The translations under genes and the position numbers were made by a program. The notes under the pieces are model-generated. The model was not told the DNA's origin, made no database searches, and worked only from the letters and a program-made list of their open reading frames with translations. Positions 1-64,000 of a stretch of 64,000 nt of DNA are shown piece after piece. Position 1 is the first letter of the stretch; every line of letters begins with the position of its first letter. This DNA comes from Rhizorhabdus dicambivorans (lineage in GTDB: Bacteria; Pseudomonadota; Alphaproteobacteria; Sphingomonadales; Sphingomonadaceae): contig NZ_CP023449.1 in the NCBI RefSeq assembly GCF_002355275.1, positions 124,001 through 188,000 of the forward strand. Reading direction: 5' to 3'.

Positions 1-1
1 G

Positions 2-421
2 TCCTCGATGCTGGAACTGTGCTGCCAGGTGACGGGCATGGGCTATGCCGCCGTCTCCCGCGTCACCGAGAGCAGCTGGATCGCCTGCGCGGTGCGCGAC
101 GAAGCGGGCTTCGGCATCGCCATGGGCGACGAACTCGACGTCGATACGACCATCTGCGGTGAGGTGCGCACCGGCCCACGCGCCATCCTGATCGATCATG
201 TCGCCGAGGACCCGATCTTCCGCGAGCACCGCACGCCGAGGCTCTACGGCTTCCAGAGCTATATCTCCTCACCGATATTGCGCGCCGATGGTCGGCTGTT
301 CGGCAGCCTGTTCGCGGTCGACACGGCCCCCGCCAAGCTCGCCAACAGCAACGCGCCCAACAGCTTCAACCTGTTCGCGCGGCTGATCGCGATGGAGCTG
401 GACGCAGCGGACGCGGGGTAA
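2..421 (+). CDS. GAF-domain protein, 5' end outside the window
   Basis: The reading frame is open to the left edge, so the start lies upstream. About 139 residues are visible. They form most of one GAF sensory domain: a hydrophobic core with VTGMGYAAVSRV near the start, then DTTICGEV, and SYISSPILRADGRLFGSLFAVD near the end, which is the usual close of a GAF fold. The frame stops shortly after the domain, so no kinase or output domain follows. It could be a stand-alone GAF protein or the C-terminal domain of a longer sensor; the window cannot decide. GAF domains bind small ligands or chromophores; the ligand here is unknown. Confidence 0.8.
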   Translation, partial: SSMLELCCQVTGMGYAAVSRVTESSWIACAVRDEAGFGIAMGDELDVDTTICGEVRTGPRAILIDHVAEDPIFREHRTPRLYGFQSYISSPILRADGRLFGSLFAVDTAPAKLANSNAPNSFNLFARLIAMELDAADAG

Positions 422-466
422 GCCCGCCATTGCCGATGGCCGTGCCGGGCATGGGCATGCCGTCCG

Positions 467-1639
467 TTACGAGGTGCGCGCTCCCCCGAACAGTTCGGCG
501 ATCGTCCGCACCGAGGCGTCGGCGGCGGCGCGATCGGGGGTCTCGTCGGGGTCGTTGAAGCCGAAGCGGTCGTCGGCGCCGAGATCCTGGACGACGATCC
601 CGTCGCGCCGCCCCAGCACGCTCACATTGCGGTAGAGCAGCCCGTAGTTCACCCCCGCCTGGGGCAGCAGCCAGGCGATCTGGCCACGCACCGGCACGAT
701 GCTCTCGTCGCGGAACAGGGCGCGGGCGCCATAGCCGGTGCAGTTGACGATCACCTTTTCCCGGAGCCGCCCCAGCTCGGACGGGTGGTGAAACTCGGCG
801 GTCTCGATCCGGCCGCCGGCGGCCAGGAAATCATCGGTCAGCAGATGTGCCAGCCCGGCGACGTTGAAGGTCATCTGGCTGTTGCGCAGCGCATAGCGGG
901 TGGCGAAGGGATGGCTGCCGGGGCCGAAGACCTGCGAGCGCGGCGTGATATCGGCGATCAGATCGGAATAATGGGCGAAGCCAGCCACCTCGCTGGCGCG
1001 GAAGGCGGCGCGCATCTCGTCGGGCGGCAGGTCCGACAGGGTATAGCGGTCGGTCCATTCGACCGGATCGCCGGGCAGCCCGACATAGCTCTGCCACATC
1101 GCATAGCTGCCATGCGCCATCCGGCTCCATTGATCGGCGAAGGGCTGGCCGACCGCATTCGCCATGGCGACCCGCGAATCGGGCGTCCAGCTGCCGGTCG
1201 CACGGGCCGAGCGGACCTCGGGGAAGCGCTCCTTCGCGTAGATCGTCGCCCGCAGGCCGGCGCGCTGCGCCATGATCGCTGCGGTGAGGCCTAGCGCCCC
1301 GGCGCCGATCACCGCGATCTCCTTCGGGCTCGCCGCCATGGCGAGACGCAGCGCCTCCTGCGCCGAGCCCCAGCTCAGCGACCAGCCGCTGCCGCCATGG
1401 CCGTAATTGTGGACCACCAGCTTGCGGCCGACCTGCTCGCTCTCGATCCGCGGCCCCGCCGCGCGGAACGGACGCAGGCAGACAGTGACGCGGAACAGCC
1501 GGTCCGGGATCGCCCGGATGGGCATGATCGGCCCGATCGGATCGAACAGCGGTGGCACCGGCTGGGCAAGCAGCCGGCCGGGGCCGGCGAGGGCGGCGGC
1601 GGCAAGCGCGCCATGCTGGAGGAAATGACGTCGATCCAT
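467..1639 (-). CDS. Tat-exported FAD-dependent D-amino acid oxidase-like protein with permuted order
   Basis: 390 aa. The start at 1639 is chosen because it gives a twin-arginine leader (MDRRHFLQHG, then an Ala-rich core) preceded by a GGAG ribosome site; an upstream in-frame start at 1720 only adds Arg-rich residues. The FAD-binding Rossmann motif (VIGAGALGL, about residues 110-118) is not at the N-terminus. It is preceded by HNYGHGGSGW (about 77-86) and an RPF..GPRIE segment, which in D-amino acid oxidases form the C-terminal end of the protein. The C-terminus here stops at the VNCTGYGARAL and PVRGQI region, which is mid-protein in the normal order. The fold is probably intact but circularly permuted. 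An oxidase or dehydrogenase of D-amino acids or similar amines in the periplasm is likely; the substrate is unknown. Confidence 0.8.
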   Translation of the reverse strand: MDRRHFLQHGALAAAALAGPGRLLAQPVPPLFDPIGPIMPIRAIPDRLFRVTVCLRPFRAAGPRIESEQVGRKLVVHNYGHGGSGWSLSWGSAQEALRLAMAASPKEIAVIGAGALGLTAAIMAQRAGLRATIYAKERFPEVRSARATGSWTPDSRVAMANAVGQPFADQWSRMAHGSYAMWQSYVGLPGDPVEWTDRYTLSDLPPDEMRAAFRASEVAGFAHYSDLIADITPRSQVFGPGSHPFATRYALRNSQMTFNVAGLAHLLTDDFLAAGGRIETAEFHHPSELGRLREKVIVNCTGYGARALFRDESIVPVRGQIAWLLPQAGVNYGLLYRNVSVLGRRDGIVVQDLGADDRFGFNDPDETPDRAAADASVRTIAELFGGARTS

Positions 1640-1778
1640 AAGCGGCTCCGAAACCGAGGCGCCTCTCCCGCCCCGCAATCGAGCATAGCGCGCGGCCCCC
1701 CGCAAGGGCCGCCGGAACATTCCGCCCCGTTCCGGGTTCGTAAAGACAAGACAACATCAACAATATCAGGAGGGCCCG

Positions 1779-1952
1779 ATGCTCATCCATGTCATCATCG
1801 TGCTGGTTATCGTCGGCATATTGCTGTGGCTGATCAACAATTATGTGCCGATGGACGGCAAGATCAAATCCATCCTCAACGCGGTGGTGGTGATCGTGGT
1901 GATCCTGTGGCTGCTCCAGGCGTTCGGCCTGCTCAGCGGCATCGGCATTTAA
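1779..1952 (+). CDS. small two-helix membrane protein (Thivi_2564-like)
   Basis: 57 aa. A CAGGAGG ribosome site sits six bases before the ATG, which is strong support for a real gene. The protein is two hydrophobic helices (IIVLVIVGILLWLI and AVVVIVVILWLLQAFGLL) joined by a short loop NNYVPMDGKIKSI. This architecture and the PM.GKIKSILN loop resemble the tiny membrane proteins called Thivi_2564 family; that assignment is from memory of the family, not a search. Function unknown; inner-membrane location is expected. The gene is convergent with the UdgX gene, with a hairpin between them. Confidence 0.75.
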   Translation: MLIHVIIVLVIVGILLWLINNYVPMDGKIKSILNAVVVIVVILWLLQAFGLLSGIGI

Positions 1953-1976
1953 TTTCTTCCGCGAGTTAACCCCGGC

Positions 1977-2010
1977 GCCCTCTCCGGTTTCCCCCTTTCC
2001 CGGAGAGGGC
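1977..2010. terminator. bidirectional hairpin terminator between convergent genes
   Basis: A perfect 11-bp inverted repeat (GCCCTCTCCGG and its complement) with a 12-base pyrimidine loop lies between the stop of the small membrane protein and the stop of the UdgX gene. There is no clear T tract, so it may act as an RNA-stabilising stem rather than a strict intrinsic terminator. Confidence 0.6.
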
Positions 2011-2034
2011 CTCGGCGTGTCCGGCACAGGCCTG

Positions 2035-3408
2035 TCATCTGCACATGGCGCGCAGATCCTCCACGAACCGCGCATATTCCTCGTCCACCCTTTCCCTGTC
2101 GGGCATGCGCAGCAGGAAGCTGGGATGGATCGTGGCACGCGCGGCGGTGCCGTCGGGCAGCACCAGATCGCGCCCGCGCTGCGACGTCAGGCTCTGCGCC
2201 CTGCCCGTCTGCGAGTGGATTGCGGTGGTTCCCAGCAGGACGATCCGCGACGGCCGGATGATCGCCTTTTCCTGATCGATCCACCAGCGGCAGGCGCTGA
2301 TCTCCCCGGCATTGGGCCGGGCGTGGATGCGCCGCTTTCCGCGCGGCTCGAATTTGAAATGCTTGACCGCGTTGGTGACATAGGCGCGGGAGCGGTCGAT
2401 CCCCGCCTCGGCCATCGCCTTGTCGAGCATCTGCCCCGCCGGCCCGACGAACGGCTTGCCGGCCAGATCCTCCTGGTCGCCGGGCTGTTCGCCGACGATC
2501 ATGATGTCGGCATCGGCCGGCCCTTCGCCGAACACCGTCCGGGTCGCGCATTTGTAGAGGCCGCAGCGGGTGCAGTGCGCCGCCTCCTCGCGCAGCGCCG
2601 CCAGAGCCTTGGTCGCGTTGCCGCCGGCTTCGGCCTTGGGCATGATCCGCTCCACCATCTGCGTCTCGCGGGCCCGGGCGCCCGCGACCAGTGAGGGGAT
2701 CAACGCGGTTTCGGGCATATTGGCCCAATATTTTCGCGGCATCTCCTTCAGCATCGCCCCGGTCTTGAGCCGCGCCGGATTGAAGATCGAGGCGTAATAG
2801 CCTTTCCACAGCGCCTCGACCGGATCGCCGGCCGGCGCATCGGCGCGCGTTGCGCCGGGCCCCTCGCGCAGGCGTTCGCCGTCCCAGTGGATCGACAGCT
2901 CGGGCGTCAGGATCGACCAGCGCATATTGGCGAAGCGCCGGGCGAAGAAGCCGGCATTGGCCCGGACGATATGATGATCCGGCTCAAACCAGGCTACATA
3001 GGTGCCATCCAGCTCCCGGAACCGTACGAAGGCACGCATCTTGTGGATGTCGCGCCGCACCTCCTTGGCCAGCGCCTCCAGCCGGCGGCGCAGCGGATCG
3101 GCCTCGTCGTCGATCAGCGCCGGATCGTCGCGCAGACGCAGCAGCATCGCATAGAGCAGCGCGAAGCGTTCGGCGTCGCGGTGGAGGACGACATGTTCGG
3201 CGAGGTCGAGGAAGCGCTTCGGCACCGAGAAGGCCGGCAGGCGCGGCGGGGGGACCGGATCGCCGGTGGCGTCGCCGAACAGGTCGCCGGCCTCACCCTC
3301 GACCTGCCAGCTCAGCGCGTCGGGCGGAAGATCGGCGAGCGCCGCCGCGCGGGCGGCATCGCGCCACCCTTCATGATCGTCGGGGCGGGCGAGAAGGATG
3401 CGGATCAT
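2035..3408 (-). CDS. udgX: DUF4130-UdgX fusion, uracil-DNA binding/repair protein
   Basis: 457 aa in two parts. Residues 1 to about 250 match the DUF4130 putative DNA-repair domain (opening MIRILLARPDDHEGWRDAAR). Residues about 270-457 are a family-4-like uracil-DNA glycosylase of the UdgX type: a CTRCGLYKC iron-sulfur motif (about 279-287), motif A GEQPGDQE (about 306-313), the diagnostic KRRIH loop (about 358-362) and motif B HPSFLLR. In characterised UdgX the His of KRRIH forms a covalent bond with the uracil site in DNA, so this enzyme is expected to trap uracil lesions. The neighbour on the same strand is a radical SAM/HhH protein with which DUF4130 proteins regularly pair, so the two probably act in one repair process. 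Confidence 0.92.
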   Translation of the reverse strand: MIRILLARPDDHEGWRDAARAAALADLPPDALSWQVEGEAGDLFGDATGDPVPPPRLPAFSVPKRFLDLAEHVVLHRDAERFALLYAMLLRLRDDPALIDDEADPLRRRLEALAKEVRRDIHKMRAFVRFRELDGTYVAWFEPDHHIVRANAGFFARRFANMRWSILTPELSIHWDGERLREGPGATRADAPAGDPVEALWKGYYASIFNPARLKTGAMLKEMPRKYWANMPETALIPSLVAGARARETQMVERIMPKAEAGGNATKALAALREEAAHCTRCGLYKCATRTVFGEGPADADIMIVGEQPGDQEDLAGKPFVGPAGQMLDKAMAEAGIDRSRAYVTNAVKHFKFEPRGKRRIHARPNAGEISACRWWIDQEKAIIRPSRIVLLGTTAIHSQTGRAQSLTSQRGRDLVLPDGTAARATIHPSFLLRMPDRERVDEEYARFVEDLRAMCR

Positions 3409-3435
3409 TCGTGACGGGGCCCGCCTTCCCCTTCT

Positions 3436-3636
3436 TCGTCATTCCCGCCTTTCGACTGCCTGCAAGGCAGGCGCTCAGGATAAACTTCGGCAATATGCCG
3501 AAGGCGGGAATCCATATCTTCTGAAGCTCGAGCCTCTTGACGGGAGGGGTGATGGATCCCCGCATCCGCGAGGATGACGAATGTTGGGGGCAGACGCTTT
3601 TTACGCAAAGGCCCCGCCGGCGCGGGAATGACGGTT
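3436..3636. repeat. dispersed palindromic repeat cluster in intergenic region
   Basis: The 249-base gap between the two repair genes holds several copies of a short GC-rich unit. CATTCCCGCCTT near 3439 is answered by AAGGCGGGAAT near 3499, forming a long stem. Related units follow near 3551 (ATCCCCGCATCCGCGAGGATGACGA) and 3617 (GCGCGGGAATGACG). The pattern of CATTCCCGC / GCGGGAATGA is typical of REP-like intergenic repeats in sphingomonads. No gene is seen here. Confidence 0.55.
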
Positions 3637-3657
3637 GAAGGAGGTACGCTCACCGCC

Positions 3658-4893
3658 CTACCCGAACAGTTCCAGCTGCTCGGTGAGCTTGGTCCGCAGG
3701 TCGATCCGGTCGACCAGCGCGGTGGGGCGCCAGTCGCTGGTGACGATGAACGGCCGGAGCTTGGCGATCGAGCGCGACAGCCGCCCGACATCGGCGAGGC
3801 TGAGCCGCCGCCAGCGGCGCGAGGCGATGATGCCGTCGACCGCCTTCACGCCCAGGCCCGGCACCCGCAGCAGCAGCTCGCGCGGCGCCCGGTTGACGTC
3901 GACTGGAAAGGCTTCGCGGCGCTGGAGCGCCCAGGCGAGCTTGGGGTCGATATCAAGCGGCAGCATTCCCTGTTCGTCGGTCGCCTGCGCCACCTCGGCG
4001 GCGCGGAAGCCGTAGAAACGGGTCATCCAGTCGGCCTGGTAGAGGCGGTGCTCCCGCATCAACGGCGGGCGCCGGAGCGGCAGCACCGAGGACGCGTCCG
4101 GGATCGGGCTGAACGCCGAATAATAGACCCGGCGCAACCCGAAGCGATCATAGAGCCGGCTGGCGGTGCCGACGATGTCGCGGTCACTGGCGGCATCGGC
4201 GCCGACGATCATCTGGGTCGACTGGCCGGCGGGCGCGAAGCGCGGCGCCGATCGGTAGCGGCGCATCGCGTCGCCGCCGTCCTCGATCGACGCCTTCATC
4301 CCCGCCATCGCATCCTCGATGCGGGCGGTCGACTTTTCCGGGGCCAGCCGCTTCAGCCCCGCCACCGTGGGCAGCTCGATGTTGATCGAGACGCGATCGG
4401 CATGGCGGCCGGCCGCCTCGATCAGCGCCGGATCGGCGTCGGGGATCGTCTTGAGATGGATATAGCCGCGAAACTGGTGATCCTCACGCAGCGAGCGCGC
4501 CACCTCGACGATCTGCTCCATCGTATAGTCGGACGAGCGGATGATGCCGGAGGAGAGGAACAGCCCCTCAATATAGTTGCGCCGGTAGAAGGCGAGAGTG
4601 AGATCGACCACCTCCCTGGCAGTGAAGCGGGCGCGGCGGACGTTCGAGCTCTTGCGGTTGATGCAATAATGGCAGTCGAACACGCAGGCGTTGGTCAGCA
4701 ATATCTTGAGCAGCGAGATGCAGCGGCCATCGGGCGCATAGGCATGGCAGATGCCCATGCCCTCGGTCGATCCGATGCCCTTTGACTGCCCGGCCGAATC
4801 GCGCTTCGCGGTGCCCGACGAGGCGCAGGACGCATCATATTTGGCGGCATCGGCCAGAATTTCGAGCTTCTGCCGGACATCGATCTGGGCCAT
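3658..4893 (-). CDS. putative DNA modification/repair radical SAM protein
   Basis: 411 aa. The radical SAM cluster motif CxxxCxxC is at about residues 70-77 (ACVFDCHYCINR). The C-terminal third carries a helix-hairpin-helix DNA-binding segment (VNRAPRELLLRVPGLGVKAVDGI). This matches the family annotated as putative DNA modification/repair radical SAM protein, which co-occurs with DUF4130/UdgX proteins, as here. A 4Fe-4S cluster and SAM radical chemistry on DNA are expected; the lesion or product is unknown. The start at 4893 follows 70 bases after the end of the giant exoprotein gene on the same strand. Confidence 0.9.
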   Translation of the reverse strand: MAQIDVRQKLEILADAAKYDASCASSGTAKRDSAGQSKGIGSTEGMGICHAYAPDGRCISLLKILLTNACVFDCHYCINRKSSNVRRARFTAREVVDLTLAFYRRNYIEGLFLSSGIIRSSDYTMEQIVEVARSLREDHQFRGYIHLKTIPDADPALIEAAGRHADRVSINIELPTVAGLKRLAPEKSTARIEDAMAGMKASIEDGGDAMRRYRSAPRFAPAGQSTQMIVGADAASDRDIVGTASRLYDRFGLRRVYYSAFSPIPDASSVLPLRRPPLMREHRLYQADWMTRFYGFRAAEVAQATDEQGMLPLDIDPKLAWALQRREAFPVDVNRAPRELLLRVPGLGVKAVDGIIASRRWRRLSLADVGRLSRSIAKLRPFIVTSDWRPTALVDRIDLRTKLTEQLELFG

Positions 4894-4963
4894 TTGTTCT
4901 GTTTATGTTCGCAGCATCGGCTTGTCCACCCCGATGCGGCGAAGCGAGCCGCCCCGCCGCTGA

Positions 4964-7900
4964 TCAGGGGGTGCCGCCGACATCGAGGCCGTCGGCGCCC
5001 TGCCACAGGCTCGAATTGCCGCTGCTGATCACCGGCGTATCGATCTGGGTGGAGCTGCTGCCGATCGCGTTGACGTCGACGACGACATTGGGATTGGCGA
5101 CGGCCGCCGCGGCGGCGCCCTCGCCGCCGCCTTCCGACGACTCCTCGTCACCACCGGCATCGGCGGGATCGGGAGGCGTGTCCTCGGCGGCGGCCTGCTG
5201 GTTGCCGCCTTCGCCCTGGCCACCCTCGCCGCCCTGGCCGCCCTTGTCCCCGTCGCCGGAGGCCGAGCCGCCCCCGGAAGCGGAGCCGCCCTGGTCGCCA
5301 CCGCCACCACCGCCGCCCGAGGACTGGCTCTGCTGGCCGCCCCCCTGGCTGGAGGAGGACGAGCCACCGCCACCGCCCGAAGGCTGCGGAGGCGGGGGCG
5401 GCGGTGCCGGCGGCGGCGGGCTGGCGGAGAAGCCCCCGCCGCCCAGCGCGCCACCGACGGGGCCGGTGCTGACCGATCCACCCGAGACGCGGGCTCCGGT
5501 CAGCGACGACTGGATGCTCGACGTGATGTTCGTCGTCTCCTGCTGCACCGTCATCATCACCACCGGCTGCTGAATCGGCGGCGGCGGCGGTGGCGGCGGA
5601 GGTGGCGGCGGCGGAGGTGGCGGCGGCGGCGGCGGAGGTGGCGGCGGCGGCGGCGGCGGCGGAGGTGGCGGCGGCGGCGGAGGCGGCGGCGGCGGCGGGG
5701 GTGGCGGCGGCGGCGGCGGCGGCGGAGGTGGCGGCGGCGGCGGAGGTGGTGGCGGCGGCGGCGGAGGTGGCGGCGGCGGCGGCGGAGGCGGCGGCGGCGG
5801 CGGCGGAGGTGGCGGGGGCGGCGGGGGCGGGGGCGGGGGCGGCAATGGGGCAGCGTTGACGGTGATGGAGAAGCTCATCACCGCCATCTGGTTGTTGGAA
5901 TCGGTGACGGTGATCTGGAAATTGGACGTGCCAGCCCCGACCGGCGTGCCGGTGATATTGCCGGCCTGATCGAGCGAAAGCCCGGTGGGCAGGCTGCCCG
6001 ACGTCACAGTGTAGACATAGGGGCCGGTGCCGCCCGATGCGGCGAACATCTCCATATAGGAGGAGCCGCTGATACCGTTGGTCAGCGAACTGGTGTCGAA
6101 CATCGGCGAAGGCGGCGGCGTGACGGCGTTGATGGTGATCGAGAAGCTCATCACCGCCGTCTGGTTGTTGGAATCGGTGACGGTGACCTGGAAATTGGAG
6201 GTGCCCGCCCCTACCGGCGTGCCGGTGATATTGCCGCCCTCATCAAGCGAGAGCCCGGTGGGCAGGCTGCCCGACGTCACGGTGTAGACATAGGGGCCGG
6301 TGCCGCCCGATGCGGTGATCGTCTGGACATAGGGATCGCCATCGCTGCCGTCTTCGAGCGGGCCCGTGTCGAAGGTCGGCGATGGCGGCGGGGGCGGCGG
6401 CGGGGTCGGTGGGGGCGGCGGCGGCGGGGTGCAGGTCTGCCCGTTCACCGTGCAGCTGCCGAAGCTGTAGGTCCCGTTCACGCCGGTCACGAACTCGAAG
6501 CCGCCATCGGTGGTGAGCCCGAAATTGGCGAAGTTGATATTGCCTTCGGTCGACCGGATCTGGCTCACCGTCGAGGGGAAATTGCTGCCGGTGGCGATGA
6601 TATCGACATTGCCGGCGCTGATCGTGCCGCCATTGGCCTCTATGATGAAATAGCCATGCTGGGGCCGGCCGAACGGGCCTTCGAACGCGCGGAGCTGGAT
6701 GTTCGCATTGCCGGTGATCGTCACCGCCCCCGGATCGAGCGGCATGAAATCGCCGCGATATCCGGCGAAGATGGTGACCCCGCCGCCATTGGCGCCACCG
6801 CCGCCACCGCCGGAGCTGGTGAAATCGCCGCCACCCGCGCTGGCGATCGCGACCAGAGAAGCCAGGGTGGCGGTGCCGCCCTCGGCCCGGACCTCGATCG
6901 TCCCGCCGGTGCCGGTGCCGCTGATGCCGCCCGATCCGGTGCTGCCGCCATTGGCCCCGGCGGCGCCATCGCCGCCACGGACGCCCTGGCCGAAGACGTC
7001 GAGCTCCACGGCGCCGAAATTGCCGGTGCCCAGGGTTGTCGGGGTCTGCGGGCCGCTGAGGATCGCCAGCCGCACCGAGCCGCCGAAGCCCGCGCCGCCC
7101 GCGCCGCCCGCGCCGCCATTGACCGCGTCCTGCGACCCGGTGACGTTGCCCGAGCCATTGGCGCCGGCCCCGCCGAAGCCGACCGCCTGGGCCGTGATGC
7201 TGCCGGTGGTGATCGCCGCGACGCCGGCGTCGCCGCCGACGAAGATCGTGCCGCCCCGGCCATCGCCGCCCGCGCCGCCCGCCTGGCCCGACACGGTGGT
7301 GTTGGCCTGCGCCCCGCCGCCGCCGCCGATGGCGACAAGCGTGAGGGCGGACGCGTTGACCGTGCTGGCCGCTGGAGACGGCCCATTGGCCGCAAGCGCC
7401 GCGACCCGGATCACGCCGCCAAATCCATCGCCGCCCCGGCCCGGCGCGGCGCCGGGGACATCGGCGGCATTGCCGCCGCCATTGGCCGTCATGCTGAGCC
7501 CGCCGCTGAAGGTCAGCGTTCCCGAATAGGCCTCGGCGAAGGCGCCGCCATTGGCGACGATATTGCCGGGGGCGCCGCCGCCATAGCCGGCGCCGCCATT
7601 GAAGCCGCGCCCGCCACCGCCACTGACGTTGACCGAGGTGCCGTTGGTGACGGCGATCGAACCATGGGCCGCCTCGATCCGGGCGAGGCCGCCATAGCCG
7701 GCGGCAGCGGTGGCGCCATCGCCGCTCGAATTGCCGCCGCTGCCGCTGGCGGACAGGCTGAGGGTGCCGGTGCCGATCGTCGAACCGGCCGACGTCACCT
7801 CGAGCAGCGTCGAACCGCCGATGCCGAGCCCGCCGGTGGCGCCGCTGCGGCCGTTGCCGTCGGCCAGGAACTGGACCACCCCGCCCGCACTGAACGCGCC

Positions 7901-10900
7901 GCCGCCACCGACCGTGAGCCGCGCGGTGCCGCCCGTCCCGGCGCCGCCGATGCCGCCCGTGCCGAGCAGATCGTCGCCCCCCAGCGCGCCGAGGTTGACG
8001 TCGATGCCGTTGGTGACGTTGATCGCCCCGCCATTATCGACGCCGATGATCAGCGTGCCGCCAAAGGCATCGCCGCCCTCGCCCGTGGTGCCGCGGGCAT
8101 TGCCGCCAAAGCCGTTGGCGACGCCGCTGAGATTGGCGATCCGGATTTCGGCATCGGCGCCGTCGGCGCTGATCTCGACCTGGCCGCCGGTGGCGTCGCC
8201 GCCCCGGGTGCCGCCGACATTGCCGTCATTCGATCCGCCGCCCCGCCCGGTCAGCTCGAAGGCGATGCTGCCGGTTTCGATGCTGGCGGAGGAACCGGTC
8301 GCGCTGAGCCGGATCGCGCCGCCACGGCCTTCGCCGCCGGCGCTGGTCGGCGATCCGCCGCCCCGGCTGGGGCTGTTGGGGTTGATGTTGATATCGCCGA
8401 GGACGATCCCGGCCGAATCCTGGGCGGTGACCTCGAAGGTACCGCCGGTGCCGGTGCCGGTCGTTCCGCTGGTGGTGTTGCCGCCATTGGCGGCGAGATT
8501 GAGGTTGCTCGCCTGGGTGAAGGCGATCGAGCCGGTGCCGGCGGCGGTGATCGACAGGGTGCCGCCTGTCGCGTTGCCGCCCGCGCCGCTGTTCGAATCA
8601 TTGCCGTTCGCGGTGAGATCGAAGTTCAGCCGCCGCGCCTCGATCTGGCCGCTGCCGGTGACCGAAAGGCTGATCGTCCCCGCCTGGGCGGTGCCGCCAT
8701 AGCCGCCCTGCGAACCGCCGCTGCGCGCGCCATAGCCGCCGCCCAGCGAGCCGACCGTGATCCGGCTGCCCGTGCCGGCCGTCAGCGACAGCGAACCGCC
8801 GGTGGCATGGCCGCCTGCGTCCGAGCCCAAGGTGGCGCCCGCAAAGGCGTTGAGATCGATCGCCTCGAAATCGCCGGTCTCAATGACGCCGCCGTTGAGC
8901 GCCGACAGGGCGATGCCGGCGCCCTGGGCGAAGCCGCCCTCTCCGGTGATGCTGTTGCCCGCGTTGAGCCGCGAACTGAGGATCGGATTGGCGGTGAGGT
9001 GGATCGTGCCGCCATCGGCGGTGAAGTTCATCGTGGCGCCGCTGGAATCGCCGCCTTCGCCCTCACCGATGTTGCTGGCGTTGCCGGCATCGGCATTGCC
9101 CTCGACCGCCAGGGTCTGGACAAGGGTGATGTCGCTGCCGCCGCCGGTCGCGGTCATGGCGAGATGGCCCGAGGACGCATTGCCACCGTTGCCCGGAGTG
9201 TTGCTGCCCCCGGCCGAACTGATCGTGACGGTGGTGCCCCCGGCGACGTTGACCGTGCCGCCGCCGGCCACCGCGAATTCCGCCACGCCGCCGATGCCGT
9301 CGCCGCCATCATTGCCATAGCCGCCGGCGCCGCGCAGCCGCAGGGTCACGTTGCCGGCGAAATCAAGCTCGCTGCCGGCGTCGAAGGCGTGGAGGTAGAG
9401 GCGGCCGGCATGGCCTTGCCCGCCCGCGCCCAGGCCATTGCCGGACTGGCCGGCACCGTTGACGCTGAGCATCACATCGCCGTTGAAGGCGAGGCCGCCG
9501 CCGAGGATCGTCTCCAGCCGGATATCGCCGCCCTGGCCGTTGCCGCCCGGATCGCCGCTGATGATCGCGGCGCCGCCCTCGCCCTGGGCCTGGGCGTTGA
9601 ACGCGCCGTCCACGGTGACATCGGCGCCCGCGCCGGCCGCCACGATGGTGACGTCGCCGCCCCGGCCGAGCGCGCCCGCCCCTCCGAAGCCGTTGGCAGC
9701 GATCGTCAGCGCGCCGTCGAACTGGACCTGATCGCCCGCCGATATCGCCTCGATCCAGACATCGCCGCCGCGCTGATCGCCGGTGCCGCCGATATTGCTG
9801 GTGAAGATGCTGACATCGTCGCCGAAGCTGACCGAGCCCGCGCCGCTGCGGATACGGACGGTGCGTTGCGGCGCGGCGATGTCCAGCTTGCCGCCGAACG
9901 TCTGCGCGCCCTCGATCTGAATCCCCATGGCCGATCGCCAATAGGTCTGCACACCGCTGGCGGTACCGAAGCCGCCCCGCAGCAGGACGGCCGTATCGCT
10001 GCCATTGCCCGAAGAGACCGGCCCGATATTGTTGAAGCCCCCCGCGACATCGCGTCCGGTGGCGATCACGATCCCCTGGGCACCGGCGTCAACGCCCTGC
10101 CCCAGGGCGAAATCGAGACTGCCGTTGCTGAGATCGAGAAAGACAACGCCCTGCGAGCCGGTGGCGAGATAGATGCCATGCGCCTCGCCGACGCCGGGGG
10201 TGACCAGCGTGTTGCCATTGTGGGTCAGCGCGAAGACCGCGTCCGTGCCCTGGTTGACGGTGATGCCGAACAGGTCGTCCAGGGTGATATCGGCATCGCG
10301 CGCTGCGACATAGGCGACGCTGCCGGTCGCGTTGACCGTGCCCTGTTGCTCGATCCGGGGCGCGATGAGGGCGAGGTAGCCGTTGGCAGATATGCTCGAA
10401 TCGATCCGGATCAGCTGGCTGTCGGCGCTGGCCTGATCGGTCCGCAGATCGGTGAAGCGATCATTGGCATCGGTGAAGCCGATATCCGCAGTCGACAGCA
10501 CCAGCCCGCCGACGTCGATGGTGGCGCCGCCGCCCAGCAATATGCCGCCGGGGCTGTAGAACCAGATATTGCCGCCGGGGCCGATGAGATTATTGCCCGC
10601 ATCGTAGAGGCGGCTGCGCAGCGTGCCGTTGAACGCGATCGCCCGGCCCGAAGCGCCGCCGCCGGGGATCACCCGGTTGAGGACGGTGAAGCCGCCGAGA
10701 TTGCCGGTGCCGTTGCGGAAGGTGGCGGTCGAGCTGCTCGGCAGGAAATCGATCGCGCCGCTGCCACCAGCGGTGTCGTCGGGCGTCCAGTTGATGATCG
10801 CGGTGGGCGCGTTGACGAAGATGGTGTCGCTGTTGTCGACACGCTGGATGTCGTAGGCAGCCGTCGTCAGCGCATCCGGAGCACCCGCGAAGCCGAATAT

Positions 10901-13900
10901 CTGCGGCAGCGGAGGCGGCGGCGGGGGACCGCCCGACAGGCCCTCGGGCGGATCGGCGGCGGGATCGCAGGCGACGCCGGCGACCACGCATTCGTTGATC
11001 ACGGTAGGCACGTTGAGGGCGTAGAAGTCCGCCGTGATGCTGCCCTGGGTATCGAGGTAGAAGGCGACCGTGATGCCGTCCCCGGTGATCGCCAGATCGG
11101 CGCCGTTCGGATTGACGAAGTCGATCGCGCCATAGGCCGCCTGGATGCGGTTCGGCGCGCCTTCGCCGCCGGGATCGCCATTGGCGGTGATGGTCGCCTG
11201 GGCGGTGACGCTGATGTCGCCCCGGAAGGTGGAGATGTTGAAGGTACCGGCGGTGTCGGAGAAGGTGCTGCCCTTGTCCGTCCGGTCGCCGGTCAGGTTG
11301 GCCGTGAAGCCGGCGAGCTCGACCCGGCCGCGCTGGTCGTTCTGTTCATAGCGATTGCCCGAGCCGATCTCGAAATCGCCACCCCGGCCGCTGCCGTTGA
11401 CGCCGAAGGTGCCGTCGCTGCCGCTGCCGCTGCCCAGGCCGGCGTCGCCGCCTTCGCCACCATGGCCGACGAGGGTGATGGTGGTGGCGCCGCCGATCTT
11501 CAGCCCGGTGGGGGTGGCCCCGTCGCTGGCGCCGTTCGCGCTGAGCCTGACCGTTCCGCCGCGACCGTCGCCGCCATCGCCGCCGGATCCGGCCTGGAAA
11601 TCCGTCGAATCGCCGCCATTGCCGCCATCGCCGCCGATGCCGCCGGCATTGATGTCGGCGGCGTTGATCCGGACGAAGCCGTCATTCTGGACGACCGCGC
11701 TGTCCCCACTGACCAGCCCGATCTCGACATGGCCGCCTTCGCCATTGCCGGCGCGCCCGCCGCTGGAGCCGGGGCTGCTGCCCGACTTGTTGCTGCCCCC
11801 GGTGCCGCCATTGCCGCCGCTGCCCCGAACATCAATGAGCTGCGAGCTGATGTCGACCTGCCCCCGGCCCGCCTCGGCACCGATCGACACGGTGCCGCCG
11901 AAGCCGCTGCCGGCATCGCTACCCGGCTTGCTCGTGCCGCCGGCGTCCCGGCCGGCGGCACCGATGCCCTGCATGTTCCAGACGAAATTCTGCGGCGTGC
12001 TGGTGATATGGCCGCCGCCGCTCTCGCCATTATAGGCGAAGATTTCGCCATAGCCGCCATAGCCGTCGCCGCCGGCGCCCAGTGTATTGGCACTGTCCGG
12101 GCGATTCTGGCCGCCGAGGCCGCTGGCGCTGAGGAAGACGGCGCCGCCGGTGAGCGTCAGCGTGCCGTCGTCGGCGCGCAGATAGAGCCCGCCGCCGCCG
12201 TCGTTCAGCCCGAAACCGCCCGATCCCTCGCCGCCATGATAGCCGGTGCCGCCGAGGCCGCTGCCGTTGAAATTGCCGTCGCCGACGGTCACCGATCCGC
12301 CGTCGACGACGCGGATGCCGGCCTTGCCGCCCTGTCCGAGGCCGCCCTGCGAATCGGTCAGCACCACATTGTTGCCGTCGCCGATCACATTGCCGCCATT
12401 GCCGACCGCGGCGATGCCCAGCGACCCGATGGTGATTCCGGTGCCGCCCTCGGTGCCGATCTCCCCGGTCCCGCCATGGCCGGTGCCGCCCGCCATCGCG
12501 CCCTGGCCGCCATTGCCGTTGGCGTCGAGCTGGAGGCCGCCGAACTGGAGGGTGCCGCTGCCGCCGCCGACCGTCAGATAGCCGCCATAGCCGTCGCCAC
12601 CGGAGCCGGCGACGCCATAGCCGCCGACGGCGTTGGCGCTGATGATGAAGGTGCCGTCGCTGCGCACCGCCGCGCTGTCCTCGGCCCGGACATAGAGGCT
12701 GCCCCCGGTGCCGGTGCCCGCCGTACCGTCCGCGCTCGCGCCGCCATAGCCGGTGAGCAGGGCAAACAGGCCGTCATGGAAATAGAGCGAGGAATCGCCA
12801 TCGGCGCGGATGTCGATGCGGCCGCCGGTCGCATCGCCGCCGCGATCATAGCCGTCGCGGATCGAACCCTCGGCGCGGATGTCGATATTGCCATGGGTAT
12901 CGATATGGCCGCCATCGAGCGCGAAGAACTCGAACTGGCCGGCGGTCGCGGTGCCGCTGTGGTTGCCGGTGACGCCATTGCTGCCGCCGCCGCCCGCTAT
13001 GGCATCGAGCGACATCTGGATCGAAGCGCCGTCCTGCGCGGTGCCGATCGACAGTGCGCCGTCCGCCCCCGAGGCGACCAGCTGGATATAGCCGTGCGGA
13101 TCGTTGCTGCTCGGCAGATCGGTGATGACGTTGCCGCCATTGCCCTGGTCGCTGTTGCCGCCGCGCGCCGTGGCGAAGAGCTGGAACTCGTGACCGGCCG
13201 AAGCCTCGATCGTCCCGCCGAGTGCCTGCACCTGCAGGGCGCCGGCATAGGCATCGCCGCCGTCATTGCCGAGGCCGCTGGCATTGCCGCCATAGGCGCT
13301 GGCGACCAGGGTCGTCGTGGCGCCGATCTGGATCGACGCGCCCTGAAGCGCCGTGACGCGAATATTGCCGCCCTCGCCATCGCCGCCCTTGCTGCTCGAC
13401 GATCCGCTGCCATAGCCTTCGGACTGAACGTAGAGCCGTCCGCCTATGGTAAGCTGGGCGCCGGCGGCCTCGGCCGCGACGACCACGTCGCCGCCGGTGC
13501 CGCGCTGGCCTTCATTGCCGGCGATACCGCTTGCGGTGATATCGACATCGCCGTCGAACTGGAGGTGGCCGTTCGCCTCGTTGCTGCGGATCGCGACCGA
13601 ACCGCCATGCCGCGCCCCGCCACCGATATCGGTGACGTTGATGTTGAGCGCGCCCCCGACGCTCACCGTGCCGGCCGCCGGGCGGATCAGCACATCATGG
13701 CCGGGATTATGGATATCGAGCCGGCCGCCGAAGCTGTGGCCGCCCTGGAAATCCAGATCGGTCGCCGCGCGGATATAGGTGGGCACCTCGCTGCCGACGG
13801 CGAAGCTGCCGCGCAGCAACGTCCCCAGCCCGGTGCCGGCATTGGCGACGCCATTGCCGATATCGTTGAAATCGGCCTTCAGCTCGTGGTTGAACCCGAT

Positions 13901-16900
13901 CAGGATGGCCTGGTTCTGGGCGCTGACCCCCTGCCCCAGGGTGAAATCGAAGCTGGCGCCGCCCACATCGACGAACTGGCCCTGGCCATGGGCCGCGGCC
14001 GCGACATAGATGGCGTGCTGCCGGCTGTCGTTGTCGGGGACATCGACGATCGTCTGGCCGGTGAGCGTGAGCGCGAAGGTCGCGTCGGAGCCGCCATCGG
14101 GATCGTAGATGATCGCCATTCGGCCGTCGCGGAAATCGATATCGGCATCGCGCGCCGCGACATAGGCGGCACTGCCCTTCGAACGGACGACACCGCTCTG
14201 CTCGACGACCGGCGCCATGGCAAGGAAATAGTCGCTGACGTTGATGCTGGACGATTCGACCCGGACCAGCTGGCTGTCGAGGCTGGCCTGTTCGGTGATG
14301 ATGTCGGCGAAGCGCTCGTTCGCATCGGAAAAGCCGATATTCGCGGTCGAGAGCACCAGTCCGCCGACATCGATCGAGGCGCCGCCGACCAGGATGCCGT
14401 TCGGGCTGTAGAACCAGACGTTGCCGCCGGTGCCGATCAGAGTGTTGCCGGCATCGTAGAGACGGCTGGTGATCGTGCCGTTGAGGGCGATCGCGCGGCC
14501 GCTCGCCGCGCCGCCCGGCATGATCCGGTTGAGCACGGTGAAGCCGCCGAGATTGGCGGTGCTGTTGCGGTAGGCAGCGGTCGAGCCCGAGGGCAGGAAG
14601 TCGATCGCGTTGCTGCCGGAGCCGGTATCGTCGGGGGTCCAGTTGATGATCGCGGTGGGCGAATTGACGAAGATCGTGTCACCGCCGCTGTCACGCTGGA
14701 TGTCGTAATCGGCGGTCGAGAGCGAGCCCGGCGCCCCGGCGAAGCCGTTGCCGCCGGTCGGCGGCGGGGGTGGCGGTCCACCGCAGCTGTCGTCGAGCAG
14801 GCAGCCGCCATCGATCGACAGGACACTGAAGGAATAGGTTCCGGCGACCACATTGCCGCCGGCCAGCTCCACGATCTGGAGATTGCTGTCGGGCGTGGTG
14901 ACGACGAGATCGTCGCCGGAGGCGTTGTCGAAGGTGATCGTGCCCGATTCCGCCCGGATCAGGCCGGGATCGCTCTGCGACGGCGGAAGGTTGAGGAAGG
15001 CGACGATGGACGTCCCGCCGATCCGCATGTCGCCACGCAGCGCGGTGATCTCGAAGCTGCCGGCGACGCCCTCGGCACCATTGCCGGAGCCGCGATTGCC
15101 CGACAGATTGGCGGAAAGGCCGCCCAGATCGACCATGCCCCGGACATCGTCGGCGCCATCACGGCTCGTCGATTCGATCCGCAGCGAGCCGCCGGTGCCG
15201 CGGCCACCGCCGCCGTCCGGGCCCTGGCCGCCGCCCTGGCCACCCGTGCCGCCCAGGCCGCCATTGCCGCCATAACCGCGCGCCAGGACGTCGACCGGGT
15301 CGGCTATCTCCAGCCCGACAGCGGGGTTGCCGCTCGATCCATGGGCGTAGAGTTCGACGCTGCCGCCCTCGCCAAGGCCGCCCGCGCCGCCGGTGCCCCC
15401 GTTGGGAGCCCCCGATCCGCCGTCCCCGCCGTCCCCGCCGAAGCCGATTACTTCGGCGGACAGCCGGTCGAGGCGGGTCGAGCCCTCGGTCTGCTGGCCG
15501 GCCGGACCATCATCGAGCAGCACCCGGATGCTGCCCCCGGTCGCGCCGCCGCCCGCGCCGGCCACCGTCGGCTGGGCCGCATTGCCCTGCGCGCCGCCAT
15601 TGCCGCCGCGCCCGCCGGTGGCGTTTGCCTCGGCATCGACGTCGCCGATGTCGATCTGGCCATTGCCGGCCTCGGCCGAGATGATGATCCGGCCGGCCAC
15701 CGCATCGCCGCCGGCCCCGCCGCCCTGGCCATCCCCGGCCACACCGGCATTGCCGCCGGTCGCGCCGGCGTTGATGCTGATGTCCATCGCGCCGGTCTCG
15801 ACACGGCCGATGCCGTTGCCGGTGAGCGCGACGATCCGGACATCGCCGCCGCCGCCGTCACCGGCGCCAAGGACGACGCCGTTGCGATCCGCCTCGCTCA
15901 GGCCGCCGATGCCGGTCGCGGTCAGCGACAGGAACAGGCCGGTGATATCGAGCGTGCCGTCGGTCGCGTCGAGGAAGGCGCCGTTGCCGCCTTCGACCAG
16001 CCCGGCACCGCCTTCACCGAACCCGCCGATATTGCCCGCGCCGCCGCGGCCGTCCGAACTGATCGAGCCACCGCTGATCGTCACCTGGCCGCGGAAAACC
16101 TCGACACCGGCACGGCCGCCATAGCCGGCGCCTCCGGCCGCCCCGGCGCCGCTGCCGGCGATGTCGCTGGTGAAGCTGAGGCCGGCCGCCCCGCCCTGGC
16201 CATCGGCGCTGAGGCTGATCTGGCCAACTGTCACCGTGGCGCCGCCGGCGCTGGTGACGACGGCAGTGCCGCCCCGGCCCTGGCCGCCCTGCGCCGCACC
16301 GGCGCCGCCGAGGCCGTCCGCGATCAGCGAAATGCTGCCGACGGAGAACCCGCCCGACGAATCGCCGCCGAAGACCAGTTCCCCGCCCTGCCCGTCGCCG
16401 CCCTGCCCGGCGAAGGCGGTGCCGCCGACGCCATTGGCCTGGATGCCGAAGCCGCCATCGACATCGATCGTCGCGCTGCCGACAGTGCCGATGAGGGTGC
16501 TTCCGCCGAGCCCGGTTCCGCCGGCGCCGGCTTCGCTGCTGCCGCCCTCTCCGTCCAGGGTCAGCGACAGGCCGCCCGTTATGGAGATGGCGGAACCATC
16601 CACCGCGATCAGGCGGAACAGACCGCCGGTGGCGTTGCCGCCGGCCTGCGACTCCCCGCTGTTGACGCGGGCCGAGGCGCTGGCATCCAGCGAGCCGTGG
16701 ATGGTGATGCCCTGGCTTTCGAACGCCGCCATCTCCAGATAGCCGGCGCGCGCCTCGCCACTGATGCTGGCCCCGCTGCCGCCGCCGGCATCGGCATCGA
16801 GATTGACGCTGATCGATGCGCCCGACTGCTCGGTGCCGAACTGGATATGGCCATCCTGGCCGTTGACGATGAGGGCGACATAGCCGCTGACCTGCCCGCC

Positions 16901-18640
16901 CTCGTCGAAGCGGACCGCGCGGGCATCGCCGCCGGCGCTGCCGTCGCTGTCGCCGCCCGAGATCCCGGCGCTCAGCTCGCTAGATCCGCCGCCGATCAGG
17001 ATGCCGCCATTGGTCGCGGCCAGCCGGACCGTGCCCGCCAGGCCTTCGCCCCCGCCGCCATCCGCGCCGTTGCCGCCATGGCCATCGGCGAAAAGATGGA
17101 CGCCCTGGCCGGTCTGTATCGTGCCGCCGTTCAGCGCCTCGACCGATATCTGGCCGCCCGAGCCATTGCCCGCCAGCCCGCCGCCGCCCTGGATCGATCC
17201 GCCGGTACCGCTCGCCCGTCCGGTCAGCGCCCCGCCGATGGTGAGCGAGGCGCCGGCGCCCGTCGCTGACAAGGCGATATTCCCGGCCAGCGCGTCGGCG
17301 GGGCCGGCGGCCGAAGCGCCGGTGTCGATGGTGAGATCGCCATCGATGCTGAGGACGGTGCCCGCATTGGCGCTGATGCCGACGCCACCGCCATTGGCGG
17401 CGCCCGAGGTGGAGGAGACGCTGGTGTCGATCGACAGGCTGCCGCCGATCCCGGCATTGCCCGCCGAGCTGTCGACCGCGACGTTCAGCCCGCCGGCGAC
17501 GATGCCGACATCGCCGCCTGCCGCGAGACTGGCCACCGTCAGGTTCTGCGCGGACCGGATATAGACCGGGGCGCCATCCTCCTGCGCAAGATCGCCGCCC
17601 TCGATGCGGACGGCGCCACCGCCCCGGCCGATCGAGACATTGCCGACCGCATCGAGCGACGCGGCGGAAACATCGCGCCCCGCGGTCAGGACGATGCCCT
17701 GGTCGCTCGCCTCGACGCCCTGCGCCAGGGTGAAATCGAGGCTGCCGCCGGTCAGCAGCATCGTCAGCGCCTGGTTCTTGGGCACGGCGACGAGATAGAT
17801 GGCGCGGTGGGGCGGCTCCTGCGGGTTCGACGGCGCATCGACCGTGACGTTGGTGGTGCCGCTGTGGGTGAGCGCATCCGCGACACCGCTGCCGACCGGC
17901 ACGCTGATGTCGAACAGCTCGCCGGAGAAGGTGATGTCGGCGCGTTCGGCCGCGACATAGGCGACATTGCCGTGCGAGCCGACCGAGCCCGCCTGGACGA
18001 TCTTCGGCGCGATCACCCCGACATAGTCCGAGCCGCTGACCGTGGCGCCGGTGTCGATCCGCACCGCCGCCCCGGCGCTGCTGTCCGTCAGACCGTTGAG
18101 CGCAGTGAAGGGATCCTCGTCATCGTCGAACTGGGCATCGGCGGTGGTGAGGACGAGGCCGCCTACGTCGATGGAAGCACTGGCGCCGACCAGGATGCCG
18201 CCGGGGCTGTAGAACCAGACGTTGCCGCCGGTCCCGATCAGCCCGCCCTGGGCATCGTAGAGCTTGCTGGTGATCGTGCCGTTGAGCGCAATGTCCCGCG
18301 TCGTATCGGCGGGGACGATGCGGTTGAGGACCGTAAAGCCGTTCTGGTTGGCCAGGCTGTTGCGGAAATCTACGCTCGATCCCGAGGGCAGGAAGTCGAT
18401 CGTGCCGCCGCCCGTGGCGGTGTCCGTCGGCGTCCAGTTGATGATCGCGGTCGGCGAGTTGACCGTGACCGTATCGGTATTGGCGTTGCGGACGATGCTG
18501 TAATCGGGGGTCGAGATCGCGCCCGGACTACCCGCGAAGCCATTCGCCGAACCCCGCGCCGGCAGCACCAGCATCGACGCCAATGCCAGAACCGAGGTAA
18601 GCGTACGCGCCTGCGGCATACCCGGGATACGGGACGCCAT
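4964..18640 (-). CDS. giant FHA-like two-partner secretion exoprotein with three TPS modules
   Basis: About 4,558 aa. The ATG at 18640 precedes a signal-like segment (TLTSVLALASMLVLP); a GTG at 18670 is possible. Three filamentous-haemagglutinin N-terminal (TPS) modules begin near residues 20, 1298 and 2585. Each has NGFAG (FGFAG in the third), TVNSPTAIINW or FVN.PTAIINW, IDFLPS, FTVLNR and WFYSP.GI, and is followed by about 1,000 residues of Gly/Ala/Asn-rich beta-helix repeats. Two He_PIG immunoglobulin-like repeats (FDT.. GGTGPYVYTVTSGSLPTGLS) lie at about 4087-4259, then 89 consecutive prolines (about 4267-4355), then a tail with TVQQETTNI and a final IDTPVISSGNSSLWQGADG. It is expected to be exported by the TpsB at the head of the operon and to lie on or outside the cell surface, perhaps as an adhesin. 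No toxin domain is visible. Confidence 0.9.
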   Translation of the reverse strand: MASRIPGMPQARTLTSVLALASMLVLPARGSANGFAGSPGAISTPDYSIVRNANTDTVTVNSPTAIINWTPTDTATGGGTIDFLPSGSSVDFRNSLANQNGFTVLNRIVPADTTRDIALNGTITSKLYDAQGGLIGTGGNVWFYSPGGILVGASASIDVGGLVLTTADAQFDDDEDPFTALNGLTDSSAGAAVRIDTGATVSGSDYVGVIAPKIVQAGSVGSHGNVAYVAAERADITFSGELFDISVPVGSGVADALTHSGTTNVTVDAPSNPQEPPHRAIYLVAVPKNQALTMLLTGGSLDFTLAQGVEASDQGIVLTAGRDVSAASLDAVGNVSIGRGGGAVRIEGGDLAQEDGAPVYIRSAQNLTVASLAAGGDVGIVAGGLNVAVDSSAGNAGIGGSLSIDTSVSSTSGAANGGGVGISANAGTVLSIDGDLTIDTGASAAGPADALAGNIALSATGAGASLTIGGALTGRASGTGGSIQGGGGLAGNGSGGQISVEALNGGTIQTGQGVHLFADGHGGNGADGGGGEGLAGTVRLAATNGGILIGGGSSELSAGISGGDSDGSAGGDARAVRFDEGGQVSGYVALIVNGQDGHIQFGTEQSGASISVNLDADAGGGSGASISGEARAGYLEMAAFESQGITIHGSLDASASARVNSGESQAGGNATGGLFRLIAVDGSAISITGGLSLTLDGEGGSSEAGAGGTGLGGSTLIGTVGSATIDVDGGFGIQANGVGGTAFAGQGGDGQGGELVFGGDSSGGFSVGSISLIADGLGGAGAAQGGQGRGGTAVVTSAGGATVTVGQISLSADGQGGAAGLSFTSDIAGSGAGAAGGAGYGGRAGVEVFRGQVTISGGSISSDGRGGAGNIGGFGEGGAGLVEGGNGAFLDATDGTLDITGLFLSLTATGIGGLSEADRNGVVLGAGDGGGGDVRIVALTGNGIGRVETGAMDISINAGATGGNAGVAGDGQGGGAGGDAVAGRIIISAEAGNGQIDIGDVDAEANATGGRGGNGGAQGNAAQPTVAGAGGGATGGSIRVLLDDGPAGQQTEGSTRLDRLSAEVIGFGGDGGDGGSGAPNGGTGGAGGLGEGGSVELYAHGSSGNPAVGLEIADPVDVLARGYGGNGGLGGTGGQGGGQGPDGGGGRGTGGSLRIESTSRDGADDVRGMVDLGGLSANLSGNRGSGNGAEGVAGSFEITALRGDMRIGGTSIVAFLNLPPSQSDPGLIRAESGTITFDNASGDDLVVTTPDSNLQIVELAGGNVVAGTYSFSVLSIDGGCLLDDSCGGPPPPPPTGGNGFAGAPGSLSTADYDIQRDSGGDTIFVNSPTAIINWTPDDTGSGSNAIDFLPSGSTAAYRNSTANLGGFTVLNRIMPGGAASGRAIALNGTITSRLYDAGNTLIGTGGNVWFYSPNGILVGGASIDVGGLVLSTANIGFSDANERFADIITEQASLDSQLVRVESSSINVSDYFLAMAPVVEQSGVVRSKGSAAYVAARDADIDFRDGRMAIIYDPDGGSDATFALTLTGQTIVDVPDNDSRQHAIYVAAAAHGQGQFVDVGGASFDFTLGQGVSAQNQAILIGFNHELKADFNDIGNGVANAGTGLGTLLRGSFAVGSEVPTYIRAATDLDFQGGHSFGGRLDIHNPGHDVLIRPAAGTVSVGGALNINVTDIGGGARHGGSVAIRSNEANGHLQFDGDVDITASGIAGNEGQRGTGGDVVVAAEAAGAQLTIGGRLYVQSEGYGSGSSSSKGGDGEGGNIRVTALQGASIQIGATTTLVASAYGGNASGLGNDGGDAYAGALQVQALGGTIEASAGHEFQLFATARGGNSDQGNGGNVITDLPSSNDPHGYIQLVASGADGALSIGTAQDGASIQMSLDAIAGGGGSNGVTGNHSGTATAGQFEFFALDGGHIDTHGNIDIRAEGSIRDGYDRGGDATGGRIDIRADGDSSLYFHDGLFALLTGYGGASADGTAGTGTGGSLYVRAEDSAAVRSDGTFIISANAVGGYGVAGSGGDGYGGYLTVGGGSGTLQFGGLQLDANGNGGQGAMAGGTGHGGTGEIGTEGGTGITIGSLGIAAVGNGGNVIGDGNNVVLTDSQGGLGQGGKAGIRVVDGGSVTVGDGNFNGSGLGGTGYHGGEGSGGFGLNDGGGGLYLRADDGTLTLTGGAVFLSASGLGGQNRPDSANTLGAGGDGYGGYGEIFAYNGESGGGHITSTPQNFVWNMQGIGAAGRDAGGTSKPGSDAGSGFGGTVSIGAEAGRGQVDISSQLIDVRGSGGNGGTGGSNKSGSSPGSSGGRAGNGEGGHVEIGLVSGDSAVVQNDGFVRINAADINAGGIGGDGGNGGDSTDFQAGSGGDGGDGRGGTVRLSANGASDGATPTGLKIGGATTITLVGHGGEGGDAGLGSGSGSDGTFGVNGSGRGGDFEIGSGNRYEQNDQRGRVELAGFTANLTGDRTDKGSTFSDTAGTFNISTFRGDISVTAQATITANGDPGGEGAPNRIQAAYGAIDFVNPNGADLAITGDGITVAFYLDTQGSITADFYALNVPTVINECVVAGVACDPAADPPEGLSGGPPPPPPLPQIFGFAGAPDALTTAAYDIQRVDNSDTIFVNAPTAIINWTPDDTAGGSGAIDFLPSSSTATFRNGTGNLGGFTVLNRVIPGGGASGRAIAFNGTLRSRLYDAGNNLIGPGGNIWFYSPGGILLGGGATIDVGGLVLSTADIGFTDANDRFTDLRTDQASADSQLIRIDSSISANGYLALIAPRIEQQGTVNATGSVAYVAARDADITLDDLFGITVNQGTDAVFALTHNGNTLVTPGVGEAHGIYLATGSQGVVFLDLSNGSLDFALGQGVDAGAQGIVIATGRDVAGGFNNIGPVSSGNGSDTAVLLRGGFGTASGVQTYWRSAMGIQIEGAQTFGGKLDIAAPQRTVRIRSGAGSVSFGDDVSIFTSNIGGTGDQRGGDVWIEAISAGDQVQFDGALTIAANGFGGAGALGRGGDVTIVAAGAGADVTVDGAFNAQAQGEGGAAIISGDPGGNGQGGDIRLETILGGGLAFNGDVMLSVNGAGQSGNGLGAGGQGHAGRLYLHAFDAGSELDFAGNVTLRLRGAGGYGNDGGDGIGGVAEFAVAGGGTVNVAGGTTVTISSAGGSNTPGNGGNASSGHLAMTATGGGSDITLVQTLAVEGNADAGNASNIGEGEGGDSSGATMNFTADGGTIHLTANPILSSRLNAGNSITGEGGFAQGAGIALSALNGGVIETGDFEAIDLNAFAGATLGSDAGGHATGGSLSLTAGTGSRITVGSLGGGYGARSGGSQGGYGGTAQAGTISLSVTGSGQIEARRLNFDLTANGNDSNSGAGGNATGGTLSITAAGTGSIAFTQASNLNLAANGGNTTSGTTGTGTGGTFEVTAQDSAGIVLGDININPNSPSRGGGSPTSAGGEGRGGAIRLSATGSSASIETGSIAFELTGRGGGSNDGNVGGTRGGDATGGQVEISADGADAEIRIANLSGVANGFGGNARGTTGEGGDAFGGTLIIGVDNGGAINVTNGIDVNLGALGGDDLLGTGGIGGAGTGGTARLTVGGGGAFSAGGVVQFLADGNGRSGATGGLGIGGSTLLEVTSAGSTIGTGTLSLSASGSGGNSSGDGATAAAGYGGLARIEAAHGSIAVTNGTSVNVSGGGGRGFNGGAGYGGGAPGNIVANGGAFAEAYSGTLTFSGGLSMTANGGGNAADVPGAAPGRGGDGFGGVIRVAALAANGPSPAASTVNASALTLVAIGGGGGAQANTTVSGQAGGAGGDGRGGTIFVGGDAGVAAITTGSITAQAVGFGGAGANGSGNVTGSQDAVNGGAGGAGGAGFGGSVRLAILSGPQTPTTLGTGNFGAVELDVFGQGVRGGDGAAGANGGSTGSGGISGTGTGGTIEVRAEGGTATLASLVAIASAGGGDFTSSGGGGGGANGGGVTIFAGYRGDFMPLDPGAVTITGNANIQLRAFEGPFGRPQHGYFIIEANGGTISAGNVDIIATGSNFPSTVSQIRSTEGNINFANFGLTTDGGFEFVTGVNGTYSFGSCTVNGQTCTPPPPPPPTPPPPPPPSPTFDTGPLEDGSDGDPYVQTITASGGTGPYVYTVTSGSLPTGLSLDEGGNITGTPVGAGTSNFQVTVTDSNNQTAVMSFSITINAVTPPPSPMFDTSSLTNGISGSSYMEMFAASGGTGPYVYTVTSGSLPTGLSLDQAGNITGTPVGAGTSNFQITVTDSNNQMAVMSFSITVNAAPLPPPPPPPPPPPPPPPPPPPPPPPPPPPPPPPPPPPPPPPPPPPPPPPPPPPPPPPPPPPPPPPPPPPPPPPPPPPPPPPPPPPPPPPPPIQQPVVMMTVQQETTNITSSIQSSLTGARVSGGSVSTGPVGGALGGGGFSASPPPPAPPPPPPQPSGGGGGSSSSSQGGGQQSQSSGGGGGGGDQGGSASGGGSASGDGDKGGQGGEGGQGEGGNQQAAAEDTPPDPADAGGDEESSEGGGEGAAAAAVANPNVVVDVNAIGSSSTQIDTPVISSGNSSLWQGADGLDVGGTP
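5576..5842 (-). repeat. trinucleotide tract coding 89 consecutive prolines
   Basis: On the plus strand the tract is an unbroken run of NGG triplets (CGG, AGG, TGG, GGG), which on the coding strand reads as 89 proline codons without interruption. It links the He_PIG repeats to the conserved C-terminal tail of the exoprotein. Triplet repeats keep the frame when they slip, but embedded G5 runs could cause frameshifts. Confidence 0.9.
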
Positions 18641-18787
18641 CGGCCGCCCTGAACTGCTGCTGCCCCCCACAAGCCCCCCGGATGGCCGCCGGAGACCCGG
18701 CCGCCTTGTTGCCCCGCAGCCCGTCTAGCATGCGCGAATCGGGTCAACCAGCCCGTAAGGTTACGGTCTTCCCGGAAAAAATTCCGA

Positions 18788-21700
18788 TCAGCGGGTCGAC
18801 TGGACCGTGCTGCCCGGCGCGCTGGGCGCCGGCAGCAGGGCGCGTTCGCCGTCGCCGACGATCGCGAAGGCCGACCAGTAATAGGGATGCGAGGTGTTCA
18901 CATCGTCCATCAGGCCGTTCTGCGCCTTGCGCATCGCCGTTGCCATCGCCGTGCCCGGCGGCGCCGTGAACAGCCCGCTGATCAGCCGCTTGGTGGCGTT
19001 GAAATCGTCGGGCACCGGCCAGTGGCTGGCGATCACGGTGCGGGCACCAGCGCCGACGAAGGCGCGGACCAGGCCGTCGAGCGCGAAGTTGCCGCCGGTG
19101 GTGACGCCGGCCTCGCGGGTCGCGCCGACCGTCGCCATGCCGGCCGTGTCGCAGGCCGAGAGGACGACGACATCGGCATCGAGCTTGAGGTCGAAAATCT
19201 CCTTGAACGACAGCAGGCCATCCGAGGTGCCGCCACCGAAGCTGGTGAGCAGCGCCGGGCGCGCCGGGCATTCGGGGCGCGGCGCGGTGACCAGGCCATG
19301 GGTGGCGAAGTGGATGATCCGATAGTCCTTGAGATCATTGAGACCAAGGATCGTCGAATCCGAGAAGTCGCCACCGACGATCAGCTTCGACCGGTCCTCC
19401 CCGATGATCCCGCTGGCGAGATAGAGCTCGGCCGAGGAGATCGGATTGTTCCAGTTGCTGAGCGGCCAAGCGCAGGGATCGGCCTGCGACGGCGGCGGCA
19501 CGAAGAAGGGATTGAGCGACGGGCGCATATTCTCGCCCATGCCCAGATAGCCCTTCGGCGCCTTCGAGCTGGCGACGTCGCGGCCGTCGACGAACGAGCG
19601 CGGGCTGACCACGGTCGAGACGTCGCGATCCCTGCCCAGCCAGTTGATCCCGCGGAAATCGAAGTCGTCGGCATTGGGCTTCTTGAGCCGCGCCAGATAG
19701 GCGTCGACGCCGTCCTGATCGATCGGCAGCAGATTGGCCGGCAGCTGGAGCAGCGGGCCATCGGGCTCGTAGATGAAGTTCGTCACCTTGTGCAGCTCGG
19801 CGTCGATCGGGCCCATCAGCGACACATAGAGCTTGCGCGCCAGCACCAGATCGAACGGATAGGTGGCCATCTGGCCATTCTCATATTTCACGACCGAATC
19901 GCGGATCTGCGCGACCGTGTCCTCGATCTGCTTGGTGGTGAGATCGAGCTTCCACGCCTTGGCGACGTCCTTGCTGACGAACATCGCATAGGCATCCTGC
20001 CCGACCAGCGTGACCTTGTAATAGCCGTCGCCGGTGTGCAGCGCCTTCTGCAGCTCGTCGACGCCCATCGTCGACGGCGACAGGACGCGATAGCGCGGGA
20101 ATTTCGACAGCTTCGCCTGGAGCACGGTCTGATCGCGCTCATAGCGCAGCTTCCTGCCGCGCGCTTCCTCGAGCGCGGCCGCCTCGGCCGGGTTGGCGCT
20201 GGCGCTCATCCGCGCGACCTCGCCGGTGACGCGGGCGATATAGCGCGACAGGGTGACCGACTGGCGGAACAGGCTGGCCGCCTCGTCATCGCCGCCTGAA
20301 AGTTCGCGGGCCAGCAGCGCCTGGGTCGCGGCGATGCCGGGCCGCAGCATCACCTGGCTGGCGCCGAACATCCGCTTGACCGCCTGGGGATCGGTCGCCG
20401 AGCGCTCGGCGAGCAGGCGGAAATAGGGCCGAAGCAGGTTGCGGATCGAGGTCATCGCCCCGGGCAGGTTCTCCGCCGCGTTGATCACCTCTCCGAACAT
20501 CGTCATCGCCCGGTCGCCCTGGCCATGGCGGCTCAGGAAACCGGCGAAGCTGGCCTTGGCGCCCAGCGAGACCGCGGTGTTGGGATATTGAATCTCCACC
20601 ACCTGCAGCGAGTCGGCATAGAGCCGCTCCGCCTCGGGTATGTTGTTCTCCGCCTCGGCGATCAGCGCGAGATCCTTCTGGATGCTCGACCGCAGCCAGC
20701 CGGTGCTGTTGATCTTGCCTTCGCGGATCGACTGCATCGCGGTGATCGCTTCGTCGAAGCTGGCGCGGGCCTTCACATAATCCTTGGCGATGCGGAAGGC
20801 CGCGCCGCGCAGCTGAAGCGCCTGCGCGTCGAGGATCTGCGCCCGTTCGAACGGCTGCAGCCCCTGATCGAGCGCGCCGAGCTGGCTCATCTGCGAATTC
20901 TCGCGGTTGAGATCATCGGCGACGCTGCCGTCAATCTCGCCCGAGGCCAGCTTGGCGTCGACCGCCGTCTCCCGCTGGATTTCGGCGACCGGCTTGGAAA
21001 GCTCGGCAACGGCCTCCTTCAGCTTCTTCTGGTTGAGATAATGCATCGCATAGAAGTTGCGGAGCATGCGGCCGAGGACGGGATCGGACAGCGCGGCCGG
21101 GGTCGCGGCGCGAGCGAACAGGCTGTCGGCATTGACGAAATTGCCCTGGTTCGATTCCTGCATCGCCTGGTTGGCGTAATATTCGGGCAGGCGCGAGCCG
21201 GCCTTCGATCCGCTGGCGGCGTCGCGTTCGACCAGCGCCTCGAAGAACTCGGCCGCTTCGGCGTAGGAACCGTCATTGTTACGGGCATAGGCCTCGGCCA
21301 GGGCGCTGTCGCTGTCGAGCGCGCCGGCCTGGACGCGCGCGAAGGCCGCCGGATCGCCGGCCGATGTGGTCGCGACCTGGACCTCGCCCTTGACCATGGT
21401 GTCGGCGATCATCGTCCGCAGGCCGAGCTGGAGTGCGCTGTCATAGCCGCCGAGACCGTCGGCGATATAGACGGTGCTGCCCTTCTTGTAGGCGTATATC
21501 TTGTAGGCGAGCTGGTTGCCGTCGGTGCACTCGCTCTGCATCACCTCGCCAAGGCCCTCGATCTTGGTCGCGGCCGGCGCCTGGCAGGTGAGCGGCGTCT
21601 CGCTGTTGGCGATGACCCGCGCCACCGGATCGCCGGCGTCCTTGCGCAGCGCGAAGAGGCGGCCGACCGGGGAGGCCGCGTCACGGCAGACGATGCGATA

Positions 21701-21897
21701 GCCGCGATCGAACATGCTGATCAGCACCGGGCTGACCGCACGGTTCTGGGCGGTGCAGAGCACCCCCGAGGAACCGATGCGGAAGCTGTTGCGCAGCGAC
21801 AGGCTGCCCGGTTGCTTGGCCGCGGGCGCCATGGCGGGCAGGCCGAGCGCGAGCGCGGCCAGCAGCCCGAGACCGAGCGCGGGACGGTTCATACGCA

Positions 21898-21898
<1 letters not shown>
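18788..21898 (-). CDS. secreted TPR-CHAT caspase-like protease
   Basis: About 1,036 aa. The N-terminus is a signal peptide (LGLGLLAALALGLPAMAPAA), so the protein is probably periplasmic or exported. The middle, about residues 190-480, is helical and TPR-like (EAYARNNDGSYAEAAEFF; YANQAMQESNQGNFVNADSLF). The C-terminal third is a CHAT domain with the caspase-type dyad: His in IIHFATHG (about 868) and Cys in VVLSACDTAG (about 917). The start codon overlaps the stop of the upstream exoprotein as TGATG, with AGGAGGG before it; a GTG one codon earlier is also possible. CHAT proteins are clan CD cysteine peptidases. Operon position suggests that it acts on, or is activated by, the two exoproteins; that is inference. 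Confidence 0.9.
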
Positions 21899-27564
<5,666 letters not shown>

Positions 27565-27565
<1 letters not shown>

Positions 27566-29349
27566 CACTGATTTTCCCAGGGCCAGAGCTTGCTCGTGAC
27601 AGATACGAGGAAACGGGGATCATGGTTGTGGGTCTGGAGACCCGCCGCCTTCAACGGGAAGGCGATGGTTCCGTCGATCCGGAAGCGGTTGTTGAGCAGG
27701 GCGCGCAAGCCACCGCCGACCGAAGCGACGAAATTGGGGTTGAGCCGGCCCGCACCCTTGTCCCAGGTCCAGGCGAGATCGGTGAAGCCGAACGGCAGAA
27801 TATTGAGATTGACCTTCTGGAACGGCCGGACATTGGGCAGGCGCAGTTCGAAGGCGCTGCCAATGCCGCTGTCGCCGATGATCACGCCCGGATCATAGCC
27901 GCGGCCGATCGAGAAGTTGCCCGCCGAATATTCCTCGAAGCTGAACAGCGGCGTGAAGGCATATTGGGCACGCGGCATCACCGCGATCCAGTAGCCGCCG
28001 GCGATATTATATTCGAACGAGGCCGAGGCGCGGACCAGGCTCGACGTGCGATCACCATCGGCACGGGCAGGCGTAAGCGGGCCGAAGGGGTTACCGGGCC
28101 GCGCGATCGACGGCGGCGACGCATCGAGGATGTTCAGACCCTGACGGAATTCAAGCGATCCCGAGCCGCGCCATTTGGGCGCGCGCCGCTCCGACACGTC
28201 GGCGGTGTCGAAATCGAGCCGCACAAAGCCGACGCGCAACTTGTCCTTAGTCAGGGTGCCGACGAGGCCGGGGCCGCCGTCGAACGCCACGCTCTGGTTG
28301 AGGAAGTCCATGCCGACGGCACCGACCATGCTGAACGCCTGGGTGCGGATCCAAGGATAGCGCACCTCGCCGGTCGCGAACAGGGTCCGCGCCTTGATGT
28401 TGAAGGTGGCGCCGGCGATGGTCGGCTCCGACCATGCATAGGTGAAGGAGCCGCTCAGGGTCAGCCCCTCGCCGCCGAGGCGGGTGTCGTAGCCGAGCTG
28501 GACGAGCTGCTGCTCCTTGAAGTCGGCGGTGCTGGAGACCGATGCGGTCAGCCGGTCGGCACCAATCAGACCATAAGCAGCGGCCGAGAGCGCGCCGCTC
28601 CAGCGGCCCGAGCTGTGCGAGGAGAAATTCTGCGCGGCGAAGTTCACGTCGAGCGGGTTGCGGACAACGCTGATCTCGCCGATCAGCTCGCCGGGCGCGG
28701 TGCCGGCGGGCTTGAGCGCGAGGCGCACCTCATAGCCCGGCATCTCCCGCGAGAGCAGCAGGTAGCGCTCGGCGGTGTAGCGGTTGAACACCTTCTCTTC
28801 GGTCAGGTGCTTCATGTAGGCTTGCAGCGTTCCTTCGGCGGGCCCGGCATTGCCGCGCACCCGGATCGCAACGATCTTCGCGAACAGCACCTCGAACCTG
28901 ACGACACCATTCTCGATCCGCTGCACCGGCACCTGGATCGCCGCCAGATAGCCCTTGGCGCGCAGCGCCGTCGCCGCCGCGTCGCGAATCGTGCAGATCG
29001 TGCTGATCGGCCGGTCCGGCCCAAGCAGCGAGACATAGCTCGCCTTCAGCTCTTCGGCGGTGATGCCCTGGAGGTTGTTGAACTGCGCCTCGCTGATCGA
29101 CACCTTGATGTCCGCATAGGCGGGATTGTCGAGAGCGCAGGGCGCGCGTTCGATATCGCCGTCGATCGTCAGCCGCGCCGAGCGCTGCGTCTGTTGCGGA
29201 CGGTTGCGATCGATCTCCTCGCGGGTGGGAGCAAGCTGCTGCTGCTGGACCGCAGGAGCGCCCGGCGCGAGCTGCGCCAGCGCCGGATTGGATGCCGATG
29301 TGAAAAGCAGCGCGGTAAAAACCACGACCGAATAGAGCGAGCTGCGCAA
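27565..29349 (-). CDS. ShlB/FhaC/HecB-type TpsB outer-membrane transporter
   Basis: 594 aa. The signal peptide ends in NPALAQ; a Gln-rich linker follows, then POTRA-type domains (about 70-250, with ISEAQFNNLQGITAEEL and a GYLAAIQVPVQ segment), then a 16-strand BamA-like barrel to the end (..FLVSVTSKLWPWENQ). A GRGYDPGVI segment in the barrel resembles the conserved loop-6 motif of TpsB proteins. These proteins recognise the TPS module of their partner in the periplasm and thread it across the outer membrane. The start appears to be TTG at 29349 after a GGGGGG run; no in-frame ATG gives a better signal peptide. It is first in the operon and overlaps the next gene by TGATG. Confidence 0.92.
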
Positions 29350-29618
29350 AATGCCCCCCGAATGACCCCTCAGTGGCGAACCCCTACGCCGGACCCCGTT
29401 CTATCCGCCTTTACGGCCGATGTCATCGCCTTAGTCGTTTTTGCCCCAATGCGTTGCGCCGCCGACACGGTGGCGCGGCGCAGGCGATGAAATGGCTTAT
29501 GCTCCGCCCGGCGCGCGCGAAAAACGCACTAGCGCACAATAGGTCCGATTCGGCCTTTCATTGCTGCATCGCAACGACCCGCTTGCGTATCGACATTCCC
29601 CGGCCTAGAGGCGCCGAC
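29350..29618. promoter_or_regulatory. divergent intergenic region between TPS operon and riboswitch
   Basis: These 269 bases separate the tpsB start from the cobalamin riboswitch on the other strand and must hold the promoters for both directions. No reading frame here looks coding. I could not identify -35/-10 boxes with confidence. Confidence 0.5.
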
Positions 29619-29798
29619 GCGACAGGTTCCCGGAGACGGGATCAAAGGGAATTTGGAAAAGCGGTCCAACCGCCCAGCCGAAGCTGCCCCCGCAACTGTG
29701 ATCGGTGAGCGATCGTCCAACTATGCCACTGGATGCCTCGGCATCCGGGAAGGCCGGACGAAAGCGGTGACCCGAGAGCCAGGAGACCTGCCTGTCGC
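29619..29798 (+). promoter_or_regulatory. cobalamin (B12) riboswitch
   Basis: The aptamer is closed by GCGACAGG (29619-29626) pairing with CCTGTCGC (29791-29798). Inside are the family signatures in order: CAGGTTCC, GGGAATTTGG, the B12 box GAAGCTGCCCCCGCAACTGT, GCCACTGG, GGGAAGG and GAGCCAGGAGACCTGCC. It lies 140 bases before the TonB-dependent receptor gene and should repress it when adenosylcobalamin is abundant. Confidence 0.97.
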
Positions 29799-29835
29799 GG
29801 TCGTTCCATCATGCGGGCGGGGTGCACCACATGAT

Positions 29836-29877
29836 CGAGGGAAATCCTCGCGTGACGACGCTCGACGGGGTCACGCG
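29836..29877 (+). promoter_or_regulatory. hairpins downstream of riboswitch, possible expression platform
   Basis: A small stem CGAGG/CCTCG (29836-29850) is followed by CGCGTGAC (29849-29856) pairing with GTCACGCG (29870-29877). The two share two bases and so would be mutually exclusive at their edge. No T tract follows, so intrinsic termination is unlikely. They lie about 65 bases before the receptor start codon. Confidence 0.4.
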
Positions 29878-29941
29878 CGGGGGGCATTGTCCAACGCGTT
29901 CCGCACGCGGCTCCGATGGCTTGATCCATGGGAGACTATCC

Positions 29942-31813
29942 ATGCGGACGTTCACTACCACTACCCTGATCGCGGCGCTCGCCGCGCTTCCCGCCGCCGC
30001 CCACGCCGACGAGGCCGGCGACGCCGACAGCATCATCGTCACCGCCAGCCGTTCCGAGCAGAAACTGTCGGAGGCCGGCCAGTCGGTGACCGTCATCGAC
30101 AGCATGCTGATCGAACAGCGCCAGACCGTCTCGGTCGCCGAGCTGCTGCGGACCACCCCCGGCGTCACGATCGCCCGCAACGGCGGCCCCGGCGGCTTCA
30201 CCGGGGTCTTCATCCGCGGCGCGCAGAGCGAACAGACCGTCGCGCTGATCGACGGCGTCAAGATCAATGACCCGTCCTCCCCGGGTGGCGGCTTCAACTT
30301 CGCCGACCTGCTGACCGACGGAGTCGAGCGGATCGAGATATTGCGCGGCCCCCAGTCGGTGCTGTGGGGCAGCCAGGCGATCGGCGGCGTCGTCAACCTG
30401 ATCACCCGCGCGCCGACCGAAACGCCGCAACTATCCGCCACCGGCGAATATGGCCGCTATGGCACCGGCCACCTGACCGCCAATGCCTCGGGCACGGCCG
30501 GCCCGGTCGCGCTCAGCGCCGGTGCGGGCTATCTGACCACCAACGGCATCTCCGCCTTCGCCCGCGGCCCGGAACGCGACGGCTATGACCTGTTCGGCGC
30601 CCATGCCAAGGCGGTCATCACGCTGGACGAGCGGCTGTCGATCGACCTGCGCGGCCTCTACACCCGCAGCAAGGTCGACCTCGACGGCTTCGCCCCGCCG
30701 ACCTTCGCCTTCGGCGACACAAGCGAATATTCGCGCCAGGAGCAGATCGTCGGCTATGCCGGCATCAACGCCGGGCTGTTCGACGGCAGGCTGAACAATC
30801 GGCTCGCCATCGCCTACACGCTGATCGACCGCGACAGCTATGACCGCGCACTGACCCCGCGCAAGACGCTGGCCGGGCGCGGCCGCAACCTGCGCTACGA
30901 ATATCAGGGCGTCGCCGAGATCGCCGACTGGGCGAACGGCACCTTCGGTGCCGAGCATGAGAAGCAGAGCTACCGCACCTTCGACAGCTTCTCCGGCCGG
31001 CAGAAGCGCAGGGCGAACACCGACAGCGCCTATGCCGATATCCACCTGAAGCCGGCGGCGGGGCTCAGCATGGGCGCCGGTATCCGCCATGACGATCATA
31101 GTGGATTCGGTGGCGCGACCACGATGAGCGCCGACACCGCCTATTCGCCCAATGGCGGCGCGACCCTGATCAGGGCCAGCTATGGCGAGGGCTTCAAGGC
31201 ACCCTCGCTCTACCAGCTCTATGGCGACTTCGGGAATCCGGCCCTGGTGCCCGAGAAGGCGCGCGGGTTCGACGCGGGGATCACCCAGCAGCTGCTGGAC
31301 GGGGCCATCGAGGCGAGCGCGACCTGGTTCACCCGCAAGGTGCGCAACCAGATCGACTTCGACCTGTCGACCTTCGCCTATGGCAATCTCGCCGCGGTCC
31401 GCGCCCGTGGCGTCGAACTGGGGCTGAAGCTGCGCCCGGCCGAAGGCTTCACGGTCGACGCCAACTACACCTACACCAAGGCGGTGAACCGCCAGCGGAG
31501 CGATCCCAATTTCGGCAAGGATCTCGCCCGCCGCCCGCGCAACAGCGTCAACGTCTCGGCCGACTATGCCTGGCCGTTCGGGCTGAAGACCGGTGCCACG
31601 ATCACCCACCTGTCGCGAAGCTATAACGACGCGGGCAATTTCACCCGGATCGACGGCTATGCGCTGGTCGACGTGCGGCTGGCCTATCCGGTCACCGACC
31701 GGATCGAGCTGTTCGGACGGGTCGAGAATCTGTTCGACCAGCGTTACCAGACCGCGACCGATTACGGCCAGCCGGGCCGCGCCGCGACCGCCGGCGTCCG
31801 CCTGCGCTACTGA
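29942..31813 (+). CDS. btuB: TonB-dependent vitamin B12 receptor (BtuB-like)
   Basis: 623 aa. The start at 29942 gives a signal peptide (MRTFTTTTLIAALAALPAAAHA) with GGGAG seven bases upstream. The mature N-terminus has a TonB-box-like DSIIVTAS, then the plug domain (SVAELLRTTPGVTIARNGG, FIRGAQSEQTVALIDGVKIND, ERIEILRGPQSVLWGSQAIGGVVNLIT) and a beta barrel ending in a terminal aromatic (AGVRLRY), as outer-membrane barrels do. Size and plug wording match BtuB, and the B12 riboswitch immediately upstream fixes the substrate class as cobalamin or a related corrinoid. Uptake would need the TonB-ExbBD system, which is not in this window. Confidence 0.95.
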   Translation: MRTFTTTTLIAALAALPAAAHADEAGDADSIIVTASRSEQKLSEAGQSVTVIDSMLIEQRQTVSVAELLRTTPGVTIARNGGPGGFTGVFIRGAQSEQTVALIDGVKINDPSSPGGGFNFADLLTDGVERIEILRGPQSVLWGSQAIGGVVNLITRAPTETPQLSATGEYGRYGTGHLTANASGTAGPVALSAGAGYLTTNGISAFARGPERDGYDLFGAHAKAVITLDERLSIDLRGLYTRSKVDLDGFAPPTFAFGDTSEYSRQEQIVGYAGINAGLFDGRLNNRLAIAYTLIDRDSYDRALTPRKTLAGRGRNLRYEYQGVAEIADWANGTFGAEHEKQSYRTFDSFSGRQKRRANTDSAYADIHLKPAAGLSMGAGIRHDDHSGFGGATTMSADTAYSPNGGATLIRASYGEGFKAPSLYQLYGDFGNPALVPEKARGFDAGITQQLLDGAIEASATWFTRKVRNQIDFDLSTFAYGNLAAVRARGVELGLKLRPAEGFTVDANYTYTKAVNRQRSDPNFGKDLARRPRNSVNVSADYAWPFGLKTGATITHLSRSYNDAGNFTRIDGYALVDVRLAYPVTDRIELFGRVENLFDQRYQTATDYGQPGRAATAGVRLRY

Positions 31814-31824
31814 CGCGGACAAGG

Positions 31825-31859
31825 GACAGGGCCGGCGCGGCTATCGCGCCGGCCCTGTC
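31825..31859. terminator. perfect 15-bp hairpin between convergent genes
   Basis: GACAGGGCCGGCGCG and its exact complement flank a five-base loop, 11 bases after the receptor stop. There is no T run, but the stem is very stable. It likely ends transcripts of both the receptor and the convergent regulator. Confidence 0.7.
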
Positions 31860-31969
31860 AGCCGCATCGGCGACAGGCCCGGCCCGCTCCGGTGGGGGAA
31901 GGAGATGAAGCGGGCGAGCCGCGGACTCGGACGCGGCATCGCCCTTATAGAATCGCCGCCCTGGCCCGG

Positions 31970-32614
31970 CTATCGCGTGGAAATACGGGGCGCGGGGCGA
32001 TCGAGCCAGCCGGCCAGCGCGGCGATGCGGATCGCGGCGAGGACCGATGGCGCCTCCAGCGTACTCAGCACGCGCGCCCGGACTATCTGCACGGCGCGCG
32101 CATCGAGCCGCAGCGCCCGTCCGATCTCCTCATTGGTCTCGCCGCGGATCAGCCGGGCGAACAGTTCGGCCTCCTCTCCGCCGAGCCGGGCAACCAGCGC
32201 CTTGGCACCGGCGACGAGCGCTGGCGGCTCGGAGCCTTGTTCAAGCAGGTGGAAGCCGCGATCCAGCGCGTCGAGCAGCGGCCGTATCTCGTAGGGCTTG
32301 TGGAGGAAATCGACGACGCCCGCGCGGAACGCCTCGATCGCGATGGAAAGATCGCTGAACCCGGTCACGACGATGGTGCGGAACCGGTCGGGCCGCTCGG
32401 CAAGAGCCCGCATCGCGGTGACCCCGCTCGCCCCGTCGAGCTGGAGATCGAGGACGACGCAGCCCGGCTCCAGCCCGTCCAGCACCGACAGGAAGGCGTC
32501 GCCATTGGCGAACTCGCGGCATTCATAGGCGCCATGCGCCTGGACGAGGCTGACGATCGAGGCGCGCACGATCGCCTCGTCATCGACGACATAAAGTAGC
32601 CGCCCTGCCGTCAT
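31970..32614 (-). CDS. FixJ-type response regulator (REC + LuxR HTH)
   Basis: 214 aa. The start at 32614 begins MTAGRLLYVVDDEAIVR, giving the normal REC N-terminus; a longer frame adds only 14 unlikely residues. The acidic pair is in VVDDE, the phosphoacceptor Asp in CVVLDLQLDG, the switch Thr in TIVVTGF and the Lys in FLHKPYE. The C-terminal part (LGGEEAELFARLIRGETNEEIGRALRL) is a LuxR-type helix-turn-helix. The cognate kinase is not adjacent. Target genes are unknown. Confidence 0.88.
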   Translation of the reverse strand: MTAGRLLYVVDDEAIVRASIVSLVQAHGAYECREFANGDAFLSVLDGLEPGCVVLDLQLDGASGVTAMRALAERPDRFRTIVVTGFSDLSIAIEAFRAGVVDFLHKPYEIRPLLDALDRGFHLLEQGSEPPALVAGAKALVARLGGEEAELFARLIRGETNEEIGRALRLDARAVQIVRARVLSTLEAPSVLAAIRIAALAGWLDRPAPRISTR

Positions 32615-32656
32615 TTCGCGCCCGCGGTCCTGCGCACCTTTTGACCCTTGCCCCAA

Positions 32657-33238
32657 AATCTGTGTATTTCTAGACAGTTACCCAGGAAATTCTGGCGCGC
32701 AACAAAAATGATCCGGATTTTGTTACGGAACAGAAATTTTCTAGTCACCGTCGAATATGTGTCGAAAATTTGAAGATCCGTATCGTCTCATCGGCAAAAA
32801 GCCTGTGATGATCAACCTCGGTTTCTATTGATTTTCGGACATTTTTCAGTCGCTTTCCTGCTATCCGTGACGAATAGTAATATTTTATATTTCACTTACG
32901 TCAATTCATGTAATTATTTAACAAATACGCCACCCATTTCGGAGGATGGGCCCACCCGCGTTGGTCACAGCTCTGGAAATGACGCGCCGCCGCCCTCATG
33001 AAGGGCAGCCCGGTTTCGTTCCAGGGGACGAGCCGTCGCGAAGGGCGGGAAGAACCATGGCGCCGCCTATAATTGACGCGCCGGGCCCCGCGCCCTCGGA
33101 CTTTTACCTAAGACCCAGTGCCCCGCGCACGCCGGCAGCCCGGCGCGACCGGAGATTTTTTCGCGGTCGAGCGGCGTTGGAAACGCGCTGTTAACGGCTT
33201 TCGCTTACCGATCGAAACGGGCCGCGAGGCCCACAACC
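32657..33238. other. 582-base intergenic region with AT-rich segment
   Basis: From about 32660 to 32940 the sequence is strikingly AT-rich compared with its surroundings, with runs such as AATAGTAATATTTTATATTTC and ATGTAATTATTTAACAAATA. The rest, to 33238, returns to normal composition. I see no convincing gene; an 82-codon frame at 32946 has no usable ribosome site. The region probably holds promoters for the divergent regulator and chemotaxis genes, and may be a transferred or regulatory segment. Confidence 0.6.
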
Positions 33239-33622
33239 ATGGGATGGACGCGCGTGGCCAAGACGATCCTCACTGTAGACGATTCGGCTTTCATCCGGAA
33301 GCTGCTCCGCGTCACCCTCGCGGGGCAGGGCTTCAACGTCGCCGAGGCCGAGGACGGGGTCGCCGCGCTCGAATGGCTCGCCGCGAACGAGCGCCCCGAC
33401 CTGATGATCACCGATATCAACATGCCGCGCATGGACGGCTTCGGCCTGGTGGAGGCGGTACGCGCCGAAAGCCGGCATGACGCCATGCCGATCCTGGTGC
33501 TGTCCACCGAAGCCGCCGACGAGAAACAGGACCGCGCCCGGGTGGCCGGCGCCGATGGCTGGATCGTCAAGCCTTTCAACCCCGATCAGCTTGCCAGCGC
33601 GATCCAGAGCGTTTCGCAATAG
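33239..33622 (+). CDS. cheY: CheY-like single-domain response regulator
   Basis: 127 aa, REC domain only. The acidic pocket is in ILTVDDSAFIRK, the phosphoacceptor Asp in LMITDINMPRMDGF, the switch residue in ILVLSTEA and the Lys in GWIVKPFNP. It lacks any output domain, as in CheY. A GTG at 33254 is an alternative start. It is 13 bases before the CheB-like gene, so the two are probably co-transcribed. No CheA, CheW or receptor gene is in the window. Confidence 0.9.
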   Translation: MGWTRVAKTILTVDDSAFIRKLLRVTLAGQGFNVAEAEDGVAALEWLAANERPDLMITDINMPRMDGFGLVEAVRAESRHDAMPILVLSTEAADEKQDRARVAGADGWIVKPFNPDQLASAIQSVSQ

Positions 33623-33635
33623 GACGACCGACCAG

Positions 33636-34712
33636 ATGACGCTTCCCCGCCGCGCCCGTGTGCTGGTCGTCGATGACTCGATCACGATGCGCGCCTTCTT
33701 CGGTGCGATCTTCGAGCGCCACAAGAATATCGAGGTGGTCGGCACCGCCGCCAGCGCCGACGAGGCGCGGCGGATGATGATCGACTTCCGCCCCAATGTC
33801 GTGACCCTGGACGTCGAGATGCCGGGAATGAGCGGGCTCGACTTCCTGACCGAGATCATGCGCGACCGGCCGACGCCGGTGATCATGCTGTCCTCGCTGA
33901 CCCAGAAGGGGGCCGAGACATCGTTCGAGGCGCTGGAGCGCGGCGCGGTCGACTGTTTTCCCAAGCCCACCTCGACCAACCGCGAGGAGTTTGCCGAGAA
34001 GCTCTGCGCGCTGGTGCTCGCCGCCGCGACCGGCGCCGCCCGCTTCGCGCGCTACGCCAAGGACGCCCCCGCGCGGCCCCAGGCCAGCGCCGCCGCGGCA
34101 GCCACGCATGCGGGCTTCGACTGGAACGGCAAGATCGTGACGATCAGCGCCTCGACCGGCGGCGTCGACGCGCTGCTGCAGCTGCTCCCCGCCTTCCCGG
34201 CCAATTGCCCGCCGACCGTGATCAGCCTGGGGATCGATCCCGATTTCGTGGCGCCGCTGCTGCAGCGGCTCAAGACGCGCTGCCCCGCCAAGGTGCTGAT
34301 GGCCGAGGACGGCCGCCCGCTCCAGCCCGGGCAGATCCAGATCGCCTGCGACCCCGGCACCCACGCCGTGATCGACCGCTGGCCGAACCCCTCGCTGCGG
34401 CTGCTGCGCTCGGACCCGGTCAACGGTGCGCGTCCATCGGCCAGCCTGCTGTTCGCGACCGCCGCCAAGACCGCCGGCACCAACGCCGTCGGCGCCATCC
34501 TGACCGGCATTGGCACCGACGGCGTCGCCGGCCTCAAGGCGCTGCGTGCGACCGGAGCGCTCACCATATCGCAGGATTCGCTGACCTGCCTCGTCGACCA
34601 GGCCCCCAGCGCGGCGCGCGCGGCCGGGGCGGTGCAGCTCGACCTGCCGATCGAGGCGATCGCCACGACCATATTGGACAGCTGCCGCCGCCAGGCGGAA
34701 GCCGCCGCCTGA
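33636..34712 (+). CDS. cheB: CheB-like protein (REC + methylesterase domain) lacking the catalytic His
   Basis: 358 aa. The REC domain (residues 1 to about 125) has VLVVDDSITMR, the Asp in TLDVEMPGMSG and the Lys in CFPKP. After a linker the methylesterase domain keeps the active Ser motif (SASTGGVDAL) and the Asp motif (LTGIGTDGVAGL). The usual QHMPPGF segment, which supplies the catalytic His, is SLGIDPDF here. In active CheB the Ser-His-Asp triad removes methyl groups from chemoreceptors, so this protein may be inactive or use another chemistry. It sits between CheY and a small helical protein in one apparent operon. Confidence 0.88.
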   Translation: MTLPRRARVLVVDDSITMRAFFGAIFERHKNIEVVGTAASADEARRMMIDFRPNVVTLDVEMPGMSGLDFLTEIMRDRPTPVIMLSSLTQKGAETSFEALERGAVDCFPKPTSTNREEFAEKLCALVLAAATGAARFARYAKDAPARPQASAAAAATHAGFDWNGKIVTISASTGGVDALLQLLPAFPANCPPTVISLGIDPDFVAPLLQRLKTRCPAKVLMAEDGRPLQPGQIQIACDPGTHAVIDRWPNPSLRLLRSDPVNGARPSASLLFATAAKTAGTNAVGAILTGIGTDGVAGLKALRATGALTISQDSLTCLVDQAPSAARAAGAVQLDLPIEAIATTILDSCRRQAEAAA

Positions 34713-34735
34713 GCCAGCGGAAGGCGACCGCAACC

Positions 34736-34999
34736 ATGGCCCAGGCCTGCTCCTCCGATCTGCTTGCCCTCCTCGCCGACGAGCTCGACGCGGCGCGCGG
34801 CCAGCTGGAGGCGCTTGGCCAGAACCTGATTTCGGACCAGGAGATCGCGGCCCGCCACGTCATCGAACTCCAGGCGATCGACCATGTCGGCCAGCGCTGC
34901 GCCTCGATCGCGACGATCCTGCGCGGCGACGATGCCGGCGCCAGCCGCGCCGCGCCGCTGGAGACGATCATCGCAAGGGTGGCTGCACTGCGGCGCTGA
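34736..34999 (+). CDS. small helical protein with DxxxQ motif in chemotaxis operon
   Basis: 87 aa. The frame starts at the first ATG 23 bases after the CheB stop. The sequence is predicted almost wholly helical (LLALLADELDAARGQLEALG). One helix holds ELQAIDHVGQRCASIA, in which D-x-x-x-Q matches the catalytic pattern of CheZ-type CheY phosphatases. Length is much shorter than CheZ. A role as a CheY phosphatase or its partner is inference from motif and position only; it could also be an unrelated adaptor. Confidence 0.65.
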   Translation: MAQACSSDLLALLADELDAARGQLEALGQNLISDQEIAARHVIELQAIDHVGQRCASIATILRGDDAGASRAAPLETIIARVAALRR

Positions 35000-35004
35000 C
35001 TCGT

Positions 35005-35029
35005 GTCGCCCGGTCTCCGCCGGGGCGAC
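35005..35029. terminator. hairpin between convergent operons
   Basis: GTCGCCC pairs with GGGCGAC across an 11-base loop in the 33-base gap between two convergent genes, followed by GTTTCATT. Weak but well placed. Confidence 0.45.
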
Positions 35030-35032
35030 GTT

Positions 35033-36229
35033 TCATTCCATTCCGAACAGCGCGATCAGCTGTGGCGCGATCCTGTCGATGTCGTGCCGGGCGACCACCC
35101 GCTTGCGGCCTTCCTTGCCCATCTTCGCCAGCACCGCCCTGGTCGCGCTCATCGCCGCGCGGATCGCATCGGCCAGCCCTTCGGCATCGCCGGGCTCGAT
35201 CAGCCAGCCGCATTTCTCGTCGACCAGTTCGGGGATGCCCGCGATCCGGGTGGTGATCACCGGACGGCCCATCGCGAACGCCTCCATGATCACGATCGGC
35301 AGGCCCTCGGCATGGCTGGGCAGCAGCAGCGCCCGCGTCTCGCCGATGCGGCGGCGGACCTCGGCATTGGTGCGCCAGCCGAGCAGCTTGATCCGCCCGC
35401 CCGTCGCCGTCGCCATGATCTCCCGCTCGATCGCGGCACGGCTCTCGCCGTCGCCGATCAGCACCACCGACAGCTCGCCATAGGTGGAAGCCGCCGCCGC
35501 GACCGCCGCCGGAATCTCGACCTGGCCCTTTTGCGGGCAGAGCCGCCCGACCGAGAGCAGCCGTGCGCTCATCGGCGGCGGGCTCGGCTCGGCGGGATAG
35601 TCGCGCAGGTCGACGCCGCAGGGGACGATCTTCACCCGACCATGCAGATGTTCGGGCAGATAGGCGTGGAGCCGGTCGCGGCAATAGGCGCTGATCGCGA
35701 TCACGAAGGCTGCATGCTGCACCTTGTCGGCGACGCTGTTCTCCACCAGCCGTTCGAGCTCGTCCGGGCCGTGGACCGTGAAGCTGTAGCGCGGGCCGCC
35801 GAGCAGATGGCACAGCATCGCCACCGTCGCCGCGTTGGTGGAGAAATGGGCGTGGACATGGGTGATGCCGAGCCGGGCGCAGCGCTTGCGCAGCCGGATC
35901 GCCTGGGCGAGATAGGCGCTGTGGCGGACGAAGCCGCCGCCCGCCGCGCGGTGCATGTCGCCGAGCCGTTCAAGCGCCTCGCCGAAGCTGCGCGGGTGGA
36001 GGATCGCATGGCCCGCCAGCCCGCCCAGCAGCCGCCCGCCCTGCCCGCTCAGCAGATATTCGACCCGTCCGCGTTCCGACATGTCCTGCGGATCGACCAG
36101 CCGTTCTTCCCAGTGGCGGACCGCGAAGCGCTTGACCGGCACCCCCGCCCGCTCGATCGCGGCGATCTCCCGCCGGATGAAGGTGGTGCTCGTCATCGGA
36201 TAGCTGTTGAGCAGATAGGCGAGCTTCAT
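35033..36229 (-). CDS. GT4-family glycosyltransferase
   Basis: 398 aa. The N-terminal half begins MKLAYLLNSYPMTSTTFIRREI and has HVHAHFSTNAATVA, typical of the acceptor domain of GT-B enzymes of the WcaL/AmsK kind. The C-terminal half has LLSVGRLCPQKG and EGLPIVIMEAFAMGRPVITT, the E-x7-E donor-binding signature of GT4. It likely adds a sugar to an exopolysaccharide or lipid-linked glycan in the cytoplasm. It overlaps the upstream Gfo/Idh gene by four bases (ATGA), so it belongs to the same operon as the two oxidoreductases, which may make or modify its sugar nucleotide. Confidence 0.92.
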   Translation of the reverse strand: MKLAYLLNSYPMTSTTFIRREIAAIERAGVPVKRFAVRHWEERLVDPQDMSERGRVEYLLSGQGGRLLGGLAGHAILHPRSFGEALERLGDMHRAAGGGFVRHSAYLAQAIRLRKRCARLGITHVHAHFSTNAATVAMLCHLLGGPRYSFTVHGPDELERLVENSVADKVQHAAFVIAISAYCRDRLHAYLPEHLHGRVKIVPCGVDLRDYPAEPSPPPMSARLLSVGRLCPQKGQVEIPAAVAAAASTYGELSVVLIGDGESRAAIEREIMATATGGRIKLLGWRTNAEVRRRIGETRALLLPSHAEGLPIVIMEAFAMGRPVITTRIAGIPELVDEKCGWLIEPGDAEGLADAIRAAMSATRAVLAKMGKEGRKRVVARHDIDRIAPQLIALFGME

Positions 36230-37164
36230 GCGCCACGGGCCTTTCCGATCAGCCGCGCCGCCTCCGCCATGCGCGCATGGCCGACGATCGGGCTCTCGAT
36301 CTGCCCGCCACGGTAAAGGGTGGTGAAATGTGCCAGCTCATGCAGCCAGGGACTGGCACCCAGCGGGTGCCAGCGCCCCGCCGCGCGCGCACCGAAGTCC
36401 CCCAGCCGGCGGACCAGCGGGTTCTGCCGCGTCCGCCGCCACCAGGCCGGTGCCCGGGCGGCCGGACCGGTGAAGCGCAGCCGTTGCGCGGTCAGCAGCG
36501 GCGGCAGGACTTCGACCGCGCCGGCATCGCCCTCGATCCGCAAGCTGTTGTCGAGGCGGGCCAGGAACGACACGGCAAGATCCGACGTGCCGCCCGCGCG
36601 GTGATCGAGGCGAAGGCGCGCGGCCACATCGACGCCCCGGCGATCGCGCTCGACCGTGCAATCCATCGCGCGCACCGGGCCGAGCGCGATCAGCGCCAGC
36701 ATCAGCGGATAGACGGCGCGATCGGCCAGCACGCCGCCATCGGCATCGAACAGGCGGGGAGCGCGCGCACGCGCGACGGGATAGCCGAAGCTGGCCTCGA
36801 CATGCGCCAACCGGCCGAGCCGGCCCGTATCGGCGGCATGGAGCGCGGCCGCAACCGCGGGGAGGAAGGGTGTGGCCACCGCCTCCATATAAAGGAGCCG
36901 ATGTCGTTGCGACAATGCAATGAGGTCGCCCAGTTCCGCCGGGTCTGTCACGCAGGGCTTTTCGCACAGCACCGCCTTGCCCGCCTCCAGCGCGGCGCGG
37001 GTCTGGGCGGCATGGTCGCGGTTGCGCGAGGCGATATAGACGGCCTCCGCATCCTCGATCGCGACATCGCCGGTCAGCACCCGCATCCTCGCCGCCATCG
37101 CGCCACGACCGATCACGTGGAAACGCAGCGGCAAGGAAGCGAGGGGCGCGGTCAACGCCGCCAT
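36226..37164 (-). CDS. Gfo/Idh/MocA-family oxidoreductase with shortened N-terminus
   Basis: 312 aa from the ATG at 37164, which overlaps the preceding gene by 13 bases. EAVYIASRNRDHAAQTRAAL and AGKAVLCEKP are the standard motifs of the family, with the catalytic Lys in EKP. The C-terminal domain (FGYPVARARAPRLFDADGG onward) is normal. The N-terminus is odd: the first beta strand and the GxGxxG nucleotide-binding loop are missing, and the protein begins in what is normally the first helix. The upstream frame does not supply them. It may be a non-catalytic partner of the neighbouring enzyme, or degraded. Substrate unknown. Confidence 0.8.
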   Translation of the reverse strand: MAALTAPLASLPLRFHVIGRGAMAARMRVLTGDVAIEDAEAVYIASRNRDHAAQTRAALEAGKAVLCEKPCVTDPAELGDLIALSQRHRLLYMEAVATPFLPAVAAALHAADTGRLGRLAHVEASFGYPVARARAPRLFDADGGVLADRAVYPLMLALIALGPVRAMDCTVERDRRGVDVAARLRLDHRAGGTSDLAVSFLARLDNSLRIEGDAGAVEVLPPLLTAQRLRFTGPAARAPAWWRRTRQNPLVRRLGDFGARAAGRWHPLGASPWLHELAHFTTLYRGGQIESPIVGHARMAEAARLIGKARGA

Positions 37165-38282
37165 TCCATCGGCGCGATCGGATCGAAGGCGGTGCGCGGG
37201 CGATGCTCGCCTCCGGCCTGGATCGCCAGCGCGACCTCCGTCAGGTGGAGCGCGAAATCGCCGGCGAGGCGCGGCGGACGCCGTGCGGCGAGCGCCAGCG
37301 CCATCTCCGCGACGCCGAGCGCGAAGTTCATCGACGCGGCGCCGCGCCGCCCGACCATCGGATGGCCGCCACCCGCCGCCGGCACCTTCCACGCGACCGG
37401 ACTGTCGAACAGCCGCCGCCGGATGACGTGCCGCCGCCGGACGCGGACGGCGGCGCCATTGGCCCAGGCCTCGTCCACCTCCAGCACGCCGCCGTCGCCG
37501 AATATGCGCAACCGGTGATCGTGCGACGCGACGATCGAGCAAGTGAGCCGCGCCACCATCGCATCGAAATGGAGGCTGGCCGAGGCATAGTCGGGCGCGG
37601 CATGGCCCCCACCGGTCTGGCTGGCGTCGAGCAGCCGTGCCGAACCCGACACGATCCGGCGCACCGGCCCGAACATCGCCATCAGCCAGGAGAGATAATA
37701 GCCGGCATGCTCGAGCGTGCAGCCGGTGGCGAACTCATGCTCCGCCGGCCAGGGCGCGCCGCTGGCCGATCGCCAGCGCTGGTGGGGGGCCTGCGCCACG
37801 AAGCCGTCGTCGAGCTCCGCATAGGCGAGGCGCGGGGTGCCGATCCGCCCGTCGCGGAGCGCGGCCCACACGGTCTGCGCCGCGCGGCCCAGCACCGAAC
37901 AGGGCGCCGAGGCGAGATGCAGGCCCCGGCTCCGCGCCAACCCGGCCAACGCCTCCGCCTCGGCGAGATCGAGCGCCAGCGGTTTTTCGCTCCAGACATG
38001 CACGTCCGCCTCCAGCGCCGCGCGGCTCACGCCGGCATGGGCCGAAGGGCTGGTGAGATTGAGCAGGATATCGGGCCGCGCCGCGATCAGCCCGGCCAGG
38101 GACGGCGCCGCCGGCACCGACCAGTGGGCGGTGAAGGCGGCCAGCCGCGCCGGATCGACATCGAAGGCGCCGATCACCTCCAGGCCGGGGAAGCTGCGCA
38201 GCGACGGCATGTAGAGATCGGCGACATAGCCCGTGCCGACGATCGCGATTCGCGCGCTTGGCCGATGGTCCCCCGCTGCCAT
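37152..38282 (-). CDS. Gfo/Idh/MocA-family oxidoreductase
   Basis: 376 aa. The NAD(P)-binding motif is intact at the N-terminus (RIAIVGTGYVADLYMPSL) and the catalytic motif is VHVWSEKPLAL. The C-terminal domain has EHAGYYLSWLMAMFGPV. Members oxidise or reduce sugars and sugar nucleotides with NAD(P). It is first in a three-gene operon with a truncated paralogue and a glycosyltransferase, which points to surface glycan synthesis. The exact substrate cannot be read from sequence. Confidence 0.9.
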   Translation of the reverse strand: MAAGDHRPSARIAIVGTGYVADLYMPSLRSFPGLEVIGAFDVDPARLAAFTAHWSVPAAPSLAGLIAARPDILLNLTSPSAHAGVSRAALEADVHVWSEKPLALDLAEAEALAGLARSRGLHLASAPCSVLGRAAQTVWAALRDGRIGTPRLAYAELDDGFVAQAPHQRWRSASGAPWPAEHEFATGCTLEHAGYYLSWLMAMFGPVRRIVSGSARLLDASQTGGGHAAPDYASASLHFDAMVARLTCSIVASHDHRLRIFGDGGVLEVDEAWANGAAVRVRRRHVIRRRLFDSPVAWKVPAAGGGHPMVGRRGAASMNFALGVAEMALALAARRPPRLAGDFALHLTEVALAIQAGGEHRPRTAFDPIAPMEWRR

Positions 38283-38464
38283 GAGGCGAGCCTAGGGGGG
38301 CGGGACGCGGATCGCAATGCCGGCCGAGACGTGCCCCGATCGCGGGCAAATTCCGATTCGCGCCCTCGGTGGCGGCCGGCCACCGATTCGCTGTCACCAG
38401 CATTTCACGGCGGGTCATCATCCTCGCCGAAGCGTCGGGTTTTACACAGTCGAGGATACGCGAT

Positions 38465-39031
38465 ATGATCGGCTCCATGGAATCGGATCGCATAGAGAAG
38501 CTAACCGAGGCGCAGCGCGTATGCCTGCGCATGGTTCTCATGCATCTCTCGTCCAAGGACATCGCCCGCGAACTAGGCATTTCCCCCCATACGGTCGACC
38601 AGCGGCTGCGCATGGCCATCCAGACCCTGGGGGTCGCGAACCGCTTCGAAGCGGCCCGGATTCTCGCGCGTTACGAGAGCCCGAACGCCTATCAACCGGC
38701 ATATCAATCAGCCGTATATCAATCGCCGCACGTTGCTCCCCCGCCGGTTCATGCCACTGTTGGCTTGTCCGACATTCCTGGGGCACGGCAGGGCGACAAC
38801 GGCTTCCATGGCAGCGCGGTACGGGAGGAACAGATAGCGTTCCGAACCCCGGCCTTCGTTACCGGCAGCAGCTTCGTCAACCTTCCGATCCCCACGCCGG
38901 GGAGGGAGCGTAATGACCTAAATATCGTGCAGCGGCTGGGCTGGATCGTAATGATCGCGATAGCCACAGCTCTTGCATTCGGCGGGCTTCTGGCCGGCCT
39001 CGATGCGCTGAAGCGCCTCCTGCAGGCCTAA
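38465..39031 (+). CDS. LuxR-type HTH protein with C-terminal membrane anchor
   Basis: 188 aa. The N-terminal 65 residues are a LuxR/GerE helix-turn-helix (LTEAQRVCLRMV, SSKDIARELGISPHTVDQRLR). A Tyr/Pro/Ala-rich linker follows (NAYQPAYQSAVYQSPH). Near the C-terminus is a single hydrophobic helix (LGWIVMIAIATALAFGGLLAG). DNA-binding domain first and membrane helix last suggests a membrane-tethered regulator. The start at 38465 has a GAGG about ten bases upstream; an ATG four codons later is possible. Target unknown. Confidence 0.8.
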   Translation: MIGSMESDRIEKLTEAQRVCLRMVLMHLSSKDIARELGISPHTVDQRLRMAIQTLGVANRFEAARILARYESPNAYQPAYQSAVYQSPHVAPPPVHATVGLSDIPGARQGDNGFHGSAVREEQIAFRTPAFVTGSSFVNLPIPTPGRERNDLNIVQRLGWIVMIAIATALAFGGLLAGLDALKRLLQA

Positions 39032-39110
39032 GCGCCTCCTTCTTCCAAACCGCATTTTTCCGAAACAGGGACGCGCGTGCCGAGGACAGGCAGCGCGAAG
39101 GGAGCAGCAC

Positions 39111-39467
39111 ATGTTCAATCGCGATACCATTCTCAAGCGTCGCGCCGTTGCCCAGGACGTGGCCGACCGCCTTTTCGCCGCCGAGCAGGCGATCGACGCT
39201 GCCATCGCCAAGACCGCCGAGCTGACCGGCTATATGCCGACCGCCCGCGTCGAGGCCGGCCTGGCCTGCGAAGTCGGCCAGGAAGCGCTGGAATATGCCG
39301 CCGAGAGCTTCTCGACCCTGGTCCGCGCCCGCGCCCAGATCATCGCGAGCCACCGTGAACTGAACACCGCCAAGGACCAGATCGGCCTTCGCACCGTTTC
39401 GTTCGGCGGCGGCGTCGGCAAGCCGTTCGAGCAGGTTCGTCACCTCACCGAGGTGGCTGCGGCCTGA
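39111..39467 (+). CDS. hypothetical helical protein
   Basis: 118 aa, not recognised. It begins MFNRDTILKRRAVAQDVADRL after GGGAGCAGCAC. It is predicted mostly helical and Ala-rich (AAEQAIDAAIAKTAELTGYM), with a short Gly-rich turn near the end (SFGGGVGKPFEQV). No signal peptide or membrane segment. It lies 79 bases after the HTH-membrane regulator on the same strand. Confidence 0.7.
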   Translation: MFNRDTILKRRAVAQDVADRLFAAEQAIDAAIAKTAELTGYMPTARVEAGLACEVGQEALEYAAESFSTLVRARAQIIASHRELNTAKDQIGLRTVSFGGGVGKPFEQVRHLTEVAAA

Positions 39468-39542
39468 CGCGGAGCAAGCGAAGGCGCAGGGCGCCGACAT
39501 GGACTTCTTGACCGGAGATGAGCCTTATGATTCGGTCGATCC

Positions 39543-39992
39543 ATGCTCACCCTGCTCTTCCAGCTCCTGTTCTTCGCGGTCCTCATCCCGGTATGCAGCT
39601 ATGCGGCATGGTGCGGGGGATGGCCGGAACGGGCGGGAGCGGCGATCATGGTGGCGGCCACGATCCTGACGATCGTAGCGGCAACCAGCTTCAACCCGAC
39701 CTGGCAGGGGCCCGAAACCGGCATCTTCCTCGTCGACCTGATGATGCTCGCCGCGCTCGTCAACCTCGCCCTCTATAGCGACAGATATTGGCCATTATGG
39801 GTAACATCCTTCCATTTGATCGCAGTGACCATTCATCTGGCTACACTCGTCGATCGGTCGGTCGCGGCGCTGGCCTACGCCAACGCGGCGGAGTTCTGGG
39901 CCTATCCGATGATGGCAACGCTGGCCTTCGGAACCTGGAACTACCATCGTCGCCAGCGTTCGACCCGCAAGGGGAATGCCGCGCGGTACTAG
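39543..39992 (+). CDS. small multi-pass membrane protein
   Basis: 149 aa with about four hydrophobic helices (LTLLFQLLFFAVLIPVCSYA; AAIMVAATILTIVA; GIFLVDLMMLAALVNLAL; a final AEFWAYPMMATLAFGTW) and a basic C-terminus. Conserved-looking SFNPTWQGPETGIFLVD suggests a defined family, but I cannot name its function. The frame overlaps the RadC gene that follows. Confidence 0.78.
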   Translation: MLTLLFQLLFFAVLIPVCSYAAWCGGWPERAGAAIMVAATILTIVAATSFNPTWQGPETGIFLVDLMMLAALVNLALYSDRYWPLWVTSFHLIAVTIHLATLVDRSVAALAYANAAEFWAYPMMATLAFGTWNYHRRQRSTRKGNAARY

Positions 39993-40573
39993 AGGATCTG
40001 CTCGAGCCGCTGGCCCATCCGCAGAGCGGCGCGATCATCGACGAACTGCTCGACGAGTTCGGCACCCTGCCGGCGATCCTCGCCGCCGAGCCCGCGCAGC
40101 TCCACGCCTGCCTGCCGCAGGATGGCCAGATCGTCGATTTCCTGCTGGCCGTGCGGGTGGCGATGCTCCATTCGCTGCGCACCCAGCTGGGCCAGACGCC
40201 GATCCTGTCGACCTCCGAAGCGCTGACCAACTATCTGTTCGCGAGCATGGCCTACAACACGGTCGAGCATCTCCGGGTGCTGTTCCTGAACTCGACCAAC
40301 CGGCTGCTGCGCGACGAGGTGATGGCGAAGGGCACCGTCAACCAGGCGCCGCTCTACCCGCGCGAGATACTGAAACGGGCGCTCGAGCTCGGCGCGACCG
40401 CGCTGATCGTCGTCCACAACCATCCGTCGGGCGATCCGACCCCCTGCCAGGCCGACGTCAAGGCGACGGCGCATCTGGTGGGGGCCGCCCGCACCTTGGA
40501 CATTGCCGTCCATGATCATCTCATCGTCGCGCGAACCGGCTGGCGAAGCCTGCGCGCCGAGGGGCTGATCTAG
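39788..40573 (+). CDS. radC: RadC-family JAB/MPN-domain protein, start uncertain
   Basis: The protein-like part begins near 39968 (LEDLLEPLAHPQSGAIIDEL). It runs through an HhH-like N-terminal segment to a JAB metalloprotease-type domain with HNHPSGDPTPCQAD, the metal-binding signature of RadC, in which the usual Ser after the Pro is Cys here. No ATG or GTG lies near the conserved start. The first in-frame ATG is 39788, but the extra residues look like a shadow of the overlapping membrane-protein gene. A CTG at 39935 or 39998 could be used. RadC has no settled biochemical role; JAB domains of this type occur in mobile-element and repair contexts. Confidence 0.82.
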   Translation: MAIMGNILPFDRSDHSSGYTRRSVGRGAGLRQRGGVLGLSDDGNAGLRNLELPSSPAFDPQGECRAVLEDLLEPLAHPQSGAIIDELLDEFGTLPAILAAEPAQLHACLPQDGQIVDFLLAVRVAMLHSLRTQLGQTPILSTSEALTNYLFASMAYNTVEHLRVLFLNSTNRLLRDEVMAKGTVNQAPLYPREILKRALELGATALIVVHNHPSGDPTPCQADVKATAHLVGAARTLDIAVHDHLIVARTGWRSLRAEGLI

Positions 40574-40576
40574 GGC

Positions 40577-40810
40577 ATGTCCCAGCCGTCGGAGAAGAAG
40601 AGTAGCGTCATGGAGACGAGTATGATCCGGGACTTCGCAAGGCGGGTGATCGACGATTTCGGCGATCAGACCGACAGCTATGTCGCCAGCCGCATCGGCG
40701 TGCTGATCCGCGACGGCGACAGCTATGGCGTGGGCCTGTGGAAGGCCGTCGCCACCGAGATCGAGCGCATCCGCCTGCCCGAAGCGAACGTGCCGCGCAG
40801 CCGCCACTGA
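40577..40810 (+). CDS. small hypothetical protein (DUF6961-like)
   Basis: Up to 77 aa, beginning three bases after the RadC stop. An ATG at 40622 has a better ribosome site (GGAG six bases before) and starts MIRDFARRVIDDFGDQ, so the true protein may be 62 aa. The core ASRIGVLIRDGDSYGVGLWKAVATEIERI resembles a small family common in sphingomonads (DUF6961, from memory). Function unknown. Likely co-transcribed with radC. Confidence 0.6.
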   Translation: MSQPSEKKSSVMETSMIRDFARRVIDDFGDQTDSYVASRIGVLIRDGDSYGVGLWKAVATEIERIRLPEANVPRSRH

Positions 40811-41219
40811 GCGGTTCCGCACCACGAACGAGACCTAGACGAGATTGGCGCGCCCACCGCGGCGCTGCCTGACCGAGTGCCCGGCCGGCTGTCCTCCCCC
40901 CGATCCAGCCGGCCGGGGACACCCAGGGAGGACTTCCAGCCCCCACAGGGCGGCGGACCGGCAAGGGGCATTGCGGTCCGCCGCCCGACTTTTTTCAGGG
41001 GCCTCGCGATCCGGCTCCCCCGAATCGGCAGATGATCCGGCCATTCGAAGATCGCCCAAGGCTAAATGTCACCGTAACAGGCTTTGATATGGCTTGATAT
41101 CGCGGCCGCTCGGCGGCCGCGCTGCTGCCCGGCATGGAGGATCACCCCTGCATCGCCGCGCAAAGGATGACGGGGAGGAACGCATTGTCGATCCGTCCGC
41201 TCTATGTCTATGGGATGGC
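40811..41219. other. 409-base intergenic region with terminator
   Basis: No gene is seen. It contains a strong intrinsic terminator (40948-40995) and a palindrome GCGGCCGCTCGGCGGCCGC near 41103. The methyltransferase gene frame extends back to 41094, but the extra residues are unlike protein. Confidence 0.6.
40948..40995 (+). terminator. strong Rho-independent terminator
   Basis: GGGCGGCGGACCG pairs perfectly with CGGTCCGCCGCCC across a 13-base loop. The stem is followed by GAC and six T residues. It ends the radC/small-protein transcript. Confidence 0.9.
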
Positions 41220-42527
41220 ATGAACAGCAGCGCCCCCAGCTTCTCCGAGCAGATTTTGGCCGCGGAAGCGGCCGCCACGACCTTGGCGACAGCCCAGCGT
41301 GAAGCGTCCAGCGACCTGGCCAAGGCAGCGGCCGCTCAGGGCCGCCATTACCCCCAGATCATCATCGAAGCGGCCGATCTGCTGCGCCGCCTGGGCGAGC
41401 CGGAGGCGGCTCTCGATCTGATGGGCGAGGGCGTCGAGCTCGACGGGCCTACCGCGCCCTTCCAACAGGCCTATTCACGGCATTGCCGGGAGGCCGGGGA
41501 TCTCGACGGTGCCCGGCAATGGCTGCGCGGCTCCATGTTGCGGGCCCGGCCGAATGCGGGCATGGCCCTCGCCCTTTGCGAGATCGAACTCGGGCGGGGC
41601 GACCAGGCCGCTGCCGACGAAGCGCTGGAGCTCGCCATCCAGCTACGCTGGATCGACGCCCCCGCACTGCGCTACGCCGCCGACCGGCTCACCGCGGCAG
41701 GGCGCGGCGATCTGGCCGCCATTCCGTTGATGATGATGCATCTTCGGGCGAAGGGCGATCTGTCCCTGCGCCGCGAGCTGGCTCCACTGCTTCAGGCGCA
41801 TGCGCCGTTCGAGCGCGTGCCGGAAGCGGTGCGGTCACGCCTCGGCCTCGCCGATCCGGCGACCCTTGCGGACGTCGCGGTGCCGGCCGGCAGCGACAGC
41901 GGCCATCAATTCACCAATGGCTGGTTCCAGGGCGCCGCGAAATCCGTCTGGGACGATCTGGTGCCGCAGATCGATCCGACCCGGATCCTGGAGATCGGAT
42001 CGTTCGAGGGGGCCAGCAGCTGCTACCTGATCGACACCCTGGCCACACGCAAGGATATCGAAATCCACTGCATCGACACGTGGGAGGGCGGCGTCGAGAA
42101 CGCGGCAGACGGCTGGTCTCCCGCCAATATGAGCGATGTCGAGCAGCGCTTCCTCGACAACATCCGGCTTTCGGTGGATCGGGCGCCGCACAAGGTGGAC
42201 GTGCACCTTCACAAAGGTCGCAGCGACCTGGCGCTGTGCAAGCTGCTCGCCGAGGGCCGGCAGGGATATTTCGATTTCATCTATGTCGACGGCTCGCACC
42301 AGGCCCCCGACGTGCTGTGTGATGCCGTCCTCGCCTTCCGGCTGCTGCGGGAAAACGGCGTGATCGCCTTCGACGATTATCTGTGGAAGGAACCACTGCC
42401 CTACGGAGTGGACCCGATACGCTGCCCCAAGCCGGCGATCGACGCCTTCACCAATCTCTATTGCCGCAAGATCTCTATCATCAGCGCGCCGCTCTATCAG
42501 CTCTACGTTCGCAAGCTTTGCGAGTGA
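41220..42527 (+). CDS. repeat-domain class I SAM-dependent methyltransferase
   Basis: 435 aa. Residues about 20-215 form a TPR-like helical domain (GEPEAALDLMGEGVELDGP, GDLDGARQWLRGSMLRARP). The C-terminal part is a class I methyltransferase of the Methyltransf_24 kind: motif I is ILEIGSFEGASSCYL, then IEIHCIDTWEGG, then FDFIYVDGSHQAPDVLCDA and GVIAFDDY. The N-terminal domain is shared with the convergent gene next door, so both proteins probably work on the same scaffold or glycan. Start at 41220 is the first ATG of the conserved part. Substrate unknown; sugar or small-molecule O-methylation is plausible. Confidence 0.85.
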   Translation: MNSSAPSFSEQILAAEAAATTLATAQREASSDLAKAAAAQGRHYPQIIIEAADLLRRLGEPEAALDLMGEGVELDGPTAPFQQAYSRHCREAGDLDGARQWLRGSMLRARPNAGMALALCEIELGRGDQAAADEALELAIQLRWIDAPALRYAADRLTAAGRGDLAAIPLMMMHLRAKGDLSLRRELAPLLQAHAPFERVPEAVRSRLGLADPATLADVAVPAGSDSGHQFTNGWFQGAAKSVWDDLVPQIDPTRILEIGSFEGASSCYLIDTLATRKDIEIHCIDTWEGGVENAADGWSPANMSDVEQRFLDNIRLSVDRAPHKVDVHLHKGRSDLALCKLLAEGRQGYFDFIYVDGSHQAPDVLCDAVLAFRLLRENGVIAFDDYLWKEPLPYGVDPIRCPKPAIDAFTNLYCRKISIISAPLYQLYVRKLCE

Positions 42528-42537
42528 TGGTCCGGAT

Positions 42538-44070
42538 TCACGGCACCAGCCGGTGCCCCATCGACCGATCGAGCACGACCCCGCGCGTATTGTAGCCCAT
42601 CCAGGCATCCACCACCGCGCCGATATCGAAGGCGATACCGCCAAGCTGTTTGATCCGGTCGCAATAGAGCTTGCCCAACATACCGCCGGCGACGAGGAAC
42701 ACGGCGCCCCGGTGCGGCACGCGGATCTCCTTCATGAGCCGATCGAACACCTCCGGAAAATGGGTGCCGCGATCGGCGGCGTCCTGGGGTCGTCCAAGCC
42801 GACTCTCGCCGGGAATGACGTAGGAGGCGCTGTTCGGAATGCCGAGCTGGCGGGCGAGCAATTCGGCCAACCCGGCGTGGGGCCCGACCGAACCGATGAA
42901 GTCGATCCCTTCCAATATGTCGGCATAGAAGGGTACCCGCTCATTGAGGATGAGGCTGTCGAAGAATTCGCAATAGCGTCCTCGCGGAGCAAGGCGCTCC
43001 ATGTGGCGGTCCAGCGCGGCAAGGCTGCCGGTATGTTCGGGTTCGTTGGCGAAGCGCGGGGAGCTGGGTACGCCAAGCAGGTCGGCATCGACGATCGCCT
43101 CCTCGAGCTGCTTCGCGAGCCCTTCAAGGCGGGCGGGATCAGCGCGGCGAATATCCGCTCCGTGCCAGTTCCGCCAGATGTAGCGGCCGACAAACTCGAT
43201 TTCGCCGTCGGTCAGCGGGCCTCGCATCTCAGGGCGATGGCACAGCAGGAAACGCGCCTCGCTTTCGCCGAGCCTGATCCACGAAAAGGGCTCTCCGCGC
43301 GCGATCGCAGCACGCAGGAAGGCGACCATGTCGTCGGTAAACACCCATTGCCGGGAGGTTTCCCTCTCCTGGGCCAGCCGAACGGTGCGGGGATCGGCGA
43401 AATAGACCGCCGACAGCTTGTAATGCGCCGCCTGGGCACCGGCCTGAAGCTGAAGGGCCTCGTCGATCACCGGCATGCCGTCAAGTGCCAGCAGGCGGCC
43501 GAAGTCGGCGAGATAGGCTTCGTCGCGATAACCGCGCGCATAAGCGAGGACGAAAGGCGTCATCGCCAGATCGGGCCGGCCGAGCGCCCAGAGCTGCCGT
43601 CCGTCGATCGCCAGCCCCGCAGCGTCGTTCGTCCTGAACCGCACCGCCGCCGCGAGGAGGGCTTCGGCGCAGCCGGCGCGACCCGCTTCAAGCTCGATAC
43701 TGGCCAGGGTCGTGAGCAGCCGCGCGTCGGGCCGGGCCCTGAGCATCGTGCCGCGCAGCCATAGCGCCGCGCCATCGAGATCGCCCATCGTGCGCAACTG
43801 CCGCGCCAGAGCGGCCTGCAGCGGGGCCGTCGGCCCGTCGAGCGCGACGCCCTTTTGAAGCGTCTCGCGCGCCCTCTCCGCCTCGCCCAGCCCGGCGAGC
43901 ATTTCGCCGGCGCGGATCAGAACCTGGGTCGCATGGCCGCCCGCCGTCACGGCGCGCTCGATCTGCCGCACCTTGTCTTCCGAGCCCTCGACCGCATCGA
44001 GCATGCTCCACGCATCTTCGACGGCCAGCAATCTGTCGAGGAAATCAGCCGTCATCGGGCTGGCCGCCAT
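42538..44070 (-). CDS. repeat-domain protein with GT-D-like glycosyltransferase domain
   Basis: 510 aa. Residues about 25-215 are a TPR-like domain closely resembling that of the convergent methyltransferase (VALDGPTAPLQAALARQ, GDLDGAALWLRGTMLRARP). The C-terminal part, with FSWIRLGESEARFL near its start and VGPHAGLAELLARQL later, resembles the GT-D fold of DUF1792-like glycosyltransferases; this call is tentative. The start at 44070 lies two bases after the lepA stop with GAGGG before it, so it is probably read through from lepA. Confidence 0.7.
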   Translation of the reverse strand: MAASPMTADFLDRLLAVEDAWSMLDAVEGSEDKVRQIERAVTAGGHATQVLIRAGEMLAGLGEAERARETLQKGVALDGPTAPLQAALARQLRTMGDLDGAALWLRGTMLRARPDARLLTTLASIELEAGRAGCAEALLAAAVRFRTNDAAGLAIDGRQLWALGRPDLAMTPFVLAYARGYRDEAYLADFGRLLALDGMPVIDEALQLQAGAQAAHYKLSAVYFADPRTVRLAQERETSRQWVFTDDMVAFLRAAIARGEPFSWIRLGESEARFLLCHRPEMRGPLTDGEIEFVGRYIWRNWHGADIRRADPARLEGLAKQLEEAIVDADLLGVPSSPRFANEPEHTGSLAALDRHMERLAPRGRYCEFFDSLILNERVPFYADILEGIDFIGSVGPHAGLAELLARQLGIPNSASYVIPGESRLGRPQDAADRGTHFPEVFDRLMKEIRVPHRGAVFLVAGGMLGKLYCDRIKQLGGIAFDIGAVVDAWMGYNTRGVVLDRSMGHRLVP

Positions 44071-44072
44071 GA

Positions 44073-45896
44073 TCAGCCCTCGTCGCCCATCCGCAGCGCC
44101 GCGATGAAGGCTTCCTGCGGGATGTTGACGTTGCCGTACTCGCGCATCCGCTTCTTGCCCTCCTTCTGCTTTTCCAGAAGCTTGCGCTTGCGGGTGGCGT
44201 CGCCGCCATAGCATTTGGCGGTCACGTCCTTGCGCATCGCCGCGATCGTCTCGCGGGCGATCACCTTGCCGCCGATCGCCGCCTGCACCGGGATCTTGAA
44301 CATGTGGCGCGGGATCAGGTCCTTCAGCCGCTCGCACATGTGGCGGCCGCGCGCCTCGGCGGCGGCGCGGTGGACGATCATGCTGAGCGCGTCGACCGGC
44401 TCGCCATTGACCATGATCGACATCTTGACGAGGTCGCCCTCGCGATGGCCGATCTGGTGATAGTCGAAGCTGGCATAGCCGCGGCTGATCGACTTCAGCC
44501 GGTCGTAGAAGTCGAACACCACCTCGTTGAGCGGCAGTTCATAGGTGATCTGCGCGCGGCCACCGACATAGGTGAGGTTCTTCTGAATGCCGCGCCGGTC
44601 CTGGCAGAGCTTGAGCAGGCTGCCGAGATATTCGTCGGGCACGTAGATGGTCGCCTCGATCCACGGCTCCTCGATCATCTCGATCCGGTTGGGATCGGGC
44701 ATGTCGGCCGGGTTGTGCAGCTCGATGACCTTGGCGTCCTCATATTTCGAATGGCTCAGCGACAGCTTGTAGACCACCGACGGCGCGGTGGTGATCAGGT
44801 CCAGATCATATTCGCGGGTCAGCCGCTCCTGGATGATCTCCAGGTGGAGCAGGCCGAGGAAGCCGCAGCGGAAGCCGAAGCCGAGCGCCGCCGAGCTTTC
44901 CGCCTCGAAGCTGAACGACGCATCGTTGAGGCGCAGCTTGTACAGGCTCTCGCGCAGCTTCTCGAAATCGGCGGCGTCGACCGGGAAGAGGCCGCAGAAC
45001 ACCACCGGCTGGACTTCCTTGAAGCCCGGCAGCGCTTCGGCGGTGGGCTTCTTGGCATCGGTGATGGTGTCGCCGACCCGGGTCTGGCTGACCTCCTTGA
45101 TCTGGGCGGTGATGATGCCGATCTCGCCCGCCGCCAGCTCGCCGAGCTGTTCCAGCTTGGGCCGCATGCACGCCACCCGATCGACCAGATGCTGGGTGCC
45201 GTGCTGCATGAACATGATCTGCTGGCCCTTCTTCAGGACCCCTTCGACCACGCGGACCAGGATGACGACGCCCAGATAGGGATCGTACCAGCTGTCGACC
45301 AGCATCGCCTTGAGCGGCGCGGTGCGATCGCCCTTCGGGGCGGGGATGCGCTGGACGATCGCCTCCAGCACCTCGTCGATGCCGATGCCGGACTTGGCGG
45401 AGGCGAGCACGGCATCGTCGGCGGGCAGGCCGATGATGTCCTCGATCTCCTTCTTCACCTTGTCGGGTTCGGCGGCGGGCAGGTCGATCTTGTTGATGAC
45501 GGGCACGATCTCATGATCATGCTCAATCGACTGGTAGACATTGGCGAGCGTCTGCGCCTCGACGCCCTGCGCCGCATCGACCACCAGCAGCGCGCCCTCG
45601 CACGCCGCCAGGCTGCGCGACACCTCATAGGCGAAGTCGACATGGCCCGGCGTGTCCATCAGGTTCAGGACATAGTCCTTGCCGTCCCTGGCCTTGTAGT
45701 CGAGGCGCACGGTCTGCGCCTTGATGGTGATACCCCGCTCCTTCTCGATATCCATATTGTCGAGCACCTGGGCCGACATCTCGCGGTCGGAGAGGCCGCC
45801 GGTGCGCTGGATCAGGCGATCGGCCAGGGTCGACTTGCCATGGTCGATATGCGCGATGATCGAAAAGTTGCGGATGCGGTCGAGCGGAACGGTCAC
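44073..45896 (-). CDS. lepA: elongation factor 4 (LepA) GTPase
   Basis: 607 aa, the normal LepA size. G-motifs are all present: P-loop AHIDHGKST, switch [25 protein letters not shown] and ASAKSG. The LepA-specific C-terminal domain ends in [23 protein letters not shown]. The start is taken as GTG at 45896 ([17 protein letters not shown]); longer frames lack protein-like sequence. LepA is a ribosomal GTPase that acts on stalled or mis-assembled ribosomes. It is divergent from the secreted SH3-like protein gene. Confidence 0.97.
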
Positions 45897-46095
45897 GGAA
45901 AATCCCGGGTGCGAGGGGAAGCGTTGGCGCGCGCCATAGCAATGCCGGGGCCGCGACGCAAAGCCGCGCACGCATATCCATCCTTGGCTATGGCCAGAAC
46001 GACCGATTTCATGAATCGTAAGGACGGGGCCGGAGCCTGATTCGCGTATGCAGACGCGGTCGGTTTCACCTCGAAACGAACGGGGGTTCACTATC

Positions 46096-47037
46096 ATGAA
46101 GTATCTGCTTTCGGCAGCGATGGCCGCTGCCCTGCTTTCCACCCAACCGGCCTTCGCGGCCGACGCGCCCGTGGCTCTCGCCAAGTGCGACAAGCCGATC
46201 GGCGCCATCGCCGTGGTCGACGGCGACACCCAGGGCTGGACCAAATATGGCCTGTCGAGCCCACGCGACCTGATCGCCGCCATGGCGGTGCAGAGCGGCT
46301 GCTTCACCCTGGCCAACAACAGCGGCACGCCCGCCGACTTCCTGGTGACCGCGATCGCCGGCGACAAGGAAGAGGTCGACAAGGGCACCAGCCTGGCCAA
46401 GACCGCGCTGACCGAGGGCCTCGTCCGCTCGGGCGCCGCCGGCAGGATGATGGGCAACGTGCCCTTCGCCGGCCAGGCGCTCAGCATGTTCGGCGGCTTC
46501 GGCGGCAAGAAGAAGACGGTCGCCGCCGGCCTGAAGGTGATCAGCCCGGCCACCGGCCAGGTGATCGCGGCGGGCACCGCCGAGCAGACCAAGACGGTGA
46601 TGTCGTTCGGCGGCGCCGGCCTGGTCCCCAGCAATCCCTGGGGTGACGCGGCGCGCGCGCAGATGGCAGCGATGGGCTATGGCGATCCCTATGCGGTCGG
46701 CGGCTCGGGCGGCTATGGCAGCTCGAAGGACGGCCAGATGCTGGCGACCGCGTTCGTCGGCGCCTTCAACAATGTGGTCGCGCAGCAGGCGGCGCTGGTC
46801 GCGGTGAAGCCCGCCGCCGCCGCTGCCGCTGCCGCTGCCGCCCCGGTCGCCACCAAGCCCGGCTACACCACCGCGATCGACACCAAGCTCTACGCCGGCC
46901 CCGCCAAGGGCGAGACCGTCCGCGCGCTGCGCGCCGGCACCAGCCTGACCCCGACCGGGGTGCGCGAGGGCCTGTTCGTCGAAGTCAGCGATGCCTATGG
47001 CACCAAGGGCTGGGTTTCGGTCGAAGACCTGAAATAG
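46096..47037 (+). CDS. secreted protein with C-terminal SH3-like domain
   Basis: 313 aa. The start at 46096 gives a signal peptide ([22 protein letters not shown]). The first half contains [22 protein letters not shown], weakly like envelope lipoprotein-associated CsgG-type proteins; this is tentative. A Gly-rich stretch and an Ala/Pro linker ([13 protein letters not shown]) lead to about 55 residues resembling a bacterial SH3 domain ([29 protein letters not shown]). Probably periplasmic or cell-wall associated. Function unknown. Confidence 0.75.
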
Positions 47038-47043
47038 GCGCGC

Positions 47044-47105
47044 GGGAGGCGCCGCCTCCCATCGCATCAAGGGCAGGGCCCCGATCCGTCATGGCGGGCC
47101 GGGGC
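47044..47105 (+). terminator. tandem hairpins after SH3-like gene
   Basis: GGGAGGC pairs with GCCTCCC across three bases directly after the stop codon. A second stem GCCCCG/CGGGGC (47078-47105) is followed by TCTTCCTTTTC. Together they probably end the upstream transcript. Confidence 0.6.
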
Positions 47106-47236
47106 TCTTCCTTTTCGCGCATAGTTTACAAGGCCGCAGCTTTGCATGGCGCGCCGCCCGATGATAGGTCTCGCCACCGGGGAGTGGGGCATCATGGCGA
47201 ACGCGCGACATCAACTCGTCCATCCGGCGACCGGCC

Positions 47237-49114
47237 ATGGCCGCGCCTAGCCAGCGCCCGCCGAGCGCCGCGCGGCTCGATCGCGGCTGGCTGATCCTCG
47301 CGCTGGTGGCGACCGCGCTGGTCGCCGCGCTGTCGCTCGGGCGGCTGACTGAGCGGCTCGATTATATCGTCTATGACCATGCGCTGGCGGCCACCGATCG
47401 GCCGCCGCCCGAGGACATCGTCATCGTCGCGATCGACAATCGCAGCCTGGAGGCGATCGGCCACTGGCCCTGGCCGCGCAGCGTCCACGCCCGGCTGCTC
47501 GACCAGCTGGCCGGGGCGCAGCCGAAGAGCGTCGGCTATGACGTGCTGTTCATCGAGCCGACCGCCGACGATGCGCTGCTGGCCGGGGCGGTGCGGCGCA
47601 ACCGCACCTGGCTGCCGCTGGTGATCGACGTGCCCGGCAGCAACGGCGCGCCCTATGACATCGCGCTGCCCAGCGGGCCGCTGGCCTCGGCGGCGGCGGG
47701 GATCGCCCATGTCAATCTCCACTTCGACGGCGACCGGGTGATCCGCCAGGCCTATCTGGAGGAGGGGGACGGCCAGCGCAGCTGGCTGCAGCTCGGCGCG
47801 GCGATGGCCGGGCTGCGGCCCGAGGGGACGGGCGCGGGTGAGACGGGCTTCCGCCAGGAGCGGCCGGTGCTGATCCCCTATGGCGGCGCGACCGGCCATA
47901 TCCCGGCGATCTCGTTCGTCGACCTGCTCGACGGGACGGTGCCGCCCGAGCTGATCGCGGGGCGCCATGTCCTGATCGGCGCCACCGCCGATGGGCTGGG
48001 CGACAGCTATCCCACCCCCAAATCGGGCGCCACCAGCCAGATGTCGGGGGTCGAGATTCAGGCGCATCTGCTCGACGCGCTGCTGCGCGGAGACGCGATC
48101 ACGCCCGCATCGCCCCTTTGGGTGCTGGGCTTCGCGCTGGCGGTGGTGTGGATCCTGCTGGCCGGCATCGTGCTGCTGCGGCCGCGCGGGATCGCGATCA
48201 TGACGGTGCTGGTCGCGGTCGCCATCGCCGGCACGAGCCTGGCGCTGTTCCGCTTCGCCCATATCTGGCTGCCGCCGATCGGTGCGCTCGCCGGTCTCGT
48301 CTTCACGATCTCGGTCGAGGCGTGGCGCGAGCGGGTGCGCCTGCGCGAATCGCTGGTGCGCGAACAGATCGCCGCGGCGGCGACCGAGGGGGAACTTCAG
48401 GCCGGCCGCACCATTCAGCTGGGCATGCTGCCGCCCCGCGCCGATCTGTCCAGCTTCGACCCGCGCCTCGACATCGACGCGCTGCTGGAACCCGCCAAGT
48501 CGATCGGCGGCGATCTGTTCGACGTGATCCGGATCGATGCGGACCGCATCGCCTTCCTGGTCGGCGACGTCACCGGCAAGGGCGTGCCCGCCGCCCTGTT
48601 CATGGCGCTGAGCAAGGCGCTGGCGAAGAGCGTGGTGCTGCGCGGCGTCTCCAGCCTCGCCGATGCCGCGTCGATCCTCAACGAGGAGCTGATGCGCGAC
48701 AACAGCGAGTCGATGAACGTCACCATGCTGATCGGCATCATGGACCTGAGGACCGGCGAGCTGATGCTGATGAGCGCGGGCCATGAAGACCCGCTCCACA
48801 TCCGCGCCGACGGCGCCATCGCCACCCACAAGCTGGACGGCGGGCCGCCCTTCTGCATCGTCGACTTCCCCTATCCCGACGAGCCGATGAAACTGGCGCC
48901 GGGCGAGGCTCTGCTGCTGATCTCGGATGGGGTGAGCGAGGCGCTGAACGGATCGGGCGCGCTGTTCGGCCATGAGCGGCTGCTTGCCGCCGTCCAGGGC
49001 CGCACCGGCGCCACCGCGATGGTCGAGGCGGTCCGCGACGCGGTGCGCGCCTTCGAGGACGGCACCGACCCGACCGACGACCTCACCGTGATGGCGGTTC
49101 GCTACCTCGGCTGA
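47237..49114 (+). CDS. CHASE2-domain SpoIIE-type protein phosphatase
   Basis: 625 aa. A transmembrane helix (WLILALVATALVAALSLG) is followed by a periplasmic CHASE2 domain (DYIVYDHALAATDRPPPEDIVIVAIDNRS, about 40-290), then three membrane helices (about 295-365) and a cytoplasmic SpoIIE/PP2C-type phosphatase. That domain has GGDLFDVI and GDVTGKGVPAALFMAL at its start and DDLTVMAVRYL at its end, keeping the metal-binding Asp residues. It should sense an envelope signal and dephosphorylate a protein such as an anti-sigma antagonist. No partner is adjacent. A small 18-codon frame overlaps its start. Confidence 0.93.
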   Translation: MAAPSQRPPSAARLDRGWLILALVATALVAALSLGRLTERLDYIVYDHALAATDRPPPEDIVIVAIDNRSLEAIGHWPWPRSVHARLLDQLAGAQPKSVGYDVLFIEPTADDALLAGAVRRNRTWLPLVIDVPGSNGAPYDIALPSGPLASAAAGIAHVNLHFDGDRVIRQAYLEEGDGQRSWLQLGAAMAGLRPEGTGAGETGFRQERPVLIPYGGATGHIPAISFVDLLDGTVPPELIAGRHVLIGATADGLGDSYPTPKSGATSQMSGVEIQAHLLDALLRGDAITPASPLWVLGFALAVVWILLAGIVLLRPRGIAIMTVLVAVAIAGTSLALFRFAHIWLPPIGALAGLVFTISVEAWRERVRLRESLVREQIAAAATEGELQAGRTIQLGMLPPRADLSSFDPRLDIDALLEPAKSIGGDLFDVIRIDADRIAFLVGDVTGKGVPAALFMALSKALAKSVVLRGVSSLADAASILNEELMRDNSESMNVTMLIGIMDLRTGELMLMSAGHEDPLHIRADGAIATHKLDGGPPFCIVDFPYPDEPMKLAPGEALLLISDGVSEALNGSGALFGHERLLAAVQGRTGATAMVEAVRDAVRAFEDGTDPTDDLTVMAVRYLG

Positions 49115-49120
49115 GCGGCC

Positions 49121-49447
49121 TCAGTCGAGCCGGCTCGCCGCGTCGGGCTCCAGCCTGGCCGGCATCACCCAGGGCGCGTGCTGTTCGATCTCCCGGATCG
49201 GGAAGGATTCGAACAGGTGGTTCTTCACCCAGGGTTCCTCATGGAGCCACGCCTCCGCCTCGGCCATGCTGTCCGCCTCGATGATGTAGAGCGTGCCGAT
49301 CTGGCGGCCCCGATCGTCGACCAGCGCCGAGGCGAAGCGCAGGTGGGAGACATCCCTGACGATATAAGCGTGGTGCGCGTCGCGATGGCCCTCGCGAATC
49401 CGCGCGCCATCGGGAACGTCGAGACCATAAGCGGCATAAAAGGGCAT
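49121..49447 (-). CDS. YciI-family protein
   Basis: 108 aa. It begins MPFYAAYGLDVPDGARIREGHRDAHHAYI, after a purine-rich GGAGAGGAAGG ribosome site. The pattern Y..DVPD....R...R..H..Y and ADSMAEAEAWLHEEPWVK is typical of the YciI ferredoxin-like family. The role of such proteins is mostly unknown. It is convergent with the CHASE2 phosphatase gene. Confidence 0.88.
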   Translation of the reverse strand: MPFYAAYGLDVPDGARIREGHRDAHHAYIVRDVSHLRFASALVDDRGRQIGTLYIIEADSMAEAEAWLHEEPWVKNHLFESFPIREIEQHAPWVMPARLEPDAASRLD

Positions 49448-49717
49448 GGATCGCCTTCCTCTCCTTCGCCGGCGCGGCGTGCGCGGGCATCGCGGCTGGC
49501 CTTCTCCGCCGCGCGGCGCGGCGAGCCCACTGCGGTTTAGGATAGGATCGCGGCCGGAAAGCGGGGCGGCAGCATCAGCGGCCCGTTCGTCCGTCACCGG
49601 CAAGGCTTCCACCTGGGACGATCAGGCTCTAGGATCGGACCATCGTCGGCATCCGTCCATAAGCGCCTTCGGCTGAGAGACCATCGTGCTCCCGCTTATC
49701 CGCAGGAGGCACATCTT

Positions 49718-49996
49718 GTGACCCAGCCATCTTCCCCACCTGGAACCGAGCGAACCAATTCAGCCAGCCGAGGCCAGGTGGCGGCCCGCCCCGGCATTCC
49801 GCGCCCGACCGAGGCATTGGCGGTGCGGATGGCCGCCGGCCTCCGGCGAAGCCATGGGGAAAGCTCGATCGCGCACGCCTATCGCCTGTTCGAGCGCGCA
49901 GCCGGCCGCCAGGATATCGCCCGTGCCGATCTCTATCATGCGGTCTGGTCGGCGCTTCGCTATGGCGAGAGGGCGCAGGAGCTTCGGCGCAATTGA
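49718..49996 (+). CDS. small hypothetical protein
   Basis: 92 aa from a GTG preceded by AGGAGG at 49703-49708, which is the main support. The first 35 residues are Pro/Ser/Thr-rich; the rest is helical (EALAVRMAAGLRRSHGESSIAHAYRLFERAAGRQDIARADLYHAVWSAL in two segments). Not recognised. Nothing else is coded in this stretch. Confidence 0.5.
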   Translation: MTQPSSPPGTERTNSASRGQVAARPGIPRPTEALAVRMAAGLRRSHGESSIAHAYRLFERAAGRQDIARADLYHAVWSALRYGERAQELRRN

Positions 49997-50018
49997 AGGC
50001 GCGAACCGGGAGTTCGCG

Positions 50019-50050
50019 TAAATGAAGAGCCCCCGCCGAAGCGGAGGCTC
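50019..50050 (-). terminator. intrinsic terminator downstream of the PLP-enzyme gene
   Basis: On the minus strand GAGCCTCCGC, a TTCG tetraloop and GCGGGGGCTC form a 10-bp stem with one wobble pair, followed by TTCATTT. It lies about 70 bases after the stop of the metY-like gene. Confidence 0.75.
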
Positions 50051-50122
50051 GGGCATCGCGCCCATGGCCTGATGAGTGCGGCCGGGCGCCTCGGCTTTGA
50101 TGGGCGATCCGGGAGAATTCCG

Positions 50123-51421
50123 CTATTCCCCGGCGCGATCCAGGGCCTGGCCGAGATCGTGCAATATGTCGTCGATATGCTCGAGCCCGATCGACAGGCG
50201 CACATAGCCCTCCGACGCGCCGGCGGCGGCCTTCTCTTCCGGCGAAAGCTGCGAATGGGTCGTCGATGCCGGATGGATAGCGAGGCTGCGCGCATCGCCG
50301 ATATTGGCGACATGGTAGAACAGCTCGAGCGCATCGATGAAGCGCCGCCCCGCTTCGCGCCCACCCGCCAGTTCGAAGCCCAGGAGGCCGCCCTGTCCAC
50401 CCTGGAGATAGCGGGCGGCGCGCTCGGCCTGCACGCCGGTCTGAAGCGAAGGATGGATGACGCGGGTGACGTCGGCGCGCCCGCTCAGGAAAGCGGCGAC
50501 CCGCACCGCATTCTCGCAATGGCGCGGCATGCGCAGCGGCAGCGTTTCGAGCCCCTGCAGGATCTGGAAGGCATTGAACGGTGACAGCGCGGCGCCGAGA
50601 TCGCGCAGCAGCACGGTGCGCACGCGCAACGCATAGGCGATCGGCCCGAGCGGCTTTGCCGCCTCGCTCCACACCGCGCCATGATAGCTGGGATCGGCGG
50701 TGTTGAGCAGGGGCTGGCGGGCGCCGGCGGCCTCCCAGTCGAAATTGCCGCCATCGACGAGGATTCCGCCGATCGAGGTACCGTGCCCGCCGATATATTT
50801 GGTGGTGGAATAAACCACGACCGCCGCCCCATGATCGAGCGGCCTCGCGATAAGCGGCGCCGCCGTGTTGTCGACGATCAGCGGAATGCCGAGCGGCCGC
50901 CCCAGCGCCGCGATCTCGCCGATCGGGCATATGACGAGCTTCGGATTGGGCAGCGTTTCGACATACCAGGCCCGGGTGCGATCGTCGCTGGCCCGCACGA
51001 AACCCTCCGGATCGGCGGGATCGACGAACCGGACCTCGATCCCCTGATCCCTGAGCGTGTTCGCGAACAGGTTCCAGGTACCGCCGTAGAGATCGGTGCC
51101 GCTGACGATGTTGTCGCCGGCCCGCGCCAGATTCTGCACGGCAAAGGCCGACGCGGCCTGCCCCGAGGCGACCGCCACCGCGGCGGCCCCACCCTCCAGC
51201 GCGGCGATGCGCTGCTCGAGGATCGCCGTCGTCGGATTGCCGATCCGGGTGTAGATGTTCCCCAGTTCCTTCAGCGCGAAAAGATCGGCCGCATGCTCCG
51301 CATCGCGAAACTGATAGGAGGTGGTCTGATAGATCGGCGGAGCCACCGCACCGGTCGCGGGATCCGCCCGCCAGCCGGCGTGCAGCGCAAGGGTCTCCGC
51401 GTGAAGCTTCCGTCCCGTCAT
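50123..51421 (-). CDS. metY: O-acetylhomoserine sulfhydrylase / Cys-Met metabolism PLP enzyme
   Basis: 432 aa from ATG 51421; an ATG two codons earlier (51427) is equally possible. The N-terminus (ETLALHAGWRADPATGAVAPPIYQTTSYQFRD) and YTRIGNPTTAILEQRIAALEGG are those of the MetY branch. The PLP Lys is in VVYSTTKYIGGHGTS. It condenses O-acetylhomoserine with sulfide or methanethiol to make homocysteine or methionine. It is head-to-head with the GST gene; the two start codons overlap, so each promoter must lie inside the other gene. Confidence 0.94.
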   Translation of the reverse strand: MTGRKLHAETLALHAGWRADPATGAVAPPIYQTTSYQFRDAEHAADLFALKELGNIYTRIGNPTTAILEQRIAALEGGAAAVAVASGQAASAFAVQNLARAGDNIVSGTDLYGGTWNLFANTLRDQGIEVRFVDPADPEGFVRASDDRTRAWYVETLPNPKLVICPIGEIAALGRPLGIPLIVDNTAAPLIARPLDHGAAVVVYSTTKYIGGHGTSIGGILVDGGNFDWEAAGARQPLLNTADPSYHGAVWSEAAKPLGPIAYALRVRTVLLRDLGAALSPFNAFQILQGLETLPLRMPRHCENAVRVAAFLSGRADVTRVIHPSLQTGVQAERAARYLQGGQGGLLGFELAGGREAGRRFIDALELFYHVANIGDARSLAIHPASTTHSQLSPEEKAAAGASEGYVRLSIGLEHIDDILHDLGQALDRAGE

Positions 51422-52136
51422 GACCATCCTTTACGGCATGGGCAGCCCGAACGTCTCCAAGGTCGTCATCATGCTCGAGGAGCTCGGCTTCTCCTACGCG
51501 TTCCGGCGCGTCAACGTCTTCGCGTCCGAGCAGTTCGGTCCCGAGATCGACGCGTTGAATCCCAATCACAAGGTGCCCGTGCTGGTGGACGAGCAGGGCC
51601 CGGACGGCGGGCGCCATGTCCTGTTCGAATCGGCGGCGATCCTGATCTACCTGGCCCAAAAGGCCGGCCGGCTGCTTCCCCCGTCGGGAGCCGCCCGTTT
51701 CGAGACGTTCAAATGGCTGATGTTCCAGGTGGCGGGCGTCGGGCCGATGATCGGCCAGCTCAATCATTTTCGGCAGGGTGCGCCCGACGGAAACGACTAT
51801 GCGATCCAGCGCTACACCAACGAAATGTACCGGCTCTACGATGTTCCCGACCGTCATTTGGCGGAGAATGCGTTTCTGGCCGGGGAATATTCGATAGCCG
51901 ACATCAGCACCCATCCGTGGGTCAATGCCTATGAGCGCTATGGCCTCTACTGGTCCGACCGGCCCAACCTGTCGCGCTGGTGGCACGCCGTCAGCGCCCG
52001 TCCGGGGGTCGTGGCCGCCGCCGCGAAGATGGCCCCCTTGTGGGAAGCCGACCGGGAAGCCCGTGCCAACGCGACCCCGGACGATATGGACCGCTTCTAC
52101 AATCGCAAGGCGAGCGCCACGTCCTCGCCGAAATGA
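51420..52136 (+). CDS. glutathione S-transferase (YfcG/Ure2-like)
   Basis: 238 aa. The thioredoxin-fold N-terminal domain has MTILYGMGSPNVSKVVIMLEEL, NPNHKVPVLVD with the cis-Pro, and the ES pair in LFESAAILIYLA that binds glutathione. The all-helical C-terminal domain has GEYSIADISTHPWVNAYER. The layout is that of YfcG/Ure2-type GSTs, which often act as disulfide-bond oxidoreductases. The physiological substrate is unknown. Confidence 0.93.
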   Translation: MTILYGMGSPNVSKVVIMLEELGFSYAFRRVNVFASEQFGPEIDALNPNHKVPVLVDEQGPDGGRHVLFESAAILIYLAQKAGRLLPPSGAARFETFKWLMFQVAGVGPMIGQLNHFRQGAPDGNDYAIQRYTNEMYRLYDVPDRHLAENAFLAGEYSIADISTHPWVNAYERYGLYWSDRPNLSRWWHAVSARPGVVAAAAKMAPLWEADREARANATPDDMDRFYNRKASATSSPK

Positions 52137-52207
52137 CGGCCGCCGTGCCGCGCTCGAACGACAGCCCCGGCATTTCCACGCCTACCCCGCCGCGATGATC
52201 TTCCGGG

Positions 52208-52240
52208 CCGGTATGGAGCGGCGTGGCCGCCCCATACCGG
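52208..52240. terminator. inverted repeat between convergent genes
   Basis: CCGGTATGG and its exact complement CCATACCGG flank a 15-base loop that itself contains a GGC/GCC pair. It lies between the GST stop and the gmaS stop and likely works in both directions. Confidence 0.65.
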
Positions 52241-52246
52241 TGACGT

Positions 52247-53545
52247 TCAGCAATCCAGCGTGTGTTCGCGCTCCCATGCGCTCAGATGCCGGCCATGGTC
52301 GTTCCATTCGCCATATTTCAGCTTGGTGTAGGCCGGAACGAAATCGCCCAGCGCCTTCGTGAGGACCTCCGACCCCTCCAGCGCCCGCAGCGCATCGAGG
52401 AGGTTGAGCGGCAGCTTCTTGACGTTATCGACCTTATGCCCGTCGACATACATGTTGATATCCAGCCTCGGTCCCGGATCGCGGCCCTGCTCGACGCCAT
52501 CCAGCCCCGCCGCCAGCACCGCGGCCGGCATCAGATAGGGATTGGCGGCGCCATCGGCCAGGCGAAGCTCGAAACGGTCGCCTTCCGGCACCCGGATCAT
52601 GTGGGTGCGATTATTCCCGGTCCATGTGACCGAATTGGGCGCCCAGGTCGCGCCCGAGGTGGTACGCGGCGCATTGATGCGCTTGTAGCTGTTGATCGTG
52701 GGATTGAGGATCGCGGCCAACGCATCGGCCGAATGCACGATGCCGCCGATGAAGTTCAGCGCCAGCTTCGTCAGGCCGTCGCTGCTGCCTTCATCCGCGA
52801 ACGCATTCTCGTCGCCCCGCCACATCGATATGTGCATGTGGCAGCCATTGCCGGTCAGATCGACGAATGGCTTGGGCATGAAGGTGGCGCGCAGGCCGTG
52901 CTTCTCGGCGATCGACTTCACCATGAACTTGAAGAAGGCCTGCCGGTCCGCGGTGACGAGCGCGTCATCATAATGCCAGTTCATCTCGAACTGGCCGTTC
53001 GCGTCCTCATGGTCGTTCTGATAGGGCTTCCAGCCCAGTTCCAGCATGCAGTCGCAGATTTCGGTGATGATGTCGTAGCGCCGCATCAGGGCCTGCTGGT
53101 CGTAGCAGGGCTTGGCCTGCGTATCGGCGCTGTCGGCGATCGACGATCCATCGGGCTGGATCAGGAAGAATTCGCATTCCACGCCGGTCTTCATCTGCAA
53201 ACCCTGCTCGGCGGCGCGCGCCATCTGCTGCTTCAAAAGATTGCGGGGGCCGTGCGCGACAGGCTGGCCGTTCATCCAGAGATCGGCGGCCAGCCAGCCC
53301 ACCTCCGGCCGCCAAGGCAGCTGGATCAGGCTGGCCGGATCGGGCCGCGCGAACAGATCGGGGTCGGCGGGCGTCATGTCCAGCCAGGTGGCGAAACCGG
53401 CGAAACCCGCTCCGGCCTTCTGCATGCCGCCGATCGCGGCGGCGGGAACCAGCTTCGCCCGCTGATTTCCGAAAAGGTCAGTATAAGAAATCAGGAAATA
53501 TTTTATGGATTTTCTCTTGGCGATTTCCGCGAGATCCAGCGTCAT
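52247..53545 (-). CDS. gmaS: gamma-glutamylmethylamide synthetase (GlnT/GmaS type)
   Basis: 432 aa. It has the glutamine synthetase fold: MTLDLAEIAKRKSIKYFLISYTDLFG at the start, metal and glutamate motifs GVECEFFLI, YQNDHEDANGQFEMNW, NGCHMHISMW, and the ATP region KRINAPRTTSGATWAPN. This is the GlnT-type group found with N-methylglutamate genes. It should ligate methylamine to glutamate with ATP, forming gamma-glutamylmethylamide in the cytoplasm. The position directly downstream of mgsC supports this over a plain glutamine synthetase. Confidence 0.92.
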   Translation of the reverse strand: MTLDLAEIAKRKSIKYFLISYTDLFGNQRAKLVPAAAIGGMQKAGAGFAGFATWLDMTPADPDLFARPDPASLIQLPWRPEVGWLAADLWMNGQPVAHGPRNLLKQQMARAAEQGLQMKTGVECEFFLIQPDGSSIADSADTQAKPCYDQQALMRRYDIITEICDCMLELGWKPYQNDHEDANGQFEMNWHYDDALVTADRQAFFKFMVKSIAEKHGLRATFMPKPFVDLTGNGCHMHISMWRGDENAFADEGSSDGLTKLALNFIGGIVHSADALAAILNPTINSYKRINAPRTTSGATWAPNSVTWTGNNRTHMIRVPEGDRFELRLADGAANPYLMPAAVLAAGLDGVEQGRDPGPRLDINMYVDGHKVDNVKKLPLNLLDALRALEGSEVLTKALGDFVPAYTKLKYGEWNDHGRHLSAWEREHTLDC

Positions 53546-53619
53546 AGGTAGTCCCCTTCGAATAAGCCATCAGCGGCCTTCCGCTAACCTTCCGCCTGCG
53601 AGATCATGTTTTATTCTTG

Positions 53620-54948
53620 TTAAAACCGTTGGCCGGGAATCCAGTCCGTTCCCGCCAGAGGAACCCGCGCCATCGCGGCCGCCTCTATCGTCAATGCAAC
53701 GAGATCTTCCGGTTCAAGATTATGGAGGTGACTCTTTCCGCACGCCCGCGCGATCGTCTGCGCTTCCAGCGTGAGGACCGCGAGATAGTTGGCGAGGCGG
53801 CGCCCCGCCGCCACGGGATCCAGCCGCGCGGCAAGGACGGGATCCTGCGTCGTGATACCGGCCGGATCGCGGCCTTCCTGCCAATCGTCATAGGCCCCGG
53901 CGGTGGTGCCGAGCTTGCGATATTCCTCTTCCAGCGCCGGATCATTGTCACCCAACGCCACCAGCGCGGCCGTGCCGATCGCGACCGCGTCGGCACCCAG
54001 CGCCAGGGCCTTCGCCACATCGGCACCGTTCCGGATGCCGCCCGACACGATGAGCTGCACCTTGCGATGCATGCCGAGATCCTGAAGCGCCTGGACGGCG
54101 GGACGGATGGCCGCGAGGATCGGAATGCCGACATGCTCGATGAACACATCCTGCGTGGCCGCGGTGCCCCCCTGCATGCCGTCGAGCACGACCACGTCGG
54201 CGCCGGACTTCACCGCGAGGGCGACGTCATAATAGGGCCGGGTGGCCCCCACCTTGACGTAGATCGGCTTCTCCCAATCGGTGATTTCGCGCAGTTCCTC
54301 GATCTTGATCTCGAGATCGTCCGGACCGGTCCAGTCCGGATGCCTGCACGCCGAGCGCTGGTCGATCCCGAGCGGCAGGTTCCGCATCCTCGCCACGCGA
54401 TCCGAAATCTTCTGGCCGAGCAGCATGCCGCCGCCGCCGGGTTTCGCCCCCTGGCCGACCACGACCTCGATCGCGTCCGCCTTGCGGATATCGTCGGGGT
54501 TCATGCCATAGCGCGACGGCAGATACTGATACACCAGCGTGCTCGACTGGCCGCGCTCCTCGGGCGTCATGCCGCCGTCGCCGGTCGTGGTGGAGGTTCC
54601 CGCCGCGCTCGCCCCACGGCCCAGGGCTTCCTTGGCCTGGGCGGACAGCGAACCGAAGCTCATCCCCGCGATGGTCACCGGAATCTTCAGATGGATCGGC
54701 TTCTTGGCGAAGCGCGTGCCGAGCCAGACATCGGTCGAGCATTTCTCGCGATACCCCTCGAGCGGATAGCGGGAGACCGACGCGCCGAGGAAAAGAAGAT
54801 CGTCGAAATGGGGGAGCGCTCTTTTGGTGCCGGCGCCCCGGATGTCGTAGATCCCCGTTGCCGCCGCGCGGCGGATTTCCGACATCGTATAGGGATCGAA
54901 TGTCGCCGATTGACGCGGCAACGTCTGCGGAATCTTGGTCACGTCCAT
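53620..54948 (-). CDS. mgsC: N-methylglutamate synthase subunit C (FMN glutamate synthase-like)
   Basis: 442 aa. The sequence matches the FMN-binding barrel of glutamate synthase large subunits (TIAGMSFGSLSAQAKEALGRGA, TGDGGMTPEERGQSSTLVYQ, AIEVVVGQGAKPGGGGML, DVVVLDGMQGGTAATQDVF, LIVSGGIRNGADVAKALALGADAVAIGTAAL). It should transfer the methylamino group from gamma-glutamylmethylamide to 2-oxoglutarate, giving N-methylglutamate. It works with MgsB and MgsA coded directly upstream, 11 bases away. Confidence 0.93.
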   Translation of the reverse strand: MDVTKIPQTLPRQSATFDPYTMSEIRRAAATGIYDIRGAGTKRALPHFDDLLFLGASVSRYPLEGYREKCSTDVWLGTRFAKKPIHLKIPVTIAGMSFGSLSAQAKEALGRGASAAGTSTTTGDGGMTPEERGQSSTLVYQYLPSRYGMNPDDIRKADAIEVVVGQGAKPGGGGMLLGQKISDRVARMRNLPLGIDQRSACRHPDWTGPDDLEIKIEELREITDWEKPIYVKVGATRPYYDVALAVKSGADVVVLDGMQGGTAATQDVFIEHVGIPILAAIRPAVQALQDLGMHRKVQLIVSGGIRNGADVAKALALGADAVAIGTAALVALGDNDPALEEEYRKLGTTAGAYDDWQEGRDPAGITTQDPVLAARLDPVAAGRRLANYLAVLTLEAQTIARACGKSHLHNLEPEDLVALTIEAAAMARVPLAGTDWIPGQRF

Positions 54949-54959
54949 GATGGACTTCC

Positions 54960-55646
54960 TCAGTAGGCCGCGGCGTTGTCGACGTGGAAATTGTAGAGCG
55001 TCCGGGCCGAGCCATAGCGCTTGAACGCCGCGATATCGGCGTCGTCGACGCCCGCCGCGGCGAGGAGCGACCTGAGTTCCTCGCGATGCTCGTCGCGCAT
55101 TTCCTTTTCGATGCAGTCCGCCCCGAGGCTCTTCACCGCGCCCCGGACGAACAGCCGCGCCTCGTAGATCGAGTCCCCCAGCGCATCGCCCGCGTCGCCC
55201 AGCACGACGAGCGTACCGGATTGGGCCATGAACGCGCTCATCGGGCCGATCGAGCCCTTCACGACGATGTTGATGCCCTTCATCGAGATACCGCAGCGCG
55301 CGGAGGCGTTGCCGTCGATGACGAGCAATCCGCCATGGGCGGTAGCCCCCGCCGACTGGCTTGCGTCGCCCTTAACATGCACCGTTCCGGACATCATGTT
55401 TTCGCCGACGCCGACGCCGACATTGCCTTCGACGACGACTGTCGCCTGCTGGTTCATGCCCGCGCAATAATATCCCGCATGGCCGGCGATCTCGACCGTG
55501 ATCGGCGCGTCCAGGCCCACCGCCAGCGAATGCTCGCCTTGCGGGTTTTCGACCCGCCAATGTGTCTCGTTGCTGTTCCGCGCCAGCCCGTGAAGCCGGC
55601 TGTTGAGGTCACGCCGGCTGGTTACGGCAAGATCGACCACGGGCAT
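54960..55646 (-). CDS. mgsB: N-methylglutamate synthase subunit B (GXGXG domain)
   Basis: 228 aa. It carries the GltB3-type GXGXG beta-helix (VVVEGNVGVGVGENMMSG, VHVKGDASQSAGATAHGGL, DGNASARCGISMKGINIVVKGSIG). The ATG at 55646 overlaps the mgsA stop as TGATG with GGGAG upstream; an ATG at 55661 is also in frame. It is the structural subunit that links amidotransferase and synthase subunits. Confidence 0.92.
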   Translation of the reverse strand: MPVVDLAVTSRRDLNSRLHGLARNSNETHWRVENPQGEHSLAVGLDAPITVEIAGHAGYYCAGMNQQATVVVEGNVGVGVGENMMSGTVHVKGDASQSAGATAHGGLLVIDGNASARCGISMKGINIVVKGSIGPMSAFMAQSGTLVVLGDAGDALGDSIYEARLFVRGAVKSLGADCIEKEMRDEHREELRSLLAAAGVDDADIAAFKRYGSARTLYNFHVDNAAAY

Positions 55647-56521
55647 CAGTTGCGCTCCCATACATAGACGCGGGCGGGTTCGGGCTCGAACACCCGAGCC
55701 TTCTCGATCCCGGGCAGGCCCACCAGGGCCCTGTATTCGGAGCCGAAGGCGACATATTGGTCGGTTTCGGCCATCACCGCCGGCTTGCAGGAGATGGGAT
55801 CGCGCAGCACGGCGAAGCCGCTCTCGGTACCGATGACGAAGGTGAAGAAGCCGTCCAGATCGGACAGGCTGTCCTGCAGGGCGGTCGCCAGGGTCGCGCC
55901 TTCCTGCAGCTTCCAGCTCAGATAGCCCGCCGCAACCTCGCTGTCATTGTCCGTCGCGAAGGCGATGCCCTTCGGCTCCAGCATCCGGCGCAGGCTGCGA
56001 TGGTTGGAAAGCGAGCCGTTGTGGACAAGGCATTGGTCCGCCCCCGTCGAGAAGGGATGGGCGCCGTCGGTGGTCACCGCGCTTTCGGTCGCCATCCGGG
56101 TGTGGCCGATGCCATGCGTGCCGGACATCTTTTCCAGGCCGAATCGACGCGCCACATCGGCCGGAAGCCCGACCTCCTTGTAGAGCTCGATCCGCTCCCC
56201 GGCGCCGATGATCCGCAGATCCGGACGATGCGAGGCGAGCCATTCCCTGACGTGCGCCTCCTCGGTCGCCGGGATGGACAGCACCAGATGGGTATCCCGT
56301 ACCTCGCCGCGAACATCCCCGCCGATATCGGCGGCGACGCTGTCGAGCGCCTGTCCGCGAACGGTGAGCTTCAGCCGGCCCGCTCCGCCCGATCCGTAGA
56401 CGGCAAAGCCCGCGCTGTCGGGGCCACGGCCGGTCATCGTCTCAAGCATGTCGGCCAGCAGGCTTCCCAGCTGCGGCTCCAGCGAGCTGTCCTTCAGGAA
56501 CAGCCCCACAATTCCACACAT
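55646..56521 (-). CDS. mgsA: N-methylglutamate synthase subunit A (class II glutamine amidotransferase-like)
   Basis: 291 aa. It starts MCGIVGLFLKDSS, with Cys2 as the N-terminal nucleophile of Ntn amidotransferases. GRGPDSAGFAVYG, GIGHTRMATES and LVHNGSLSNHRSLRR are the other class II motifs. It should hydrolyse gamma-glutamylmethylamide and pass methylamine to the synthase part. It is first of the four-gene mgsABC-gmaS operon; an AT-rich promoter region lies upstream. Confidence 0.94.
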   Translation of the reverse strand: MCGIVGLFLKDSSLEPQLGSLLADMLETMTGRGPDSAGFAVYGSGGAGRLKLTVRGQALDSVAADIGGDVRGEVRDTHLVLSIPATEEAHVREWLASHRPDLRIIGAGERIELYKEVGLPADVARRFGLEKMSGTHGIGHTRMATESAVTTDGAHPFSTGADQCLVHNGSLSNHRSLRRMLEPKGIAFATDNDSEVAAGYLSWKLQEGATLATALQDSLSDLDGFFTFVIGTESGFAVLRDPISCKPAVMAETDQYVAFGSEYRALVGLPGIEKARVFEPEPARVYVWERN

Positions 56522-56716
56522 CGCGACAACTCCTGTTTCGATCGCCAGCAGGATTAGGGGTTTTGTAAAATTTTAGCAATTTGGAAGAATAAATTTTTCC
56601 TGTGAGGAATATGCGTCGCCGCACGCCCCCTTGCCTGCCGGGCGAGCCCTGACCGGCGGCGGCGGCGCGATGCGCGCGCCTCCGAACCGGAAGCGTCGTG
56701 CGGCCGGCGGCCGCGA
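56522..56716 (-). promoter_or_regulatory. AT-rich promoter region for mgsABC-gmaS
   Basis: This 195-base gap separates the two methylamine operons. Its middle (about 56550-56610) is AT-rich, with TTTGTAAAATTTTAGCAATTT and AATAAATTTTTCC, unlike the flanking genes. A promoter reading into mgsA is expected here; exact -35/-10 boxes are not clear to me. Confidence 0.5.
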
Positions 56717-57574
56717 TCAGTCCCTGAAGACGATCGTCTTTGCCCCGCTCATGAAGGCGCGCCCTTCGAGATGGAAATTGACTGCGCGGGCCAGCACGCG
56801 GCGCTCGATATCGCGCCCCTTGCGGACCAGGTCGTCAGGGCTGTCCTGATGGCTGATGCGCTCGACATCCTGTTCGATGATCGGGCCCTCGTCGAGATCG
56901 GCGGTGACGTAGTGGGCGGTGGCGCCGATCAGCTTCACCCCGCGCGAATGCGCCTGGTGATAGGGTTTGGCGCCCTTGAAGCCCGGCAGGAAGCTGTGAT
57001 GGATATTGATGCAGCGGCCGGACAGATAGGCGGCAAGGTCATCCGACAGGATCTGCATGTAGCGGGCAAGGACGACCAGCTCGGCCCCGGTCCGTTCGAC
57101 GATCAGCTTGATCCGCGCCTCCTGCTCCGCCTTGGTATCCTTCGTGACGGGCAGGTGATGGAAGGGCACCGATCCGAAATCGGTGGTGCCATAGGTCTCG
57201 CGCGGATGGTTCGACACGATGCCGACCACGTCCATGGCCATTTCGCCGATCCGCCAGCGATAGAGAAGGTCGACCAGGCAATGATCGAATTTGGAGGCGA
57301 GGATCAGCACCCGTCGCCGCTCGTCACGGCGCCGGAGCGACCATTCCATCGAGAATTCCCGCGCGATCGCCCCGAAACCCTCGTTCAGTTCGCGAAACCC
57401 CGCTTCCGGCATGTCGAACCGGATGCGCGTGAAGAAGCGGTTCGTTTCCGTGTCGTCGAACTGATGGGCTTCGAGAATATTTCCGTTCTGCTCGAATATC
57501 TTCGCAGTAACGCGCGCAACGATGCCGGGTCGATTGGGGCAGGACAGGGTAAGAAGATAGACAGAGGCGGACAT
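56717..57574 (-). CDS. purU: formyltetrahydrofolate deformylase
   Basis: 285 aa, normal PurU length. Residues 1 to about 85 form the ACT regulatory domain ([22 protein letters not shown]). The formyltransferase-like catalytic domain keeps the Asn-His-Asp set: Asn and His in [15 protein letters not shown] and Asp in [13 protein letters not shown]. It hydrolyses 10-formyl-THF to formate and THF. Placed in the same operon as the THF-dependent N-methylglutamate dehydrogenase, it should recycle THF and release the C1 unit as formate. Confidence 0.95.
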
Positions 57575-57596
57575 GCGGATTCCTGGTCGCTGAACT

Positions 57597-58109
57597 TCAG
57601 GCTTCGATGAGGTGGGCTGCCGTTGCCGTGGCCCACTGCCTGAAGCTGGTGGCAAAACTTCTGAAAATAGCGACATCGAAAGCATCCCTGGCGGCGCACC
57701 GCCACAGGATGACGCCGATATGCGCGATCATCGTCACCGCCACCCGATGGGGCGGGAAGACTTCGGGATCGAGATCCAGGGCGACACCTTGCTGCAGCAG
57801 CCGGCGTGCCCGCGCGCCGCCGAGGCGGAACACGACATAGGCACCGCTTTGATCGGACAGCGACGCCAGCCCATCCAGCTTCGCCGCAAGGCCGTCCGCC
57901 CAATCCTCCCCGGGCTTCTCGCACAGGGCCAGCCAGCTTCCGGGGCCGGTGCCGAGCAGCGACATATCGACGCCGGTGCTCTCGAACGGGCCATCGGGCA
58001 TCGGCATGCCCAGGGCGCGCCCGATATCGGCAGCGGAGATATCCTTGCGGGCCATGACCGTCGCCAATCCCAGCGACGACCGCTCGACCAGGGCGAAATC
58101 ATCAGCCAC
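57597..58109 (-). CDS. mgdD: N-methylglutamate dehydrogenase subunit D (SoxG-like gamma)
   Basis: 170 aa. The sequence resembles the gamma subunit of heterotetrameric sarcosine oxidase ([70 protein letters not shown]). It overlaps the alpha-subunit gene by eight bases. It is a structural subunit related to the aminomethyltransferase fold. Confidence 0.9.
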
Positions 58110-61059
58110 GGACGCGCGCCCCTTCCGGATCGATGAAGACGGGATGGCAAATCTCGACGGCGATATCCGCGCCGCGAACCGGATCGTGCATCACCATCTC
58201 CTCGCCGATCCGCTCGGGCCCGTTTCTCAGCAACGCCAGGCCGATCCAGTGGCCCAGCGAGGGAGACCAGGCCGCCGAGCTGACATGGCCCTGGTCGTTC
58301 GCGGCGACCGCCGCCGCGCCGGCCGGCAGGAGATGGGCGCCGGCCCGCACCTTGTCCCCCAGCGTCAGCGGACGCACGCCGACGAGCCTCGGCCGCGACG
58401 GATCGGAGAGAGCCGGGCGATTGCCCAGTACACGGCCGATGAAGTCCTTCTTCCTGGACATCATGCCGCCCATGCCCAGATCCCACGCCGTCGTCTGGCC
58501 ATTCAGCTCGTTTCCGGCCGCATGCCCCTTTTCGATGCGCATCACGCCAAGCGCCTCGGTGCCATAGGGCGTGACGCCGAACGCCTCCCCCGCCTCGAAA
58601 AGCGCGTGGATCAGCAATTCGCCATGGGTGGCGGGAACCGCGATCTCATAGGCGAGCTCGCCCGAGAAGGAGAGCCGGAACAGCCGCGCCGTCACCCCGC
58701 GCCAGCGGAACTCGCGCGCGCCCATGAACGGCAAGGCTTCGTTCGAGATATCCTGATCGGGCAGGAGCCGCTGCAGCAGATCGCGCGACCGGGGGCCCGC
58801 CACTGCATAGGTCGCCCATTGCTCGGTCACAGAAGTCGCCTGCACATCCAGTTCCGGCCACAATATCTGCCGGGCATAATCGATATGCTGCATCACCTTG
58901 GCCGCGTTCACGGTGGTCGTGGTGACGAAGAAGCGGTCCTCGGCCAGGCGCGTGGTGGTGCCGTCGTCCATGACGAAACCGTCTTCGCGCAGCATCACGC
59001 CATAGCGCGCCTTCCCGATCGGCAAGGTCGAGAACATGTTGATGTAGAGCCGGTCGAGCAGCGTTCCAGCGTCACGGCCCTGCACGTCGATCTTGCCCAG
59101 CGTCGAAACGTCGCAGATGCCCACATTCTCGCGGGTCGCCCGGACTTCGCGGCTGACCGACTCGAGCCAGTCGCCTTCGCCGGGCAGGGGATACCATTGC
59201 GCGCGCTTCCACTGGCCGGCATCGACGAACACGGCGTTCCGCCTGGCGGCCCATTCATGGCTGGCGGTGCGGCGTTCGGGCCGGAAATGTTCATCGCGAT
59301 GGTGCCCCGCCAGCACGCCGATCGCGACAGGCAGATAGGGCGGGCGCGACAGGATCGTCCCCGTCTCGGCCAATGAGCGGCCGGTGGCGGCGGCGAGCAG
59401 CGCGTGACCATTCAACTGGCTCGTCTTGCCCTGATCGGTCGCCATGCCCAGCGTCGTGTACCGCTTGAGATGCTCGATCGAGACGAAGCCCTCGCGCGCA
59501 GCCAGCGACACGTCGCTGTCCGTCACGTCATGCTGGAAATCTACGAACGCCTTTCCGCCATGTTCCCCGACATGCCAGAGCGGCGCGGCCCGGCCGCTAT
59601 CGTCGCTCGTCGGGGGAATCGGGAAGGCCACAGCCTTGAAGCCCAGATCCTCCACGACGCCGCCGGCCTTGGCGACGCCATCGGCCAGTGCCGCCGCAAG
59701 GGACAGCTCCCCCGCCGCCGCGCCTGTCGCAGCCAGGCCGGGTGGAGCATCCTCCAGCAGGAAGCTGTCGATCCGATCGGACCAGACGGGGCGGGCGCCG
59801 AGATTGCTGCCGATGCCGATCGCCGGATTCCATCCGCCGGACATCGCCAGCAGATCGGCCTTAACGGTGACGGTGCCACCGTCGGACGTGCGGATGTCGA
59901 CGGCCTTCAACGGCGCCCCGCGCGCGTTCGTGACCATTGCACCCTGCAGGATGCGGATCCCAGCCGCCCGGAGCCGATCGGCTGCGCCCCCCGCTTCGCC
60001 GCGCGGATTGACCACGGCGGCGATGTCAGCCCCCGCCAGCATCAGGTCCTCGGCCGTCCGCCAGCCGCTGTCGGTGGTGGTGAACAGGACGGCGCGGCGC
60101 CCCGGCAGCGCCGCGTGACGGTTGACATAGGTCGATACCGCCGATGCCATCATGACGCCGGGCCGATCATTGCCGCCGAACACCAGCGGGCGTTCGATCG
60201 CACCGGTCGCCAGAAGGGCGCGACGGGCCACGATCTTCCAGAGCCGCTGACGCGGCCCGCGCCTGTCCTGGTTCGGAAGATGGTCGGTCAGCCGCTCGAC
60301 CGCGCCATATTCGCGGCCGTCATAGGCCCCGAAGACCGTGGTGCGATCGAGGACGGTGACGTTGGGCATGGAGGCAAGTTCGGCTGCCTGGTCCGCCGCC
60401 CATTCGGCCGCCGCAACACCGTCCACCTCGTGCCGTTCGGCCAGCAGCCGGCCGCCCAGCCTGGCATCCTCGTTCGCGATGATGACGCGCAGGCCGGCGC
60501 GGCCCGCGACGAGGGCGGCGGCAATGCCCGCGACCCCGCCGCCGATGACCAGCAGGTCGCAAAAGCCATGGTTGCGATCATAGCTCGACGGATCGGGCAG
60601 GCCCGACAGCGCGCCCAGGCCGGCCGCCCGGCGGATCAGCGGCTCATAAAGCTTCTCCCACAGCGCCGCCGGCCACATGAACGTCTTGTAGTAGAAGCCG
60701 GCGACGAAGATCGGCGCGGCCAGCTGGTTCACCGAAAGAAGGTCGAAGGACAGGCTCGGCCAGCGATTCTGGCTGGTCGCGCGCAGCCCGTCGAACAGGG
60801 TGATCGTCGTCGCCCGGCTGTTCGGTTCGGCCTCGGCGCCACTGCCGAGGGTGACGAGCGCGTTGGGCTCCTCGCTGCCCGCCGTCAGGATGCCGCGCGG
60901 CCGGTGATATTTGAAGGATCGCCCGACCAGCCGGACGTTGTTGGCGATCAGCGCGGAGGCCAGCGTATCCCCCGCGAAGCCCGAATAGCGCCGGCCGTCG
61001 AAGCTGAAATCGAGGGTGCGGGAGCGGTCGATGAGCCCGCCCGAGGCCAGCCGGCTCAT
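58102..61059 (-). CDS. mgdC: N-methylglutamate dehydrogenase subunit C (SoxA-like alpha)
   Basis: 985 aa. Domain order: an N-terminal ferredoxin-like domain (RRYSGFAGDTLASALIANNVRL, SFKYHRPRGIL), a two-dinucleotide-binding oxidoreductase (DLLVIGGGVAGIAAALVAGRAG, about residues 160-190), and a C-terminal GcvT-type THF-binding domain (VGICDVSTLGKIDVQG, SGELAYEIAVPA, GTEALGVMRIEKGH). It should hand the methyl-derived C1 unit to THF. ATG 61059 overlaps the mgdB stop as ATGA. Confidence 0.95.
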   Translation of the reverse strand: MSRLASGGLIDRSRTLDFSFDGRRYSGFAGDTLASALIANNVRLVGRSFKYHRPRGILTAGSEEPNALVTLGSGAEAEPNSRATTITLFDGLRATSQNRWPSLSFDLLSVNQLAAPIFVAGFYYKTFMWPAALWEKLYEPLIRRAAGLGALSGLPDPSSYDRNHGFCDLLVIGGGVAGIAAALVAGRAGLRVIIANEDARLGGRLLAERHEVDGVAAAEWAADQAAELASMPNVTVLDRTTVFGAYDGREYGAVERLTDHLPNQDRRGPRQRLWKIVARRALLATGAIERPLVFGGNDRPGVMMASAVSTYVNRHAALPGRRAVLFTTTDSGWRTAEDLMLAGADIAAVVNPRGEAGGAADRLRAAGIRILQGAMVTNARGAPLKAVDIRTSDGGTVTVKADLLAMSGGWNPAIGIGSNLGARPVWSDRIDSFLLEDAPPGLAATGAAAGELSLAAALADGVAKAGGVVEDLGFKAVAFPIPPTSDDSGRAAPLWHVGEHGGKAFVDFQHDVTDSDVSLAAREGFVSIEHLKRYTTLGMATDQGKTSQLNGHALLAAATGRSLAETGTILSRPPYLPVAIGVLAGHHRDEHFRPERRTASHEWAARRNAVFVDAGQWKRAQWYPLPGEGDWLESVSREVRATRENVGICDVSTLGKIDVQGRDAGTLLDRLYINMFSTLPIGKARYGVMLREDGFVMDDGTTTRLAEDRFFVTTTTVNAAKVMQHIDYARQILWPELDVQATSVTEQWATYAVAGPRSRDLLQRLLPDQDISNEALPFMGAREFRWRGVTARLFRLSFSGELAYEIAVPATHGELLIHALFEAGEAFGVTPYGTEALGVMRIEKGHAAGNELNGQTTAWDLGMGGMMSRKKDFIGRVLGNRPALSDPSRPRLVGVRPLTLGDKVRAGAHLLPAGAAAVAANDQGHVSSAAWSPSLGHWIGLALLRNGPERIGEEMVMHDPVRGADIAVEICHPVFIDPEGARVRG

Positions 61060-61307
61060 GCGGTGCCTCCCCTGGCGAGCCGTGCTCCGGAAATGGCATG
61101 GCTGCAGCTGTCGCGATCGACCGTCAGCCAGTTGCGGCAGCCCTGGGCATGATACCAATGCTCGCGCATCGGCCCCGCGATATTGTCCCGCAGATAGACA
61201 TAGTCCTCGAAACCGTCGTCGCCGGCCGGCCGCACGGGGGCCGCATCGCCGCGATAGACGAATTCCTGGGCGTCTCGTTCACCGCAATAGGGGCAGGGGA
61301 TGCGCAT
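61056..61307 (-). CDS. mgdB: N-methylglutamate dehydrogenase subunit B (SoxD-like delta)
   Basis: 83 aa. MRIPCPYCGERDAQEFVYRG at the N-terminus is the zinc-binding opening of SoxD delta subunits; WYHAQGCRNWLTVDRD follows. It binds Zn2+ and stabilises the complex. Overlaps mgdC by four bases and follows mgdA by 11 bases. Confidence 0.94.
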   Translation of the reverse strand: MRIPCPYCGERDAQEFVYRGDAAPVRPAGDDGFEDYVYLRDNIAGPMREHWYHAQGCRNWLTVDRDSCSHAISGARLARGGTA

Positions 61308-61318
61308 GGCTGGATCTC

Positions 61319-62575
61319 TCAGTGGAGATTGGGTTGGGCGCCCTGGCCCTTTTCATCGATCACCTCGCCACGGGCGAAGCGATCGAGCCGGTAGGGCGCG
61401 GCAACATGGTGCGGCTGGCCGGTGGCGAGGAGATGGGCGAAGCACCAGCCGGAGGCGGGCGTCGCCTTGAAGCCGCCATAACACCAGCCGGCGTTGAGAT
61501 AGAGGCCGTCGACCGGCGAGCGGTCGATGATCGGCGATCCGTCCATCGACATGTCGGCGACGCCGCCCCAGCTGCGCAGCAGCCGCGCGCGGCCGATCAT
61601 CGGCATCAGGGCCATGCCGCCTTCGCAGACATCCTCGACGACGGGCAGGTTGCCGCGCTGCGCATAGCTGTTGTAGCCGTCGATATCCCCGCCGAACACC
61701 AGACCGCCCTTGTCGGACTGGCTGATGTAGAAATGACCGGCACCGAAGGTGATGACACCGGGCACGACCGGCTTGAGCGCTTCGGTCACGAACGCCTGCA
61801 GCACATGGCTCTCGATCGGCAGGCGCAGTCCCGCCATCGCCGCCAGGCGCGAGCTGTTGCCCGCCACCGCCAGCCCCACCTTCCTCGCCCGTATCTGCCC
61901 GCGGCTGGTATCCACGCCCGTCACCCGGCCGGTCGCGTCGCGCAGGAAACCCAGGACCTCGCAATTCTGGACGATATCGACCCCGCGGTCGGACGCGCCC
62001 CGCGCATATCCCCAGGCGACGGCATCATGGCGCGCCGTGCCGCCGCGCGGCTGAAGCAAGCCGCCCATGACCGGAAAGCGCGCATGATCGAAATTGAGGA
62101 AGGGCGCCATGCGCCGCACCGCCGCCGCGTCGAGCAGCTCGGCATCGATGCCGTGAAGCCGCATGGCATTGCCGCGCCGCGCAAAAGCATCGCGCTGGGC
62201 ATCGCTGTGGAACAGGTTCAGCACCCCGCGCTGGCTGACCATCGCGTTATAGTTGAGGTCCTGCTCGAGCCCCTCCCACAACTTCATCGACCATTCGTAA
62301 AATGGCGCATTCCCGTCCAGGCCGTAGTTGGACCGGATGATGGTGGTATTGCGGCCGACATTGCCGCCGCCGATCCAGCCCTTCTCGATCACCGCGACAT
62401 TGGTGATGCCGTGGACCTTGGCCAGATAATAGGCCGTCGCCAGGCCGTGGCCGCCGCCCCCGACGATGATCATGTCATAGTCGGTACGGGGAGCCGCATC
62501 GCGCCAGGTCGGCCGCCAGCGGCGATGGCCGGACAAGGCGTTCCTGGCCAGACCGAAGATCGAAAAGCGCGCCAT
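61319..62575 (-). CDS. mgdA: N-methylglutamate dehydrogenase subunit A (SoxB-like beta)
   Basis: 418 aa. The FAD motif is MIIVGGGGHGLATAYYLA (about 35-52), then VIEKGWIGGGNVGRNTTIIRSNY. An ARHDAV motif (about residue 183) is likely the covalent FMN attachment His of the SoxB family. The C-terminus has GLYLNAGWCYGGFKATPASGWCFA. It oxidises the N-methyl amine; with the neighbouring delta, alpha and gamma genes the complex is the four-subunit dehydrogenase. It heads the mgdABCD-purU operon and is divergent from the AraC-type regulator. Confidence 0.95.
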   Translation of the reverse strand: MARFSIFGLARNALSGHRRWRPTWRDAAPRTDYDMIIVGGGGHGLATAYYLAKVHGITNVAVIEKGWIGGGNVGRNTTIIRSNYGLDGNAPFYEWSMKLWEGLEQDLNYNAMVSQRGVLNLFHSDAQRDAFARRGNAMRLHGIDAELLDAAAVRRMAPFLNFDHARFPVMGGLLQPRGGTARHDAVAWGYARGASDRGVDIVQNCEVLGFLRDATGRVTGVDTSRGQIRARKVGLAVAGNSSRLAAMAGLRLPIESHVLQAFVTEALKPVVPGVITFGAGHFYISQSDKGGLVFGGDIDGYNSYAQRGNLPVVEDVCEGGMALMPMIGRARLLRSWGGVADMSMDGSPIIDRSPVDGLYLNAGWCYGGFKATPASGWCFAHLLATGQPHHVAAPYRLDRFARGEVIDEKGQGAQPNLH

Positions 62576-62589
62576 GCGATTCCAGCCCC

Positions 62590-62607
62590 GTGGAGATTGC
62601 TCTCCAC
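62590..62607. promoter_or_regulatory. perfect inverted repeat, candidate operator
   Basis: GTGGAGA-TTGC-TCTCCAC is a perfect 7-bp palindrome with a four-base spacer. It sits in the 76-base gap between mgdA and the divergent GlxA-type regulator gene and is the most obvious site for control of both. Confidence 0.55.
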
Positions 62608-62651
62608 AGACGTACAGACTTCTGGGCGGCACGATGATACAAGGGCGACAA

Positions 62652-63629
62652 ATGCCAGCAGAATTACGACATCGCAGCGAAAATCCGCCGGTGCGCACCG
62701 TGGGGCTGCTCCTGACCGACGGTTTCGCGCTGATGTCCTATGCCTCGATCGTCGAGCCCTACCGCGCCGCGAACGTCCTAGCGGGACGGGAACTGTACCG
62801 CTGGCGCCATATCTCGATCGACGGAAACCCGGTCCGCGCATCGAACGGTGCCAGCATCCTGGCGGATCAGGCGGTCGGCGAGGCGCTGTCCTGCGATATG
62901 CTGTTCGTCTTCGCCGGCGGCGAGCCGGCCCGGTTCACCCACCGGCCGACCTTCACATGGCTGCGGCGCATCGCGGCCATGGGCACGACGATCGCGGGAA
63001 TTTCGGGGGGGCCGTTCCTGATGGCCCGGGCCGGACTACTCGATGGCTATCGGGCCACGATCCACTGGGATCATATGCCGTCGTTCATGGACAGCTTCCG
63101 TGACCTGACCATCGAGCCGGGCCTGTATGTGATCGACCGACGGCGCGTGACCTGTGCCGGGGGAACCGCGGGGCTCGACCTTGCGATAGAGTTCATCGCG
63201 CGGGAACAGGGCCATGCGCTGGCGTCCCAGGTGAGCGAATGGTTCATCCGCACCGAAGCGCGTGGGGCGGACAGGCCACAGCGGCTCAACCTGCGCGAAC
63301 GCTATGGCGTGACGGACGACCGGGTGGTCCGCGCGCTCGCTCTGATGGAAAGTTCGGTGGAAGATCCGTTGACCGCCGGGACGCTGGCGAGCAGCGTGGG
63401 CGTGTCGCTGCGTCAGCTTGAACGGCTGTTCGCGACCCAGCTCCAGACCAATATCGGCCGATGCTACGCCGCCATCCGGCTGGAGGTCGCGCATGACCTG
63501 CTCCACAAGACCGGCATGTCCGTCACCGACGTCGCCGTCGCCACGGGCTTTCGCAGCGGAAGCTATTTCGCCCGTGCCTATCGAAGCCATTTCGGCGAGC
63601 CGCCGAGCGCAACGCGGAGATCGCGGTAA
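62652..63629 (+). CDS. GlxA-family AraC-type transcriptional regulator
   Basis: 325 aa from ATG 62652, chosen for AGGG upstream; ATG 62634 is possible. The N-terminal DJ-1/PfpI-like domain has TVGLLLTDGFALMSYASIVEPYRAAN, DMLFVFAGG and ITCAGG-like VTCAGGTAGLDLAI. The C-terminal AraC domain has two helix-turn-helices (LTAGTLASSVGVSLRQLERLF; MSVTDVAVATGFRSGSYFARAYR). GlxA/GbdR-type regulators respond to methylated amines such as dimethylglycine or sarcosine. Position suggests it activates mgdABCD-purU, and perhaps mgsABC-gmaS, in response to an intermediate of the pathway. Confidence 0.93.
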   Translation: MPAELRHRSENPPVRTVGLLLTDGFALMSYASIVEPYRAANVLAGRELYRWRHISIDGNPVRASNGASILADQAVGEALSCDMLFVFAGGEPARFTHRPTFTWLRRIAAMGTTIAGISGGPFLMARAGLLDGYRATIHWDHMPSFMDSFRDLTIEPGLYVIDRRRVTCAGGTAGLDLAIEFIAREQGHALASQVSEWFIRTEARGADRPQRLNLRERYGVTDDRVVRALALMESSVEDPLTAGTLASSVGVSLRQLERLFATQLQTNIGRCYAAIRLEVAHDLLHKTGMSVTDVAVATGFRSGSYFARAYRSHFGEPPSATRRSR

Positions 63630-63782
63630 AAGAAGCCGCGTCAGCCCTGTCCGGTGAGCGGGCGCGAACGAGCGTCCGATGCACGGGGCCAGAACCGCCG
63701 TGGCGTGAAACGCCCGACGGCATTCCAGGGGGTCGGCAGCGCGCCAAACCCCCGGAAGAATTCTTTGCTCTCAAAGGATGAT

Positions 63783-63814
63783 CGTGCAGTTGAGGAGACT
63801 CGAACAACTGCACG
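63783..63814. repeat. perfect 10-bp inverted repeat
   Basis: CGTGCAGTTG and CAACTGCACG flank a 12-base spacer in the gap between the AraC-type gene and the HtrA-like fragment. There is no T run. It may be a terminator stem or a recombination or operator site. Confidence 0.55.
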
Positions 63815-63848
63815 CGCGGAACTCAACGCTCGGACATCAGCTCCTCGA

Positions 63849-64000
63849 TCAGATCGCCCTTTTCGCCTGGCGCAAGACTTGGCGTACGACGCTCGCCGGC
63901 ACCGCGAAGCCAATGCCGATGTTGCCTTCTCCGCCCGGCGCGAGGATCGCTGTGTTGATGCCGATCACCTCACCGCGCATGTTGATCAGCGGTCCGCCCG
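63849..64000 (-). pseudogene. 3' end of trypsin-like (HtrA/Deg-type) serine protease, partial and possibly frameshifted
   Basis: The frame entering from the right edge reads [19 protein letters not shown], then [18 protein letters not shown], the region right after the catalytic Ser of Deg/HtrA proteases. It stops at 63849 after KRAI. Two frames over, the same DNA continues as [12 protein letters not shown] and stops at 63833, so a one- or two-base indel near AAAAG is possible. No PDZ domain follows in any frame. It may be a short PDZ-less protease or a broken gene. Confidence 0.6.

Follow-up and report, generated by a model that had tools for sequence, protein, structure and literature searches.

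A candidate circularly permuted D-amino acid oxidase-type flavoprotein with a Tat leader in Rhizorhabdus dicambivorans

The Locus and the Arrangement of the Encoded Protein

The region analyzed here, called the window, is a stretch of 64,000 nucleotides from contig NZ_CP023449.1 of Rhizorhabdus dicambivorans. Close to its start, an open reading frame (ORF) of 390 amino acids is located on the minus strand, with an ATG at position 1639 and the stop codon at 467-469, and the coordinates 467-1639 given for it in the original prediction are correct. The following features were assigned to this gene:

467..1639, minus strand: coding sequence of a D-amino acid oxidase (DAAO)-like flavoprotein, predicted to be permuted; 390 amino acids plus stop, with intact relatives at 53-87% identity, most of them aligned from end to end
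1562..1639, minus strand: predicted Tat signal peptide, residues 1-26 (MDRRHFLQHGALAAAALAGPGRLLAQ), without lipobox; based on the sequence and a weak match to Pfam TAT_signal (residues 1-18) below the cut-off
1334..1507, minus strand: putative moved DAAO C-terminal piece, residues 45-102, with the CLRPFR strand, a hairpin, the HNYGHGG strand and helix 89-101; based on the PDB matches of profile A2
1478..1480, minus strand: Cys54 at Pfam DAO position 309, invariant in the clade of the window protein
1472..1474, minus strand: Arg56, equivalent to Arg283 of human DAAO, invariant in 84 of 84 aligned sequences
1391..1411, minus strand: HNYGHGG motif, residues 77-83, located near the C-terminus in ordinary DAAO
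1286..1324, minus strand: beginning of the FAD domain (residues 106-118, comprising strand 1 and GxGxxG), connected to the moved piece without a gap
620..622, minus strand: Ser340, corresponding to Tyr228 of human DAAO; the residue varies (Ser, Asn, Phe or Tyr) across the window clade
482..700, minus strand: new C-terminal part, residues 314-386, with the VRGQ strand, strands 332-352 and helix 370-389; stops at about DAAO residue 269

The protein starts with MDRRHFLQHGALAAAALAG, which comprises an RR motif and a hydrophobic stretch. The leader is followed by CLRPFRAAGPRIE and HNYGHGGSGWSLSWG (together residues 54-91), which lie ahead of the FAD strand and its motif VIGAGALGL, whereas in canonical DAAO the corresponding elements form the end of the protein. 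Within this segment CLRPFR occupies residues 54-59 and HNYGHGGSGW residues 77-86, and the FAD motif at residues 110-118 comes after both, so the HNYGHGGSGW segment and the Arg-Pro strand do precede the FAD motif as originally predicted. The order of DAAO and D-aspartate oxidase (DASPO), with the FAD domain first and HNYGHGG last, is not found in the window protein.

Sequence Evidence for a Rotated Order

In a BLASTP comparison with a canonical Streptomyces DAAO two crossed segments were obtained, with residues 107-384 aligning to 8-258 (4e-11) and residues 53-99 to 271-320 (3e-9). A phmmer search against the PDB gave the DAAO 7ct4 as best match, in which residues 48-102 correspond to 320-374 (i-Evalue 3e-8), residues 106-140 to 24-58 and residues 279-325 to 199-243. 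Furthermore, when the own genome was searched with the Pfam DAO profile, profile positions 305-350 were matched upstream in the gene of positions 2-322. The unrotated protein reaches 83.3 bits against the Pfam DAO superfamily (PF01266), above the curated cut-off of 27.9 bits; after the order had been restored in silico, the two matches became one, covering positions 2-350 of the 353 in the profile, and the score rose from 83.3 to 96.6 bits. Judged by these alignments, the rotated order of matches is far above chance.

Profile A2, which represents the moved piece alone, was compared with the PDB, and at E<1e-4 it matched solely the C-termini of DAAO and DASPO (7ct4 320-371 with 5e-15; human DAAO 274-328). 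The next best match was a different protein at 0.001. These results bear on the alternative of a fusion without permutation, in which the protein would have lost its true C-terminal part and gained an HNYGHGG segment, unrelated or convergent, at its front. Such a fusion would explain why the segment is found at the other end, and nothing more. It is contradicted by the segment itself, which taken alone is homologous almost from end to end to the C-termini of DAAO, and by the crossed BLASTP segments; in addition, the C-terminal part lacks exactly this piece, and the same arrangement is present in all permuted members checked, which makes it extremely improbable. The parent segments are instead each present once, in rotated order and with the old ends joined, as is characteristic of circular permutants. 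That every piece occurs once, as had been claimed, agrees with the finding that none of 179 scanned family ORFs carries two HNYGHGG motifs.

Predicted Structure

The proposed DAAO-like fold was checked by structure prediction. AlphaFold2, run as a monomer with 70 sequences, yielded a model with a pLDDT of 90.7 and a pTM of 0.87, confident throughout residues 45-386. As predicted, the moved piece consists of strands 48-58, 65-70 and 73-78 and helix 89-101 and continues into the FAD strand 107-111. Foldseek and VIA-align both rank DAAO/DASPO first, which identifies a DAAO fold. In VIA-align, model residues ~104-386 were superimposed on DAAO 1-269 with a Z of 19-21 and an rmsd of 2.7-2.8 Å for the mammalian enzymes; the DAAO tail stayed unmatched, this alignment being sequential, so that the moved piece cannot enter it. 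The end of the structural matches at DAAO residue 269 also bears out the claim that the C-terminus stops in the middle of DAAO. L-amino acid deaminase of Proteus and 3dme, titled conserved exported protein, which likewise have folds of the DAO superfamily, matched the same region of the model in unrotated order, but more weakly (Z ~16).

The N-terminal piece modeled alone reached a pLDDT of 66.8 and lost strand 48-58. Because the confidence drops in this way, the moved piece owes its high confidence to the remainder of the protein. Such a loss would be expected if the partner strands sit elsewhere in the chain. A domain-swapped or complemented assembly, in which the N-terminal piece fills the C-terminal slot of a neighboring subunit, would fit a piece that is not stable alone in the prediction, and only the monomer was modeled. 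However, strand 1 is reached by a linker of just a few residues, and confidence in the monomer model is high across residues 45-386. The chain ends of canonical DAAO lie close together in the FAD domain, which also counts against a swap, and the assembly is considered very unlikely. In all likelihood, the moved piece fills the old DAAO C-terminal slot within the same chain. Mean-field DCA with 123 sequences (78 effective) gave mixed pairs, a signal too weak for use.

In the proposed scheme, the old C-terminal piece with the substrate-Arg strand, the hairpin, the HNYGHGG strand and the last helix would lead the chain and pass through a short linker into FAD strand 1, and both new chain ends would lie at a former loop near DAAO residues 269-277. 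Compared with DAAO/DASPO (PDB 7ct4, 2du8, 6rkf), the FAD fold, GxGxxG, HNYGHGG, the carboxylate Arg and the secondary-structure elements are in common, whereas the window protein differs in its rotated order, its Tat leader, the position of Tyr228, which is not conserved, and, in the window clade, a Cys beside the Arg. The circular permutation put forward in the original prediction is supported by the crossed BLASTP segments, the phmmer matches, the order of the Pfam matches, the restored-order match and the same order in relatives. The window protein is thus very likely a DAAO-fold flavoprotein that is a natural circular permutant and is exported via a Tat leader; this grading covers the permuted, exported DAAO fold and excludes the proposed chemistry.

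Distribution and Origin of the Permuted Family

The same order was sought in other genomes and was found in hundreds of relatives. There are at least 560 relatives, and the best 80 of 560 have the same rotated order. A census of genes coding for HNYGHGG at the DNA level, which presupposes no segment order, detected 19 genes in 398 genomes of Pseudomonadota, all 19 permuted. In 149 Acidobacteriota genomes it detected 16 genes, of which 10 have the permuted and 6 the canonical order; two of these 10 were classed by reading the sequence, since they escaped an overly strict GxGxxG pattern. In the genus of the window, the permuted gene is present in 13 of 14 genomes, and a permuted copy is also present in one actinomycete, Nonomuraea. 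The arrangement is identical in all permuted members checked. On the compared sequences, the rotated order is a trait of a whole family and no oddity of a single genome. Genes in canonical order were sampled from actinomycetes, Vibrio, Burkholderia and a haloarchaeon.

In a phylogenetic tree, 42 permuted and 14 canonical proteins are split by one branch (support 100/99.8, 200 of 200 bootstrap trees), with the permuted sequences rotated back for the tree alignment only, the in-silico junction included and few canonical rows. A larger quick tree with 84 rows gave the same split. The nearest canonical-order relatives found are DAAO-like proteins of Actinobacteria and Acidobacteria (L145-L150, L157-L159, L161, L162), which carry the same motifs but have the ordinary order and no Tat leader and lie on the opposite side of this branch. 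The permuted order is derived, since the remaining superfamily members, among them five further DAO proteins of the same genome, are canonical. Three permuted groups can be distinguished, a rhizobial/actinobacterial one, an intermediate one and the clade of the window protein. The whole permuted family probably originates from one permutation, and the window clade would have altered its active site later. A duplicated intermediate with both copies of the moved piece was sought among the 179 scanned family ORFs and was not found.

It is unusual to find a large flavoenzyme of two domains that is circularly permuted in nature, occurs widely in this form and is nevertheless predicted to fold. A search of open-licence papers for permuted DAAO, flavoproteins or FAD-dependent oxidoreductases and for Tat in connection with DAAO returned no description. 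The annotation of the genes solely as ‘FAD-dependent oxidoreductase’ may be caused by linear profiles, which see two out-of-order parts. As permuted and canonical forms coexist in Acidobacteriota, the effects of the permutation on folding, export and catalysis could be compared there.

One Acidobacteriota genome (G495) codes for two permuted paralogues (L170, L172). Additionally, a second protein of the DAO family, full-length and canonical, is encoded in the window at 61430-62476 on the minus strand (G000:C1:185430-186476).

Tat Leader and Export

The Tat leader claimed for the protein was recovered, as the N-terminus shows the twin-arginine motif and a hydrophobic stretch and the genome contains TatC. 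By a simple rule, 62 of the 69 permuted proteins were assigned a Tat-like leader, against none of the 15 canonical ones. Such leaders were found in 45 of 48 proteins of the window clade (lipobox in 31), in all 16 of the intermediate group (lipobox in 12) and in one of five rhizobial proteins. The three misses in the window clade are a truncated ORF (L097) and two proteins, L029 and L155, that do have RR motifs but fall short of the strict hydrophobicity rule. According to these N-terminal sequences, the Tat leader is a typical, though not a universal, trait of the permuted proteins, as the deep clade of rhizobia and Nonomuraea is mostly without it. With the leader mostly absent from this deepest permuted clade, Tat export may have been gained together with the permutation or later.

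With high probability the window protein is exported. The leader on the new N-terminus would allow the enzyme to fold and bind FAD in the cytoplasm before its export to the periplasm, and the many relatives with a lipobox would become lipoproteins. The association with Tat suggests a concrete reason for a possible selection of a new N-terminus.

Active Site and Cofactor

In DAAO, Arg283 and Tyr228 hold the substrate carboxylate (PMC6279847). Human DAAO residue numbers were assigned to the window protein from motifs and from the HMMER alignment output, and of this pair the Arg is retained (Arg56) and the Tyr is not. Among the other permuted proteins 16 of 21 have a Tyr at the Tyr228 position, and among the canonical ones 11 of 15. 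Since this position is Ser340 in the window protein and variable in its clade, the protein is not classed as a DAAO enzyme. In contrast to Gly in nearly all other permuted and all canonical proteins (Gly281 in human DAAO), the window clade has the invariant Cys54. Also fixed in the clade are Trp86 and Gln351, the latter replacing the LGG motif, and RSARAT takes the place of TTSxVA.

These exchanges have to be weighed against the view that the protein is an ordinary DAAO in function, which uses O2 and D-amino acids and is only rearranged and exported. Best matches to DAAO/DASPO in fold and sequence as well as the retained HNYGHGG and Arg283 equivalent are in line with it. However, Tyr228 is not conserved, the invariant Gln351 in place of LGG, RSARAT in place of TTSxVA and Cys54 in place of Gly281 are nearly or fully fixed in the clade, and the sister permuted clades retain the DAAO residues, so that the change of the active site is specific to the window clade; an ordinary DAAO function is regarded as unlikely. 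As far as the aligned residues indicate, the active site of this clade is redesigned, with the Arg kept, Tyr228 not conserved and Cys54 new.

Both Cys54 and the Cys of monomeric sarcosine oxidase (MSOX) are located at Pfam DAO position 309, the column of the covalent-FAD cysteine, and residue 414 of FsqB aligned with the MSOX Cys. The window protein has a Cys at the position of the MSOX-type 8alpha attachment, and Cys-414 of FsqB is its site of covalent FAD attachment (PMC6222107). MSOX and FsqB belong to the same superfamily (PF01266, covalent FAD) but have the canonical order, and MSOX has a Tyr where DAAO has the substrate-carboxylate Arg. Flavinylation requires a Lys in FsqB (Lys-448) and in MSOX (PMC6222107). 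In the window protein no Lys is present at the nearest positions after HNYGHGG; owing to the different length of this loop, the assignment of the equivalent position is uncertain. Because the flavinylation Lys is without a clear counterpart, a covalent binding of FAD at Cys54, by analogy to these enzymes, is proposed as a rather doubtful possibility.

Gene Neighborhoods and Proposed Function

Most likely, the window protein is a periplasmic flavin oxidase or dehydrogenase of an amino or imino acid. It is fairly probable that it oxidizes a small carboxylate-bearing amine or imino acid. That the electrons pass to an acceptor of the respiratory chain, for instance cytochrome c, and not to O2 alone is a real possibility, if slightly the less probable case. 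In Kozakia baliensis a cytochrome c gene lies 5 bp downstream of the permuted gene, in a cluster with a prolyl-oligopeptidase-type peptidase (S9), two beta-lactamase-family hydrolases and a canonical DAO, adjoined by a TonB receptor; this is the one clear case of an adjacent cytochrome c in the family and is not general. In Sphingobium a hydantoinase/oxoprolinase gene is located downstream, and the cytosolic-looking rhizobial forms are flanked by genes for an FAD-binding oxidoreductase on one side and a TPP enzyme on the other. Other neighbors, named by eye, are EtfAB in Rhizorhabdus, uracil-DNA-glycosylase (UDG)/radical SAM genes in sphingomonads, a phosphate-transport-like cluster in Phenylobacterium and HflX/MgtE-like genes in Bradyrhizobium. 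Because gene neighbors are not conserved, the functional reading rests on the fold and a few lineage-specific clusters. The widest version of it, in which a single permutation freed a new N-terminus for a Tat leader and a lipid anchor and the window clade is a periplasmic amino- or imino-acid dehydrogenase, covalently flavinylated at Cys54 and feeding cytochrome c, is quite unlikely in its entirety.

An operon-based function for the whole family was rejected, as direct neighbors vary by lineage and none is conserved family-wide.

On rhizobial plasmids, clusters of an FAD-binding oxidoreductase, a permuted DAAO without Tat leader and a TPP enzyme were found at L152 2488-6714, L154 2414-6741 and L153 3926-6788. 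In Mesorhizobium (L153) the annotation splits the permuted gene in two, suggesting a frameshift.

Genes resembling those for EtfB and EtfA (L177 4064-5763) are located shortly before the window begins, two genes from the permuted gene, and they stay there in relatives from Rhizorhabdus and Sphingomonas. This association is probably mere synteny, because Etf proteins are cytoplasmic. On the other side, uracil-DNA-glycosylase-like and radical-SAM-like genes (by eye; 2035-3408 and 3658-4893, minus strand) lie beside the permuted gene, as in many sphingomonads, and this pair has no evident functional link to it. A divergent gene for a small membrane protein of 57 amino acids (1779-1952, plus strand) is located between the permuted and the glycosylase genes. 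Finally, an ORF of 4568 amino acids (4964-18670, minus strand) contains three repeated filamentous-haemagglutinin-like blocks, Gly-rich repeats and, ahead of its C-terminus, a long proline run on the order of a hundred residues.
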